Origin: Romanomermis culicivorax
Lineage: Eukaryota; Nematoda; Enoplea; Mermithida; Mermithidae
Assembly (NCBI GenBank): GCA_963922205.1
Contig: CAWUHX010000081.1
Span: 62,001-126,000, forward strand
DNA length: 64,000 bases
Direction: 5' to 3'
Both the position numbers and the translations under genes were made by a program. Each line of letters opens with the position of its first letter. Within the stretch, counting starts at the first letter, position 1. The notes below the pieces were generated by a model. The model was not told the origin of the DNA. It saw only the letters and a list, made by a program, of their open reading frames with translations, and did not search any database. Shown here piece by piece: positions 1 through 64,000 of the stretch.

Positions 1-3000
1 AAGATTTTTATTCAATTTTTAATCGCCTTCTAGACCGAAGATCAAAACCTACAAAAAACATGAAGCACCCTATAAATATTGAATATTAAAACGAATATGA
101 ACACGAATTGAAATCTTTATTTAAAAATTGCAGTTTTCTGTATACTACGCAAAAAGTAATAACTTCAATTTTTTATTCAACCTAGGGTTTTTGTGACATC
201 TCAAACGAAAAATTGAAAACGAAGCCTCCAATCCTACAATACGAAGACTCCGTTCATATATGTATATAGATGAAAAATGTTGAAAAATCCAAAGGAATTA
301 CAGAATAATCGACTTTTGCCTTGAAATGAATTTTAATCTTCAACGTTTCGAATTATTCTGATCGTTTTAATGTTGTTTTTCTGCACTGTATACTAAAATT
401 AAAAATCTATCGCCATAAATACAGGAAACATCTACCCACGAGGAAAAGTTTGTGCTCAACAACATAAATAGCATCGCATTCACCTTATCGCCATTCTCCA
501 TCAGCGCCCTATCGCACGAATTAATTTGGTCGGCTTGCGTGATAAACAACCGTTCCAATTCCTCAACATCCAACGTCCATTTATTTATCAATTCCTCCAA
601 TTTTTCGTAAGTTAACGGTTTATTTTGTGGTCCGGTGACCGTACTTGAAGCCGGTATAGGCGCCGCGGCAGCAGACGTCGGCGCGACATTGACCACCGGT
701 GCCGTCGCTTTAGGAGCTGAAATAAGAGACATCGAGAAAGTTAAAAAGATCCGTTACCAATATATCGGATGAACATAAAATGCAGAAAACTGACTGAAAG
801 AAATGTTGAATTGGCCCTAGAGACAATAATGTCCAGGAATCGAAAGAATTAAATAATCCAGATTTGTTAGAAACGGAAAAATGATACTTTTCGAAGGTGA
901 AGCGACGTTACTGAACGTCCCTTCAGGTTACTATCTGAACTTTGATCCAAAAAGTATTGAAATTTAATGTTTACAGCATTTTCAACGCGGCTAAACAAAG
1001 ATGATGTAGTTATCATCGACCAAAAAAAGAATTCCGATTTCAACTACATTCCATTCTTAAAGACGGCTCTCCCAAAAGAGCTGAGTAACAGTAAATAAAA
1101 CATTTTCCGGCAAATTTCGTAAAAAAAGTTTTGCTAAGGATTATCAACAACGACGATCGTTGATCAGAAACCAGACGTTAACTGTTTAATCCTTTCAGTT
1201 TTTCTTGATACCTTTTTACAGTAAGCTTACGTTGAAATTTCCGAATATTGCTGACCACTTGATTTTAAAACAAATGAACTAAAAACTGGCATAAAAGTAG
1301 TAGTTTACTACTGCTTTTATGCCAGTTTTCAACTCACGTACATACGGATACGAAATTTCAAGGAAGTGAGAAACTAGAATACCTGATGAACAGAGCCCGA
1401 ATACCGTAGGTTGACTGGCTAAGGTACATCAAGTCTTTTAGGCGAGCCGTTCTTGGACCAGGTATTCTATACTCAATATGCACTTTGTCCACTGATAATC
1501 GTTTTTTTTAATTCTAGATATGAAAACCTACATTTTTCATAGGCACATAGTAAGCATATCTGTAATTTGGGGGGTTGGTTGGGGGGCCCCTCGAATTGGT
1601 GGAACCCTATATCCAAATGTCGGGACCTCCAACACGGAAAAATTAGGAAAAAAGAGACTTTTTTGGGAAAATTTTCGAAATCTTTCGGTATTTTTTTGAC
1701 TTTTTTAGATGTTTGAGGACCCCCACAATTTTGGGAATTTCGAGACTCCACCCCCCAACTGGTCGGACCTCTTACAGGCATACATGCACGTGGGGGGGGT
1801 TTGACCCCCAGCAGACTCTTGCTGACCCCCAGCAGATTTTACCACCCCAGCAATAATAGCAAAGATGACGAAGTAAAATGAGCAAGAGAGAACAAAAAGT
1901 TGTCATAAAAATGGGAATGATGCTGTAGTTTAACAATTTTTCTAAACAAAGCATACTTGATTCCAAAAAAGTAACATTAAAACTTTATAAAAGTGCAGTC
2001 TAAGCAAATAATTTTACATGTATCCAACCAATATAGGTTGAAGAATATGCTGCTTGAATGTTAGAAGACCTATCTGAGACCTTCTTTTTGTTATCAAGAA
2101 CGAAAAAAAATTTGTATTCCATCCCCTGTCCTGGCTGACCCTCAGCAGAATTTCTATGCTGTGCATGTATGCTTACAGGTATGACTATTTTGGATTCCCC
2201 ACCCAAGATTTTGTTGAAAATGGGTATTCCATTGCACAAATTTGGATTTTACCCTCCTCCCAACCGATTGGAGGTCTTACAGGTATGATAGTAAGATATG
2301 TAGATTAGATGAAATTTAAGTGAAAGCAGTTAGGAAAATAACACCTTTTTTTGTTTTCTCGTTTACCGAAAGTTTTTCAAAAACTTACGGGAATAGTGGA
2401 CGAACATTTTAAGTTAACACGTTTGATTATGAATATTCAATGTGGCTCGTAAACCACACTTTTAAATTATTTCAAACAATTTTCCACACCACTGAAGATG
2501 TAAATAGTCATACAACCTGCTTGATTCGTCAACGAACTTTGCGTCGTCGCGCCAACAGAAAGTCCTAACGTAGGCGCGACTGCCGGCTCTTCATTTTTGG
2601 TCGGTTTCGCAACGCCGCTGCCCAACCCAAACGTCAAAGTAGGTTTGACGGCTGACGTTCCGCCGATCGTGGTTGTTGTTGCGCTGCCCAATGTGGAAGA
2701 TGTCGTCGATGCCGACGGAAATTTTTCTAACGGTAGACTGGCGACTGGCAGAGTTGTTTTTGCGGAGACGTTCGACGTCAGTGTAAACGGTATCGACGAG
2801 GCCGACGTAGTTGTAGCGGGCGTACCGAAGGAAAAAGGGGCGACGGCGGTGTTAGCGGGTGTAGCTGTGGTAGTGGTCGGCGCTACGAGAGAAAAAGGTG
2901 CCGCGGGAAGTGTCGGAGCCACTGATGTTGTCGTTGCCGGGGCTGCTGGTGCTCCAAAAGAAAAAGGCGCTGCGGCTGGTGCAGGAGCCGCTGAGGCTTT

Positions 3001-3672
3001 AGTCGCTGTTGTTGCCGCAGCAGGCGCTCCGAAAGAAAAAGGCACTGCGGCTGGTGCCGGAGCAGCTGAGGCCGCAGTCACTGGTGTTGCGATAGCGGAC
3101 GCTCCGAAAGAAAAAGGCGCTGCGGCTGTCGTCGCTGGAGTTGCGATCGCGGTCGCTCCCGCTCCGAAAGAAAAAGGAGCTGCCGCTGTCGTTGCTGGAG
3201 CAGCTGCCGCTCCGAAAGAAAAAGGCGGGGCGGTGGTTGCGGGAGTCGCTGCCGCAGTGGTTGTGGTAGTCGATGTGCCGAACGAAAATGGTGTTGCGGT
3301 AGCCGCCGGTTTTGGCGCCGTCGTCCCAAAACTGAAAGGCGTTGATGTCGCCGTCGTGACCAGCGCGCCCAACTTTTGCGGAGCCGACGAACCCAATAAA
3401 AGTCCGGTCGTCGCGCCGAAACCAGGACCAGTAGTCGTCGTCGCAGGCTTCGCCGTTGCACTCGTTCCGAAACTGAATGGCGTCGTCGTGGAGGGAGCAC
3501 CGAAGGAAAAACCAGTCGCAGTCGTAGTCGTCGGAGCAGCTGCAGTCGACGTAGGCTTGAAAAGTGAGGCGCTAGCAGTGCCGAAACTAAACGGTGACGT
3601 CGCACTGGCGGCAGCGGGTGCACCAAACGAAAATCCTGTGGATGTAGTGGTCGATGCTGGTGTTCCAAACAT
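1..3672 (-). CDS. Nup62: Nucleoporin Nup62, 5' part (3' end off window)
   Basis: Central-channel nucleoporin of the nuclear pore. Exon 1 (2517-3672) starts at ATG 3672 and encodes about 385 residues of Ala/Thr-rich sequence with about a dozen FG motifs, mostly PFSFG, the barrier-forming FG domain. Exon 2 (484-716) joins in phase 1 and carries the start of the Nsp1_C/Nup62 coiled-coil domain; the stretch LTYEKLEELINKW and the later NGDK match the conserved Nup62 C-terminal region. Boundaries: donor GTTGTA at 2516, acceptor TTTCAG at 717, donor GTGAAT at 483. The remaining coiled coil, which in the family binds Nup54 and Nup58, is not seen in 1-483 and must lie beyond the window. The 1.8-kb intron (717-2516) is filled with repeat elements. 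The C. elegans counterpart is npp-11. The identification is firm from domain order; the missing 3' exons are inferred. Confidence 0.9.
1554..2290. repeat. Outer poly-G-ended repeat hosting the 395-bp element
   Basis: The left edge reads ATATCTGTAA followed by a G tract, and the right edge reads as its inverted partner (CCAATCGG.. CTTACAGGTATG). The 395-bp element sits inside it. The same end motif, ATACCTGTAA followed by poly-G, recurs at 17330-17445 and, more distantly, at 3716 and 4786. The boundaries are approximate and it could be two adjacent elements. Confidence 0.4.
1778..2172. mobile_element. 395-bp inverted-repeat element in Nup62 intron
   Basis: The ends are inverted copies of GCATACATGCAC, and the element is flanked on both sides by TTACAG (1772-1777 and 2173-2178), which looks like the target duplication. 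An empty version of the target, with the same GGTCGG..TCTTACAGGTAT context, is visible near 17345-17373. No ORF of note is inside. A diverged second copy in the same orientation lies at about 25326-25731. It is a non-autonomous DNA element (MITE); the superfamily is not assigned. Confidence 0.75.
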
Positions 3673-3715
3673 AGCCTTTTTAATTATACGTTTTTCCTAC
3701 AAAAATGTAGAATGC

Positions 3716-4786
3716 ATACATGTAATTGGGGAGGGGAAGTGCTATGGGACCCCCCCCCCCCATAAATCGTCTACCATATGGCTAGCCATTAGGCGACCGC
3801 CCACCCCCCAGGACTCTCCAATCCAATGGCTAGCCATATGGTAGCTGTAGGGACCCCCATACTTATGGTCGGAAAAATACTGAAAAATGTAAATTTTTTG
3901 ATGAAAAATGTGAATTTTTGAACAAAAAATGGTGAAAAATGTGAATTTTTTGGCGCTTCGCGCCATAAATACAATTTTTCGGTCCTTTTAGGGAAAAATT
4001 ACTATTTTTTAAACCTTTTTTCGGACTTTTTTCGTGAAAAAATCTAATTTTTTTCCTTGGGAGACCCCTTCCACTAAAATTTTGGGAATTACTAACCCCG
4101 GCCCCAAAAAAGTCGCCCAACCCCCCTCCCAGACCTCCGGGCCCCGTTACATGTATGCTAGAATGTGACGTGGGCGGTCCAAAAAATGACCAACTAATAT
4201 CGGAATTGTATGACAAAATTGGGATGCACAAACGCCATGTATTGAACAGGCGCCATTTAGCGCACAAGCGCCATACAAGAACCATGTAATGCACAAGCGC
4301 GAGAGCCATATGGAATAACAATTGAATACGGATTACTTCTGCATCCATAGATTAAGATGAAATCGTGTTGGCAGTTTTTTGGAAGTGAGTTTAATAAATC
4401 ATTTATTTGAGATCGATCCTACAGTAATCATTTGATTACATTGTTTTGACAAAAAATTACATATTCTCATCGTTGAAAACTAGGCGCGATTTTTTCCTAC
4501 CAAATGACACATGCAGCGCAAAAACTGAAAAATAAAAACAAAAACTGCTCCAAAGCTTTTACATCAACGTTTATGAAAAAATTGACATTTTTGACTATTT
4601 TTTATACAAGAATCGACATTTTTCAATTGACATTTTGCAGTATTTTTCCGATAAAAGTGTGGGGGGTCCCTATGATTATCATATGGCTGGCAAATCCTGT
4701 GGGTGGATCACCCAATGGCTAGTCATATGGCCGACGATTTCTGGGGGTTCCTATGGCACTTCCCCCCCCCCCCCCCAATTACATAT
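3716..4786. mobile_element. 1.07-kb terminal-inverted-repeat element next to Nup62 start
   Basis: The left end (about 3716-3900: CATGTAATTGGGGAGGGGAAGTGC..., then a Pu/Py tract and ATGGCTAGCCAT-like words) is inverted at the right end (about 4600-4786: ..GGCACTTCCCC, then CCCCAATTACAT). Both ends contain C/G homopolymers of 12 bases or more. A GGCGCTTCGCGCC hairpin lies at 3952-3964. The element carries only short ORFs with no recognisable domain. It ends roughly 45 bp upstream of the Nup62 start codon, so it occupies the promoter or 5'-UTR position. Confidence 0.65.
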
Positions 4787-6803
4787 ATGACCCAAAAAAT
4801 AATGCACTATGTAAATAATCAGAATTCTCGTTTGTAAAACCACTTTTAAGATACATTTAGTCGATCATTTCCAATGTTAGAAGAAAAAGCAAAGAAAATT
4901 CAATTCTACTCACGAGATGGAAATTCAGTCATTATAATATTTCAAGAAAAAATTTTCTCCGAAGTTATCCCATAAAAGTAGTAAAAGAGAGCAGAGAATG
5001 ATCGATTTATGGGCATCGCTTATAATTGACTTTTTTGAAGATCGGGCCGACGGTTTTTCGGGCGACCCATGATCGTTAATATCTTGTTTTCTGTGGCAAT
5101 TCCTGAATTAATCAGCCTTGCATATGATTATTTAATGGGAAAATGTAAATGTTAGGTCACTTTTGGTCATTTGCGAAAGTTAAATATGATTTTTTCTTGA
5201 GTCGTAGAAAATATAAACAAACATATAAAGTGAAAATGATTGAAATAATTCCATATGATGAAACTAGATTGCAAGTACATTTTAAAGATTTTGTCAGCCC
5301 ATGTAGGTTCGAATTGTGACTTTATTCAACTAAGCCTTAACAACATTCGAACCAAAATGTTCTATAGTGAAATCTTCGTGTAAACAATATGGTACCAATT
5401 TTGGTCATCTATAAATTTACACGCATTTAATAAAAAAGACAAAAATTAGTACTCTATGTAATCAAAGTCGCTAACACACGAATTTTTTTTGTTACAAATT
5501 GATATAGGTTAGTGAATCATGCTGCCAGATTTTCAGTCTTGTGTCATATGATTTATCAGAAAATTGTAAATCCATAGAATATAATACTTACTTTCTAGTT
5601 TTATTATTTAGAAGGATTTCAAGAAAAAACAAAAAGCAAGTGATTTATGGTGAAAAGAGTGTTGTTTTATTTATGTATACATTAAGATTTGTATAGATTT
5701 ATGTTTACGGTATTGCCCATCGGAAATCGGTTGATATTACCGGCAAAGGAAATTTCCGCAATCGATCATTATCTAACTGGAAGAAAGTTTTCAAGGAGCC
5801 GTTTTTGAGATTGAGCAAACAAATGAAATTCTAGAGAAATCATTTCAAACAAAAATGACATATTATGTGATGATCATTCTTTGAATAAGAGAAAGGTTTT
5901 GTTTATTCCTCATTTTCCTTTCCGCATTTCGTTTCTCAAAAAAGGCAGTTGCTATCTAAGAGCAATAAGACCAGTAATTTCTAATTTTTAACGTTTATTT
6001 ACACTAAACAATTGAATAATAAACAAGCATGCCACGTGGTGAGTATGTCCTTGTGTTCAACTCTATGAGCTGAACATAATTTTTGGACTCTGGCTGGACC
6101 CGGTATGCTATGAATTGGGTCAGAGGTCACCAACTCAACTGGGTATTTTTATTGCCTGAACCGACCCGCTCCGATATTCCCTGGCCCGGTACATCCCCAG
6201 TCCTCAAAGTTACCAAGTTTACAGCGATGTTGAGTTAGTTCAATGCCTTTGCCAAATTCTCTGAACAGAATCTGGTTGTCAGAAAATTTTGAAACTATGG
6301 AGCAAGTCGCTGCAGTGCTCATCGTTTTTCCTCCTCACTTCATCTTTGAATCGCCAAGCAGCAGTCCCTTCATCAAAATACGCTTTCGAAGACTATTTCT
6401 CTATTTCCTATAAATTTGTCGGATTTTTTGCACTGTTCTCATCTGAAAAAATATTTCTCCACGTCAAACTTCATGACCCAGATGATTAGAACAGAACATA
6501 TGAGAAATCGGAATACGATGTCTTTTTTGATCACTGTAATGCAGAACTATTAAGCGACACGTTTTTAAATTTGGACTCAATACAAACGAAGCAATTTATA
6601 GTCTGTCTCAACGGAGCTTGAATAAAATTTCAGAGAACAGATAAATCTAAACTCGACTGTACTTCTTACATTTTAACTTGGCACTTTTACACCTGAGAAA
6701 AGACAAAAAAAATACAAAATGAAGTAATGAACAGAAACTAAGGAATGTCAAGATAACCAAAAAAATAAATTAAAAATTTATTCGATCAACATTTTTCTAC
6801 GAG
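4787..6803. other. Intergenic DNA between Nup62 and BMS1
   Basis: This is AT-rich sequence without a supportable gene. A patch at about 6080-6210 contains CCCGG/CCGGG words (GGACCCGG, GGCCCGG) resembling the ends of the element at 39949-43486 and is probably an old element relic. No RNA gene was recognised. Confidence 0.4.
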
Positions 6804-9800
6804 TTATTTGTGTTTTCTTTTTCTTTTATGACCACCTCCTCTACCACCTTCACCGCTCATCATATTTATTCTTTTCTTTTCCATTTGACTCATCATGCGG
6901 CAAATCCGTTTCTTTTGACTTTTTTGATTTGTCGCGCGTTTAGCTTCAATTTTCTCCAGTTCCTTCTTGTGTCTCTGCACGCGTTCATTCATGGCGTGTT
7001 TTTCCTTGACGATTTTATCTTCGTGGACGGTTTTCAACATTTTCATCAACTCCAAAATCTAAAATGATGGAAAGTTTAAATTGGCTGCCGTAAAACGCAG
7101 AAATAAGGCATGCATTGATAAATTAAGATTGAAAAACAAAAGCGAAAATGAAGCGATAAGTGACTCACAAATGACTTCATAACTTTTCCTTGCTGTGCAG
7201 CGTTCTACTAACATGATCATTAGGAAAGTTCATAATAATTTAACCGAAATCACAATTCACAAGTATGGGTTAAGAATGAAATTTTTGTAAGTTGTTGCTG
7301 CTTTCGCATTATCACTTAACTGGTGACCTAGGAACTCCCCCAGAAATCTTCAGCCATGTTGCCATCTGCAAGATTAGCCAATCATACGGCCAGACACGCA
7401 TGGCAACATTTTTTCAGGGGGTCTTCGCACTTTTCGGCAATCGGGGGATGTGCGAAAAAAACTAAAAAAAGCTCCATAAGCATTATTATCATACATACTA
7501 TGCGGAAATTTTCATCAGAAATGTTAAGGGGGCTATCTGACGGTTTTTTTGGGACAGGGGGGATATCCGGTGTCTCTGGGTTTCAGGGTTTACTCTCTAC
7601 CCCATATGTGCATGTATGCATACGGTTAACTTGGGATAGCCATAGTGACACTATAACTTTGGTCGAAAATAACTGAAAAATGTTTTTTTGGTGGAAAAAA
7701 TCATTATTTTTAAAGCAAAAAACGGCAAAAATGCCAGTTTTTCATGCAATAAATATAAAATGTTATGGTTTTTAGATAACTATCTATTTTTCAAATAATT
7801 TTTCAGACTTTTTAGGCAGAAATTCAGAAATTGTTTTCTTTAACGAACCCCTCATTTGATTCTGAAATTTTCGTTCACGAATAAAATTCCTTCGAAGCGC
7901 GAAAAATTTTACCGAATCCTCTTGTGAACTTACTTTTGATTCGTGCGGCTCCAAAATCAAAGCCGTGTGTTTATCAGTCAAATGACCATCGTGAACTTTC
8001 TTGGATTTCTTCTCAGCTTCTTCGTTTGTACGTTTCGTTTTGAATTGATATGGCAGAAGTTTTTCCATCTTTTTCGGAATAGTAATCACCGTCGGTTGGA
8101 AAGGCTTGCGTTCGATTTCCTGCAAAAAGTCGACGTTGAATCATTTGGCTAACAGTGGAAGGAATTTAGGGGCAACTTACTTTATACAACGAATCTTGGT
8201 TTACTTGCGCTTTCAATCCCAATCGGAATCTCATTTGCCCGACAGTTCGCATGCCACACCATTTTAGTTTATCTTCTCCGGCTGCTAATAAGTTACAAAC
8301 TGGGGCATAAAATTTATCCACGTCGACAGGGTACCACGTTCGAACAAAAATCAAATCTGAAAATTTTCAAGTAAAAGAGAAAAACTTATGGTTATTCTGA
8401 TTGACATGAAAGAAGCTTTTAGAGTCGCAGAAATCGTTTGGCGAGCGAAATTGTTTAATGTCAATGCGAAATTTTGATTACCCCGCATCAAAATCTTGTC
8501 TTCAAATGTCGCCCTGAAAGCACCTGGAGGTGCGCTAAGCGCCTTTTTTATTTGACCTCGTAAGCCACTGACCGTTCTCAAACTGGCACCTTGGAATTTG
8601 GCGACTTCCAAACCGGACGTAAACATGTCCTACAACATCACACAACGATACAGTAGTAATGATTTATACAATGTAAATTCACTCTGACTAAACATTAATT
8701 CAAGGCAGAAATGATCGTGCATACCTTTATAAATGCGCTTTTTTTGAAAATTTTAAATGGCGTCCCAACCAATTTGAGTTTCTTGACAACTTTAACCGAT
8801 TTGTCTAAATTTAGTACGACGCCTGTCGCGGCAATACGAAAATCTTTCTGAAAATTGATGAGAATCAGCCAATGATACATGTTGAATGAAAATACAGAAA
8901 CGTACAGAAACTTCTGCAACCGTTTGAACTGCCAAAAATCCAGTGTTTTGGGGAGTTATAGGCCCTGGAAATGTAAAATTATTCTTATAAAGCAGATAGG
9001 CGGACTACAAAGGAATATAACAAAAAATTATTCTGTGAAGAAATAGTTTTTAGATTTTCAGGATTTTGCAGTTGTTCCTAGCTTGAAACTGTGCGGCATC
9101 ATTTTTAATGTATTTATATCGAAAAAAGACTTACCCCAGAATAATGCTTGACAATGAAGATGTTCCGGAGTATACTTGATCATCCGGTTACGCATGTTAT
9201 GATCTTGACTAAAGTAAACTGGCATCGTTTGGAATCTGCGCCACCCCAAGGATATGATCAGGGGATCTCGCGTCTTCAAAATTCTTTTATGCCATCTGTG
9301 TTTCTTCAACCGAACCTTGAAAACAACAAGCAGTGCAGACTCAAAAATTTTATCGGGTTATGAATAACTCATCATGTAAGTGTGACAATCACAAATGTTG
9401 TGTAATAGAATAACCCTCGCGTCGAAAGAAACTCACTTGAACGCAGCCAACATTTTCTTCAGCATTGAGTAATCCGCCAATTATGTATGGATAAGTTGAA
9501 TCGAAATTTTCGATGAATTCGCAAGACATTTTGTCAATTTCTATTCTGACGTACATACCCGGTCTGAAACCCTCATACTGTACGCGCTGATCATCGTTCA
9601 ATTTTTCAAATTCGCTTTTATTCAATTGCGTCTGCTTATCAACTTCTTCCTGTACCAATTAACAGACATATATTAGTCGAGCTTACGTATTCAGGTCCAT
9701 TAAAATCTTTTAGACGAGATAATTTGAAACAGCTACGCGTGTGAAGAGCTTGAAATGCTCAATTTCGTAGTGAATGCAAGCGTACTGGACTAAAAAACTC

Positions 9801-12800
9801 AAATTCATAATTCAATTGAACTCGTTTTCGGAACAACATTATATGAAATGTATAACTCTTGCATCTGTCGGGTACAAAAGTATTTGTACGGTCATCGTGA
9901 TTGTAAAGTACGGGTTATTCATATTAAACATTCAGCCCGAGATATTAACAAGTCTGCTCAACAACGTCTTTAAATTGACAAAATTCAACACTTTTCGTGC
10001 AATAAATTTCTGGGAGCTATTGAATTAAAGTTTATTCACTTTTAATTCGTTGTAAAATTTGTTGGAAGATTCGTCGTATTCGGCGTCGAAAGCTTGTTTA
10101 AGCTTGATTTTCTTTTCCGCTCTAGAATCCGCCGAATCCTCTTCCTTCATAGTATTTCCGTCGACCTCCATTTTTTCATCTTGATCGCCGAAATTCTCTT
10201 CGTCCTCATCATCAGCTTCAAAGATGAACGGAATGAGAAATAAAGGAGTAAACCAAAGATTTTAGGATAATTTAATAAATTTTGATAAGCATATGGCGTA
10301 ACAACCTACATTCCTTTTTGTTTCCCATTCTCGAACCGCGTATGATCTGTCCAGTTTCCAAGTCCTCAAAATCACCATATAATTCATCGTCACTACCGTC
10401 GAATGAATTTTCTCCTTTACAATTGTTCATTTGATCGTCGTTTTTCAAAAGCGTTTCGGCATCCTCATCATTCGACCATTTTCCGGTAACGAAACAATCT
10501 CGAATGCTGTTGATCATCTGCATTATGTAAATTTTTAGAAGAAAAAATTTAAAAAAAGAGAGGAATGCTACAAGTAAGCCCTATATGAAGTTCCAAACAC
10601 AACACTTCAAAACTGAAAATGGACAATTCTTTACAGTTGAGATTTCTCATTAATTCATACTTATCTAGTAATAATGTGTAGGAAAATAAATAACTCACAT
10701 CGTCTAAAGCAACTCCAATTGTACTGAAACTTCGGTGTGCTGAGAATCGCAGAGAATCATCTTCATTTATTATTTGACGTTTTTGACTACGACCCACTAC
10801 GGTAAAAAGTCCTCCGGCTAATTCTTCAGTAGTTTCATCTTTGTTTTCCGCTTCTGGATTGAGCGGATCTGCGAATATATGGTTTAATAATAAGACTACG
10901 GATATTTTTCTGACAAATTTACCTTGACCATAAACCAATTTCGACCAATTTAGAGACTGGTTTTTTCGATTTTGATAACTGAGACTGGCTTTCGAGAGCA
11001 TGCCGTTTTTCCAGCCGAAAACTTTTTCAGTTGGCTGAAAATAATGAAGACACATATAGAATCGGAAACAGATACATATGGGAAAGTTTAAATAGGCACC
11101 ACAAAGAAAAGAAAGATTCGAGAGGTATTAATATGGGCATTCTGCGAATCGTAATATTAACAAGAATCACTCCAAACTTCTTTGAAAACGTATAGATAAC
11201 GTGAAGAATTAAAAGTAACTAACTTTCTCAGCCTCAAGAAACTCAGGAATCTCATTGTTGAAAATATCAACATTGACTTAGAATCTTAGAAGAGAAAAAG
11301 TAAAGCGGTACTAACGTCGTCCAACTTGTTTTTTTTCATCGATGTAGCTTCTTGCCCTAATTCATCGTCACTCTGAAAAAGTTGGTTAATTAAGAGTATT
11401 TGATGTTAGTACATTTTTGGTGTGTACTTCTTGACTTGTACTGGGCTCTTCGTCGTCATTTACATCATCTTCTGAATCGTCTGAGCCGGAAAGAATATTT
11501 TCATTTTCTTCGTCACTAAAAAAAGAGAATCGACAGAACAGAACTAAGCGCTTATCGAGCCCTAGGCTAATTTGATACCTCAAACTTAACCCATTATTTT
11601 CCAAAGGGGTCGATTTACTGAATATAGCCAATTGACTAAGAGCCAATTTTCCGTCCAAAGGCACTGAACTTTGAGCCATTGAATTCAACAGCTCATTTTC
11701 AGGTTGACTATTTTTGCGCTAAAAATTTTGAAGAGAAAAGTTTTAAAAATTTCAGGGCGATAAGTTTAGTCTTACATTTTTGTGGGACTGAGAACCACCC
11801 AGATCAATATAAACCGCATCTTTATCGTACACTACGCCGCCGACGCCAGAAAACGGCGCGTAAATTGTTTTTTCTCGATCATTTAGCGATCGTTTTTTTG
11901 CCTCGGACGGTAGTGGACATGGATCGGGTAGGAACGACATTTCTTCTATTCGTGTGTCACCAACGCCTGTTAAAATCCCAGTCAAACATTCAAATATACC
12001 GATGAATGTCTAGAAAAATTCACCTGGAATATGCACAGCACATTTATTTTTTATATGGGTACCACGGACGTAACCGTAAAGGCATATTTTTCGATCGCAT
12101 TTAGAATCGATTCTAAGCTGTTCCGGATCAGTCATATCTTCGACTCTGAAAATTTGAAAATAAGCATATTGGCTTGGCTACGCGCAAAAGTAAAATAACA
12201 CAAGAGCAGCCGAAATCTCATAATGATCAGGATCAATATGAAGAGGAATTTTGCTACCACAGCATTTGTAAAACACTTTCATAAAGAAAATTTCCTGCAG
12301 TAAAAAAGATTTCTTGAAAGTTTCAAGAAAAGAGACACAAGTCAAGCGCAGGTATCTCTGCTTAAAAACTGGCTGGACTCACAAATTTGAAAGCCTGTTA
12401 GGGATCAGCTATAATTCTTCATGGGGTCAAATAACCCCTTCTACCTGAGACCCTGCCTAGGGTATTTTCCGCACAGTGTGGACTTTTTTGGGCCTGTGCG
12501 GAAAAAATCTTTCGGCATTTTCCGCACGGAATGGAAATTTTTTTGTGTGTTTCTACTGCTGACGTTGATGAAAAGGTGCATTTTGGTGAAATTCAGAAGG
12601 TAAAAATCTCAATTTTTTCCGGCGCTTTGCGCCGGCGATGGCAATAATTTATAATATTCCCTATAGCTAAGCTGAAGCACAGCCTAGTTTCATTTCTCAG
12701 TTATCCTTCATTGTTTCCATTAATCTGTTATGTCTCTGCTAAAGTGAGTAAAACTCGACAGTTTCTTTGAAAACATAGTGAGGGACAGAATTTTGGCGAT

Positions 12801-15270
12801 AAAAATGAATTCGTTGATTTTTTAAACATTCTTCCATTCATTTATTGAATACCATCATTTTTCTGGGCAAAATCTAAAATGAGAGTATTACAGATTATCT
12901 TTGGAATACATTTTCTATTATTTCAGTATTTCATGTATTCGAAAATTTTCCGGTGCTTACGTACCGGAGAAGTTAAACGTGCATGGTTTTCATGATTCGA
13001 AATTTCTCATCTCATTTATCAATTGGTAATCTTCAGTATTCGGTTTGAATTCTGTTGGAAATTGAGATTTTTTATTGCTCTTCGTAAATTCTTTCTCCCG
13101 GTTGAAGTTTTCTGAACTTTGTGAACACAAATTTTGTCATTTAGAAACGATGAATACGCGATTTTCGACTGAAAATGTAAAGTTTTTATTTTGGGGATAA
13201 GGCCTGAAAAAACTCATTTTTCAGCGTTCTAGAATATCGAAAAAAAATTTCGATTGAAAAATCAATTGAAATCTTAAAATCTTCAGCTCTAATCACAGAA
13301 ATGACAGCAGCAACTATTAATTTTGCTCAATCAATCTAAAATACTGTTCTTGAGCTAGAAAAACAGATACTTTTTATGATTTTCTTAGCAATCTACAATT
13401 TTCGCTCGTTTTACACATTTTTCAAATGATTTGAACTTTCAACGAAAAAAAATTTCGTGTGCGGAAAAAATTTTCGGTCATTTACGCACTGTGCGAATCA
13501 AGGCGTGGGGAAAAAATCCTGCTCTGGATACCCCGCTGGCCCGCAAAAATCATCAAACATCTCCCCGAACTTTTTCCAAGACAGCTTTCCTGATGATTTT
13601 TATGCATATTTTGTATGAAAAACATGCTTGCGGAACTTTTTTTGCTTGCCTATCCCCCAACCGCCCTTGCTAAACAGTCTGGGACCCCCCCCCCCTAGAA
13701 AATTCTTGCCGTGCATGTCTGATGGCATACAGTATCCACGATACCATAAAATCTTTTCTCAGGTTTACTAAAAGGAAATTTTTTCCATGTAAGGTTTACT
13801 ATATATGCGTCAATTTTCGACTATTGAGGTTACACCATTTTTTGATGATTTGCTACACGCCAATTTTTTGCCTGTACAATGTGCGCGGACGATACACAAA
13901 GGGTGCAGTCATCGTGTTATTTCCTCTGAACTCGTGGTAGACTTGATGCTGCACATGTAAATCACGAGTCCAGACCAGGATTTTTGCAACAGACGCCGGC
14001 GATGCTGGCCAGTCGTTGGTATAGAGCGGCTAACACCCAGCATGCTAGTACCGTTGAACATGTACATTGTTTAGAATACTATTACTGACAAAAACTCGAC
14101 TATTTTAAATTCTAGATCACATGGAACAAAAAATTACCGATCGGCCAATAAATATGGATGACATGTTCGCCATAACAACGGTCTAAATTTCATAACCGAT
14201 ATAAAGCGTGCCAAATTTTTGACTTCGTTTTTTAAATATTGTTCATTCACCATATGACTCAGGTAGAATAATTTGGCGCCCTTAAGCAAACATGATGCGA
14301 AAATTTTTTTCTATCATAAACACAAAAATACTTGGTAAACTTCTGTCCAGAATCGATGTTTTAGTGTTTTCTTGACCTGCTTGAGTTTTTCTTTTTTCTT
14401 TATTAGGTCTAAATGCGTCAAAACGCCCATAATCTTAGGCATACCATGAACTTGACATATGTTCAAAAATTCGAAAGCTTCCATCTCGAAACCGAAACTT
14501 GCGTCAATGAGCAACAGTACCTGTGAAAAAACTGATTAAAATTTACAGAAAATGAGTAGACTTTCTCTTTACCAAGTCAGCAACTTTGGCAATATCTATC
14601 ATCGAGTTTATATCGTTATTGCATTCAATGAAAGTTAACCTACGCTTCTTGCCTGAACAAAAAATTCAAAAAAATTCATGCATAACTTCATTTTAAGGGC
14701 CGTAAAATAACCTGCGACCACGGTTACGGGTCCTTGGATGTTGGACAAGGACTGACGAGTGTAGTTTTTGATCAAACATTTCATAAGTAAACTTTTGCCG
14801 ACTTTAGGAGGGCCGACGATAGCTACGACAAAAGGAGGCGGTTCTACTGGTGTTCGGTCAACTTCTGGCACGTGAGCTTTCTTTTGACTGATGTCAGCGA
14901 CTCTTAAGTAGAATAACGATACGTACACAAAATGAGCGCAAAGAAAACCTATTCCACATAAAGTAATATTTTCCTTGGAAACTAAAGAAATTACTGCATA
15001 CCTTCTAACAGCTTTTTCTGCGCGTTTCGCCGACTGAAACGTAAACGCTTTAGGATTTTTGTGTTTAGCGGCCTTTTTGCCATCGGCATCCAAAATTTCT
15101 TTTGCGATTTTCGATTCATCGAAAGTCAACTGTTGACTAGACGGTTCGGTAGATTCGTCACCATTTTTAGTGTCATTTATGTCGATTTTCCGTTTCTTCT
15201 TTTCGGCCTTACGACCGCTATGCCGTTTCCTGTGAGGCTTCCGACTTTCTGCGAATTCATTATCGGCCAT
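6804..15270 (-). CDS. BMS1: Ribosome biogenesis GTPase BMS1
   Basis: Nucleolar GTPase of the 90S pre-ribosome/SSU processome, which in yeast delivers Rcl1 to pre-rRNA for 40S assembly. The model has 23 exons: 15002-15270, 14712-14902, 14573-14652, 14332-14520, 14138-14280, 12024-12145, 11776-11966, 11579-11718, 11428-11515, 11316-11372, 11224-11250, 10923-11034, 10699-10868, 10310-10517, 10040-10215, 9437-9649, 9135-9315, 8912-8964, 8725-8847, 8482-8629, 8181-8356, 7934-8119, 6804-7058. All junctions are GT/AG and in phase, giving about 1165 aa (human about 1280). Visible features are a basic N-terminus, a P-loop GPPKVGKS in exon 2, LTHLD (G4-like) in exon 4, the acidic middle region, [10 protein letters not shown], the translation-factor-like C-terminal part ([22 protein letters not shown]) and a basic coiled tail. 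The exon at 11224-11250 is only 27 bp, chosen because it keeps the frame. Intron 5 holds a transposable element. Confidence 0.95.
12440..13720. mobile_element. Non-autonomous element with TTTCCGCAC words in BMS1 intron 5
   Basis: The left end (about 12460-12535) repeats TTTTCCGCAC and its complement GTGCGGAAAA; the right end (about 13455-13525) repeats GTGCGGAAAAA and GCACTGTGCG. The interior shares a core with the elements at 39949-43486 and 47322-48337: a segment near GTGCATTTTxxxxAAGGT, then the hairpin CCGGCGCTTTGCGCCGG (12619-12635), and a right segment with AATCTTCAGCTCTxAxCAC and AGCAGCAACT. A second hairpin, CCGGTGCTTACGTACCGG, lies at 12950-12967. No ORF of significance. The exact ends and target duplication were not resolved. 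Confidence 0.6.
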
Positions 15271-17476
15271 TAGAGTTTAAAACTAAAATTCATTGAAATC
15301 TGAATTACGTATTTTTATCTTAACGATGAATTCGTACGTTGAGACACAACTATCCGCGTGTGAGACACAGCTGTACGCGAGTTATATGCGACCAACTGCA
15401 AGCAAGGCGCTGCGGTCCGCAACTGGGATGCAGCCGTCTGCAAGTGTTATATTTGAAATGAATGACGAGTTGAAGATTTCACTCTATTTACTGTAAAATT
15501 GACAATAAATGACACTTCTGACTTGACTTTTTCTCGAACTTGAAACATTTGGGAGGCATGGCCCTAAAATTCTATATATAGAGAAAAAAATATTTCACTC
15601 CATTATAGTTCACAGCGCTTGCCTTTTTGTCGACATAAGCGCCAATAGTCGGATGATAATGAACTGATAATAATTTATCTACAATAGGTCACGGTTGCTG
15701 ATCTAAGGCTTTCTCCGGACAGTTTTTATGGTTGTGCCAGGGGTTTTTTAGGCCAATTTGAAGCCATGGCTCCTGAAAATTCTGATTGGCTCCTAAAAAT
15801 TTAGGGGCACAAGCCAAATTGGCTTGTAAAAATGAGAGCCTAACCACCCTTTTTGATTAGGCTATAGAGCTTCCTCTGCCGAGATGCATTTTTATGCACT
15901 TTGAAATGAAAAATACCGAAAATTATATCTCAATTCATTTATGATTCTTGGTATCATTTCTGTTGCGCGGTTAGAAAATGTCATCCTAGCTTATCCTTGA
16001 AGCTTTCAGAAACCAGCATGTTATGGATGAATCTTTGATGTTGTATTGTTTTTTCCACAGATTATTTTCATAAAATCGTTTTTCGCGGCGCTGTGGAATT
16101 TTCGGCTTTGGGGAACATAACTTTTTGCATTTGGAAAATGATTAAAACATCATCAGCATGGGAAATGGCAGAATTTTTTGCTATCTGAAGAAGCCATTCA
16201 CATTCATTGTCACTTGCCTAATTTTTGAATTTTAGTTTGCCCCACTGAAAACACATTGAATTCACTGAGAAAATCGACCATTCATGTAGGAAAAAGATAT
16301 TAAAAGTATTCATTTTCCAACGCTATAGAATATCATAATCTAAAATTTTCTTTCAGTGCTAAGCGCCGGAGATATTCGAGTCCGAAGTAAAATATCTATC
16401 GCGCTCTTTAATGTTATGGATCATGTGAAAACAATCACTTTTTATAAATAATTATGATTGCTAAATTATTGGCTCCAGATATACAAGATCCAAAATGGAA
16501 GTAAAATGTTTGACCTCTTCCACCAATCAAATGGTGAAAAGATCGGTCATCGGCAGTTGCAGTAAAATGTGCTGAAAAATGCATTTTCCGACATTTTAGA
16601 GGCCTCGAAATTAAAATTTGGGGTAATTCCGGATAGTGGGGTAATTTTGGACGAAACTTTTTTTTCGCATTTACGGGTTCGTATCTCGAAAAATATTGAC
16701 TTACTGTGAATAAATTTTTTTCTCCGAAAGTATGTTCTTTTTCACAAATAATATACTTAAATTTATTGGTTTTATTCTTTGTTTGATTTTCAGGATGTTG
16801 ATTTTCGTGAAAGATTTTTTTCAAGAAATTTTAGGCGGTGTCAAAACTTTTCTCGTATATCGGTACTGTAAAAGTTCATGAAGTGATGTTTTATTTTTAA
16901 ACTAACAATATATCAAACTAAATAACTTCAAAATATGTTTGGATTTTATAAAATTTGAAAAAGTAATGACTTTTTAAATTTCAAAATTTCATTTTACAAA
17001 ATGTAGGGGTAATTTTGGACAGGCTGTCTGTAAATCTGTAATATAGTTTGTGTTGATGAGTTACGAATTTTACGAAAGTATTCGCTTTCAGGCATTCAAT
17101 TTTTCCGTTTCGTTTGTGCCTTATATAGCCGAATCTCAAAATATTGATCTCACTCGCCCGTTGCTAAATTTTGCCAGAAAAATTTCTAAAAAAAATTTAA
17201 CTTGTGTTTATGCCATAAATTTTTTTTAAAACTTGCTAAATGTCCAAATTTGCCCTTACAATGGGTTAAATGTGTCAAAAACGAATAACAAGCAGATTTC
17301 CTATGTCTCCGTCCCCCCAAAATTTCGGATTTACCCCCCCCCCCCAAACTGGTCGGAGGTCTTACAGGTATGGTTAAGTGATGTTGGGTACACGGTAGGC
17401 CAAGTTGGGGGGTCCCCCCCCCCCCAATTACAGGTATAACAAGGTGGCATTTTTAAATGAAAGAACACTGAATAAA
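15271..17476. other. Intergenic DNA upstream of BMS1 with element relics
   Basis: No gene was recognised. At 15730-15850 there are repeated GGCTCCTAAAAAT and GCCAATTTG words, also seen at 26900-27290. At 16310-16380 there is the internal core motif CAACGCTATAGAATATC followed by a degenerate GTGCTAAGCGCC hairpin. At 16620-17025 GGGGTAATTTTGGAC-type words recur. At 17320-17445 there is an end of the poly-G/ATACCTGTAA repeat. All are best read as remains of non-autonomous elements. Confidence 0.45.
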
Positions 17477-18390
17477 GCAGCGTTTTTTTTGTGTACGGAC
17501 ATTTGTGCCAATTGGCACAAGAGGCCAAAAATATTTGTGCCACTGGCACAAAAAATTTTTTTAACTAGAAATATACTGAAAACTGCGGAAAAAATTTATG
17601 CCAAAAGCTGGCGCTTCGCGCCGAAACAATAATTTAGCCTTTCATCTTGTTCAGAAAATTTTGCTGATCATTTTTCAGCTATGCCCAGTCCGCGGAAATA
17701 ACTCTTAGGCTTAGGCTTAGGCTTAGGCTTAGACTTAAAGCAATGGGAAATAGAAATAAAGGGTGAAAATGTGAAAGGTCAAATTTTCAAGCTTAAACTG
17801 AATGTGTGAGAAACGAAAAGTGGATCTGAATGTGAAACTTGGTTTCCGCGCCTCCATTTGCTGTCCATTGATCATTTCAGGTGATAAACTGCCGAAAAAT
17901 TTGTGTATTGCTCATTTTTGGACTTCACGCCTAAAAAATATTCCGCCCCAAAAGTTTGATAAAAGCCCGTTTAAAACTCATTATTTTTTGGAAAAATCGT
18001 GCCCTACCTATTTTTCAGCTAAACCATGTCAGTCAGATTAAAAAAAACTGTGCAAGAAAATAGTTCACAACGACTATAAAACAAATGGAATGCTGACACA
18101 ATTTAAATAACTCCAGATGTTCAGGGAGTTCAAATCGATTCGATTTTCAACCACGAATATGAATTATCTATAAGAGAAAATAAAGTCGAAAATTGTGTAA
18201 ATTCTGGGTCGAAATATCGTACCGTTACCAACGATATCGATTTTTCTATTTGAATCAATCAAACACAAAAAGTAAGAATTTCAGTTTTGAATCTGATCAA
18301 TTAACAGAGAATATTCAGAACTTCTTCTCATTCATCAATCATTGAGAGCCTAACACTGGAATGAAGGCATATTTCATTTGATCAGATACA
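17477..18390. mobile_element. 5' end and core of a GTGCCA-word element (right end missing)
   Basis: It begins with CAGCGTTTTTTTTGTG and the palindromic pair TTGTGCCAATTGGCACAAGAGGCC, as in the complete copy at 48480-49317. The core (about 18080-18380), with GTTCAGGGAGTTCAAATCGA, CAACGATATCGATTTTTCTA and AATCAATCAAACACAAAAA, also matches that copy. The right terminal GTGCCA cluster is absent, so the copy is truncated. A GGCGCTTCGCGCC hairpin (17610-17622) and a TTAGGC run lie inside. Confidence 0.65.
17705..17734 (+). repeat. Interstitial telomere-type (TTAGGC) repeat
   Basis: Four perfect TTAGGC units (17705-17728) are followed by TTAGAC. TTAGGC is the telomeric hexamer of nematodes, so this is both a lineage clue and a possible scar of telomerase-mediated repair or a captured telomere fragment. 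A two-unit CCTAAGCCTAAG occurs at about 46906-46917. Confidence 0.75.
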
Positions 18391-18782
18391 GTAAACGATA
18401 ATAGATGCATACTTTTATAAGTACACGTAAGGCCTTTTGCATTAGACGCGACAATGACTAAACGGTCATTTATACTTGCCTTTTCGACGGAACGGAACAG
18501 ATTGCCAACAGCCTGTAACTTTAACTATGAAAATTCACTAAAAGGCAAGTATAAATGAAATTTTTCGAACAAATAAGAAAATACGAGTCATCTGTACTTC
18601 ATTCGTAATTAACGATAAATCCACAGTAACAAAACATAATAAATAAGGCACATATTACAATTTTTTAATAACAAAAGCCTGAGGTTTTTTTCTTTTTTTT
18701 ATATTCAAAAACCTGCGATATCAAAAACGCGTCAAAATTAGGTACCAATCCACGGTCCACTACGCAAAAATGATACAAAACA

Positions 18783-21700
18783 CTAAACCAATGTCAAACC
18801 TAAAACTAATCCCAAAATCAATCCGACCAGCACAATGCCGATAATAATCCACAAAACTTGAGAGAAATTTTTGCAGCAAGAAGCGTAATCGATCTTTTCT
18901 TTTTTGTACGATTCTTTGTCTTTGAAAATGTCGCCGTCGGCTGAATGCGCAATTTTTTGATCGAAAGCTTCGCCTAATTGGTGGTAATTGGTAGTTGGCG
19001 GTACGTCATCTACGCACGGATTCATAGCAACTTGAGGTGGTGGTGGCATGGCGAACGGTCCGCCGCCTGGAGCAATTGGCGCTTGAGGCAGCTGATAGCG
19101 ACATGCTTCCTGCAAAAGATTGAAAAATTTGATTTTCTAACAAATAGGTGTCCGACCGCAGTGGGCTGATTTTTAATACAATAATTAAAATTTTACCAAC
19201 CAAAATATATTTTGGAATCACTTATTGCCTGTTCGAATGGCCGGGAAGTCCACATATACACGGCGTTTTAAAAATGGCCAGACCGAAAATTTTGTAACTT
19301 ATTGCTACCGTAAGTTTTTAGACGAACTAATTTACTGTACACTTAAACATTTTGTGTCAATGCTGATTTTTTTGCATGCACGATCTGATTAGGCCCATCT
19401 TACTGCAGAAATTTCTCTGCTAATATTGGAACCAGTTGAATGAACGGTGCGGTAAATTTCTTGCTTTTTTAGCTGCAGGTGTTCATTTTGATTTCGATGA
19501 AGATGTTAGAAAATTCTAATCAAAGCCATCTGAAATAAGCACGATAAATGGTATCTACTCTTTTCAATGTCTTTTAATTTTCTCCAGCTGTGTTTCTAAT
19601 GCCTATTGTTTTCCCTAAATATATCGAAAAAGTAATTTATTTGCGTGTAATTATTATATGAGTAACATAGAAATGGCGTTCATTCCGAAAATAATTTCTT
19701 CTGAGTTCTAGTTGAAACAAAGAAACAAAGGTTGAAATTGAACTGGAAAATTCAAAAATAACAAAGACAAAAACCGCTCTTAAAGTCGTTTTCGCTAAAT
19801 TTTTACTGTAGGATTTTTTTACATGAAGAATTGGTGACAAATTCGTAGACTCGTGCGACGTACGGTTCTGAAAAATGTGATGGCATGGCATAGTACTTGC
19901 TTTCCACTTTTATTATTTTGTACAAGAATTCCAAGAAAAACTGACTGTAGATACACATAGCATAGCGTTTTGACAAAAAAATGAAAATTTCCTCCTCTGT
20001 TGTTTTTTTCTAAAAAGGTTACTTTTGAAAAAAAACAGATGTAATAAGTGATCACAATGAACTCACTTGCTCGCAATCTCTGTTTGCTCCTGGATATTCT
20101 AAAGCCAACGGTCCATTACTAGTTATAAATGGCGGCATTTGCGGGCAGCCCCAAGGTCCAGGAACAGGAGGGCCGATTGACGGTCCGAAAAAGTGCGGAG
20201 GCGGAGGCATACCAAACATAGGCGGCGGCAGTGCTTCCATACTGTGAGACCTTCGTTTCATTTTTTTCTTTTTCAACTTTTTTTGCTTAAGCAGCGTTAT
20301 AGACTCGAAATCATGGGAATGCCTGAAAACTTTTGAGATAAAAAGCAAAAAACTGAAAAAAACTTTTTTGTCACATCATTGGGGGCATAAAAGCGGGCAC
20401 CATCGGCATCATGGGCAGCGGAGGCATAAAATCACCTTGAAAAGACGGCGCACCACCCATATAGGGTGGATCATGTTGGAAATCCATTGGACCCATGAAC
20501 GTCGGCCCGGGAGGAGGCGACATCATATGGCACGGGAAGGCGTTCACGTCGTATGGCATTGGCATTGGAACCGAATCAATGCCCGGTTCAAAATGTTGAC
20601 CCTTTGAAATGAAATTTACGAATTCTCTATCATTCAACATAGGAACGACGTTTAACATTCAGAAGTGGAAGTTGCACAAAGCACGCTAATTTCATTAATA
20701 CGTGACAAGTATTGATGCAATCGCCAAAAAAGATTTCAGTTTGGCTACGGTAACCTCATCTAATCAAGTATTCGTAGAAACACAATTACAAAGAATTTTA
20801 CGATTTGTGAAATCTTTTCCTAAAACCTATGGGATAATTACAAATTAATTTTTTTTCAATGATCAATACCGATCTAAATGCTACTATAACTATAGCAGCG
20901 AACTATATCAATTTGCTCCGTTTTCAAACATTCAATGTGAAAATTACTCAGCCAGCATGTCATGATTCGGACTAAATGAGAAGGACATTGAAAATCAATC
21001 TTTCATGGGTTTCCCAAAATTTCAAGTAAAAATGTACTGAGTTCGAGTTAAATATCACTAATATGCTTAAATTCAGGATAAAATCAATGGTAAAAGGAAA
21101 TTTCCTTTCGAGAATCTTTAACCTCCTTAAATAAAGCTAATTTTAGAATGTAACAGACTACGGATTTTGCTGAAAACGTCCATTATAAAAAAATGAAGTC
21201 AATAAGGCATGTTTATTCTCAGCAATGTATAGGTGAAATAGGCACATACGGTTAATTGAATTGAATATGGACAAGTAGAATGAAAATTAGAATATTCTAG
21301 CTGGGCCGACCTTAAAGCGGCCATTTTTTATCGGACCACGCCATTTTTTAAGATTGATGCCTTTCTCTATATGCTTACGAGAAAATCTTAAAAAAAGAGT
21401 TTCAGCCAACAACGAGTCTTCATAGTGAAGAGTTTCGAAATCTGGAGACAAAGGATGTCCCTGCCTAATCTGACTAAAATCATGACCAATGTCTTTATTC
21501 CTAGCAGGATGAATATGACTATCGAATGTGATTTCAAGACTCTCAAAAATAACTATTCCATAACTTCGGGGACTTAAATAAAAATTTGCAAAGTTTTATG
21601 AAGCATTAATTAGAATTCGTTCTTCCATCAAACCTAAATTTTGTTAGACTAGAGTTGGAACTTATCCCACCGAGGCGCTCTTACAGGTGAATGGCATTAC

Positions 21701-24700
21701 CCTATATAAAGTCAGCTGCTGTTGATATTCGAACGGGTGTCTCCTATTGTTTTCGATCAAATTTTTGCAATCGTCCGTACTGCTACACTCCGAAGTGGTG
21801 TTATACGACGCCGGTGGTTTTGGTCTATTGATCATCGCCATTTTTTTGGCTGCGAATTGATCTCCATCGTCGTAATCCCTCAATTAAATATTCGAGAATT
21901 CAATGAAACCACTTTAAGTGAGACCAATCTTTGGCCACTACTTTTCGAGATAATCAGAAAATGCGGCGAGGACTGTGATCAGTTTTCTTATAGTCACACG
22001 ATACTCCAATCTCTAACAATATTTTTCTTATCCAAAAATGTTTACCATTCCAAGTCAAAGATCTGCATAAGGTCAAATTATTGCATTACAAGTCAGTGCA
22101 GAGCAATGACAGAAGTTCTTGTGGATATCAATCTTTGTGGCTGGTTATCTTTGACTATTGCTCACACGTTTTCAAATTTTATCCTCAAATTCTCTAGCTT
22201 GTTTTTTCCACAACGACAAAAAATTAACCCACTTTGAGGAGCCTTGATAACAATAGGCGTACTTAAGTCGTTCCACAGCGATCGAACTTCAGCTAAAAAG
22301 TGCAGTATCAGGAGAACTCGATTTCTAGGCAGGAAAAACTCATATTTTCACGGTCAAAAAGTAACAAGAGAAACTAGCGGTGAATTATATCCTAAGAAAT
22401 CGTTCTTTTTCGACGGAAAAATAAATATATCTCGTAAATATCTGGATAGTGTCCTAAAATGGTGAATCTCTATTGCATTCTAGAAAAATAAATAGATTGA
22501 AGGAACTTCTGGGAACTCTTCGAAATGAATAGAATCACAGAAAGCTCATCCTGAGCAATATTTGACCGAAATTGATAACTTAATTATTAATTATATTACG
22601 AAATCGTAAAAAATCTGGAGGTTATTCAGTTCAGTCATACTGGTAGGTCAATTTTTGTACCTTCTGGGAATAAGTGGCGGTGAATCCGACGACGCTGCCA
22701 TCATTCTAGCCGCAATTTCATCGTTGACTTCTCGCCATGGTTTCGACTTCGTACTGGTAGTTTTGGCAGTCGTGGCTTCGCTACCCTGAAATTTCGATTT
22801 TTTTGCAAAATATTAACTAGATCATATATATCGCGGTGCAATACACCAAAAAACGAATTTTCGAAGTTTTATCGAAACAATAATTACTTGTCTGCTAAAA
22901 GTTGGCATGTAGAAATTTGTACGAAATAATATAACTATACCAATATTTTTGTATAGTTAAGAAATCGACTAAGTAATTTGAAAATCTCCACCAATCAACC
23001 AACAGTATATACCCGTATAGGATACACGCGCGGCGTATATACAGTATTCTCTATGACCACCGGTTTGTTACTAAACTACGTATTTTGGGTCCTTTTTATA
23101 TTTAAAGGTGACATTCTTAAGGTCACACGTTTCTATATAGTCGGCGCATATATTCGTGGTAAACAATAGTTTTTTAGGTTGAAAAAGCCATAAAATGAAA
23201 ATTTTCTTTTTCTCTTTAAGAATACAAAATAGCGAGTACAGACAGAAAAATTTGCTGAACGTCAAGGCCTAAAACAGTGCGAGAGTTTGGTTCCTCTTTT
23301 ATACGTGTGTTTTTCAGGAAGAATTTTCTTGAAATAACGTTTTTAGGAAAAGCAATGTCCAATTTATCAACGCTTGGCTTGCAATTGAAAAAAATGGAAA
23401 TAGTATATTCCAAAAATTATTGGCCAGAAACACATTTCATTTAAAAAAAAAATAAGTTGATTAATCAAGCTCAAAAAACGTTTTAATAAAAAATCAACCC
23501 AATTACATACTTGCGCAACTGTAAAACATTTTTCGACAAGATTCTTCAGTTTCATTTTAAATGCATCAATGAGGACGCTGGTCGTGCGTTTTAGAATGCA
23601 TATTGTGAAGTGTGTACAGTGAGCACGATACTTGACAGCCTGAAATTCAGTTGTCAGATTCAGATAATATCAAGAAACAGTTTTTTCAAAATTTTCCATG
23701 CAAACCAGAAATCAACTTTTTTGCGCATAAAAATGATCTTTACGTTTAGAGACGTGCCCTATTGACTACAACTTCGTGGAAGATGATAATCTTGCTGACA
23801 ATCATTTTACATCTTCCACTTGAAAAGTTTCTATCATTAATTGCATCTATCACCGAGCAGATTGATAGCCTATGTCATTCAAAATAATCGTGAATTTTGA
23901 AAATTCTCTCAAGCTATCAACCCTTAGAAAACCCCATAAAAAGCCTGGCTGATCACCTGGCCTTCAAGCTTCTTTACATGTACATGATTACAGCGTGAGA
24001 ACAAAGATATTCGCATTTAGATTTTTCACATGCAAAATAATTTCTTGACTTTCCAAGTTTCAGTTTAAAATGAGGACTATGAATTATGATGCAATCGAGT
24101 ACTCTCTACGCGTACAGAATAGAAATGTTTACTGCTTACTTCATCGACTAAGTAAGTTTTGCTGCCGAGTCGTCTATTGTACGTTCTATTAGATTTTAGG
24201 CAATTTGGCTGCACGAATTGAGGTTGTTCTACATTTCTTGATGCAATTTCCGATTTGGCACCCCTTGAACATAAGGTTATTTACTGTAATAATTATGTAC
24301 AGTAGAACGTAAAATAATTTCGTCAGTGTATCGAAAACGGATTAAGGCGATCGAAAAGACTGAGAAATATTTTCACATAGATTAGAATAACAAGAAATAG
24401 TGAATTACCTCAGAAGAATATTATCTGTCTAATTCACGAATGTCTAAATTGTAATCATCCCTGTTACGAAGTTATGATGGATGAAAGATCCCATCAGCGC
24501 AGTCCCTATGAAAATCCTAACTATCAAGTATTTCAATCTTCCTACTAGAAATAGATGAACATTTCATCATTACGATGAAAAATAACAAACATGGTTGAGT
24601 TCCAACGTCCGAAAAATCCCAAATTCCTAACGTTTTTGATCAAGCTTCTGGATAGAAGCAAGTCAAAGTTGTATAGGAATGCGGAAGGATTCTGACTCTG

Positions 24701-27700
24701 ATATCTAACTCATAACTATAAGATAATTGATAAATCCACAAATTTTTGAACCTACTTCAACTTCATATAAAAAGAATTCTCTGGATTAATGATCCATCGA
24801 ACCCATTCTGGTTGAATGCTGTCGATATCCATACAAAAAATACAGCGCTTCGTAAGTAAACACAAAAATCAACAGATTTAAAGGGAAAATTCAATCGTTC
24901 AGGTACGAATAAATCTGGAAATTTGACACGAACGGCATCAGAGGAGGAAAATAATGACGAAATCTACATCTAACACATTATTATTGTACCCACGTGCATC
25001 TACCCTCAGAGTGAATTGTTCCCAGAAATGAGGATAGTGTGGTAGTGGCGAGCTGCATGCAAAAACGGAAGTAACCAACTAACAATGTGCGCGTATATAC
25101 GATCGAAATAGGCCTCAAAAAAGAATGATCATTTTGATTGACAAAAGAAAACACTAATTATATATGGACGGAAGGTCATACGGACAAAAAGTTTCATATA
25201 CAGATGATTTCTGCATGTTATGTAAGTGGTCATGTGAAAAGACGGTGATGAATAAGCAAATGTGCAGATGCTTGCGATGATTTGCTTAGTCAAGTATAAT
25301 TGAAATTCAAAATCAATCGGTTTAAAGCTATACATGCAGGTGGGGGAGGGTTTGGGAAGTATTGACCCCAACAGATTTCCATCGGCGTCGAGCAGATTCT
25401 TGGTGACCACCAGCACATTTGTCATTCCCAAAAATGATTGAGAAGATGAAGAATGAAAATGAACAAGAGTGAAGAGAAAATCGTCATAAAAATGAAAATG
25501 ACACTGTAGTTAAACGACCTTTCTAATGAAGCATACTTGATTTCAAAAAAGTAACATTGAAACTTTTAAAAATGCTGTCCAAGCAAATAATTTCACATAT
25601 TCGATTAATATAGGTTGAAGAATATGCTGCTTGGATCTTAGGAGACCATTCTTTTTGTTATCACAAACGAAAAAAAATTCTATCCCACCCCTTGTACTGG
25701 CTGACCCCTGAACCCTATGCTGTGCATAATAAAACAATCATTGTAAGACAACGGTTACAAAGGATAACGAAAAACTGGTATTTAATTTAAACCAGACTTG
25801 GTTAAGGAGTCTACCATGGACCTGCCCGAATTTCGTCGATAGGTAAGGAAATCGATTGGGATGCAGAAGCGCTACCTAGTGCACGAGGGCTACCGTAGTC
25901 ACAAGCGCTACCAAATTAGAAAAAAACGCCGTATACACTTTGTGTTGAAAGTGGTTTTATCATGCATCGTGTTTATGAAACAATGACGGTTGGACAACAA
26001 AATGGTCCTGTTCAACAACAAAATCCGAAAATCCCTCAAAAAAATAAAATCCACAGAAATGGTCATCGATGCGACCATCCTGTTACAATAACAAAATGCG
26101 GCACACCATGTTATTGTCGACCTGGTATTACAGTATAAGACAATGTTTTATGCAAAAAATATTAACAATGACCTAATGAAGACGGTGATAGTGATAAAAT
26201 CATCAAATCATAGACAGAAGTTCAGGAATCAGAAAAAAACAAGATACCAGACCGGACAGCATTTCTTTACTTGCATCGTGCACAATGGACACGGAAAACT
26301 GTCTTAAGAATTAAATTAAAAAAATCGATGGTTCAATGCGATTATGTCAATTTAGATAATCGTATTCACAATGCGCGCTTGAATTTTATTCAAATTACGG
26401 TTGATCTTTGGCAGATCAATAATTTTGATGTCAATGCTTCACAGGTTAATGTTTTAAAATTTTTGATGCACAAAATTCATCATTTTTTGCGTTATATGCA
26501 TCATTTAGTGGTTAAAAAATTGCGTTTTGTTTTTCATGATGATAACTTGTAAGATATAATATGAAAAAATTTGATTCATAATCGTCCCTATTTTCGCGAT
26601 GAATGCAGAGGCAAAACGAGTGCGAAAATTCTGCTTCAACACACAACGTATATAGAATATTTTTTTCCAATTTGGTAGCGCTTCCGACTATGGTAGCGCT
26701 CGTGCACTAGGTAGCGCCCGTGCACCATACCCAAGGAAATCAAGGTTACATTATTGAGCCTGCACAGATGCTTGAACATGGAGGCAAAATATTTTACGGT
26801 TCCTTGTTCAATGTGTGGCATGCTTTTTTAGTCATCTTGGGGCCCCGGGTCCCACGAAACTTGGAAATATGTCTGGAAATTTCAAGTCTAGGAAACGTTT
26901 TGGCTCCTAAAAATTTTGATTTATATATTTACACGCTAGTAAATTATTACTAACATATAAAGATATGAAAATTCATTGAGTCCAACCAGAATCAACATTT
27001 GGATACGTTGCTTCGCTCGCAAAAATGCCACAGCAGTTGGTCCACAAAAACTCGTTTCAACCCGGTGATTTCGCCAAAAAACGAAAAGGTTGAGTTTTAA
27101 GTAATTTGCTGCCGTATCTTTTATATTTTTTGGAAATATAGTTTTGAACAGTCATTTTTGAACGCGTACCAACCAAGTGATTGAATATCCGTATAACTTA
27201 ATTACAGTCAACAGTGCGTTACGAGCCTATACTTATTCAATTACAGATATTTGGCTCCTAAAAAATTGGGCCTAGGATTTGGCTCGTGATTTTCAAACAA
27301 AAAAAACCTGATATGTGAGATGTCATAATATCAAAAAATTCCGGGATGACAACTTTTATAATCCCACAAGCTTCTACAATCAGAGGACATTCACACGGGT
27401 AGCAGCTGTTGAAGGACGTATGTGTCACTTCAAATTGATTCGATAAAGAAGTGATTGATAAAAGTACTCGCAGTAAGATTCAGTTTAAAACACGAATTGC
27501 AATATATTGTGTAACTGTAATTTGGAATTTTAAAATTCGCTAAATCGATGACCCAATTAAATATGAGTCATGCCAATAACTTTTCATTGAGTCTATAGAC
27601 AGGAAGATTCGTGAAGCTATCTTCTGTATCTATCATCACTGAGGACTAATTATGAAATTTTACCCTAGTTCACTTGGCTCAACTTCCACGATAATTGGCC

Positions 27701-27821
27701 CATTCGTCGTGCGCTCCTTGGTAACGGCTAAATTTTCCATCACAGGACCGTAGTGGTAAGGGACGCCGACGAACCCTGGCCACGGTATTCTTTGTTGGGC
27801 AAAATCTTGAAAAACGGCCAT
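18783..27821 (-). CDS. Unrecognised Pro/Met-rich protein with C-terminal membrane anchor
   Basis: The gene model comes from splice sites and reading frame. Exons are 27664-27821 (start codon at 27821, ATGGCC context), 24756-24818, 24140-24263, 23511-23639, 22661-22785, 21701-21878, 20375-20601, 20067-20322 and 18783-19109. All junctions are GT/AG and phases agree, giving 528 aa. The family is not recognised. Residues about 1-260 are of mixed composition; about 260-425 are rich in Pro, Met, Gly and Phe (PMPMP, MPPLP, PPPMFGMPPPPH). A basic run KKLKKKKMKRR lies near residue 350. The last about 24 residues form one hydrophobic helix (VLWIIIGIVLVGLILG...) ending the protein, preceded by two Cys. 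This suggests a tail-anchored or type II topology with a long cytosolic Pro-rich arm. The first exon is the least certain: translation could instead begin at an ATG at 24832, extending exon 2 (24756-24832). Confidence 0.6.
19110..20066. other. Intron of the Pro/Met-rich gene, no further feature
   Basis: AT-rich intron DNA. Short ORFs here are not supported by splice sites or composition. The introns at 20602-21700 and 22786-23510 were read too and likewise show nothing I can name. Confidence 0.4.
25326..25731. mobile_element. Second copy of the 395-bp inverted-repeat element
   Basis: It aligns along its length with the element at 1778-2172: the ATACATGCAGGTGGGGG start, AAGCATACTTGATTxCAAAA, AATATAGGTTGAAGAATATG and the final GCTGTGCAT. 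The termini are degraded and no clear target duplication remains, so this is an older copy. It lies in the long first intron of the Pro/Met-rich gene. Confidence 0.65.
25962..26138 (+). CDS. Small Gln/Asn-rich, Cys-containing ORF inside the GCGCTACC element
   Basis: 58 codons from ATG to TAA. The N-terminal half is Gln/Asn/Pro-rich and the C-terminal part has four Cys and two His in a short span (RCDHP...KCGTPCYCRPG). The composition looks more protein-like than neighbouring frames, but no family is recognised and expression is unknown. It may be a remnant of a protein once carried by the element or a chance ORF. Confidence 0.25.
   Translation: MHRVYETMTVGQQNGPVQQQNPKIPQKNKIHRNGHRCDHPVTITKCGTPCYCRPGITV
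26271..26552 (+). CDS. 93-codon ORF inside the GCGCTACC element
   Basis: Encodes a basic, His/Asn-rich peptide without recognisable domain (segments such as IHNARLNFIQITVDLW and FLMHKIHHFLRYMHH). Same strand as the 58-codon ORF upstream but separated by about 130 bp with stops. No transposase signature. Reported because it is the longest ORF of the element. Confidence 0.2.
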   Translation: MHRAQWTRKTVLRIKLKKSMVQCDYVNLDNRIHNARLNFIQITVDLWQINNFDVNASQVNVLKFLMHKIHHFLRYMHHLVVKKLRFVFHDDNL

Positions 27822-27824
27822 CCA

Positions 27825-30572
27825 CTTTGAAATATTGTAAGACAAAACTGATGAAATTACGCAAAATATGCATGCACAGATATGGGCGACAGCAAAGAAA
27901 ACTGTTTTTAGAAACAAACGCAAGCAAACGAGACGACTTGCTAAACACTCGCCAAGGTCAATAATCGCCAATCGAAGTAACATTGACCTTTTAGTTTCCG
28001 TACACTGAAGGCAGTATTTGCCGAAGTTACAGTAAGTCTGTACTCGGTACGTATGTTTCGGTAGTTCCTACAATCGATGCATGCATATGAAACATTCGCA
28101 TAACTGACGAAAATATATATCCACATAGATTAGAAGTGAAGGAAATTACAAGAAAGTTCGTGAAAAATAAAAAGCAAACGATAGCGCAATTGCAGACGAG
28201 AGTCACGAATGAATGCAGCATTCAAAAACAAAGAGTTAAACAGAGGCACGTAAATTTGAATTTCGACAGTCGTTCAGAATTTACATGCTATACACGAAAT
28301 AATATACAATAATGATGTGAAATATACGCGCGCTAAGATTTGTATGTACAGAATTTTGGCTCCCCCTATCATCTATAGTCTATGGGTGGGATAACAAAAT
28401 ATGCATCTTCATTCGACCAATTTTCTGGCCCTGTTTTCTTTACATAACTTCAGCCCATTTACATTGGAACGATAGACGCAACTAAAACAAAGAATGTGAG
28501 TTCGATTTGACAAGCAATTTTCAAGTAAAGACTGCGGAAAAACGCTAAATTTCCTTATGACAACTGGGATGCTAAACTGCTAAAGTCAAGGAAAGCTTTT
28601 GACTTGAAAAGAACTTTATCCTGAGTGGTACTTTGAACATTTAAGCAGGTTATTGAAGGAAATTTTCCGTTGTTCTGTTTGCCGCTCGTGAGCGAGAACT
28701 TTTTTCCATAAATTACGGTAATAACCTTGCTATATAGTTTTTTACTGTTCTACTTAGTTTGAGGGGATTGTTGCATCTATCAATTCAGAATAGCTAAACT
28801 ATAATATTAGCGATATTTTAGAACGCAGGAAAATGAATCTTTTCAATGATTTTTCAAATATTATTGACGGGCCGGATGCACCTTTTTGACAGAATTGAAT
28901 CTTCATTCAAAAAAATTGACGGATCCGCTGTCCTGTATTCGAATCCGACGCAGTTTTCTAGAGTTTTCTAGATCCAGATCCAAATCGTGAATGAAATCAA
29001 AGTGTAAGAATTCATACTTCTTTTCAGCTCAGTAGTTATTATGATAATCATTGAAATGTGAAGCAAATTTGAGCAAGAACTCAAAATGTAATCGGCTTTT
29101 TTGCATGTCTCAATCTGCAACATGCAGGAAGACCAGGGAAAGTCTGCATTGAATAAGTTTTTCCTGCACCAAGTAATGAATACGAATTTATAATACTTTA
29201 GGTTTGGATTATCAGCCGGAAAACTATGGTATTAAATAAGGGACGGAAAAATTGTGAGAAAAAAATCAATGACATCGAATTCCTCGCAATCGGAAAATTC
29301 CATTTTTCTCTGTTTTTTGATGGAAAGTGTCAAATTTCACCCACTTTAATATAAAAGACATGGCAAATTCATCAAAGTAATCAGGGATGATTGGGGAATG
29401 AAACTACACTTCTTTTTGCCTGTGTTTCAGCTGAACTGTACTGAATATTACAGATTACGGCCGACGCAGAGCGATGAAGAAATCTGTGATTTTGGCTCTC
29501 TAAATCGCATCCCAAATACACCTTTACACTAAAAATTTTTCCGCACGGCCAAAAAATGCACACTGTGCATAAAAAAGCAGCTACTTTGGACTATTATTTC
29601 ATTCAGGAAGTAAAACTACATTTATAAAGTCAACAAAAACGGAGACCTACGATGTAACTTGTTTTCTACATCAAAAACTGATCATCAAAGTAATCAGGGA
29701 AAACTGATCAAAGTTCACATCCTACCAGAAATCGTCTAAATGATGATACAGTTGAAAAATTAATATTCTTCAAGAATAATTTGGCTACAGTTTGTAAGGA
29801 AATTTTGAAAAAATCCATGCAAATGTAAATTAATATGAATTTATGCATGACTCGACATGATATGATCCGAATTCGCAGATCAGAAGTCATTTATTCCAGA
29901 CCGATTTGCTTCAAGATATTGGAACGCCTTGTTTTTCTATAAAGGTCTATCCCCATGCTTTATTATCCTTCAATCTAAACCATAAAATTTCGAGTAAAGC
30001 CAATTTTTGTTGATGATGAATTGAAAATCAAAATTTATCGGCTAGAATTTTTTTTTGTAGATTTAACAAACCAGTAGTATGTAGTTCTCTCCTTTTTTAT
30101 GCAACTAGGCGACATCGTGAACTTCATTACATAGAGAATTTTTCAGTTCCTTCGAGCTTTGGTAGCAGAAATAGTCATTTTTGTGGAAAAAACAAGTAAT
30201 TAAACCATTTTTATCATCTAATTTTTAACATTTTAAAAATTGTTAGAAAGTGTAAAATGTAAATAGAAAGAGCATTTTAATACCACATTATAGAGCATTG
30301 TATAACGCATCTAAAGGATGTTGAACCACAAAGTTACTTGGCGCCTAGGTCGATACATCTCAAGTCTTGTATTTTTTTTCATCGACGAGTTTTTATCCTG
30401 AAAGAGCAAAATAAAGCATGCACAAAAATCAACTTTAAGACGACCCTAAAAAAATAATTTACGCCGGAAACGATATTATGCAATTAAATAAGCACGACCT
30501 ACATTTAAAATAATGATTAACACATTTTATATGAATTGAAAAATATATAGTAAGGAAAATAAGGTTCTTAAT
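27825..30572. other. Gene-poor AT-rich DNA upstream of the Pro/Met-rich gene
   Basis: No gene, RNA gene or bounded element could be supported in these 2.7 kb. Short ORFs are scattered and lack splice or family support. The left part should contain the promoter or trans-splice region of the Pro/Met-rich gene: TTTCAAAG, three bases before the ATG at 27821, would fit a splice-leader acceptor. Confidence 0.35.
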
Positions 30573-31662
30573 TCAAAAATTAATCACAGGTTTATCAAGC
30601 TTACTAATTTTGACAATCTTATGCTTCAGAAAGTAATTCTCAAAAGCTTTTTGGTCCATGATTTCAACAAGTCGAAGCATAGTTTTTTGCATATTTTTCC
30701 TAAACAACTTCCAATTATCTATCAAACTATCATTCTTTTCATACCGTTGTCTCGTCAGCCATATACAATTTTGTGCCATATATAAGACAATATTGGCCAC
30801 AGTCAGTTGTTCCTCACTACAAGAATCTAGTTTCAAACCAACGACAAAATTGAGTATATCTAAATTCAAATTTTTATAAATTTTTTTCAACAGTTGTACA
30901 ATCTTTACCCAAAAATCTGTCAATCTTGGACATAAGACTATTGCGTGCAAAACATCTTCTCTACAGGACTCATTTTGTGATATACAAAATTTACAGTTTG
31001 GATCTTGGTAGTTATTTATATGATTAATTTTGGATCTAGCTAGAAGTAGCCGGTGTACAATTGCAAAATGAAGGTTTCTTGTACCACCATCCAAAAATTT
31101 GCACTTTGATAAGCTTAAAAGTTTATTTATATCCAATAAACTTTCATTTAAATTTATTACCCAATAGGACATTGGCTTTTCATTGGTCAGATTTCCTTCT
31201 CTAATACAAAAATACAACAGTTTTGTGGTTACTTTATTCAAACTGATCACTTGATTATTCAAGATAACTTCATTTTTATCCCTGTATCTGAGACCAGTTT
31301 TAATTTCTGCTAATCTATTTTTTTGTACAATTCTGGAACATTTAGTGTGTTCAATCGCCTTTTAGAAGCATTCCTAACTTTTTCATGAAAGTATTCAAAA
31401 ATTTGCATGTCTGTCATTTTCAACCTTCTGTATATAAGTAAAAGCATCAAGCTCATGGCTTCAATTTTCGCAGGAACATCAGTAAGATTTATGCCTCCCA
31501 ATTCTACAGGTAGTTTTAACGTTTTAATTGCAACAAAACTCCTTTGGCTAGATGTTGCCCGAATGAAACTTGCAGAAGACCGTTCAATGTTTTTTACAAA
31601 ACCTGGTGAGACATTACAAAAAATGGATGCATACCATAACTTGGAGAGATAGTATGTATCAA

Positions 31663-33162
31663 TTATTTTTGCTCGTGCATAATAGGATCATTGAAACTAA
31701 TAGTTTTTGTTTTAATCTCCTCAAATTCATGAGAAATACCATTAAGGTTTTCTAGATTGCTAGTGCCTGGTTTATCGAAATGGATTTCATAAATTTTAAG
31801 CTTTTCTACAATAAATTCTTTATAAATATCGGGAACCTGAATATTTACAGCATTTCCAAAATGTAAAATTTTTGTCTTTGCTTTTTTTAGAGTTGCACCA
31901 CTAATCTTTTCGAACATTTCATATATTCGAAAGATTCTTTGTACGGATTGAAAATCTCCAACAAAGAAGTTTGTGTCATCAGCATAATTGCATAGTTTTG
32001 GTTGGCTTAAAATTTTTATTCCATTAACTAAATTATCCCTTCTAATAAAATTACAAAGTACCTCAGAAGCCAAAACATAGATTAAAGCTGAAAGCGGACA
32101 ACCTTGCCTAATTCCTCGACTGATTTTAAAAGGGAATGTTTCATAACCATTAATCAATAAAGACGAAGTTACATATCCACTTTTGTATATCATTTTTATC
32201 CACCTTATGAATTTTGAACTAAAATTAAAATACTCTAATGTTCGAAATACAAAATGCCATTCTATTATATCAAAAGCAAACATTTGATCAATTGAAAGTA
32301 AAATTCCAGTTAGGTATTTCTCATTTACATAATTGATTACATTGTAAATGACAGTCAAGCCATCTCTAATGTCTCTTCCTTGTACTGCACATGTTTGATT
32401 TTGATGAACAATTTTAGGCATAACTTTTTTAAGACGATTAACTAGAATTTTAGCGAAAATTTTATACTCAACATTTAACATGGAAATTGGTTTCCAATTG
32501 CTTCTCTCAGTTTTGTCACTATTGTTTCCTTTATAAATTCGAGAAATGATACTGTGATTCATAGACTCACAAAATTTACTCTCTTTAAACATAGTCATGT
32601 AAACATTTTTTAAAACAGGAACTAGTTGATCCAAAAATTTTAGATAAAATTCTATAGGGGGACCATCGCTACCTGGAGACTTTCCCTCTTTAAAGGATTT
32701 TATAGCAAGTTTTACTTCAGTTTCAGAGATGTCTTTTTCAAAATCTTGATTGTCACTTTTGTCTACTGTATTAGGAGGCTTGACATCAAAAAAAGAACTC
32801 TTCTCATTTGTTTCCTCAATAGTTGATGTAAAATGAGTACAATACTGATTATTGAATTCGCTCAAGACTTCCAACTGATCTTCCAAAAGAGTATCATCTT
32901 GCTTTTTAATGCTAGATATTATTCTATTTTCAGCAGATCTCTTTTGCAACATTTTTGCTGTTGCAAGAGAAACTCTATCGGAGAGAATATGTTGGTAATG
33001 TGTTTTCCTTAATTTCGCTTTAATATCAGATTTAGTTAAAATTTTAAGTTTATTTTCACTCTCTTTCAAAGATTTCAAAAATTCAAGATTTCCTGGTCTT
33101 CCCCTTATTCTGTCTTGGAGCATATTTATCCTGCTCTCAAGTTTTATTTTCTTCTGACACAT
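31663..33162 (-). pseudogene. LINE reverse transcriptase fragment
   Basis: A 499-codon open stretch holding the RT core. Fingers motif SPGSDGPPIEFY, palm motif A in the form SIDQMFAFDIIEW, motif B region GIRQGCPLSALIY and catalytic motif C YADD (about 32000-31985) are all visible. Upstream the endonuclease link is broken by stops; downstream the reading frame shifts before the GGINLTD region (31500). Part of the dead LINE, not a host gene. Confidence 0.85.
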
Positions 33163-33535
33163 AATTTTTTGTTGTTGTATTTTAATTCAGACAAATTACC
33201 ATTTGAAATCAACTTTAAAATTTCCCCATTTATCCAGCGAATTTTCAGCCAGACACACTATTTACTCTATTCAAAGGCTTTAAAAAAGTACTTTTGATCA
33301 ACTCATTCAAATTTTGATCTTTTGTTTCTAAAAGACTTACATCCATTTTCCAAAAAGATGGAGCAATTTTAACATCAAAAAAATTTGTGTTAAATTTGAT
33401 AACAAAACATTTATGATCACTAACTGTAAAATCAATTACACTGTGTGATTTATAAGAATCAGCAAGTAGTCGACTTGAATAAATTCTATCTGTTCGAGAA
33501 CCAGTTTTATGAGCGTGTGAAACATGGGTGAACAA

Positions 33536-34492
33536 CTTTAACTTTGATGATGATGATGATTTTATTTTGCAACGGCACTAGGCAATGTTAGGAGAATATA
33601 ATAAAATAATCGAATAAGTTAAATAAATATGGAATAAATATGCAGTACATTTACGAATATGCTGTGCTTGGTCAAAAAAGCATGTAGCTCTTACAGTTGA
33701 CCAAAATTGAACTTATCCAATTTAGAGCAAAAAATTTTACTATTTATAGATGCTATTATCGATTCAGGCAGTTTATTCCAAATAGGAATAACTCTATTTG
33801 TATACATAGAAGTATTTCTTGATATCAGTCCTTGGAATATCTGTTTTTAACTTCCAATTGTGGTTGGACCGGGTCTGAGAATGTGTAATGGTGCAGAAAT
33901 CACTCAATTTTACATCTACTTCATGGTATATTATCTTATATAATATAAAATAACCAAATCATTCAAACGCCTTCTACTTTCAAGTGTCTTTAACTTTAAT
34001 GTAGTTAAATGATCATTATAAGAAAGCTCAGGATAGTTGAGAACCCTTTTTGTGAAGTATTTCTGTACTTTTTCAATGACTCTGATGTTCTTAGTTGAGT
34101 GGGGTGACCAGATGGTAGTTGCATATTCCAGAATAGGTCTGACGTATGTTTTGTATGCATTAGTCAGTAAAAATTTATCTTTGCTTACAAATCGACGAAA
34201 TATAAGATATAATCTGTAGTAAGCATTCTTTATAATATGGCCTATATGTTCATCAAATTTAAAATTTTTGGTTAAAAAAATACCAAGATCTTTAACATAA
34301 TTGTCAGTATCTTCAATTATTCTATCGTCAATTTTGTATTTCTTCATTTAGTTATCAAATCCAAAATGCATTACCTTACTTTTGGAAGTAAAGAGAGTTA
34401 GTTGAGATCTTTCAGACCATCTAACAATAGATTCTAGAAATTTTTGAAGGTCCCCACTGTTTTCAGTACAGCTAAAGATTTTTCTATCATCA
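33536..34492 (-). mobile_element. 957-bp 5'-truncated Jockey/CR1-like LINE inserted in the LINE endonuclease
   Basis: Flanked by a perfect 8-bp duplication GTGAACAA (33528-33535 and 34493-34500). Read on the minus strand, the insert starts within an RT motif C of the form FTDD. It continues through the RT thumb region (with an in-frame TAA at 34348-34350) and a typical C-terminal domain (RPILEYATTIWSP, KVQKYFTKRV), then ends in an ATC-repeat tail (33545-33559). Removing the insert rejoins the endonuclease reading frame across the target. This shows the order of events: Tx1-like LINE first, Jockey-like copy later. Confidence 0.9.
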
Positions 34493-35299
34493 GTGAACAA
34501 AAACAGACTTACTTCAGGTGATCGTGGGTTATGAAATCTAAAAACATCTAAAAGATTCAATTTATTTTTAATCAACTCATAAAATATCGGCACCAGTTTC
34601 TTCTTGCTTAGAATTTCTTAAAGAATTTCGATCCAGATCTCTATTTTCAACAAAATTAAAATCACCTAGTACTAAAATTTCATCATAATGTCGAAAATTA
34701 GTCGAAATGTCCTGGTAGAGTTTCTCATAGAACGGGTTTCTTTGGGTTTCATTTGCTGGAGCATAAAGTACCAATATATAAAAAACTTTTTTCTCAACTT
34801 TGCAGATAAATGCAAAAGCTCGACCCTTAATTTCAAAAATTTTTCTCTCAATTTTCAGTCTGGAGGAAAGATTCACTAACAAAGCTATTCCTGCAGAATG
34901 TTCCAAAGGTGAAAACGACAATTTAGTTACAAAACTTTTACCAAAAGTATTCCTGAACATGAAGGAATCTCATGATTCTTATAGTGCATTTCCTGTATTT
35001 CTAAAATATCAAAATTTTTGCTTTGTTCATAAATTTGACAAATTTTCAAGTCATTTATAGTCAGCCCTGTACAGTTTAATGTGGCCACCTGTAAAGCCTT
35101 ACTCATTTAAGATCTTAAATATGACAGGCTCTACAGGGGTATTCAAGTACTGGGCTCAAAAGAACAATGCATTACCAAATTAATTAGTATGATGCTTACT
35201 TTCCTTATTTTCAGGCAACAAGTTATCAGCACTGCATTTACCATTTTTTGACATTGTAATTTTCATTGTTTTTATTTCACTGGCATATTTTTCTTTTTC

Positions 35300-36720
35300 A
35301 TCATATTGTCTCGCAGTTTAGTCAACAATTTTCCAAATGCATTTGTTCCCTATTTGCTCCTATCAGTAACGTTCTTATGGTCACGAGATAATCCAATTCC
35401 CCACTATCGATCATAAGGGCTAGTTTTGACTAATTCTTTCGGCACAGATTGGAAAAGTGACAATCGTTGGGCCTTGTTTTCTTCATATTTGTATGGATTC
35501 ACTTCCAATAACTTTCCTGCTGCGAAATCGTACCAAGGACAGTCGACAGCGTCATTCCATTTTAAAACTATTGCCAATTCATTTAGCTGTGGCGGCCATT
35601 TTTATATTTTGTATATCGTTCATTTCATCTGTTAATCCAAGTTTTGCCACTTTATGGTAAAATAGGTAATGTTCCATCGTGTTAAAAGACAAACTGCCAG
35701 CCATAAAAGAACAATGATAACGATTAGAGAATGTTGTATTCTTCATATAAAAGGGCACGAAATCATAAGATGACTCGGCTGATGATAACATTGGCCAATT
35801 TTCATGTTCAGGTGGTGTGTTTTCATTGGTGACTACATAAGGAATTGTAACATCCATTTGGTCGATATCATTATCTATTATGCTAATTCCTGCTAAATGT
35901 TCAGTTCCACCATCATTTTCATTCTCCTCCATTTCAATTTCATTAACTCGTTCGCCACTGACCACATTTGAGTAGCTGTTAAAGTTTGGTAATGGATGTG
36001 GTAAGTTATCTTCTGCTACATTAGAGTCCTTTTTAAGATGTCCTTCTTTCATAAATCGCTTGCGATATAAAGCCATACTATGGTACCACAGTTTCAATTT
36101 TATGGGCCTAATCATGCTGGTGGTTTGGCACCAGACGTAGCCATAGTATGATTGGCTGGTAAAATAATTTTGATCATTCTGACGTTGCATTTAGTTAATT
36201 TACATTCTGGCATGATGGCAAATTTTGAATCATTATCTGCAGCAATTTTAAGTCCTGGGAATTTCTCCACGAGTCAAAGTTCGACTTCCTCATAGCTAAT
36301 GACTTTTGGAATCATTCGTCCAGTAATATCTCCAAGTTGCAATATTCTTGTAAATTCGGGTTCATGTGGTTTTTTAGGTGTCAATTTGATGTTGAATATA
36401 TTAATTTTTTTTCTGACTGCTTCATCAGGATCCTTTTCTGTAGCGAAGAAAAATTTTAACCTACTATTATTAATTAGTTCGACATTTTCGGGCATACAAA
36501 CCCCAGGGTTATTATTTTCAAAGTTCTCAAAAATATCATATAGTGATTTTTCTCGGAATAAGGCATTACCAATTTGAATGTAAGCCGTTATTTTCCTTTC
36601 CATGGTAAATTTTGTCAATTGCAAATTTGCATACACATGCAGTCCCATACTGCCACTACTGCTGGCCACCATAAATTCGATCGATGCAAAATCTCGCAAA
36701 TTCGCTGTCCAATAAGTAAA
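35300..36720 (-). pseudogene. NADAR-domain pseudogene
   Basis: The minus-strand segment 35750-35300 resembles the NADAR (YbiA-like) fold, whose known members handle ADP-ribose or riboflavin-pathway metabolites. Visible are FSNRYHCSF followed by MEHYLFYHK, then AxGKLLEVNPYKYEENKAQ, then LVKTSPYDR-stop-WGIGLS and GTNAFGKLLTKLRDN. The domain is broken by a frameshift near 35575 and by TAG codons after SPYDR and before GTNAFG. A long acidic linker precedes it (35760-36050). Further upstream is an unrecognised ORF (36274-36699), which reads on past a TGA. No introns are apparent, which would fit a retrocopy or degenerated transposon cargo. The joining of the upstream part to NADAR is inference. 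Confidence 0.7.
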
Positions 36721-37643
36721 AATGCCGATTCGATAAATTTAAAATCCTCTTGAACCTTAATATTTTAGGGTCTTGTAAATAGACAAAAGAATGCTGATAC
36801 AAACATTTCAAACTTTGGGGTATTGTAACCTTGCGAGTTATATTTATTATGCAATATAAAAATAATCTTAATATTCAGCATACGAAACTTGTTCTAATGT
36901 CTCATATTTAAAATGTATCAGGTTGTAACTCTCCTTCAATGACATCACAATAATAAGCAAAAGCAATTTGTTTTAACTCCGACTCGTGCAACCCCCTAGC
37001 AGTGCAAATTTTTGCTCTCAAAATTTGACTTGTCTAACATTGCTGCATTCCCAATATACACTTAAGACTCATAAAACGTACAGTAAATTGCAGCCCATTC
37101 ATTCGCCCAATATTAGGTAAATTTGCAGAACACGATTCAAAAGTCGATAGAAGTCACGTGAAAAAGCGAGAATTTTCCATTTTTGTGTTACTGTAGCTAT
37201 GCAAGTTTTGATTTCCAGGTGGAATGAATGGTATTTTCGTTCATAACGCAGTCCAAACCAAGTGTGTGATTTTCTGGTAGGGTTAATTTTTCACTTATCA
37301 TAAGTAGCTAAATTTTCTCAGACATTGTCTCTTAAAAAAATTCCCGGTTGGTGGAACGAGGTCCATCACAATTTTGAACACATTATTGAAAACTCAGAAT
37401 TTAGATTTGGGATAGCGCCAACCACGAATGTGCCTCGACGTCCCGAAACTAAAATGCACAATGCGTTGAACGTCCCATTCAGCTTTTTTGTTACATTCGA
37501 TAAATGTTTTCAATTCTTCGACTATACCATAACCAATCACAAAAAGTTTTTTAAAATCAACCGAGAAGCATATAAGAATATTAAATTTTAAAATCTCGCG
37601 AAATCGAGTCAAGAATCGTTAGCTGTTATTTGAATATCGAGAT
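36721..37643. other. Intergenic DNA downstream of seryl-tRNA synthetase
   Basis: Two overlapping ORFs on opposite strands (37325-37591 plus, 37394-37612 minus) have no recognisable domain and no splice context. Nothing else is supported. Confidence 0.35.
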
Positions 37644-40600
37644 TTACGGCTCGGTTTTGGCAGTCTTTTTTTCGCCGCCTTTTTTCGATTTTTTAGTCTC
37701 CTCTTCTTCAATGGGCGCCGGCTTAACGAATGGAATGAAAGTCGAATATTCTGAAACATTTAAGTTACGGTATTGCAGGTTCGATCATGTTTTACGTATT
37801 TTTGACTTAAAAATGGGCGAAAACTTTAAATCATTAAATTCAGAAAAGACCATAACCATTCGCACATATTTTTCCCACTCAAAGTGAAGTTTTTTTCAGA
37901 CTGATGAGAAAAATATGACAGACATTAAGGAATAAAAATTATTTTCTGCTATATATATCAGCAGTCATCGGAAGCAAATTCATTTTCATGGAATAATTTT
38001 ACATCATATTTTTTTGCACAAGCCTTTTTTGTGCACCCAAGTAATAGAGCAAAAATGGCTAATATACGGGTTAATTCTGCGATATAAAGTGCTTTTCTTC
38101 CATAGAATACAATATCAGCATTTTTCTGTAGGAAACGGTATTACTATTTTCATTTGACTTACAAGGAATTTTAATACGCTTAACAAAAGTGCAATGAAAC
38201 AATGTTTCTCTACATGTTAATTTGAATTTCGTTTTCTGAAAACGAAGTGAATGTCGTAATGTTTTTAGAATCATAAGAAAATAATTAATTCTCTAACAAA
38301 TTTAGACAACCGTCAACATCAATTTACATTAGAAAATGATCAAGCACAATTTTTCGCTTGCACGGTTTGAGAGTGGATATCTCGGAGAGCGAAACCTGGA
38401 AGTCACTACAAATCAGTTTAGTCTACATTAGTCAGTTTAGGTTACTGTAAACTTTACACGACAATGAGAAGTTGGGCGTTGACTTTGTGTGACTATATAA
38501 ACGCAGTTGTATGCCGAAACACAACTCACTCTTAGGCATCCATTTTCGCAATACTTCAGGTACTTCGATACCATCTTCTTTCTGATAATTTTCCAGAATC
38601 GCACAAATCACGCGGGTCGTTGCACACATTGTAGCGTTTAACATATGAACAAATGGCACCTGAAACCACGATCTCTATCAGTCGAACCGCGTCTTACAAT
38701 GAAAAGCTTCACTTCTCCATCCAATTTTTTTGTTTGTCCGTAACGAACACGTAAGCGCCTCGCCTGATAATCTAGACAGTTGGAGCAGGATACAAGTTCA
38801 CGGAAATTTTTCTGTCCCGGAAACCAAGCTTCTAAATCGAATTTCTTCGCCGCTGCGTTATTCAGTTCGCCTAAATGGGAAATGAAAAAGTCGCTAGAAC
38901 TCGAGATAAGTAGACTTCAAGATTACAGGCTCTAGTTTCTGGTCGAAAAAAACGCGAAATTGTATGAAACATCGAAACTACACAAGACATAGCTCAGGAA
39001 GGCGGCATTGTCTTTCGATATCAAAAATAAAAACCATTCGTTTATCACTTCCTTGTCGTAGTGGCAGTCCTATGAATCATTTACCAGAAACTATATTCAC
39101 AATACGATAAGGGATATTCAAGGCTTGGCAAAAGCTCTCGGCATTGCTGATCATTTCGTCGAACATTTTCCAAGATTCGTCATCATACGGAGAAGTTAAG
39201 ACGAATTGTTCAACCTATTTTTTTCAAAATATAGTCGTTACATATAACATTAAACCAAGAAGAAAATCATCGTATACTTTTTCGAACTGATGAACGCGGA
39301 AAATGCCGCGAGTATCTCGACCGTGAGAACCAACTTCTTGACTATAAAAACATAATAATTAGTAACTAATGACTATTGCAAGTTTCTTTCACAAAAAATC
39401 GTGAAATTATGATAGCGAAATCTTTTGAAATAGCTTCGCAACAAAAAAACGAGTTTCCTACCGAAAACACGTTGATATACCGGCATATTTGATAGGTAAA
39501 TCTTCCGTTGCCAACCACTCATCTCTGTGGAATGCGGCGATCGGTTGTTCACTCGTTGCGATCAGATACTTTTCTTCAACGCTAGCATCATCCTTTTGCT
39601 CACTGCTCTTACCAATCACCTACAGCAAATACAGACTGATTGATCCTGTAATCATGTTTGAATATTCAATCGCTCCTTACTTTGTATAGCTGATCATCAA
39701 AATCTGACAACTGCGCAACTTCTTGCATGATTTCCTTGCGCATGAAAAACGGCGTGTAAAGCGGAGAATAACCACGTTCGCACAAAATCTGTAAGGCTAA
39801 TTGAATCAAAGCTTGTTCTATGTAAACTAAAGGACCCTGAAAATACAAAAAAATACTATGCGCCATACATTATCAAGAAAGAAAGACGTCTGAAAAAAGA
39901 TTGTACTTGACTGAATTCAGAAGCATCAAATATTTCCTCCGCCATATTTAGGGCTAAACCGGGTCCAGGGACCCGAAACGGAGACCCGATATTACCCGGT
40001 ATTTTTCAGTACCCGAACCCAATATTACCAAAATTTTGAACCCGGACCCGAAATTACCAAAGTCAGAATAATTCAAGTGCGGGTCTAATTATAGAAAAGC
40101 AACATGTAAATAGTTGTGGTATGCTGACTTAATCATTTCTGGAAGAAAATGTAGAACTATTCAAGTATTGTTGTATTCGCATTTGAGAATAAAAACAAAT
40201 TTAACAAAAATTAATGTTCATTAATCGCACTGTTACATCGAAATCAATCAGGGAGAACACAATGCTGTAAATGTTGACATAATTCGAATTTTCTAAATTT
40301 TATTTCCAAATAACCACAAAAATGATCACATTTAAAATATTCTTTCGCCAAAGTTAAAATAGTTTTTTTACACGGCAAAAATTTTTTTGGGTTTCGAGAT
40401 CAAACAAATCCACTTTGATGCGTTTTAGAAGGTCCACATTTCAAAATTTTTCGGCGCTACGCGCCAATTATGTTTATTGTAACAATTATCCGTTATTTTG
40501 TATAATCCAGCTTAGGCGCGGTCTTCAGTAGTGATGTGCGCCAGAAAAATTTCCATATCCGGATATCCGTGTTTTTTGCACCTTCGGATATCCGGATATT

Positions 40601-43600
40601 TTAAATCTTGTTTGCAAAGAGGTAAAAAGAAGTCACATATAGAGTAGTAGTGGGTCAACTAAAATACTACTGAAGAGGGCCGTGCGCAGGATTTTTTCAT
40701 GGGGGGAGGGGGGGGCGGGCTACATTTTTTTACTGAATAGCCACAAAAAATGATTGATTTTACGCGATATATTGTGTGCATGCTGCCCCAATGGGGGGGG
40801 GGGGGCGGCCGCCCCCCGCCCCCCTTGTGCACGGCCCTGCTACTGAACCTTTTGTTGTTGAAACTTTGTGTAATAATGTAGGGATATTCCCAACTGACCA
40901 ATTTCCAACTGAGCGAATTCCCAAGTGAGCGATTCCAAACGAGCGATAGAGAATGTACGAGTAATAACAATTTCTTCACATTTTCCTTCTTTCCCTTATA
41001 TTTTCTCTGTATGTATTTCTTTTTCTTCGTTCTGTGTGTTGCTTATGTTTTCGTTTAGGTATGTCTTTGCATTTTCATCTTTTGTCTCTGCTTTCTTTCA
41101 TTTTCATTTTTTGTTATTTACTCCTTTCTTTTTTACTCATCAAACGATAAATTAGAAGTTGTCATTTTTAATAAACATTGTCTCGCAAATAATTCTTATA
41201 CAATACGGCACGCTCTATTTCCTATTTAATTTTATTCATAGTGATTTTTCTTAGATCTACTTTCCATCTTGTTTTTTGCTTTTACTTCTTTATCTTTCTC
41301 TTTTTCTATTCTCCTGATTCTTTCTTTTTTTCTTATTTTTTCACATTATTTTTCTGTCTTCCTTGCTGATTTCTCTACCTTGGCTCTTCTTTCTTGTCAC
41401 TTTTCCATGTTTCTTTTTTAATGCTACTCTATGTATTTTCACTTATTCCTAATGTCTTCATTTTTGTTGACGTTTCTTTTTTCTTGATGTTTTGTTCCTT
41501 CCAGCATTCTTTTGTTTATATTTTTATGAAGATTTTCACACTTACAGCAATGGAAGACTCAAGGATGCCGAACTGTACTAGAATTATACGGAAGACTACG
41601 GTCATTTAAAATGACAACTTGTAATGTATCGTATCATGAGCAAAAAAGAAAAAATTAGGTGACAAGAAGGAAGAAAATGAAAGAAGGCACAGACATAATA
41701 AGAAAACGTAAAAATATACATAAATGAAAACATAAGAAATAGACACAGAAAACGAAAGAAAATAGAAATACATACATACAAAGAAAAATATAAGGTAAAG
41801 AAAAAAATATGAAGAAAGTGTTATTAAATTTTCGATTGCTCGTTTGGAATCGCCCAATTGGGAATCCGCTCATTTGGGAATCGCCCACTTGGGAATCACT
41901 CACTTGAGAATACCCCATAATGTAGCACCTAACTTCTCAGTAACCTTTACTCCTTTTTTGAACAGTGAAAATATCCGGATATATCTGGATATTTTTTCAC
42001 ATCCGCATATCCGTTTTTCAAAATATCCGTTCGGATATAAGAATATCCGACGCACATCACTAGTCTTTAGCATGTCTTCTTTGCTGATCAGTCAGCCTTT
42101 AATAGTTTTTATCGTACAGAATGTCTCATCACTCTAAGAGAAAACTTTTGATATTTTGTTCGAAGATTTGACGAGAATTAAGACAATGAAAATTAAGCTA
42201 ATTTCCTTAAAATTTTTTTATGGATTCGAAAATTTTTGAATTTTCTGAACATAAATGTCTTGCGTTTGAAAAATGACTGAAACATCAGTGCTATACAATA
42301 GCATAAATTCTTTCTAGTTGATTTGTAGTGTTTGATTTTTGAATTTCAATTGTATTTTTTGCTTCTGTTATTTAATGCGATTTTTGATGATTTTCCGAAA
42401 TTTTTAAAGCATTTTTGAATTTTAGCTGATTTTTCCAGCTGGATAGCTGACAGAAAACATCAACCTATTGCTCGTATCTGGACATCATTCTAGAGTGAAA
42501 GAAATATTTGAATGTGTTGAAAAGATTCATTTTACAGCATTCGGGAATATAAAATTTCGAAAAATTTTCGGCGCGAGGCAAGAAAAGATAAACCAAACAC
42601 AGCCCATAATTCTTCAGCTCTTTGTTCCTCTCGCTTGAAGACTTCCAAAGTTTGCTAACATAAACTATTCCACTGGGAATTGCTGAAAACATCATTCTAT
42701 ACTGATAATGTAAAGCTTTTATTTAAAGATATATGTTGGGAAAATTCATTTTCCAGGTCTTGGAATATAAAAATCTGGAAATTTTTCACGCATCAAATAA
42801 ATCTATAAATCTTCAGCTCTGACCACATAAATATTAGCAGCAACTGTTTTTTTACTCAATAGTTCCAAACAATGTCGTCGGGTTAGAAAAATAGATACAA
42901 CATTTAGAGATTTTCTTGGGAATCTACAACTTCCGCTTAATTTTCGCATAATTTGAACTTAGAAAGCAAAAAATGTCCCATTCGAAAAAATTGAGTCGTT
43001 TCCACACGGTGCAGACAAAGGCGCGTCGAAATATACATAGAAAAAAAACTTCAATCTTTTTCGCTATGCAAAAAGTTCCGTGCGAAAAAACAGTGCTTCT
43101 CAGCTAAAAATACCTAAGTGAACTATCGGAAGCCTTTTAGACAATTTTTGAGTAAAATTTGTGATGCAGAATATGCTCCTGACTGTTTGGAAAAATGGGA
43201 AAATTTTGTGAAAATAACCGATAAAAGCCGAGAATTTGATTGCGTCGAACAAGTGGCTACACTGAAAAACGAAATAAACAACACCAATGCGATGCAGGAC
43301 TGTTCATGCTGATCAAACACTGTAAATTGACTATATATCATTAAATTATGTAAGAACCGGACGTCCGGACGTGAAAAAATGAATCGAGTCCACTTTTTTG
43401 GAATCGGAACCAATCTTTTGAAAATTTAGCACAAAATTTAGGACCCGGACCGACATGTTGAAAATTCTGGACCCGGTCCAGCCCTAATAATATTTTAAAC
43501 TCATATTGTCGGAAAAATCAAATTTTTTACGATTTTTGTTAGGTGCACATTGTTAATATACTTTTAGGTAGTATCCACGAGCTCCAGAAACGACAGCCCC

Positions 43601-44493
43601 TCTGTCACCGTCATATCCGTCAACCATAATGCCTGAAAAGTAGAGCATAGTCAAAAGAATCCATGAAATCAAAAGAGTCATTCACCTAAATCCATTTGAG
43701 AATACTTCTTTTCGACAGTAATATCACCCCAGGTTCGTTCGACAAAATTATTATCCTAAAAGATTTCAAAAATAAATTCATTGGAAACAAATCGAATCAT
43801 TAGTTCTCACTTCATTATCACTAACGGGAACAGAAGGGTGAACTAAATTTCCTATTTCGCGTAATGCGTCGTTTCGTTGCTGTTCTAATAAGCCGACTTG
43901 CTTGCTGTTTTTCGCTATTTCTTCATCGATTACGAGAACAATTTTTTTAATTTGAAAAACGGTTAAACTCTGAAAAAGTTAAGGACACAACAAAACAGCA
44001 CAAAAAATGCCAGTTTACGCGGGCTGAGATATACTTTAAGAGATTCAGCAGCCAAAGAGAGAATATCATCCGGAATGAAGTCATTCGGCAAATCAGCTTT
44101 AGTACTTTGGGGTTCTTTTTTCTAAAATTGAAAGACATAAAATAAAACTAATAACAGCATTAAAATATAATCGATCCTACCTTCATTTTTTCGCCGATTT
44201 CATTACTGCACAGTTTTTTGAGCCTATTCAGTTCGTCAGCACGGAATCGAGCTGAAAAAATTACGCGTAAAGTGAGTATAAGTTAGCCAGCGCCTTGAGG
44301 AGAATATTCTGCAAATCCCATTTTAAACACGTCTAAAAGCCTTATTAGCTGATTCACCTTTACGCCATTCAACGTCGAATTCGATAACACGATCGACTAA
44401 CTTTTCATCTTTGTATCTTTTCTTCTGACTTTCTCTGACTAAATTTGGGTTGCCTCCTTTTTCGGCACGGAATAACTCCAAATCCAGGACCAT
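37644..44493 (-). CDS. SARS1: Cytosolic seryl-tRNA synthetase
   Basis: Class II aminoacyl-tRNA synthetase charging tRNA-Ser (and tRNA-Sec) in the cytosol. Thirteen exons: 44358-44493, 44181-44251, 44035-44121, 43811-43969, 43686-43755, 43562-43632, 39681-39836, 39462-39619, 39278-39341, 39085-39214, 38698-38870, 38530-38659, 37644-37750. All have GT/AG borders and matching phases, giving 503 aa (human about 514). The start [14 protein letters not shown] is the conserved eukaryotic N-terminus. Then come the tRNA-binding coiled coil (exons 2-4), class II motif 1 ([14 protein letters not shown]), motif 2 ([26 protein letters not shown]), the serine-pocket region ([16 protein letters not shown]) and motif 3 ([22 protein letters not shown]). 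A Lys/Glu-rich tail ends the protein, typical of animal SerRS. The 3.7-kb intron 6 contains nested transposable elements, yet the coding frame is intact. Confidence 0.97.
40675..40839. mobile_element. 165-bp hAT-like MITE (third nesting level)
   Basis: Termini GAGGGCCGTGCGCA and, inverted, CAGGGCCGTGCACA, with G/C homopolymers just inside. Flanked by a perfect 8-bp duplication CTACTGAA (40667-40674 and 40840-40847). Confidence 0.92.
40881..41916. mobile_element. 1.04-kb foldback element with about 300-bp arms (third nesting level)
   Basis: Perfect 8-bp duplication ATAATGTA (40873-40880 and 41917-41924). Ends GGGATATTC / GGGGTATTC inverted. Each end carries an array of GCGATTCCCAAGTGAG-like words. 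The pyrimidine-rich left arm (40881-41180) is inverted at 41602-41916, so the element can fold into a long hairpin around a spacer of about 420 bp. Open frames inside are by-products of the Pu/Py bias. Confidence 0.9.
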
Positions 44494-44941
44494 AATTTTT
44501 TAAAATTTCTACAAGCTAGACTCAATCCTGAAAACAAGAAACAAATTCACTCAAGGCTCAATTGGCCATACATCACTTTTTTGGCTACTTGGTAGGGGGC
44601 GATTCCCTCCACCTTTTTGGGGTCTAAGGAGGGATAGGGTATAAAATTTCAAGCCCGATATTTCCTTAATAAAAAGCCTGGAGCAAGAAAACTAATTTTT
44701 TACCTTTCTCAGCTCAATGAGAAATATTCATTTTAGATTACAATTATCAGGATCAGCCTCGCTAGTGCAGTAAAAGCCTGAATTCAATTTCACTTTATTT
44801 TATATTTTATGTATATTTCTTTATATTACTGTGCCTTGCTGAAAACTAGTTATCACACGTGCAGCCGGCTTTTTTGCATAGGCCGGATTGCAATGTGCAA
44901 CTTTAAATAGAGATGGCAGCTTACTAGTTCTGTAGGAGACT
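44494..44941. other. Upstream region of SARS1
   Basis: Probable promoter and 5'-UTR side of SARS1. No convincing TATA or trans-splice signal could be singled out and no other gene is visible. Confidence 0.3.
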
Positions 44942-45860
44942 TCAAAGATTGTGGATAAAGGTACAGAAACATATTGTTTTAGTTTTAAAAAAAAAGGAAC
45001 TTAAACCATCAGGACCAGCGGAAGAAGACGTTTTTAATTTGTTCAAGAATTTTTTAACCATGTCAGGGCTAAGGGTAACCTTTAAGTTACATTTATTTCT
45101 TGTGTTAGGGTTACTGCAGGTGAACTTCCAGCGTCGGTACGCAGGCATGAGGATGCAGTGAATGTGATAAATTTACATAGAATTGTGTAGGAACTTTTTG
45201 CGTATTTTTGGGGAAAATTTTTATTTTTGGGGACTAGTTTGTGTGTCGAGCTCGTCATGGTTTTTATATTATTTATTGTATTGGCGTCGTGCTTTTCGCA
45301 CCAAGCTCGACAGGGTAACTTGTTTTGTTTTTGGAACGTAGGGGAAAATCCCATAAGGTTAGGAAAGTGGAGACGAGGGTAGAAACTTTTGTGTCAGGGG
45401 TCAATGTGTTCTGCTGGAGGCTTAGGGAGTTTCCTAGTGAGGTATAGGTATCTGGTAGCCTGGGGAGAGTTATAAGCTGTTTGTTTATCGTTAGCCTGTG
45501 GCTGAACTGCTACAATTTCCTTTGTATTAACCCAAAGGTCAGTCTCATCGTCCAACACCCACAGCCGCCTAACAATCATTGATGTACTAAATTATTATCA
45601 TCAGTGAAAACAGGACTAAAAAATTTGTTCAAGAAATTAACTTCAGACAAGTCATCTTTTATGATTGAGCCACCAGATAACAGATCACAAGGAGGTTTAT
45701 TATTATGGAGTTAATCATTAACAAATTGATCTGTTTTATATTTGTTGATGATGGCATTTTTTAGTGCAGTTCTTATGTTAGCATATTTCCTCTCAAATTC
45801 AGGAGATTTTTTTTTCCATTACGTTTTTTTGCTTGAAGTTTCGTTATTGATTTAGGATAT
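44942..45860 (-). pseudogene. Jockey/CR1-like LINE relic with a foreign 0.5-kb insert
   Basis: Minus-strand fragments upstream of an RT: GGSIIKDDLSEVNFLNKFFS ending in VFTDDN (about 45690-45600), then LSPDMVKKFLNKLKTSSSAGPDG (about 45085-45000), the usual start of the RT fingers. Between them, about 45110-45595 does not belong to the LINE and contains a 61-codon ORF (45394-45579) of no known family. Inactive fragment. Confidence 0.65.
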
Positions 45861-45889
45861 TTATTTTTGCGATCAACAGACTTAAAAAG

Positions 45890-46733
45890 AACGAATAAAT
45901 CAATAATAAAATGCAATAGTTCATGGCGACTTAAAAAGGAATGGAAGGCTGAAAAAATTCGAATATCTCTAAAATTGTTCAGGAAGTTCAAATTGATTCA
46001 ATTTTCGACTGCGAAATTCGCAATTCTTACACATTATTTGCTGATTATATACATCTGTATAAAATTCTTCATTTAGTTAAATTCCAGGACCTCAAATTGA
46101 TTTTCTGATTTGAATTTGGTATCTTTTTGATATTTCCGAATGAATCTTTTGACGAAAATGATTTGTTTTTTAGTACTCATTTTAGTACGCTGCGCAAAAT
46201 GATATTTTTATAAATTTTTGAAAATCCGCCTCTTTTTCGACAAATCCTGGGTACCGTACTGCTGCGAATATCTATATAATGTAAAGACTAGGAAGAATAA
46301 AGTCTGAAACTGTGTAAATTTTCGATCGAAACATTGTATCAACAATATCGATTTTTCTATTAGAGTCAATCAAACACAAAAAGTAAGGATTTCAGTTTTA
46401 AATCCGAATCTGACTGAATGAACAGAGAATATTCAGAATTTCTTTTGATATTGACAGCCTCTAAAGTTTGCTCCAACGATACTAATATACTGTTCGAAGA
46501 GAAATCGTTTGCGTTCAGGTCCAAATACGAGTAGGAAATATTATATTCATTGAATCGACGCGAAGCGCCGAAAATTTTTGGCTTTTTCAGCACCTAAAAC
46601 GTCTAAAAATCAAGGAAATTTAATGTTGGACCAGCCAAAAATTTTGTGCCAATTGGCACAAACGCTTAAAATTTTTTGTGCCATTCGAAATTTTTTTGTG
46701 CCAAAAACCATGTTTTGGCACAAAAAAACACTG
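45890..46733. mobile_element. Truncated GTGCCA-word element
   Basis: Homologous to 48715-49317. The right end (46620-46733), with TTGTGCCAATTGGCACAAACGC, repeated TTGTGCCA and CAAAAAAACACTG, is complete, whereas the left terminal cluster is missing. A degenerate inverted GGCGC hairpin (about 46557-46570) lies inside. Confidence 0.75.
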
Positions 46734-46899
46734 AGCAGTAATAAAAATTAGAACTAAGCATTAGGGACGAAGCGTTAGCCCTCTTCTGATTAGTTGCCAA
46801 TCAAGTCCCACCCCCTAACGCAAACACGTTATTTACTCTACAGTATGTGCGTATTATTGGTTTTAACTAACTTCAGTCATTTGGAAGAGCCTCAACAGC

Positions 46900-47020
46900 A
46901 CTGTACCCTAAGCCTAAGTAAAATTTTGGCAGTGGCTAGATGGAATCGAGTCCATTTACCGAAAACCCGCAAAATGGCCAAATGGACTCGACAGGTCGAT
47001 TCAGGTGATAATTGAATATT
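46900..47020. repeat. GAGTCCAT palindrome cluster
   Basis: TCGAGTCCATTT and, about 25 bases on, AAATGGACTCGA form an inverted pair (about 46947-46988). The same pair with small changes stands at 49321-49366, and a half copy is at 43385. The two full clusters may be the ends of one larger element of about 2.4 kb that received the insertions at 47322 and 48480. Confidence 0.5.
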
Positions 47021-47321
47021 TCGTATTCCGGAACAGATAGCTCCAAAAATATTACAGATCGGAAAAAAACAAAAGCAGATTCAGAACCAGCATTCTTTTT
47101 CCGACCAGAAAATCTAAGTTTCGTATGGTAAAGTCCATTAAGACGTGAATCTAATTCACATCAAATGGGAGAACCCGCTCTGGAAAGTTTCGTTAACTAT
47201 CATTCATACCGGAATTTGACATTTTTGACTACAGTAAACCATGATGTCAAAATGAAAAAACGCGAGTGATATTCATATATCACAGCACTATGTTGAAGAC
47301 AATTGATAATTATGCAAGATT

Positions 47322-48337
47322 TACTGTTTTTTTCCCCAAATCGTGCTTTTAGGGGGAAAAAAATTCGGAAAAGGGAAAAAAATTTTGGGCTCTTTCCCCA
47401 TTTGGGGAAGAAAATTTTGGGGATCGGATACAGAAAAGATGCATTCAGGTGCATTTTAGAAGGTCATAATCGCAAAATTTTCCGGCGCTTCGCGCCGATT
47501 ATAACTTTAATAATCATTATTATGCATTACTTAGCTCAGGCGCGGCTTTTAGCAAGTCTACCTTCATTTATCATATAATCTATAATAGTTTTCATCATCT
47601 TGAACGTAGTATCTCATGTTCTCATTGGTAATCTTCAATATTTTATTATGATATTTGATGAAGATTCGCATTTTTTCCTTTGGAGAAAGATCAATACCTC
47701 AAGTCTCTAAGCTTTTTGATGCAATTATTTCTTTTCTAACGTAAAATCAATTCAAACGCTTCATAGAAATATCTTTCGGAAATTTACACACTCCTTACTC
47801 ATATATTTTCGACCAAGTATGAGAGTTCACAAATATATTATATACTGGTTTTAAAATTTTTCGAGTAAAATTCTAGAAATTACGACTTTTGAACAAAAAA
47901 TTCAAATCTAATTCTTGAAATAAATGTTTGGAAAATTGATTTTCCAGCGTCGCAGAATATCAATACCCAAAAAATTTTTCCGGCGCTTTGCGCCGAAAAG
48001 ATTAACATTCCTTCTGGGTTCTCACTTGTCGTCATAGAGGACTTGACCATCGATTTCTCATGTAATTCAAAATCATTATGCTTTTGGATAGTTTGCTTGA
48101 AAGTTTGTTCCAATGCTTATAAATTAGAATTGAAACTCGAAAATTTCAATTTTTTCCTCAATTTTAATGAATTAACGGGTCTGAAAACACCAGAAGGCTT
48201 GAAAAGACTCAAAAACACCTAAATAAAGCGTCTGTGAGCATTTTTAAGCGAAAAAAACGACTTCGGGAAAATAGGGAAAAAAATTTTGACCCCTTTCTTT
48301 CCCCATTTGGGGAAAAGGCCCGGGGGAAAAAAAAGTG
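47322..48337. mobile_element. 1.02-kb hAT-like element with TTTCCCC words
   Basis: Perfect 8-bp duplication GCAAGATT (47314-47321 and 48338-48345). Termini TACTGTTTTTTTCCCC and, inverted, CACTTTTTTTTCCCC. Subterminal words TTTCCCCATTTGGGGAAA at both ends. The interior carries the shared core with hairpins CGGCGCTTCGCGCCG (47483-47497) and CGGCGCTTTGCGCCG (47981-47995). Non-autonomous. Confidence 0.92.
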
Positions 48338-48479
48338 GCAAGATTCACTATCGCACGCTGGAATTGGTTGCTTCTTTGCTGAGATATATGTAATTAATCG
48401 GAATACTTTTTATTTCGTTATTACTGTAGCAACGCTGTAACAAATTTAAATTTCTCCGCTTATGAATTTACGTGTCAAG

Positions 48480-49317
48480 CAGCGTTTTTTTTGTGCACGA
48501 ACATTTGTGCCAATTGGCACAAGAGGCCAAAAAAATTTGTGCCAATGGCACAAAAAATTATTTTTTACTAGAGATATACTGAAAACTGCGGAAAAGTTTT
48601 AGGCTAAAAGTTTGATGAAAAGTTGTTGTTTAACGCATTAATTTTTTGTAAAAATCGTGCCCAATCTATTTTTCAGCTAACCATGTCAGTGAGAAGAGAA
48701 AAAACTGTGCAACAAAATAGTTCACGAAATCCCAGAAGGAAATGGAATGCTGAGATAATTTAAATAGCTCTAGAATTGTTCAGGAAGTTCAAATTGATTC
48801 AATTTTCGACTACGAACGAATATCTATGTTATGTTTATTTAACAACCATGAAGACTAGAGAAAATAAAGTCGAAAATCGTGTTAATTTTCGATCGAAACA
48901 TTGTGCCATTATCAACGATATCGATTTTTCTATTTGAATCAATCAAACACAAAAAAGTAACAATTTCAGTTTTAAATCCGAATCTGACTGAATGAAGAGA
49001 GAATATTCAGAATTTCTTTTCACTCATCAATCTTGACAGCCTATAAAATTTGCTGCAACGATACTAATACACTGTTCTAAGAGAAATCGTTCGCGTTCGG
49101 GTCAAATGTACGAATCGGAAATATTATATTCATTGATTCGGCCCGGAGTGCCGAAAAATTTTTGCATTTTCAGCCCCTAAAACGTCTAAAAATCAACAAA
49201 ATTTAATGTTCGACCAGCCAAAAAATTTGTGCCAATTGGCACAAACGCTCAAAATTTTTTGTGCCATTCCAAATTTTTTTGTGCCAAAAACCATGTTTTG
49301 GCACAAAAAAAACACTG
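48480..49317. mobile_element. 838-bp hAT-like element with GTGCCA words (complete copy)
   Basis: Target duplication GTGTCAAG (48472-48479) / GTGTCGAG (49318-49325). Termini CAGCGTTTTTTTTGTGC and, inverted, CAGTGTTTTTTTTGTGC. Palindromes of TTGTGCCAATTGGCACAA type are clustered at both ends. The core is shared with 17477-18390 and 45890-46733. No ORF of note. It inserted next to the GAGTCCAT cluster. Confidence 0.9.
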
Positions 49318-49789
49318 GTGTCGAGTCCATCTAGTCAAAAATACGCAAAATGGCTAATTGGACTCGAGTTCTGAGAATACAGTAATCAGATCGATTAACT
49401 GTAGTTTTAAGTAAAATGATAAACTTGACGATGAACAGTAAAGTTAACGATAAACCATGAATTGAATGGGACTTTGATTTTGATGTATTTCTGTTACGTT
49501 TTGCAATATATTATATTATATTTTTTCAGCGCCGCTTATACTCGTTTGCAGTGGACGTTCATGCTTGTACTGGATCGATCAATCTGGATTGGAAGATATG
49601 TGATATTATTTCATTTTTAAATATTGTGATGCACATCGACAGCATTACAAAACTATATATTAATCAATACGATAAAAAATAAAATGATTTATTCAATGGG
49701 AACATTTGCATTGCTGAGATTTGCGATGATGTGGGGCGTGTAGAGACAAGGTTATAAATAGTCATTGTACTAGAACAATGTGAAGGCCG

Positions 49790-51779
49790 ATGTATACTGA
49801 TCAGCAACCCTGATCCTTGATCATGAGTTCCTGACCCTATAAGGATCAGGAAAGGAAAAGACCAGGTAAAGTTGTCCTCAACGTCCCTAAATTTGAGGAT
49901 CGGGAAGTCACATTTTACGCCATGTCACGTGTATGACATGTGGATTTGGGAGAGCTGGGGAGGTTTGGGTATCTCATCAGGTAATACCGTGTTTTAGACG
50001 TCACATTGATGGTGGACCATATCAGATTGATCCTATTACAGTGAGTAATAGGCTGTGACTCCTGATGGATACTGGCATTTTCCCCAGGCTTCCCTAAATG
50101 GCGTTGGGGCCTAACCTGGCAAATGGTGGCTATAGAGAGGTCTATAGTTGGTTCTCTCGTGTTGTCCTTGGGGTCTTGCTGTAGGGTAATGGACAACGCT
50201 GCCAGGCTAGGTGCGACAATCCCCGAGTCCTACTCAGTGAGAGTGGGGACAGGGTCACCCGTAAAATGACCTAGTTTGTGGGACCCGATTATGAACCAGA
50301 CAGCCCCTTTTTAGCCCGAACCTGAGAGGTGGAGGCCCGACTTATCTGTGGAAAACTTGGGAAACCGACTTAGGAAGGGTTTCCCAACAAATACCCCACA
50401 AATAACAATAATCCCCTGAGAAGACTCACCTAGTCCTGTTTCTCAAGCGATTCGACGCAACGGGCGGCAAGTCCCTGGATGCTTTCGGTCTTCTGGCACT
50501 GGGAGCGGGGATGCGATCCACAAACGTCCTAGCGGCGAGCGGCGACGAGCGGGAGGCGATACTCCAACGTTTTCTTCACGAACCGGGGTCGGTCAGACAC
50601 CTGGCACTGATGGGCAGCGGGTACTGTAGACGGTAAGCGGCGGACGCAGTGAACACGGGTAAATTTATGCAAATTTATTGGTAATAAGGCGGCGGACGCA
50701 CAGGTGTATAATAAAATATGCAAATTTGACGAAGGGCGGCGGACGCGGAGTTACAACCGGACGAAAGCTTGGTGAACCCAAGAATGAGCGAAAAACTAAA
50801 GAAACATGTCCTTTTAAGGACATGTTTGGCTACAGCTGCAGCTTGGGCGGAGTTTCTTGGCGCTCAAGCTAACTTCTGCAGCTAGACGCGATGCAGAAGA
50901 TGCCTATGAGCACATAGACATTTTTTCATTCACATGCGTTTAGCACTGAGGCCGGCTGCAGTGCCTATGCTAAGCATATGAACGTCTTTAGCTAAAACTT
51001 CTTAGCTAGTCGTTTTTGTGTAACAAGAACGACGCTAATTTTGATGATAAGAGGTGCATGGAGCGCACCAAAAATAGCCATGTGCTCGTGGAGCACGACT
51101 GGCGAAAGTTTTTAGCTAAAGGGCCTACTGTTGCCCGCGTTTGTAAAGAAATAAAAATACAACAAAACGAAACATAGAAATGCATGAAAAATATAAAAAC
51201 GAACGTAAAATGCATGTGTAAAAATGAAATAAACAAAAGCATGATCGAGTAATAAACGGAACATGAAACAAATAACAAAATGTCGGCATGATCAGAATCA
51301 CGTGACGTTGGAAAATTGAGCGGCACGTGACACGGCGGTTCTTCGAAAAAGGGCGTCCTCGTCCTTGCAGTGGTTAGTAGTGAGGTTTGTGCGGCGTGTC
51401 CGTGGTCGTGGGTCGTTCCAAGGTGCAACGGCGGGTGGTCGAATAGGTCTGTTGGGTTGTCAGCGGATGGAGCCTTCTTTGATCGTAATTCATTAGACGG
51501 TATGGTAACCGGAGGTTGTTGATGCGTAAAGTTGCAGACATTGAATATCCTGTGCGACAGTCTAGAACACAGAAAAGAAAAATTTTCAGGGCAGGATGTA
51601 GGCTATCGCAGAGGATGCGCCCAGCGAGGTACAGATTTTCGGGTTATTGCAGGGGATGCACCCAGTGAGGTACAGATTGTCGGGTTATCGCAGAGGATGC
51701 ACCCGGTGAAGTGTAGGCTATCGCGTGAGGATGCGCCTAAGGCCTGACGCTTTGGTTGCTGAACATTCTCTCCTATCCA
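49790..51779 (-). other. 3' non-coding region of the retroelement
   Basis: Contains three GCGGCGGACGC blocks spaced about 50 bp (50637, 50689, 50736), with ATGCAAAT octamers between them (50667-50674, 50718-50725) and a TATAATAAAATA stretch. A 41-44 bp tandem repeat of about 3.5 units (51593-51742, core GGATGCACCCAGTGAGGTA) and a segment (51331-51372) that repeats the end of the integrase ORF (51821-51862) are also present. This is where a 3' LTR is expected, but no TG..CA pair could be proven. Confidence 0.5.
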
Positions 51780-53117
51780 CTAAGATCCAGCATGGACAAG
51801 AGTGGATATTTCATGAGGGGCACGGCGGTCCTTCGAAAAAGGACGTCCTTGTCCGTAAGCGGGGACAATGAAGGGAGTGCATCTTGAATTAAGGGTCGGG
51901 AACTCTGCATCAAGATGTGGGTCAATCAAATTCGGTGTGAAGTCTGGGCTTATTGAAGGATACAACAAGGGTGCCGAATCTGTTGCCTGTGAAGTGGGAG
52001 GTGTATCCTCTGCTTCACTCAGTTGTTCAGGGGACACGTAAAGTCGAAGCTGGTTGACATGTACAGTGTCTTCCTGATCCGTCTCGAGACGAAGTGTGAC
52101 ATTAGGATATGCCACACTTGTTACAAGGTAGGGCCCATCGTAGATAGGCAGCAATTTAGGAGTGAGTCCACGTTTGCTGGAGGTGCGCAGTTTGAGCACC
52201 TGATCCCCTACTTTGTACGAGACATCATGTGCCTTCCGGTCGTACGACCGTGCATAGGCCTCCTGTGCTTTCTCAATCCGACTCTGGATTAAGGTTAACG
52301 CATTCGTGAAATGACGTTTGACCTCCATATCATATGAGGAAACATTAATGATATGGGCCGGAGGGTTGAATGAGAGCGCGGCATCAACAGGGAGCATGGG
52401 TGTGCGACCGTACATGAGCTCAAAGGGCGAGTACCCTGTTGACTCATTCATGCTGATATTGACGGCAAACACAGCGTATGGTAGGTGTTCATCCCAATCG
52501 GTATGTCCTTGATGAACATACATACGTAGCCGTGTGGCTAGCGTTTGATTAGCTCTTTCCACCTCGCCGTTAGTCATCGGATGATAGGCGGTAGAGTGGA
52601 TCTTCTTCGTTGCGCAGATCGCAGTGATCTCAGTCATCAGTTTTGATGTGAAATCAGTGCCACGATCTGACTGAAGAATCTGCGGTGCCCCGTGCCGGCA
52701 GACAATTTGCGTTACAAACAGTCGGGCTATGGTGTGCGCAGTGATGTCCAGAGTAGCAAAAGCCTCGACCCATTTCGTAAAGTAGTCCATGAAGACTACG
52801 ATGAAACGGTTGCCAGCTTCGCTAGTGGTCATTGGTCCCACACAGTCGACACCTACCCGATGAAACGGTCCCGTGATCGTGATGGGTTTCAGGGTCGCAG
52901 TGGTTTTCTGTCGAGCGGGCTTATTCCGTTGGCAAAGATCACACCGCTGACAGAAGGACTTGACATCCCGACTGAGGGAAGGCCAGTGGTATCTGCGAGC
53001 AATGAGCCGCGCAGTACGTTTAGCACCAAAGTGTCCAGCTAAGATGTCATCATGGTGAGCCCGGATAATGGTAGTAACCATGGATCTGGGTATGACAATC
53101 TTATTGGACTCGCCTGT
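51780..53117 (-). CDS. Integrase, separated from pol by one TGA
   Basis: Retroelement integrase inserting the cDNA into the host genome. It has an N-terminal HHCC zinc-binding module (HH..AGHFGAKRT... CxxC in CQRCDLCQ). The rve catalytic core has Asp in GVDCVGP, Asp in LQSDRGTDF and Glu in NGEVERANQ. A C-terminal SH3-like part (VGDQVLKLR... YDGPYLV) and a Pro-rich tail follow. It is in the same frame as the preceding pol ORF, which ends in TGA at 53118-53120. The residues just after the TGA (NKIVIP...) are typical of the RNase H-integrase linker, so the protein probably formed one polyprotein. The first internal Met is at 53081. Either a nonsense mutation or stop-codon read-through would explain the break. 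Confidence 0.9.
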   Translation of the reverse strand, partial: TGESNKIVIPRSMVTTIIRAHHDDILAGHFGAKRTARLIARRYHWPSLSRDVKSFCQRCDLCQRNKPARQKTTATLKPITITGPFHRVGVDCVGPMTTSEAGNRFIVVFMDYFTKWVEAFATLDITAHTIARLFVTQIVCRHGAPQILQSDRGTDFTSKLMTEITAICATKKIHSTAYHPMTNGEVERANQTLATRLRMYVHQGHTDWDEHLPYAVFAVNISMNESTGYSPFELMYGRTPMLPVDAALSFNPPAHIINVSSYDMEVKRHFTNALTLIQSRIEKAQEAYARSYDRKAHDVSYKVGDQVLKLRTSSKRGLTPKLLPIYDGPYLVTSVAYPNVTLRLETDQEDTVHVNQLRLYVSPEQLSEAEDTPPTSQATDSAPLLYPSISPDFTPNLIDPHLDAEFPTLNSRCTPFIVPAYGQGRPFSKDRRAPHEISTLVHAGS

Positions 53118-56100
53118 TCATTTCTGAAGAACGTTATCCAACAGATGGTAGCCTCGCACATCATTCTGTTCGCCCAGAGGCTTAAGAGAGCGAATGATGT
53201 CGGCTAAATCCGGATCCTCCAGCTGAGCAGCGAAAAGGTCGGGGTGCTGCGCACCAACCGATATCTCGGCATAAGACTCTGATCGTACCGGGCGCTCCGC
53301 GCCAACAGTGATCGGTGCTGAATTACTTGAACGCGCCAGGTGCTGCACACCATCGGTCAAGGTCCTTGATCTCGCCAGGTGCTGCGCACCATCGGTGATC
53401 ATCATGACATTCCCCTCAGGTCTGTAAAGGGGAGTATCATCGATACTTTGACCGGTGAGGGAGTTAGGATCCGGCAGGCGTGATAATGCGTCAGCATTAC
53501 CATTAGACTGACCTTTTCGCGGCCGAATTGTCAGTTTGAATTCGGCGAGCGCGAGTCCACACCGGGCGATCCGAGCAGAGGGGTTAGTCTTCTCCAACAC
53601 TGCTTTGACCGCGGTATGGTCAGTTTGAACGACCACCTCGTGCTGGAAGAGGTATGGTCGAAAGTGCTTGACGAAATGGACAACAGCGAGAGTCTCCAGT
53701 TCTGTAATGGAGTAGTTTTTCTCGGCCGCTGTTAACCCTCGGCTGGCGTACGCGACAGGATGGTCGTATCCAAGTTCGTCTAACTGGCTGAGAACCGCTC
53801 CTATCCCCGAAATACTCGCATCAGTTTGAAGGATAAAGGATTTCGAAAAGTCCGGATGGCGCAGGATAGGAGGGTTGGTCAGCAGGCGGCGGAGTTCATC
53901 GAACGCCTCCTGCTGAGGTTTTGACCACTGGAAAGTAGTTTCCTTCTGTAAGAGCTTGGTTAGTGGCTCGCTGAGCCGGGCACAACCAGGGATGAAATGC
54001 CTGTAATAAGACACGAGGACTAGGAAGGACTTGATGTCTTTGGCGTTTTGTGGAATGGGTAGGTTTTGGACGGCGGCCAGCTTGGCTTGGTCAGGTTCTA
54101 GGCCGCTCTGTGAGATGCGATAGCCTAGGTACTCTACCTCTGAGTGCGAGAATTTGCACTTGCTCAGTCTGAGCTTCATTCCACCCCAGCGAAGACGGGC
54201 GAACACATCTGCCAGGTGCTCAAGCATTTGGGTGTGAGAGTTCCCGAACACCAAAATGTCGTCGAGATAGGTCAGAACCGTGCGCCATTGGATTCCAGTA
54301 AGGAGGAGGTCCATAAGGCGTTGAAATGTCCCTGGTGCGTTGCACAGGCCGAAAGGCAAATAATTGAATTCGTAAAGTCCAATAGGCGTATTAAATGCCG
54401 TCTTTTCCTTATCCGCCTCGGCAATCCGGATTGACCAATAAGCGTTAGCCTGGTCAAGGGTAGTGAAATACTTCATACCCTTGAGTGTGTCGAGAATGTC
54501 ATCTATCCGTGGGAGAGGGTAGACATCCTTTTTCGTGACCTCGTTAAGACCACAAAAGTCAACACACATACGGTGAGAACCGTTTTTCTTGCGCACCAGG
54601 ACAGTATTAGTAGCCCACGGTGACGTGCTCAGCCGAATAATACCTTTCTCCTGGAGCGCCTTGACCTCCTGCATGATGAGATCCTTTTCCTTAGGTGAGG
54701 ACCGGTAAGGGAAACGGCGGACTGGGCGGGCATCGCCCGTGCTGATTTCGTGCTGGACGAGATCAGTGGAACCTGTGTCCTTTTCATCAAGAGCATAAAG
54801 GTCGGTGTATGCAACCAGCAGATCGAGTAAGGCTGCCCGGTCCCGAGGGGAGATGTCCGGTGAGATTACAGCATTGGCCTCGACCCACTGACGATCGAGG
54901 ACAGTGTCTGAGTCGACCGGTGATTCCCATGAGGGCTTACTATGCATTTGCACATGACCGATGGTCATGTGTGGGTAGAGAACCAGGGAATGAGTATTCG
55001 GGTTAACTACTTGAAGTGGTATGTGACCGTTGGTCACGCTACTCACGCTCCCAGCAAAATATACGTGTCTTTGAGATCCCGTGAGGTGCTTCGGGAAGAA
55101 GGCTACTTCAAGTACGTTCGTATAGATTGGTGGAACAGGTACAGTGAATCGTGTCAGGGAGCGAGGCTCCAGAATTACCAAGTCCTTCAGGGGCAAGGCG
55201 CCGCGGGCAGAAGGTGGGCTGTGGATGAGACCGTCACAGGGGATTCTACTTTCCTTGAACTGGAGGAAGGATTTCTCCCAGTTCAAGCTGACACAATTTA
55301 ACCGGCCGAGGAAGTTTGTTCCGAGGACCAGTTCAGCTGAACAGTTCTCCTGTATTTGGACCTGAATCCGTTCAGAGACATCAGCTACCGTAACTGTGAC
55401 GTAGGCTGCTCCTAGCAGTGGGATCGGGGACCCATTGGCTGCGATAGGACGAGCCCTGGTTGGTGAAAGTGACAAGTTGGGCAGCTGGGCCGCTAACTTG
55501 TGGTCCAGGAGTGAGAAAAGGGCTCCTGTGTCGACCAGTGCCTTTGCTTCTACCCAGTTGTTGAGGAGAACTTTGATATGGGGTGTCCGAATATCATTTG
55601 GGTAAAAAGCAGAGACCACATGACCGGAATCAGGTGTGGTGGCACCACTAGTGTGTTTGGTCTCACCGGACCGCTTTGGAATCGGCAGTCCCGTACGATG
55701 CAATAGACCTACTAGAGCGTATCCGACGGAGGGTTCCGGGTCATTGAGGAGGGTGGACTCATCCTGTACCGTGAGTACGTGGTCTGAGTGGTCCCTTGGG
55801 CTCTGAGTAGCTCCTAGTGATTCAATCTCGGTGTCCGATAGTGGTGGCGCATTTGGCACGGGTGATGCCGGAGCATCTGAATCACTTGGCTCACAGTATC
55901 CGCCTTTCTCTAGCGTGACTGGAGAGTTTCCAGGCGGAGGTCGAGGGCAACCCGACCCGTGCAAGGTCGACAGATGACAACTTGCCCGCCTAGAAGAGGC
56001 CCGGGATCCCCTGGTTGACCCATGTGATGAGGCAATTGACGAGGCCCGTGAGTGTGGTCGAGAGATGGACGAAGCCCTGGACCGCGATCGTGATCCCAAC

Positions 56101-58457
56101 CTGTGTGAGTTTCGCGAGAGAGCACTGGTGTTCTCCCACCAGGGGTCGATCTGGTCAATCTCCGGCGTGGTCAGCAGGAGGGGTAATTCTACCGCATCCA
56201 GCCGACAAACATTACGCTGGTAGTCAAGCATAATGTTCTTGAACTGTTCTAAGAAGTCCAGTCCGAGTATGAGGTCAACAGGTGCCCAGAAGGGAGACGT
56301 AGTCTTGCACACATGGAGATGTATATCGATCCGTGTGTTCGGCTGGCGGTTTCCGGGCAACATGATTTCATATGGTCCCGAAAGAATGGTATCAATGGCT
56401 TTACCATTGATGCTCATCAATGGGTTAAAGTCGTGATGTTGCTGGAACGCCATGACCGCCTTCGGACTTTCTTTAGCCAAGGCCTTATGAAGACGTTGGC
56501 TAATGATAGTGCGGGGGCAACCCGTGTCAAGGAAAATGGGAGTTTCCTTGGTGTCCAGCAGCACGACGAAACACAGTGTGATTTGGTCAAACTGGGAAGG
56601 CATATCGTTTTGCACGTAGTGAAAACCGATCCAGCGTTGGACTTTGCGGTAAAGACCCAACGGGGAGAAACGGCTAACAAACCTGACCTGTTTGCTCCGC
56701 AGACGGTAGCTGAGATAATAAGATACACCAAGATAGGCAAGGTATCCGACACCGATCAGCACTGTCAGGGTAATTAGGATGTTAAAGATCAACTGGACCG
56801 GCCCACTCAGGACAGCATGCAAGCCCTGGGCGAGGGTGTGTTGTTGACCCGTAATAACATGGTTTGCTGCCAAACCGACACCTTCCAGAGAGGCCTTGAT
56901 GTCGGTTCCTACCCCTGCAAAGGCCTGGTAAATGGCGTCTGGTTGCAGGGATAGACCAGCGGTAAAGTTTACCAGCCAGTTGAGTACCGCTTCAATTTGC
57001 TCAGTCTTGTAAACGTACTGTTTAAAGAAGGCAAAGTTTGAAGGGGTCATCGCCAACTGGTCATGGAAGAGCGCCGGTGCCTCAAAGTGAGTGATGTTGA
57101 AACGCTGCTTCCAGAAGAGTTCCAGTGGGATGTGGCTCACATGGACCGCGCCAGACTCAGTAAACCAGCCCGAGCAATTTCGGAAAATTCCTGTAAAGTG
57201 GTGATGACACGGCACAATTGGGCTAGGTTTAATGAGATCTGGACCGCGGGGGGTGGCGAAATAGATGGTGCCGCTGACCTGTACAGGTAAGTACTTGTAG
57301 CAAACGTTTCCCACCCGGTACGAGTGGTAAACGTAGGTGGCGTTGACCTTCTGACATGGCCATATTGTCAGTGCATCGCCTGTGAATTCTGCAGTCAGGT
57401 CATTCCTCTGGAGGAATGCCCGGGCACCCAAGGTAGGGTCGAAGCGAAGCAACTGCCAAGTCAGATCAAGATAGTGTTGAGCGTGAGAGCAGAGCTCAAG
57501 CCATGTGAACCGGAAACCGTTAATTTCTGACTCCTTGATCTGCTGAGCCAAGTAGTTCAGTTTGGCATTGACAGGATCGGGACGTGTGTCCGTTGCCATT
57601 CTGAACAAGTTTTGGGTCAAATTGTATCTCCTGTGGATGCGAAGGAGAAGACCCTGATCCGTCCAGACTGTGGTGGAACGTAGTTCTGGACACAGTTGGA
57701 AGACGCGGGAGTTTCCCGGGATCTTGAGGGCAACCTGTAGATCATCGATGATGACGTGGTTCCCTGACATGGACGCAGTGTAATTTCCCTTGGGGTGATA
57801 ATGACACCGCGCCGTGAAGTTTTGTGCAGGCCAGACAATGACCCCGTCTAGGGTAGTGCACTGACCTGCAGTGGGACTGCATCCACCTACATCGCCTAAG
57901 GTGCTTAGGGCGGTAGTGCCGTCCCACAAAGCGACTTGTCCCTCCTCGATGAAGAGGTTAGTCACTGTCTTGCAGACGTCGCTGCAGCACCATTCGTACA
58001 TCACTTCCAATGTTTGGTTTGTGCTATAGAAGCCAGGGCGAATGCCGACAAGTTTTCGTGAGCCAAACATCTTAGTGCGATGTGCTAGCGTGCAAGCCGC
58101 AGGCGCTAAGTGCTGAGTGGTAATGATGTCTGCAGTAATGCCCCTAGAGCTGAAGAAACCAGTGTTGGTGCAGACTTTGCGGGTGCGCAATGTGCATTTC
58201 CATGCTGTGGTTGTAATCGGGTCTGAGCTAGGGACATACACCGTAACATTCATGCGCCGCGGGCTCCATGAAGATTGCGGTGGTTTACACTCTACACGTT
58301 GGGGTAACTCAAGTGGATGTCCGCTTCTTGAGAGACCACAAAATTGATATTGAGCCGCCGGTGCTGACAAACTCACCCCTAGAAACAGTGATGTTACCAA
58401 GGTCAATTTTATTATCGAAGACAACTGTACAAACGTGGTTTGTAAGTGTTCACACAT
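53118..58457 (-). CDS. Env-like glycoprotein fused to protease-protease-RT-RNase H
   Basis: One open frame of about 1780 codons from the ATG at 58457. (a) A hydrophobic signal peptide about 15-40 residues in, ending near SAPAA. (b) An extracellular-type domain of about 540 residues with about nine N-x-S/T sequons and many Cys. (c) A membrane anchor near 56800-56700 followed by a short basic tail (RLRSKQ). (d) A first retropepsin, DTG at 56520-56528 and ILGLDFL later. (e) A Ser/Arg-rich spacer. (f) A second retropepsin, DTG at 55524-55532 and LVLGTNFL. (g) Ty3/Gypsy RT with YLDD at 54258-54269. (h) RNase H with LQTDAS. The frame is also open upstream to 59180, but that part is Arg/Ser/Pro-rich and overlaps another ORF, so the signal-peptide Met was chosen. 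The glycoprotein family is not identified. The order puts env ahead of pol. Confidence 0.85.
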   Translation of the reverse strand: MCEHLQTTFVQLSSIIKLTLVTSLFLGVSLSAPAAQYQFCGLSRSGHPLELPQRVECKPPQSSWSPRRMNVTVYVPSSDPITTTAWKCTLRTRKVCTNTGFFSSRGITADIITTQHLAPAACTLAHRTKMFGSRKLVGIRPGFYSTNQTLEVMYEWCCSDVCKTVTNLFIEEGQVALWDGTTALSTLGDVGGCSPTAGQCTTLDGVIVWPAQNFTARCHYHPKGNYTASMSGNHVIIDDLQVALKIPGNSRVFQLCPELRSTTVWTDQGLLLRIHRRYNLTQNLFRMATDTRPDPVNAKLNYLAQQIKESEINGFRFTWLELCSHAQHYLDLTWQLLRFDPTLGARAFLQRNDLTAEFTGDALTIWPCQKVNATYVYHSYRVGNVCYKYLPVQVSGTIYFATPRGPDLIKPSPIVPCHHHFTGIFRNCSGWFTESGAVHVSHIPLELFWKQRFNITHFEAPALFHDQLAMTPSNFAFFKQYVYKTEQIEAVLNWLVNFTAGLSLQPDAIYQAFAGVGTDIKASLEGVGLAANHVITGQQHTLAQGLHAVLSGPVQLIFNILITLTVLIGVGYLAYLGVSYYLSYRLRSKQVRFVSRFSPLGLYRKVQRWIGFHYVQNDMPSQFDQITLCFVVLLDTKETPIFLDTGCPRTIISQRLHKALAKESPKAVMAFQQHHDFNPLMSINGKAIDTILSGPYEIMLPGNRQPNTRIDIHLHVCKTTSPFWAPVDLILGLDFLEQFKNIMLDYQRNVCRLDAVELPLLLTTPEIDQIDPWWENTSALSRNSHRLGSRSRSRASSISRPHSRASSIASSHGSTRGSRASSRRASCHLSTLHGSGCPRPPPGNSPVTLEKGGYCEPSDSDAPASPVPNAPPLSDTEIESLGATQSPRDHSDHVLTVQDESTLLNDPEPSVGYALVGLLHRTGLPIPKRSGETKHTSGATTPDSGHVVSAFYPNDIRTPHIKVLLNNWVEAKALVDTGALFSLLDHKLAAQLPNLSLSPTRARPIAANGSPIPLLGAAYVTVTVADVSERIQVQIQENCSAELVLGTNFLGRLNCVSLNWEKSFLQFKESRIPCDGLIHSPPSARGALPLKDLVILEPRSLTRFTVPVPPIYTNVLEVAFFPKHLTGSQRHVYFAGSVSSVTNGHIPLQVVNPNTHSLVLYPHMTIGHVQMHSKPSWESPVDSDTVLDRQWVEANAVISPDISPRDRAALLDLLVAYTDLYALDEKDTGSTDLVQHEISTGDARPVRRFPYRSSPKEKDLIMQEVKALQEKGIIRLSTSPWATNTVLVRKKNGSHRMCVDFCGLNEVTKKDVYPLPRIDDILDTLKGMKYFTTLDQANAYWSIRIAEADKEKTAFNTPIGLYEFNYLPFGLCNAPGTFQRLMDLLLTGIQWRTVLTYLDDILVFGNSHTQMLEHLADVFARLRWGGMKLRLSKCKFSHSEVEYLGYRISQSGLEPDQAKLAAVQNLPIPQNAKDIKSFLVLVSYYRHFIPGCARLSEPLTKLLQKETTFQWSKPQQEAFDELRRLLTNPPILRHPDFSKSFILQTDASISGIGAVLSQLDELGYDHPVAYASRGLTAAEKNYSITELETLAVVHFVKHFRPYLFQHEVVVQTDHTAVKAVLEKTNPSARIARCGLALAEFKLTIRPRKGQSNGNADALSRLPDPNSLTGQSIDDTPLYRPEGNVMMITDGAQHLARSRTLTDGVQHLARSSNSAPITVGAERPVRSESYAEISVGAQHPDLFAAQLEDPDLADIIRSLKPLGEQNDVRGYHLLDNVLQK

Positions 58458-58485
58458 TTTCACAAATCTGGCCTGAGGGGCAGTG

Positions 58486-59232
58486 TCAGATTTCTTCTTC
58501 GTCCCTGTCAGACGAGATGGGTTCCTGACCGGGGAAATCAAGGACCAACCCACCACACGGGTGGATTTCCCGGAAGATACCGACTTTTGGCGACCATGGG
58601 GCGACTGCCGTTGGGAAGGGTGATTCCTCAACAATGCTGACATCTTCGTTAACCGGACATAATGTCTCGTCGACGGCCATGTGTTCGACGACGGGCGACT
58701 TGGTCGCAGCGGTCGGAGATGTCTCTTGGGCTGGCGCCGGCGATTTGGCTTGGGCTGTTGCCGACGATGTATTGTGGGCTGTTGCCGGCGGTGTAGGATC
58801 ATTTGCGGGTTCCTTGGCCGGGGGCGAGGAAGCAGTAATGTCCATTTTTGTTGGCGATGTCGCGGCAACAGGTGGCGCTGCTGTCGGTGAGGTAGCGGCG
58901 ACAGCAGGCAGGAGGATCCGACTGGCCTGTTCGACTGCTCGGCGGACGGCATCGACCGAAGGCGAGGATGGCTCCCCGTCCAATAAGAACTTCTCGATGG
59001 GCGAGATTGTGATAGTCCCATCTGCAATGAACTCGAGTGCCCGTCGGGCGACGTCGGGTCGTAAGAGTCGCATTGAAACCGGTGCCGCAAGCACCACGTC
59101 GGCGGCCGTGAGCGCTTCGACATGCGATGGCTTGTTGAGCAGAGTCCACGGCAAATGCGGGTATTTCTTGGCCAGGTCAACTGACCAGATGGCCAACATC
59201 ACGTCTTGGACGGGCGATGGCGCTGTGAACAA
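58486..59232 (-). CDS. Extra Ala/Pro-rich ORF overlapping the gag end
   Basis: 248 codons in a frame different from gag and env-pol. It starts 34 bases inside the gag 3' end and stops 28 bases before the env start. The first about 100 residues look globular (LAKKYPHLPWTLLNKPSHVE, ARRALEFIADGTITISPIEK); the rest is Ala/Pro/Thr/Ser-rich, with an acidic end. It resembles no family I know. It may be reached by frameshifting from gag or by a spliced RNA, and could be a capsid-linker or accessory protein. The competing reading of the same DNA in the env frame is low-complexity Arg/Ser/Pro and is taken to be a shadow. Confidence 0.6.
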   Translation of the reverse strand: MFTAPSPVQDVMLAIWSVDLAKKYPHLPWTLLNKPSHVEALTAADVVLAAPVSMRLLRPDVARRALEFIADGTITISPIEKFLLDGEPSSPSVDAVRRAVEQASRILLPAVAATSPTAAPPVAATSPTKMDITASSPPAKEPANDPTPPATAHNTSSATAQAKSPAPAQETSPTAATKSPVVEHMAVDETLCPVNEDVSIVEESPFPTAVAPWSPKVGIFREIHPCGGLVLDFPGQEPISSDRDEEEI

Positions 59233-61028
59233 GAAATCGATAGAGTCGTGGACTGAGATAGATTTCTGGTTCCTACTCTAGGATCACCTGAAGAAGAAGG
59301 TAGTATACCTGACAAATTCATGGGCTCGACCTGGTCGAGGACTTCCGTAGCCAAATCCGTGGGGATCGAAGGCGGTGGTCCTGGAGGGATGATGCAGGCC
59401 GGTGGTGCCGAAGACGTCGTATTTGCGGCTGGAGCTGGCTCGGCAGTCTTAATCTCGGGGATGCGATACGATGCGAGGAAGTTAGCGTGGCCAACAAACT
59501 GCGGTGTCGTCGAGGGGTCCAGAGTGACCGGCATCGCATACTTTGGTGGTGGTGGTGGCAGCGGTATGTCCGATACATTTATCAGTACGGGTACCTGGGC
59601 TGCTTGGACCACTGAAAATCCAATACTGATTACGCAGACAGGATAACACTGTTGTGAAGAATCTGTCAGGTGTTCAGCGAGTGCCTCATCATCCAGGTCA
59701 AGAGGATCTGGATGAGGAGGGCCATCGGTAGCCCCAACAGCATTGTTGTGACGTATGGGCTGCCGATATTGGTTTCCCATCCCGTTAGGAGGGTGATAAC
59801 CATTTCTCTGGTGATACACATTCGTCCCCTGGGAAGAATAACCAGTATCTTGGTAGACATTCTCACCCGAGTTTGCCGGATTGCGCTGCGGACAGGCAGT
59901 TGATTGGTGCACTCGCACTTGACGACAATGAGGGCATGGCCTATCACATTGGTCCGTGGGGTGGGCACGTGTACAGCAAAAATAACAGCGACCACCGTTA
60001 GCGTCATTGTTACCGGGAGCGGCACCGGTGGGACACTGGGCCCAGCAGTCGGCGTCGCTATGTGTACACAGTCCGTGGAAGGAGCATGTTTGGAGGTGTG
60101 CTCCCGACGAGCGTCGCCCGGCGGACTGATTTGGTGTCGACGGCTGTGGAGGCGGCGTCTGTTGGATTGGCGCTGGTGCACGTTGCTGGGCCGTGAGCTT
60201 CGCTACATGGGCCGTGAGCCTGGCCATTTCCTGTTTCAAGCGGCGAACCTCATCGGCGGAGGATGACGACGTTGGAGCGTTGCTCTGACGACTGTTTGCG
60301 CTTCTGTTAGGCATATCGGGATTATATCCGGCGTGTTTAGGTTCTGAGGAGAAAACGGCGTTAGATGGAGCAGTGTACCGGATCTCGTCCTGAAAGATTT
60401 GGGATTCTGCGTAGCAGGCTGCCTTGAGTGTCTCTTCAAGAGTCGTAAACTCCCTAAACTTGATACTATCTCGGAGGACCGGCTTCAATCCTCGCAGAAA
60501 GATAGGTTTGATGATAGAATCTCGGACATCCGTCGCGAGATCTGGATACGCTACCCTGGATAGTCTCTTGAGGTGCTCAAGGTAGACTATTGCGGACTCT
60601 GTCGGCTTCTGCAGTCGATCTTGGATCAGCTGCTGATGCAGATCAGAGTCGCGCCCTACCGGAAAATCTCTCCGTAGAAAAGCCGTAAACTCTTCGTAGC
60701 GGGTAGGTATTGGAGTGCTGCTGCTGAAGTCCCGGTAGGAGGCAAGAGCAGGACCCGTGAGGCATGACTCCAGAAAGGCGATTTTATACGCATGATCCGT
60801 TTCGCTTACACCCTGGAGTGTAAAGAAACGAGTAAGATGCGACATAAAATCAGTGATAGACTCACCAAAAGCACCGGAGAAGGTGGGAGGGGCCATAAAG
60901 CTGGACACGGGACGGTGCCTCCGACCATTCATGGCCTCTAACTTTTGGTTGAGGGGTCCAAGAGCATTCTCAAATGCTGCATGGACTTTGCTCTCGATCT
61001 GTGAAGGGAGATCAGCTTCCGACTTCAT
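59199..61028 (-). CDS. Gag capsid/nucleocapsid polyprotein
   Basis: Structural protein of the retroelement, 609 codons. Residues about 40-220 match the retrotransposon capsid style (SHLTRFFTLQGVSETDHAYK, FLESCLTGPAL, YRDF, ETLKAACYAE). A coiled-coil-like segment (ADEVRRLKQEMARLTAHVAKL) follows. Nucleocapsid part has a CCHC knuckle, CYFCCTRAHPTDQC, next to further Cys/His (CSFHGLCTH, CPHC). Starts at ATG 61028. It ends in TGA at 59199-59201, in the same frame as env-pol. The overlapping ORF begins just before this stop. Confidence 0.85.
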   Translation of the reverse strand: MKSEADLPSQIESKVHAAFENALGPLNQKLEAMNGRRHRPVSSFMAPPTFSGAFGESITDFMSHLTRFFTLQGVSETDHAYKIAFLESCLTGPALASYRDFSSSTPIPTRYEEFTAFLRRDFPVGRDSDLHQQLIQDRLQKPTESAIVYLEHLKRLSRVAYPDLATDVRDSIIKPIFLRGLKPVLRDSIKFREFTTLEETLKAACYAESQIFQDEIRYTAPSNAVFSSEPKHAGYNPDMPNRSANSRQSNAPTSSSSADEVRRLKQEMARLTAHVAKLTAQQRAPAPIQQTPPPQPSTPNQSAGRRSSGAHLQTCSFHGLCTHSDADCWAQCPTGAAPGNNDANGGRCYFCCTRAHPTDQCDRPCPHCRQVRVHQSTACPQRNPANSGENVYQDTGYSSQGTNVYHQRNGYHPPNGMGNQYRQPIRHNNAVGATDGPPHPDPLDLDDEALAEHLTDSSQQCYPVCVISIGFSVVQAAQVPVLINVSDIPLPPPPPKYAMPVTLDPSTTPQFVGHANFLASYRIPEIKTAEPAPAANTTSSAPPACIIPPGPPPSIPTDLATEVLDQVEPMNLSGILPSSSGDPRVGTRNLSQSTTLSISCSQRHRPSKT

Positions 61029-62820
61029 GTCCGAGGGTTCGTTTTCCCGTAAGGTGGTTAGAACAGACGTCCTTGCCCGTGAAGCAATTAAGTCAAATTG
61101 AATAGAGAGCAGCTCACTGGTCTGTACAGGCTGGGTACTGAGACGGCAGGAACGACAGGGTGTCTCTATTGTGTAAAATGAAAGTGAGTACTACTTTTGA
61201 ATTCGCGGCGAAAGAGCGCGTGAATTCGGAAAACGCGTGCGCGACGGCGTTTGTGACGTAAGTTGATTTAGCTTAAGACTAGCGACCAAGAAAAGGAAGC
61301 TAGAATGGAATAGGATTGTAAGATGCAAGATCAGAGTACACCAGGGTGACGCAGAAGGGAGTTTATCTGGTCGCCCGTGATGGACAGAGGCATGGCCTGA
61401 GGTATGGGGGAATCGATCCCGACCAAAGATGTGGAATTGGGGCCTGGACCCGGCAATCAGAGTAGCCGAAAGGACAGAAGAATAAAGATATAAGGAGAGA
61501 AAGGCGGTTTACCTGCCGAGAAGTAAGATGAGGGATGAACCAGCTCAGGAGGGATTTTTCCTGGAAGTTCGACCGCTGTACTACTTTACAAACTTTGGGG
61601 CGAGGCGGACTCGTAGCCGGCAAGATCCTACTCACCAGGAGTAGCGCATAAAGTGGCATAAGGTGAAAAGGATGGGGTCAACTGAAAATGAACTTAAGAG
61701 GGAGCAATAAATAGGGTCAAAACTAATTTACAAACCCAGTTATGCAAAGGGGTTGCGCAGTTACGCAACGGGCCTCACTCGCCAGGAGCGATTGGGATCT
61801 CTGCATAGTGAGATGGACTATACAAGAGGTTCCGTGTTGGACGACATTCGCAGGTAACTTACAGCGGTGTCCGAAACGGGAGCCCGCATTCCGAACAGAA
61901 CGGACACTCTCCAGGAGTATTATATACAGCTGGTGGCCGGGTTTGCCGATCACTGAGATGAAATGAGGTTCGCAGGTCACACAGTGGAAGAGAGGAGGAG
62001 CACGGGTACCAAGGGTGCTATTCTGACACACTCAGTCAGTTAAAATGAATTACTCTGGATGTTTTGAGGGCGCACCCGAAAACATCTAAGGGATCATGGG
62101 TACAAGGTGTCCCTGGGTGAATATGAGTGTAAAATAACTGAGGCGGCCGCAGTTATGTATCGAGGCGTACTCAATACCTTCGCTGAGGCGGACTCAATGG
62201 TGCCTATTACATTACATGACTAACAGGGGTGGACCCCGGAGGCGGACTCTGGGTCAGTGGTGACTCTAGCGCGGGCATCGTTAAGCCAGTTAACCAAGGC
62301 GTTCGAGTGAATAAAATATGACAGGGGGTCCTATACACTCTAGGCCCAACCGGAGGCTGTGCCGCGGTCCCTCGGGAACCACTATGGCGGGGACACTAAA
62401 GAAGATCTATGTATGACAGCTCGATGAGATGAAAGAAGATGAGTGAATTTAGATAAGAAATTTACAAGAAGGTTGCTAAACCCTTGCAGACGTCAGACAC
62501 AGGCAGTACTGACTGCAAATGCCTGCCGTCGACATGAGTCAAACAACCAACCCAGCTGAGGCCGAGTGTAACTCGTTTAAACCTGCAGTTAAAGCTTGAA
62601 AACAGCCACGTGCTGATCAACAGTGCCGCTACCCGGGCCGACAACCTGATCAGCACGCAGGCTAGAGAGCATCTCAGGTAGTGTATATATGCGGACTGAT
62701 GTTTCCCAGGCATCAGCCCCCAGACATACACAAACCCTTTGACAAGAGAGGTAGGTGATAGGACCATGCGCCAGCGATCACCTACAACTCAAGTGGAATA
62801 CTCATAGGACCGACAGTAAC
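61029..62820 (-). promoter_or_regulatory. Leader and probable promoter region of the retroelement
   Basis: GC-rich non-coding DNA upstream of gag. Read on the minus strand there are TATA-like stretches GTATATAATAC (61916-61926) and GCATATATACAC (62684-62695). Either could place the transcription start downstream of the TGACGTCA array. A TGACGTAA-like site occurs at about 61255. GAGGCGGACTC recurs three times (about 61605, 62184, 62240). A primer-binding site was not identified. Confidence 0.4.
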
Positions 62821-63530
62821 CTGGTGCTGACGTCAAAAGGTAGGGGTATGAACCAACCCATGACCTTGGTGCTGACTGCAGGTGTCTGGGATAAGAGTAT
62901 TCAAGTATCATGTCGCAGTTGCAGACGCCAGGGGGTGAGTGCCTAAGGCCAACAAAACCCCTGCAGTAGCACATAATGTTACCGTTGCGGACGTCAGAAA
63001 TAGGATCCTGTGACCTCAATTCCTGCTGCGAGAACATGATACATTGTCATTGCTGACGTCAGCAATAGGGCCCTGAAGCCAACTATCGGTATACAGCAAC
63101 ACGTGATGGTGCCGTTGCTGACGTCAAAAGGTGGAACCGAGGGTCTGATACCTTAAGTCAATGACATGAGATGCAGTTGTTGCAGACGTCAGATGTGGCA
63201 CCCGTAAGACCTGCACATCTTCGAATAGTGACACGGTGCGTCACTATTGCTGACGTCACGGATGGGGTGCAGAGAACCAGCTGAACCTGTTGCAGCAACG
63301 TCAACTTCAGCTGTTGCAGACGTCAGAAGTCATTCCTGCAGGAGTGTTAACTTAAACAACAACACGTAATGTCTGTTGCTGACGTCAGGAGTAGAACCCG
63401 GAGGGCTACCCACCCCTTAAAGCAACAGCAAGTGAAGCGGCTGTTGCAGACGTCAGTGGTTGCATCCGTAAGGCTGAACCACACAACAACAACAACCCGT
63501 AACGTTGTCGTTGCTGACGTCAAAGAGCAT
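62821..63530. promoter_or_regulatory. Array of CREB/ATF-type TGACGTCA sites
   Basis: Perfect palindromes TGACGTCA at 62828, 63054, 63119, 63251, 63380 and 63515. Between them are the variants AGACGTCA (63184, 63318, 63448), GGACGTCA (62989) and AGACGCCA (62923); one more AGACGTCA lies further left at 62488. Nearly every site is preceded by GTTGC or a close variant, and the T and A forms tend to alternate, with spacing about 65-70 bp over most of the array. TGACGTCA is the cAMP-response element bound by bZIP factors of the CREB/ATF group. The array sits upstream of gag and is likely the enhancer. Confidence 0.7.
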
Positions 63531-63656
63531 GACCCGTAAAGTCTATGTTCTAGATGCAACAACCGGAAAGTAGAAGAAACAGACCTTACAGTAGGGAGAA
63601 ATAAAGAAGAGAGAAGCTTACGTAAGGGTGTCATACTGTAGCGGTGGCATCAGAAA

Positions 63657-63687
<31 letters not shown>

Positions 63688-64000
63688 GACACCTCTCAGA
63701 TAACCGAGAAAAGAAATGGGGAGAAAATAACCAAAAACGGGGAATACGAGATTTGGACATACGCGTGTTAAGTGTGTAACAGTAGGTGTAAAATTTTTGG
63801 GGCCGGAAAAGTGAGCAATACCGACAGTTTCCGCCGACATAAAAAAATACTGTACACAATTAACAAATCACAGCCACGTATGACGTCCAGAATCATATGT
63901 GGAGGGTGTACGGTATCATGGGGTCATGGACCACCGACAGTCAGGAGAGGCCGTCAACCCCTACAGCTGTGATACCAGTACCCGCGTATGGGTATACTGT
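63531..64000. other. Right edge of window, upstream part of the retroelement
   Basis: A run of more than 20 T (about 63667-63688) is followed by sequence without a recognised gene. The last bases read GGGTATACTGT, similar to the TGTATACTGATCAG at the left edge of the GC-rich block (about 49792); this is too short to prove a terminal repeat. Confidence 0.3.

What the first reader, a model, noticed from the sequence alone, without database searches (positions are those of the whole stretch)
53118..58457. Envelope-like glycoprotein placed before pol and fused to it in one frame
The sequence shows a signal peptide, a domain of about 540 residues with about nine N-glycosylation sequons, one membrane segment, then retropepsin, RT and RNase H without a stop. 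In known Gypsy/errantivirus and nematode Cer elements with env, that gene follows pol. Here the fusion would put the ectodomain in the lumen and the whole polymerase on the cytosolic side of a membrane unless cleaved. This would be a different virion assembly logic.
Basis: partly seen in the sequence, partly recalled or inferred. Interest (0 to 1): 0.88.

Follow-up and report, generated by a model that had tools for sequence, protein, structure and literature searches.

The report
Retrotransposon polyprotein with envelope in middle
A virus-like jumping element in what looks like a roundworm genome carries its envelope protein in the middle of one long protein, between the shell and the copying enzymes, instead of at the end as in known relatives; the same order recurs in several distant relatives, so it looks like a real and old arrangement.

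Summary
Confirmed and extended. The window holds a ~16.2 kb LTR element (minus strand; LTRs 1403/1424 identical). Its glycoprotein matches the Monjiviricetes (chuvirus/bornavirus-type) fusion protein (PF24664, 1.1e-14) and lies, without a stop, before retropepsin, RT and RNase H. The unit is larger than Env-Pol: 43 of 72 scored copies have an open frame of 3,040 aa or more around env, the length of Gag through integrase. Four further families in this genome, two predicted proteins from 'jgi' contigs (envelope to polymerase) and one annotated hookworm protein (Gag-like region to integrase) show env before protease and RT. Env dN/dS is 0.10. In the Gag-Env linker, stops are avoided in the Gag/Env frame (1 seen, 9.9 expected) although its residues are free, because another conserved gene overlaps there. 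Against: stops between Env and PR2 are not rarer than chance (4 seen, 5.9 expected). I infer a Gag-Env-Pol polyprotein threaded through the ER membrane by an internal signal peptide and one anchor. Ten paper searches found no such order. There is no RNA, protein or particle evidence; the AlphaFold model failed.

The parts
49920..51333 (-). 3' LTR (partner 5' LTR lies outside the window at contig C81:126665-128088, i.e. window coordinate 64665-66088)
   Evidence: 1403 of 1424 identical, one 10-base gap
51604..51726 (.). [quoted passage not shown]
51783..53117 (-). integrase (H2C2 zinc domain and core), same frame as pol, separated from it in this copy by an in-frame stop at 53118-53120
   Evidence: PF17921 1.9e-22, PF00665 6.4e-8
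53538..53927 (-). RNase H
   Evidence: PF17917/PF17919
54114..54596 (-). reverse transcriptase (YLDD, read by eye)
   Evidence: PF00078 2.9e-34
55302..55571 (-). retropepsin PR2, the protease with counterparts in the four other families, P0009, P0011, P0012, P0016 and P0122
   Evidence: PF13975 4.3e-10
56169..56603 (-). extra retropepsin-like domain PR1; no match to it in L062-L065 by tblastn
   Evidence: PF13975 0.0082 and PF09668 0.061 at the two ends, both under the curated cut-off; PDB Ddi1 0.002; dN/dS 0.125; single-sequence model unusable
56736..56792 (-). membrane anchor of Env (residues 556-574), basic on its C-terminal side
56793..58355 (-). Env ectodomain, nine sequons; PF24664 match at 57141-57572
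   Evidence: dN/dS 0.10
58356..58457 (-). internal signal peptide
   Evidence: hydropathy, and small residues at -3/-1 read by eye; position conserved, sequence not
58458..59198 (-). Gag-Env linker in the gag/env frame: residues unconstrained, stops avoided
   Evidence: dN/dS 1.41; 1 stop allele seen, 9.9 expected
58486..59199 (-). ORF2, an overlapping gene in the -1 frame relative to gag/env, 237 codons, ATG at 59199 present in 30 of 30 copies
   Evidence: dN/dS 0.243; no Pfam match, no meaningful PDB match
59216..59236 (-). 3' splice-site-like stretch just upstream of the ORF2 ATG
   Evidence: identical in 24 of 30 copies; resemblance recalled, use not shown
59202..61028 (-). gag (Ty3-type capsid; two Cys-rich knuckles read by pattern); first Met of the frame at 61028
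   Evidence: PF19259 1.4e-7; this copy has an in-frame stop at 59199-59201

Best explanation
It is a Ty3/gypsy-type LTR retroelement whose ancestor captured a monjiviricete-type (chuvirus/bornavirus-like) fusion glycoprotein between nucleocapsid and protease. Shown from sequence: one frame encodes Gag - linker - signal peptide - Env ectodomain - anchor - protease(s) - RT - RNase H - integrase; codons from Env through PR2 are under purifying selection; and the linker is kept free of stops in that frame. Inferred: one ribosome makes Gag in the cytosol; the internal signal peptide brings the nascent chain to the ER; the ectodomain enters the lumen and is glycosylated; the anchor stops transfer; and Pol is made in the cytosol. 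Signal peptidase would free Gag from Env, leaving Gag with a short membrane-bound tail, and the retropepsin would then cut Pol from the Env tail. Gag, Env and Pol would start at 1:1:1 on one membrane. In the window's family an overlapping gene, ORF2, is probably made from a separate, perhaps spliced, mRNA.
For: 43 of 72 scored copies have an open frame of 3,040 aa or more around env. Four other families in the genome (env 34-45%, pol 41-57% identical) have gag, env, PR, RT and IN in that order. Predicted proteins P0012 and P0016 (envelope to polymerase) and annotated Ancylostoma duodenale P0122 (Gag-like region to integrase) have env before PR-RT in one protein. dN/dS is 0.10 in env, 0.125 in PR1, 0.26 in the second linker, 0.12 in PR2. 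Stops are avoided in the gag/env frame across ORF2 (1 against 9.9 expected; 0 of 3000 simulations), unlike in five control frames. A third-position excess is seen in the piece upstream of env (gag end plus linker) in the L062 and L064 families. The signal peptide and anchor lie at similar places in all elements that cover them, with basic residues after the anchor. The env tree and RT tree share both pairs that the env tree resolves.
Against: No RNA, proteomic or particle data. Between Env and PR2 of the window's family stops are not avoided (PR1 2 against 3.7, linker 2 against 2.2), and 6 of 30 copies have a stop there. The low stop count in env is partly by choice, since copies were picked by their env score. 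The window's own stop at 59199-59201 lies just outside the stretch tested and would make it 2. The AlphaFold model of Env is unusable (mean pLDDT 35.6), so a class III fold rests on Pfam homology. Signal peptide and anchor were judged by hydropathy and charge, not by a trained predictor; the third-best segment reaches 1.53 in L065 while the signal peptide of L064 scores 1.59. The signal-peptide stretch shows no purifying selection (dN/dS 1.6 over 34 codons). Sequons exceed shuffles clearly only in the window's Env. Stops break the shared frame in or after gag in two of the four other pieces, and gag changes frame in a third. An env-skipping splice form is not excluded.
Confidence: 0.72

Rival explanations
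1. Env-Pol is a separate polyprotein started at its own codon, or from a spliced mRNA that joins a leader or the gag start to env; Gag is made apart.
For: Splice-site-like stretches exist near the signal peptide and before ORF2 (by eye). Cer1 makes its CERV protein from a spliced mRNA (PMC10309623, passages).
Against: The Met before the signal peptide is present in 13 of 30 copies. Stops are avoided in the gag/env frame upstream of env, and the upstream piece is codon-constrained in two other families; neither is needed if env-pol starts downstream.
Confidence: 0.1
2. Both forms are made: the full Gag-Env-Pol, and a Gag-Pol from which env is spliced out, so that Env is a minority product.
For: It would solve the 1:1:1 stoichiometry. 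P0009 is a Gag-Pol frame that lacks the ectodomain but has hydrophobic segments that look like remnants, so such a product can exist as an element.
Confidence: 0.2
3. Env is a passenger: a captured and now decaying domain inside a retrotransposon polyprotein.
For: The window's copy is broken at two places; P0009 lacks the ectodomain; 6 of 30 copies have a stop after env.
Against: dN/dS 0.10 in env over 30 copies, as strong as in PR2 (0.12); 16 Cys columns kept in 6 or more of 8 elements; no stops among 198 ectodomain alleles against 7.6 expected, though copies were picked by env score.
Confidence: 0.03
4. Env has an intracellular role (for example making VLPs bud into the ER or vesicles, or cell-cell fusion) and not entry of virions into new cells.
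For: The polyprotein layout puts Env where Gag is made; no receptor-binding or infection data exist.
Against: The whole ectodomain of a viral fusion protein is conserved.
Confidence: 0.2
5. Assembly artefact or chance fusion.
For: None found.
Against: 72 scored copies on many contigs, flanking LTRs, the same order in unrelated records.
Confidence: 0.01

Closest known systems
Cer1 of Caenorhabditis (Metaviridae/Gypsy)
   Same: Nematode Gypsy element; no stop between gag and pol; an additional regulatory protein from a spliced mRNA (PMC10309623, abstract and passages).
   Different: No Env homology; its extra ORF (CERV) follows pol.
Atlas virus and relatives (Belpaoviridae, hookworm)
   Same: A single stop-free polyprotein that includes a captured RNA-virus glycoprotein (PMC9094657, passages).
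   Different: BEL/Pao lineage with YVDN; phlebovirus-like class II Env at the C-terminus, after Pol.
Anakin (BEL/Pao of mosquitoes)
   Same: Captured chuvirus glycoprotein inside an LTR element (PMC7642597, passages).
   Different: BEL/Pao; the passages read describe env-like genes of three other BEL/Pao elements as downstream of the polyprotein, and I did not read the text on Anakin's own layout.
Errantiviruses (Gypsy, ZAM and others)
   Same: Gypsy polymerase with Env.
   Different: Env gene after pol, spliced mRNA (recalled); Env likely from baculovirus (PMC12440569, passages).
Flavivirus and alphavirus structural polyproteins
   Same: Capsid - internal signal peptide - glycoprotein ectodomain - anchor - cytosolic continuation (recalled; works like, not kin).
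   Different: No reverse transcription, unrelated proteins.
Foamy viruses (Spumaretrovirinae)
   Same: Unusual dependence of Gag assembly and release on Env (recalled; only a search listing seen).
   Different: Gene order gag-pol-env, separate mRNAs (recalled).

Membership tests
Metaviridae (Ty3/Gypsy) | PR-RT-RNase H-integrase order | tested here: met
Metaviridae (Ty3/Gypsy) | Ty3-type capsid | tested here: met
   PF19259 1.4e-7, 31.6 bits against 29.1
Metaviridae (Ty3/Gypsy) | flanking LTRs | tested here: met
Metaviridae (Ty3/Gypsy) | env, if present, after pol | tested here: not met
   env lies before PR-RT; not a defining feature, since many members have no env
Errantivirus | env downstream of pol, F-type | tested here: not met
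   order and PF24664
Belpaoviridae of the Atlas type | YVDN in RT; phlebovirus Gc-like Env at the C-terminus | tested here: not met
   YLDD; PF24664, internal
Monjiviricetes fusion glycoprotein (PF24664) | score over the curated cut-off | tested here: met
   53.8 bits against 27; 60.2, 61.6 and 46.9 in relatives
Monjiviricetes fusion glycoprotein (PF24664) | class III fusion fold | tested here: inconclusive
   AlphaFold pLDDT 35.6; weak herpes gB Pfam hit in P0122, below its cut-off
Chuviridae as the source | Env nests within chuvirus glycoproteins | not tested
   no chuvirus sequences in hand; the IMG/VR scan gave no relative of this Env
Retrovirus (infectious) | enveloped particles that infect cells | not testable with these tools
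   needs experiments

The most novel reading that the evidence does not exclude
A lineage of retrovirus-like elements that builds its particle from one membrane-threaded Gag-Env-Pol polyprotein: capsid and polymerase are tethered on the cytosolic face by the same chain whose middle is the fusion protein, host signal peptidase makes the first cut, and Env is incorporated in cis instead of being recruited. In the window's family a regulatory gene has been overprinted on the Gag-Env linker and a second protease added next to the Env tail.
Probability: 0.53. Interest if true: 0.92.

Novelty: new variant of a known kind. Interest (0 to 1): 0.84.

Why it matters
The retroviral order gag-pol-env is treated as standard, with Env made apart from a spliced mRNA (PMC10309623, passages). 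Here an LTR element carries a selected fusion protein inside the Gag-Pol polyprotein, and the order has lasted through deep divergence of the polymerase. That makes testable how Env reaches particles without a separate mRNA, how an internal signal peptide coexists with capsid assembly, and how one-to-one production of shell, envelope and enzyme is tolerated. It also shows a monjiviricete glycoprotein captured by a Gypsy element, which a 2023 survey centred on arthropods reported not finding clearly (PMC10084718, passages).

Tried and rejected
Structure of Env: AlphaFold on four sequences, mean pLDDT 35.6, no fold search made. Structure of PR1 alone: pLDDT 37.3, discarded. PDB by sequence: Env has no meaningful match, best 0.068; ORF2 likewise, best 0.068. 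Protein search with the Env piece alone found nothing; candidates were limited to 0.55-1.75 times its length, so polyproteins could not appear. A search with the Env part of P0016 returned only itself and P0122. An IMG/VR scan with Env gave none. ORF2 relatives in the four other families: none at E below 1. Rfam and tRNA scans of the window: none. Own start codon for Env: rejected on 13 of 30. Chance openness of the linker frame: 247 of 20,000 synonymous shuffles are open, then the stop test with five control frames. The same test extended to Env-PR2 did not show avoidance in PR1 or the second linker; for that I lowered the main confidence from 0.75 to 0.72 and the novel case from 0.55 to 0.53. 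P0122 falls apart from the rest in the best RT tree, but one clade is not rejected (p-AU 0.237). A genome-wide copy count was not obtained, so 72 scored of 4222 candidates is a lower bound. Host: (TTAGGC)6 occurs 22,615 times, with 5 for the reversed control, which I recall as the nematode telomere unit; the canonical 22-base SL1 was found 0 times, which counts against most chromadorean nematodes (recalled).
Full report
WHAT IS THERE. The window is C81:62001-126000 of a 359 Mb, 595-contig genome. On the minus strand lies an LTR element whose two LTRs, at window 49920-51333 and beyond the window at C81:126665-128088, are identical at 1403 of 1424 positions including one 10-base gap. The whole element is about 16.2 kb. 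Going 5' to 3' it has a long leader (about 3.6 kb), gag with a Ty3-type capsid (PF19259, 1.4e-7), the glycoprotein, two retropepsin-like domains, RT, RNase H and integrase.

WHAT THE GLYCOPROTEIN IS. It matches Pfam Monjiviricetes_fusion (PF24664) with 53.8 bits (cut-off 27) and more weakly the bornavirus G family (below its cut-off). The own-genome search with PF24664 scored 68 matches among 2320 candidates, all 68 over the cut-off, and found none in 14 control genomes. I therefore take it for a captured negative-strand RNA virus fusion protein. The class III fold is expected for that group (recalled) but not shown here: the AlphaFold model failed.

ONE FRAME FROM GAG TO INTEGRASE. A search with the Env piece scored 72 copies (of 4222 candidates), all over at least 612 of 613 residues and 96-100% identical; 43 of the 72 lie in an open frame of 3,040 aa or more, and one has a stop inside env. 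That these frames run from gag to integrase is read from their length (in the window gag, env-pol and integrase ORFs lie in one frame and add up to about 3,137 codons); I held only env with 1500 bases on each side for 30 of the 72. The window's copy is itself interrupted at the gag/linker and RNase H/integrase borders. So Env is not generally started there.

SELECTION. Over 30 of the 72 copies, variable sites in the ectodomain fall 43/20/121 on codon positions 1/2/3 and dN/dS is 0.10; PR1 0.125, the linker before PR2 0.26, PR2 0.12, gag C-terminus 0.315, signal peptide 1.6 over only 34 codons. An obligatory intron between env and protease would not show this. Between gag and env the picture is unusual. 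Variable sites peak at the third position of another frame, that of ORF2 (93 against 44 and 51), whose ATG is present in 30 of 30 copies and whose dN/dS in its own frame is 0.243; read in the gag/env frame the same stretch gives 1.41. Yet stops in the gag/env frame are avoided there: 1 allele seen, 9.9 expected given ORF2, 0 of 3000 simulations as low (first run: 1 against 10.0, 2 of 5000). The window's own stop at 59199-59201 lies just outside the tested stretch. By copies, 26 of 30 have no stop in that frame. Control frames: third frame of the same stretch 12 seen, 10.6 expected; gag +1 10 and 6.7; gag +2 8 and 5.8; env +1 3 and 6.6 (248 of 3000 as low); env +2 6 and 8.8. The gag frame gave 2 against 4.3, not significant, and the env frame 0 against 7.6, which is partly by choice because copies were picked by env score. 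I read the linker result as translation through the linker into Env, with a linker whose residues do not matter, overlapped by a separate gene. Related copies are not independent events, so the simulations overstate precision.

THE ENV-POL JOIN. 24 of 30 held pieces are open from env to their end; the six others stop at residues 625, 790, 839, 853, 856 and 856, the last two after different one-base insertions. Stop alleles are not rarer than chance in PR1 (2 against 3.7) or the PR1-PR2 linker (2 against 2.2), and 0 against 3.0 in PR2 (135 of 3000 as low). So in the window's family the join of Env to Pol rests on codon constraint and on the open copies, not on stop avoidance; the other families and proteins below carry it further.

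THE ORDER IS OLD. Pieces around env of four other families in the same genome (L062-L065; Env 34-45% and pol 41-57% identical to the window's) show gag, env, PR, RT and integrase in that order. In three of them the gag and env hits share a frame, but in two of these three a stop breaks that frame within or after gag; in L064 the gag hit changes frame within the piece, and in L065 the integrase hit does. Copies of two of these families show third-position excess upstream of env (gag end plus linker; for L064 also the signal peptide) as well as in env (L064 family, 6 copies: 39/43/75 and 42/44/146; L062 family, 10 copies: 38/24/50 and 27/22/71). The 3' part of the L062 alignment was uninformative (143/135/145, ragged copies), that of L064 gave 44/35/134; the L063 (3 copies: upstream 3/5/1, env 4/6/10) and L065 (2 copies: 18/12/24, 25/24/27) families gave no clear signal. 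Outside the genome, P0012 and P0016, predicted proteins from short 'jgi' contigs of unnamed organisms (57-59% RT identity), have PF24664 before PR and RT, and a GenBank-derived Ancylostoma duodenale protein of 2293 aa, P0122, named only 'integrase core domain protein', runs Gag-like region (no Pfam hit) - signal peptide - PF24664 - anchor - PR - RT - RNase H - integrase. Among 120 proteins with an RT motif (the search listed the best 120 of 6817), a clear membrane segment before PR occurs in P0009, P0011, P0012, P0016 and P0122; P0051 has a borderline one (1.8), a few others have a segment not placed before a PR, and many are too short at the N-terminus to tell. P0009 seems to have lost the ectodomain but kept hydrophobic remnants.

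TREES. On RT-RNase H (35 rows chosen by me: 5 from this genome and 30 of the 121 DB proteins), the window, L062-L064 and P0009, P0011, P0012, P0016, P0017, P0031 form a clade (100/100), L065 joins at 89/68, and P0122 stands apart on a long branch, though one clade with it is not rejected (p-AU 0.237). P0017 and P0031 do not reach far enough upstream to show env. The Env tree of 8 rows has no starred branch but recovers the same two pairs, window+L063 (92/95) and L062+L064 (87/98), so Env has travelled with its polymerase at least within those pairs.

HOW IT MOST LIKELY WORKS. In the elements that cover them, the two strongest hydrophobic segments are one a few residues before the first conserved Cys motif and one whose start lies 519-592 residues after that motif, with net +2 to +5 in the 15 residues after it and 0 or +1 before it; the third-best reaches 1.53 (L065) and the weakest signal peptide is 1.59 (L064). 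Four of the six signal-peptide ends show small residues at -3 and -1 (by eye). That predicts Gag in the cytosol, Env in the lumen, Pol in the cytosol. The first cut would fall to signal peptidase and the later ones to the element's retropepsin; all of this is inference. PR1, placed right after the Env tail in the window's family, may serve the Env-Pol cut; its identification is weak (Pfam 0.0082 and 0.061, PDB Ddi1 0.002).

HOST. The genome is full of (TTAGGC)n (22,615 exact six-unit matches, 5 in the reversed control), which I recall as the nematode telomere repeat; the closest annotated relative by layout is from a hookworm. The canonical SL1 22-mer was not found. I take a nematode, possibly an enoplean, as likely but not shown.

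LITERATURE. Ten searches of open-licence PubMed Central papers listed none that I recognised as describing env between gag and pol; the search for 'gag-env-pol' with retrotransposon and order returned 0 papers. Subscription papers and preprints are not held. Read in passages: PMC10309623 (also abstract), PMC9094657, PMC7642597, PMC10084718, PMC12440569 (also abstract), PMC5408684. PMC10084718 reports two nematode Jingchuvirales glycoprotein insertions and says that no clear capture by Gypsy was found.

VERDICT. A real, selected and old rearrangement of the retroviral gene order inside a known superfamily. The gene order is well supported, the single Gag-Env-Pol frame supported, and the assembly consequences are open.

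Noticed in passing
window 58486-59199 (minus): ORF2: a gene overprinted on the Gag-Env linker, with conserved ATG and a splice-acceptor-like stretch before it; no match in Pfam or PDB and none convincing in the four other families.
   Followed up: partly
window 56169-56603 (minus): A second retropepsin-like domain beside the Env tail, not found in L062-L065; nearest solved structure by sequence is Ddi1.
   Followed up: partly
window 61029-64000 (minus; runs past the window's end to about 64664): A 5' leader of about 3.6 kb between LTR and gag with roughly 130-base direct repeats (63151-63472) and no minus-strand frame over 108 aa listed apart from the one that holds gag.
   Followed up: no
window 48478-49318 and C81:129316-130150 (L001): A 92.6% identical repeat on both sides of the element, same orientation.
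   Followed up: no
L001 4226-5108 (C81:128226-129108): Very AT-rich tandem-like repeat just outside the 5' LTR (GC 11-18% in the 500-base bins from 128001 to 129000).
   Followed up: no
window 17704-17737: Interstitial TTAGGC telomere-type repeat; the genome holds very many such blocks.
   Followed up: partly
window 30573-34969 (minus): Fragments that look like non-LTR retrotransposon reverse transcriptase and endonuclease (read by eye).
   Followed up: no
window 14635-15276 and 2467-3696 (minus): Exons that look like BMS1 and an FG-repeat nucleoporin (read by eye).
   Followed up: no
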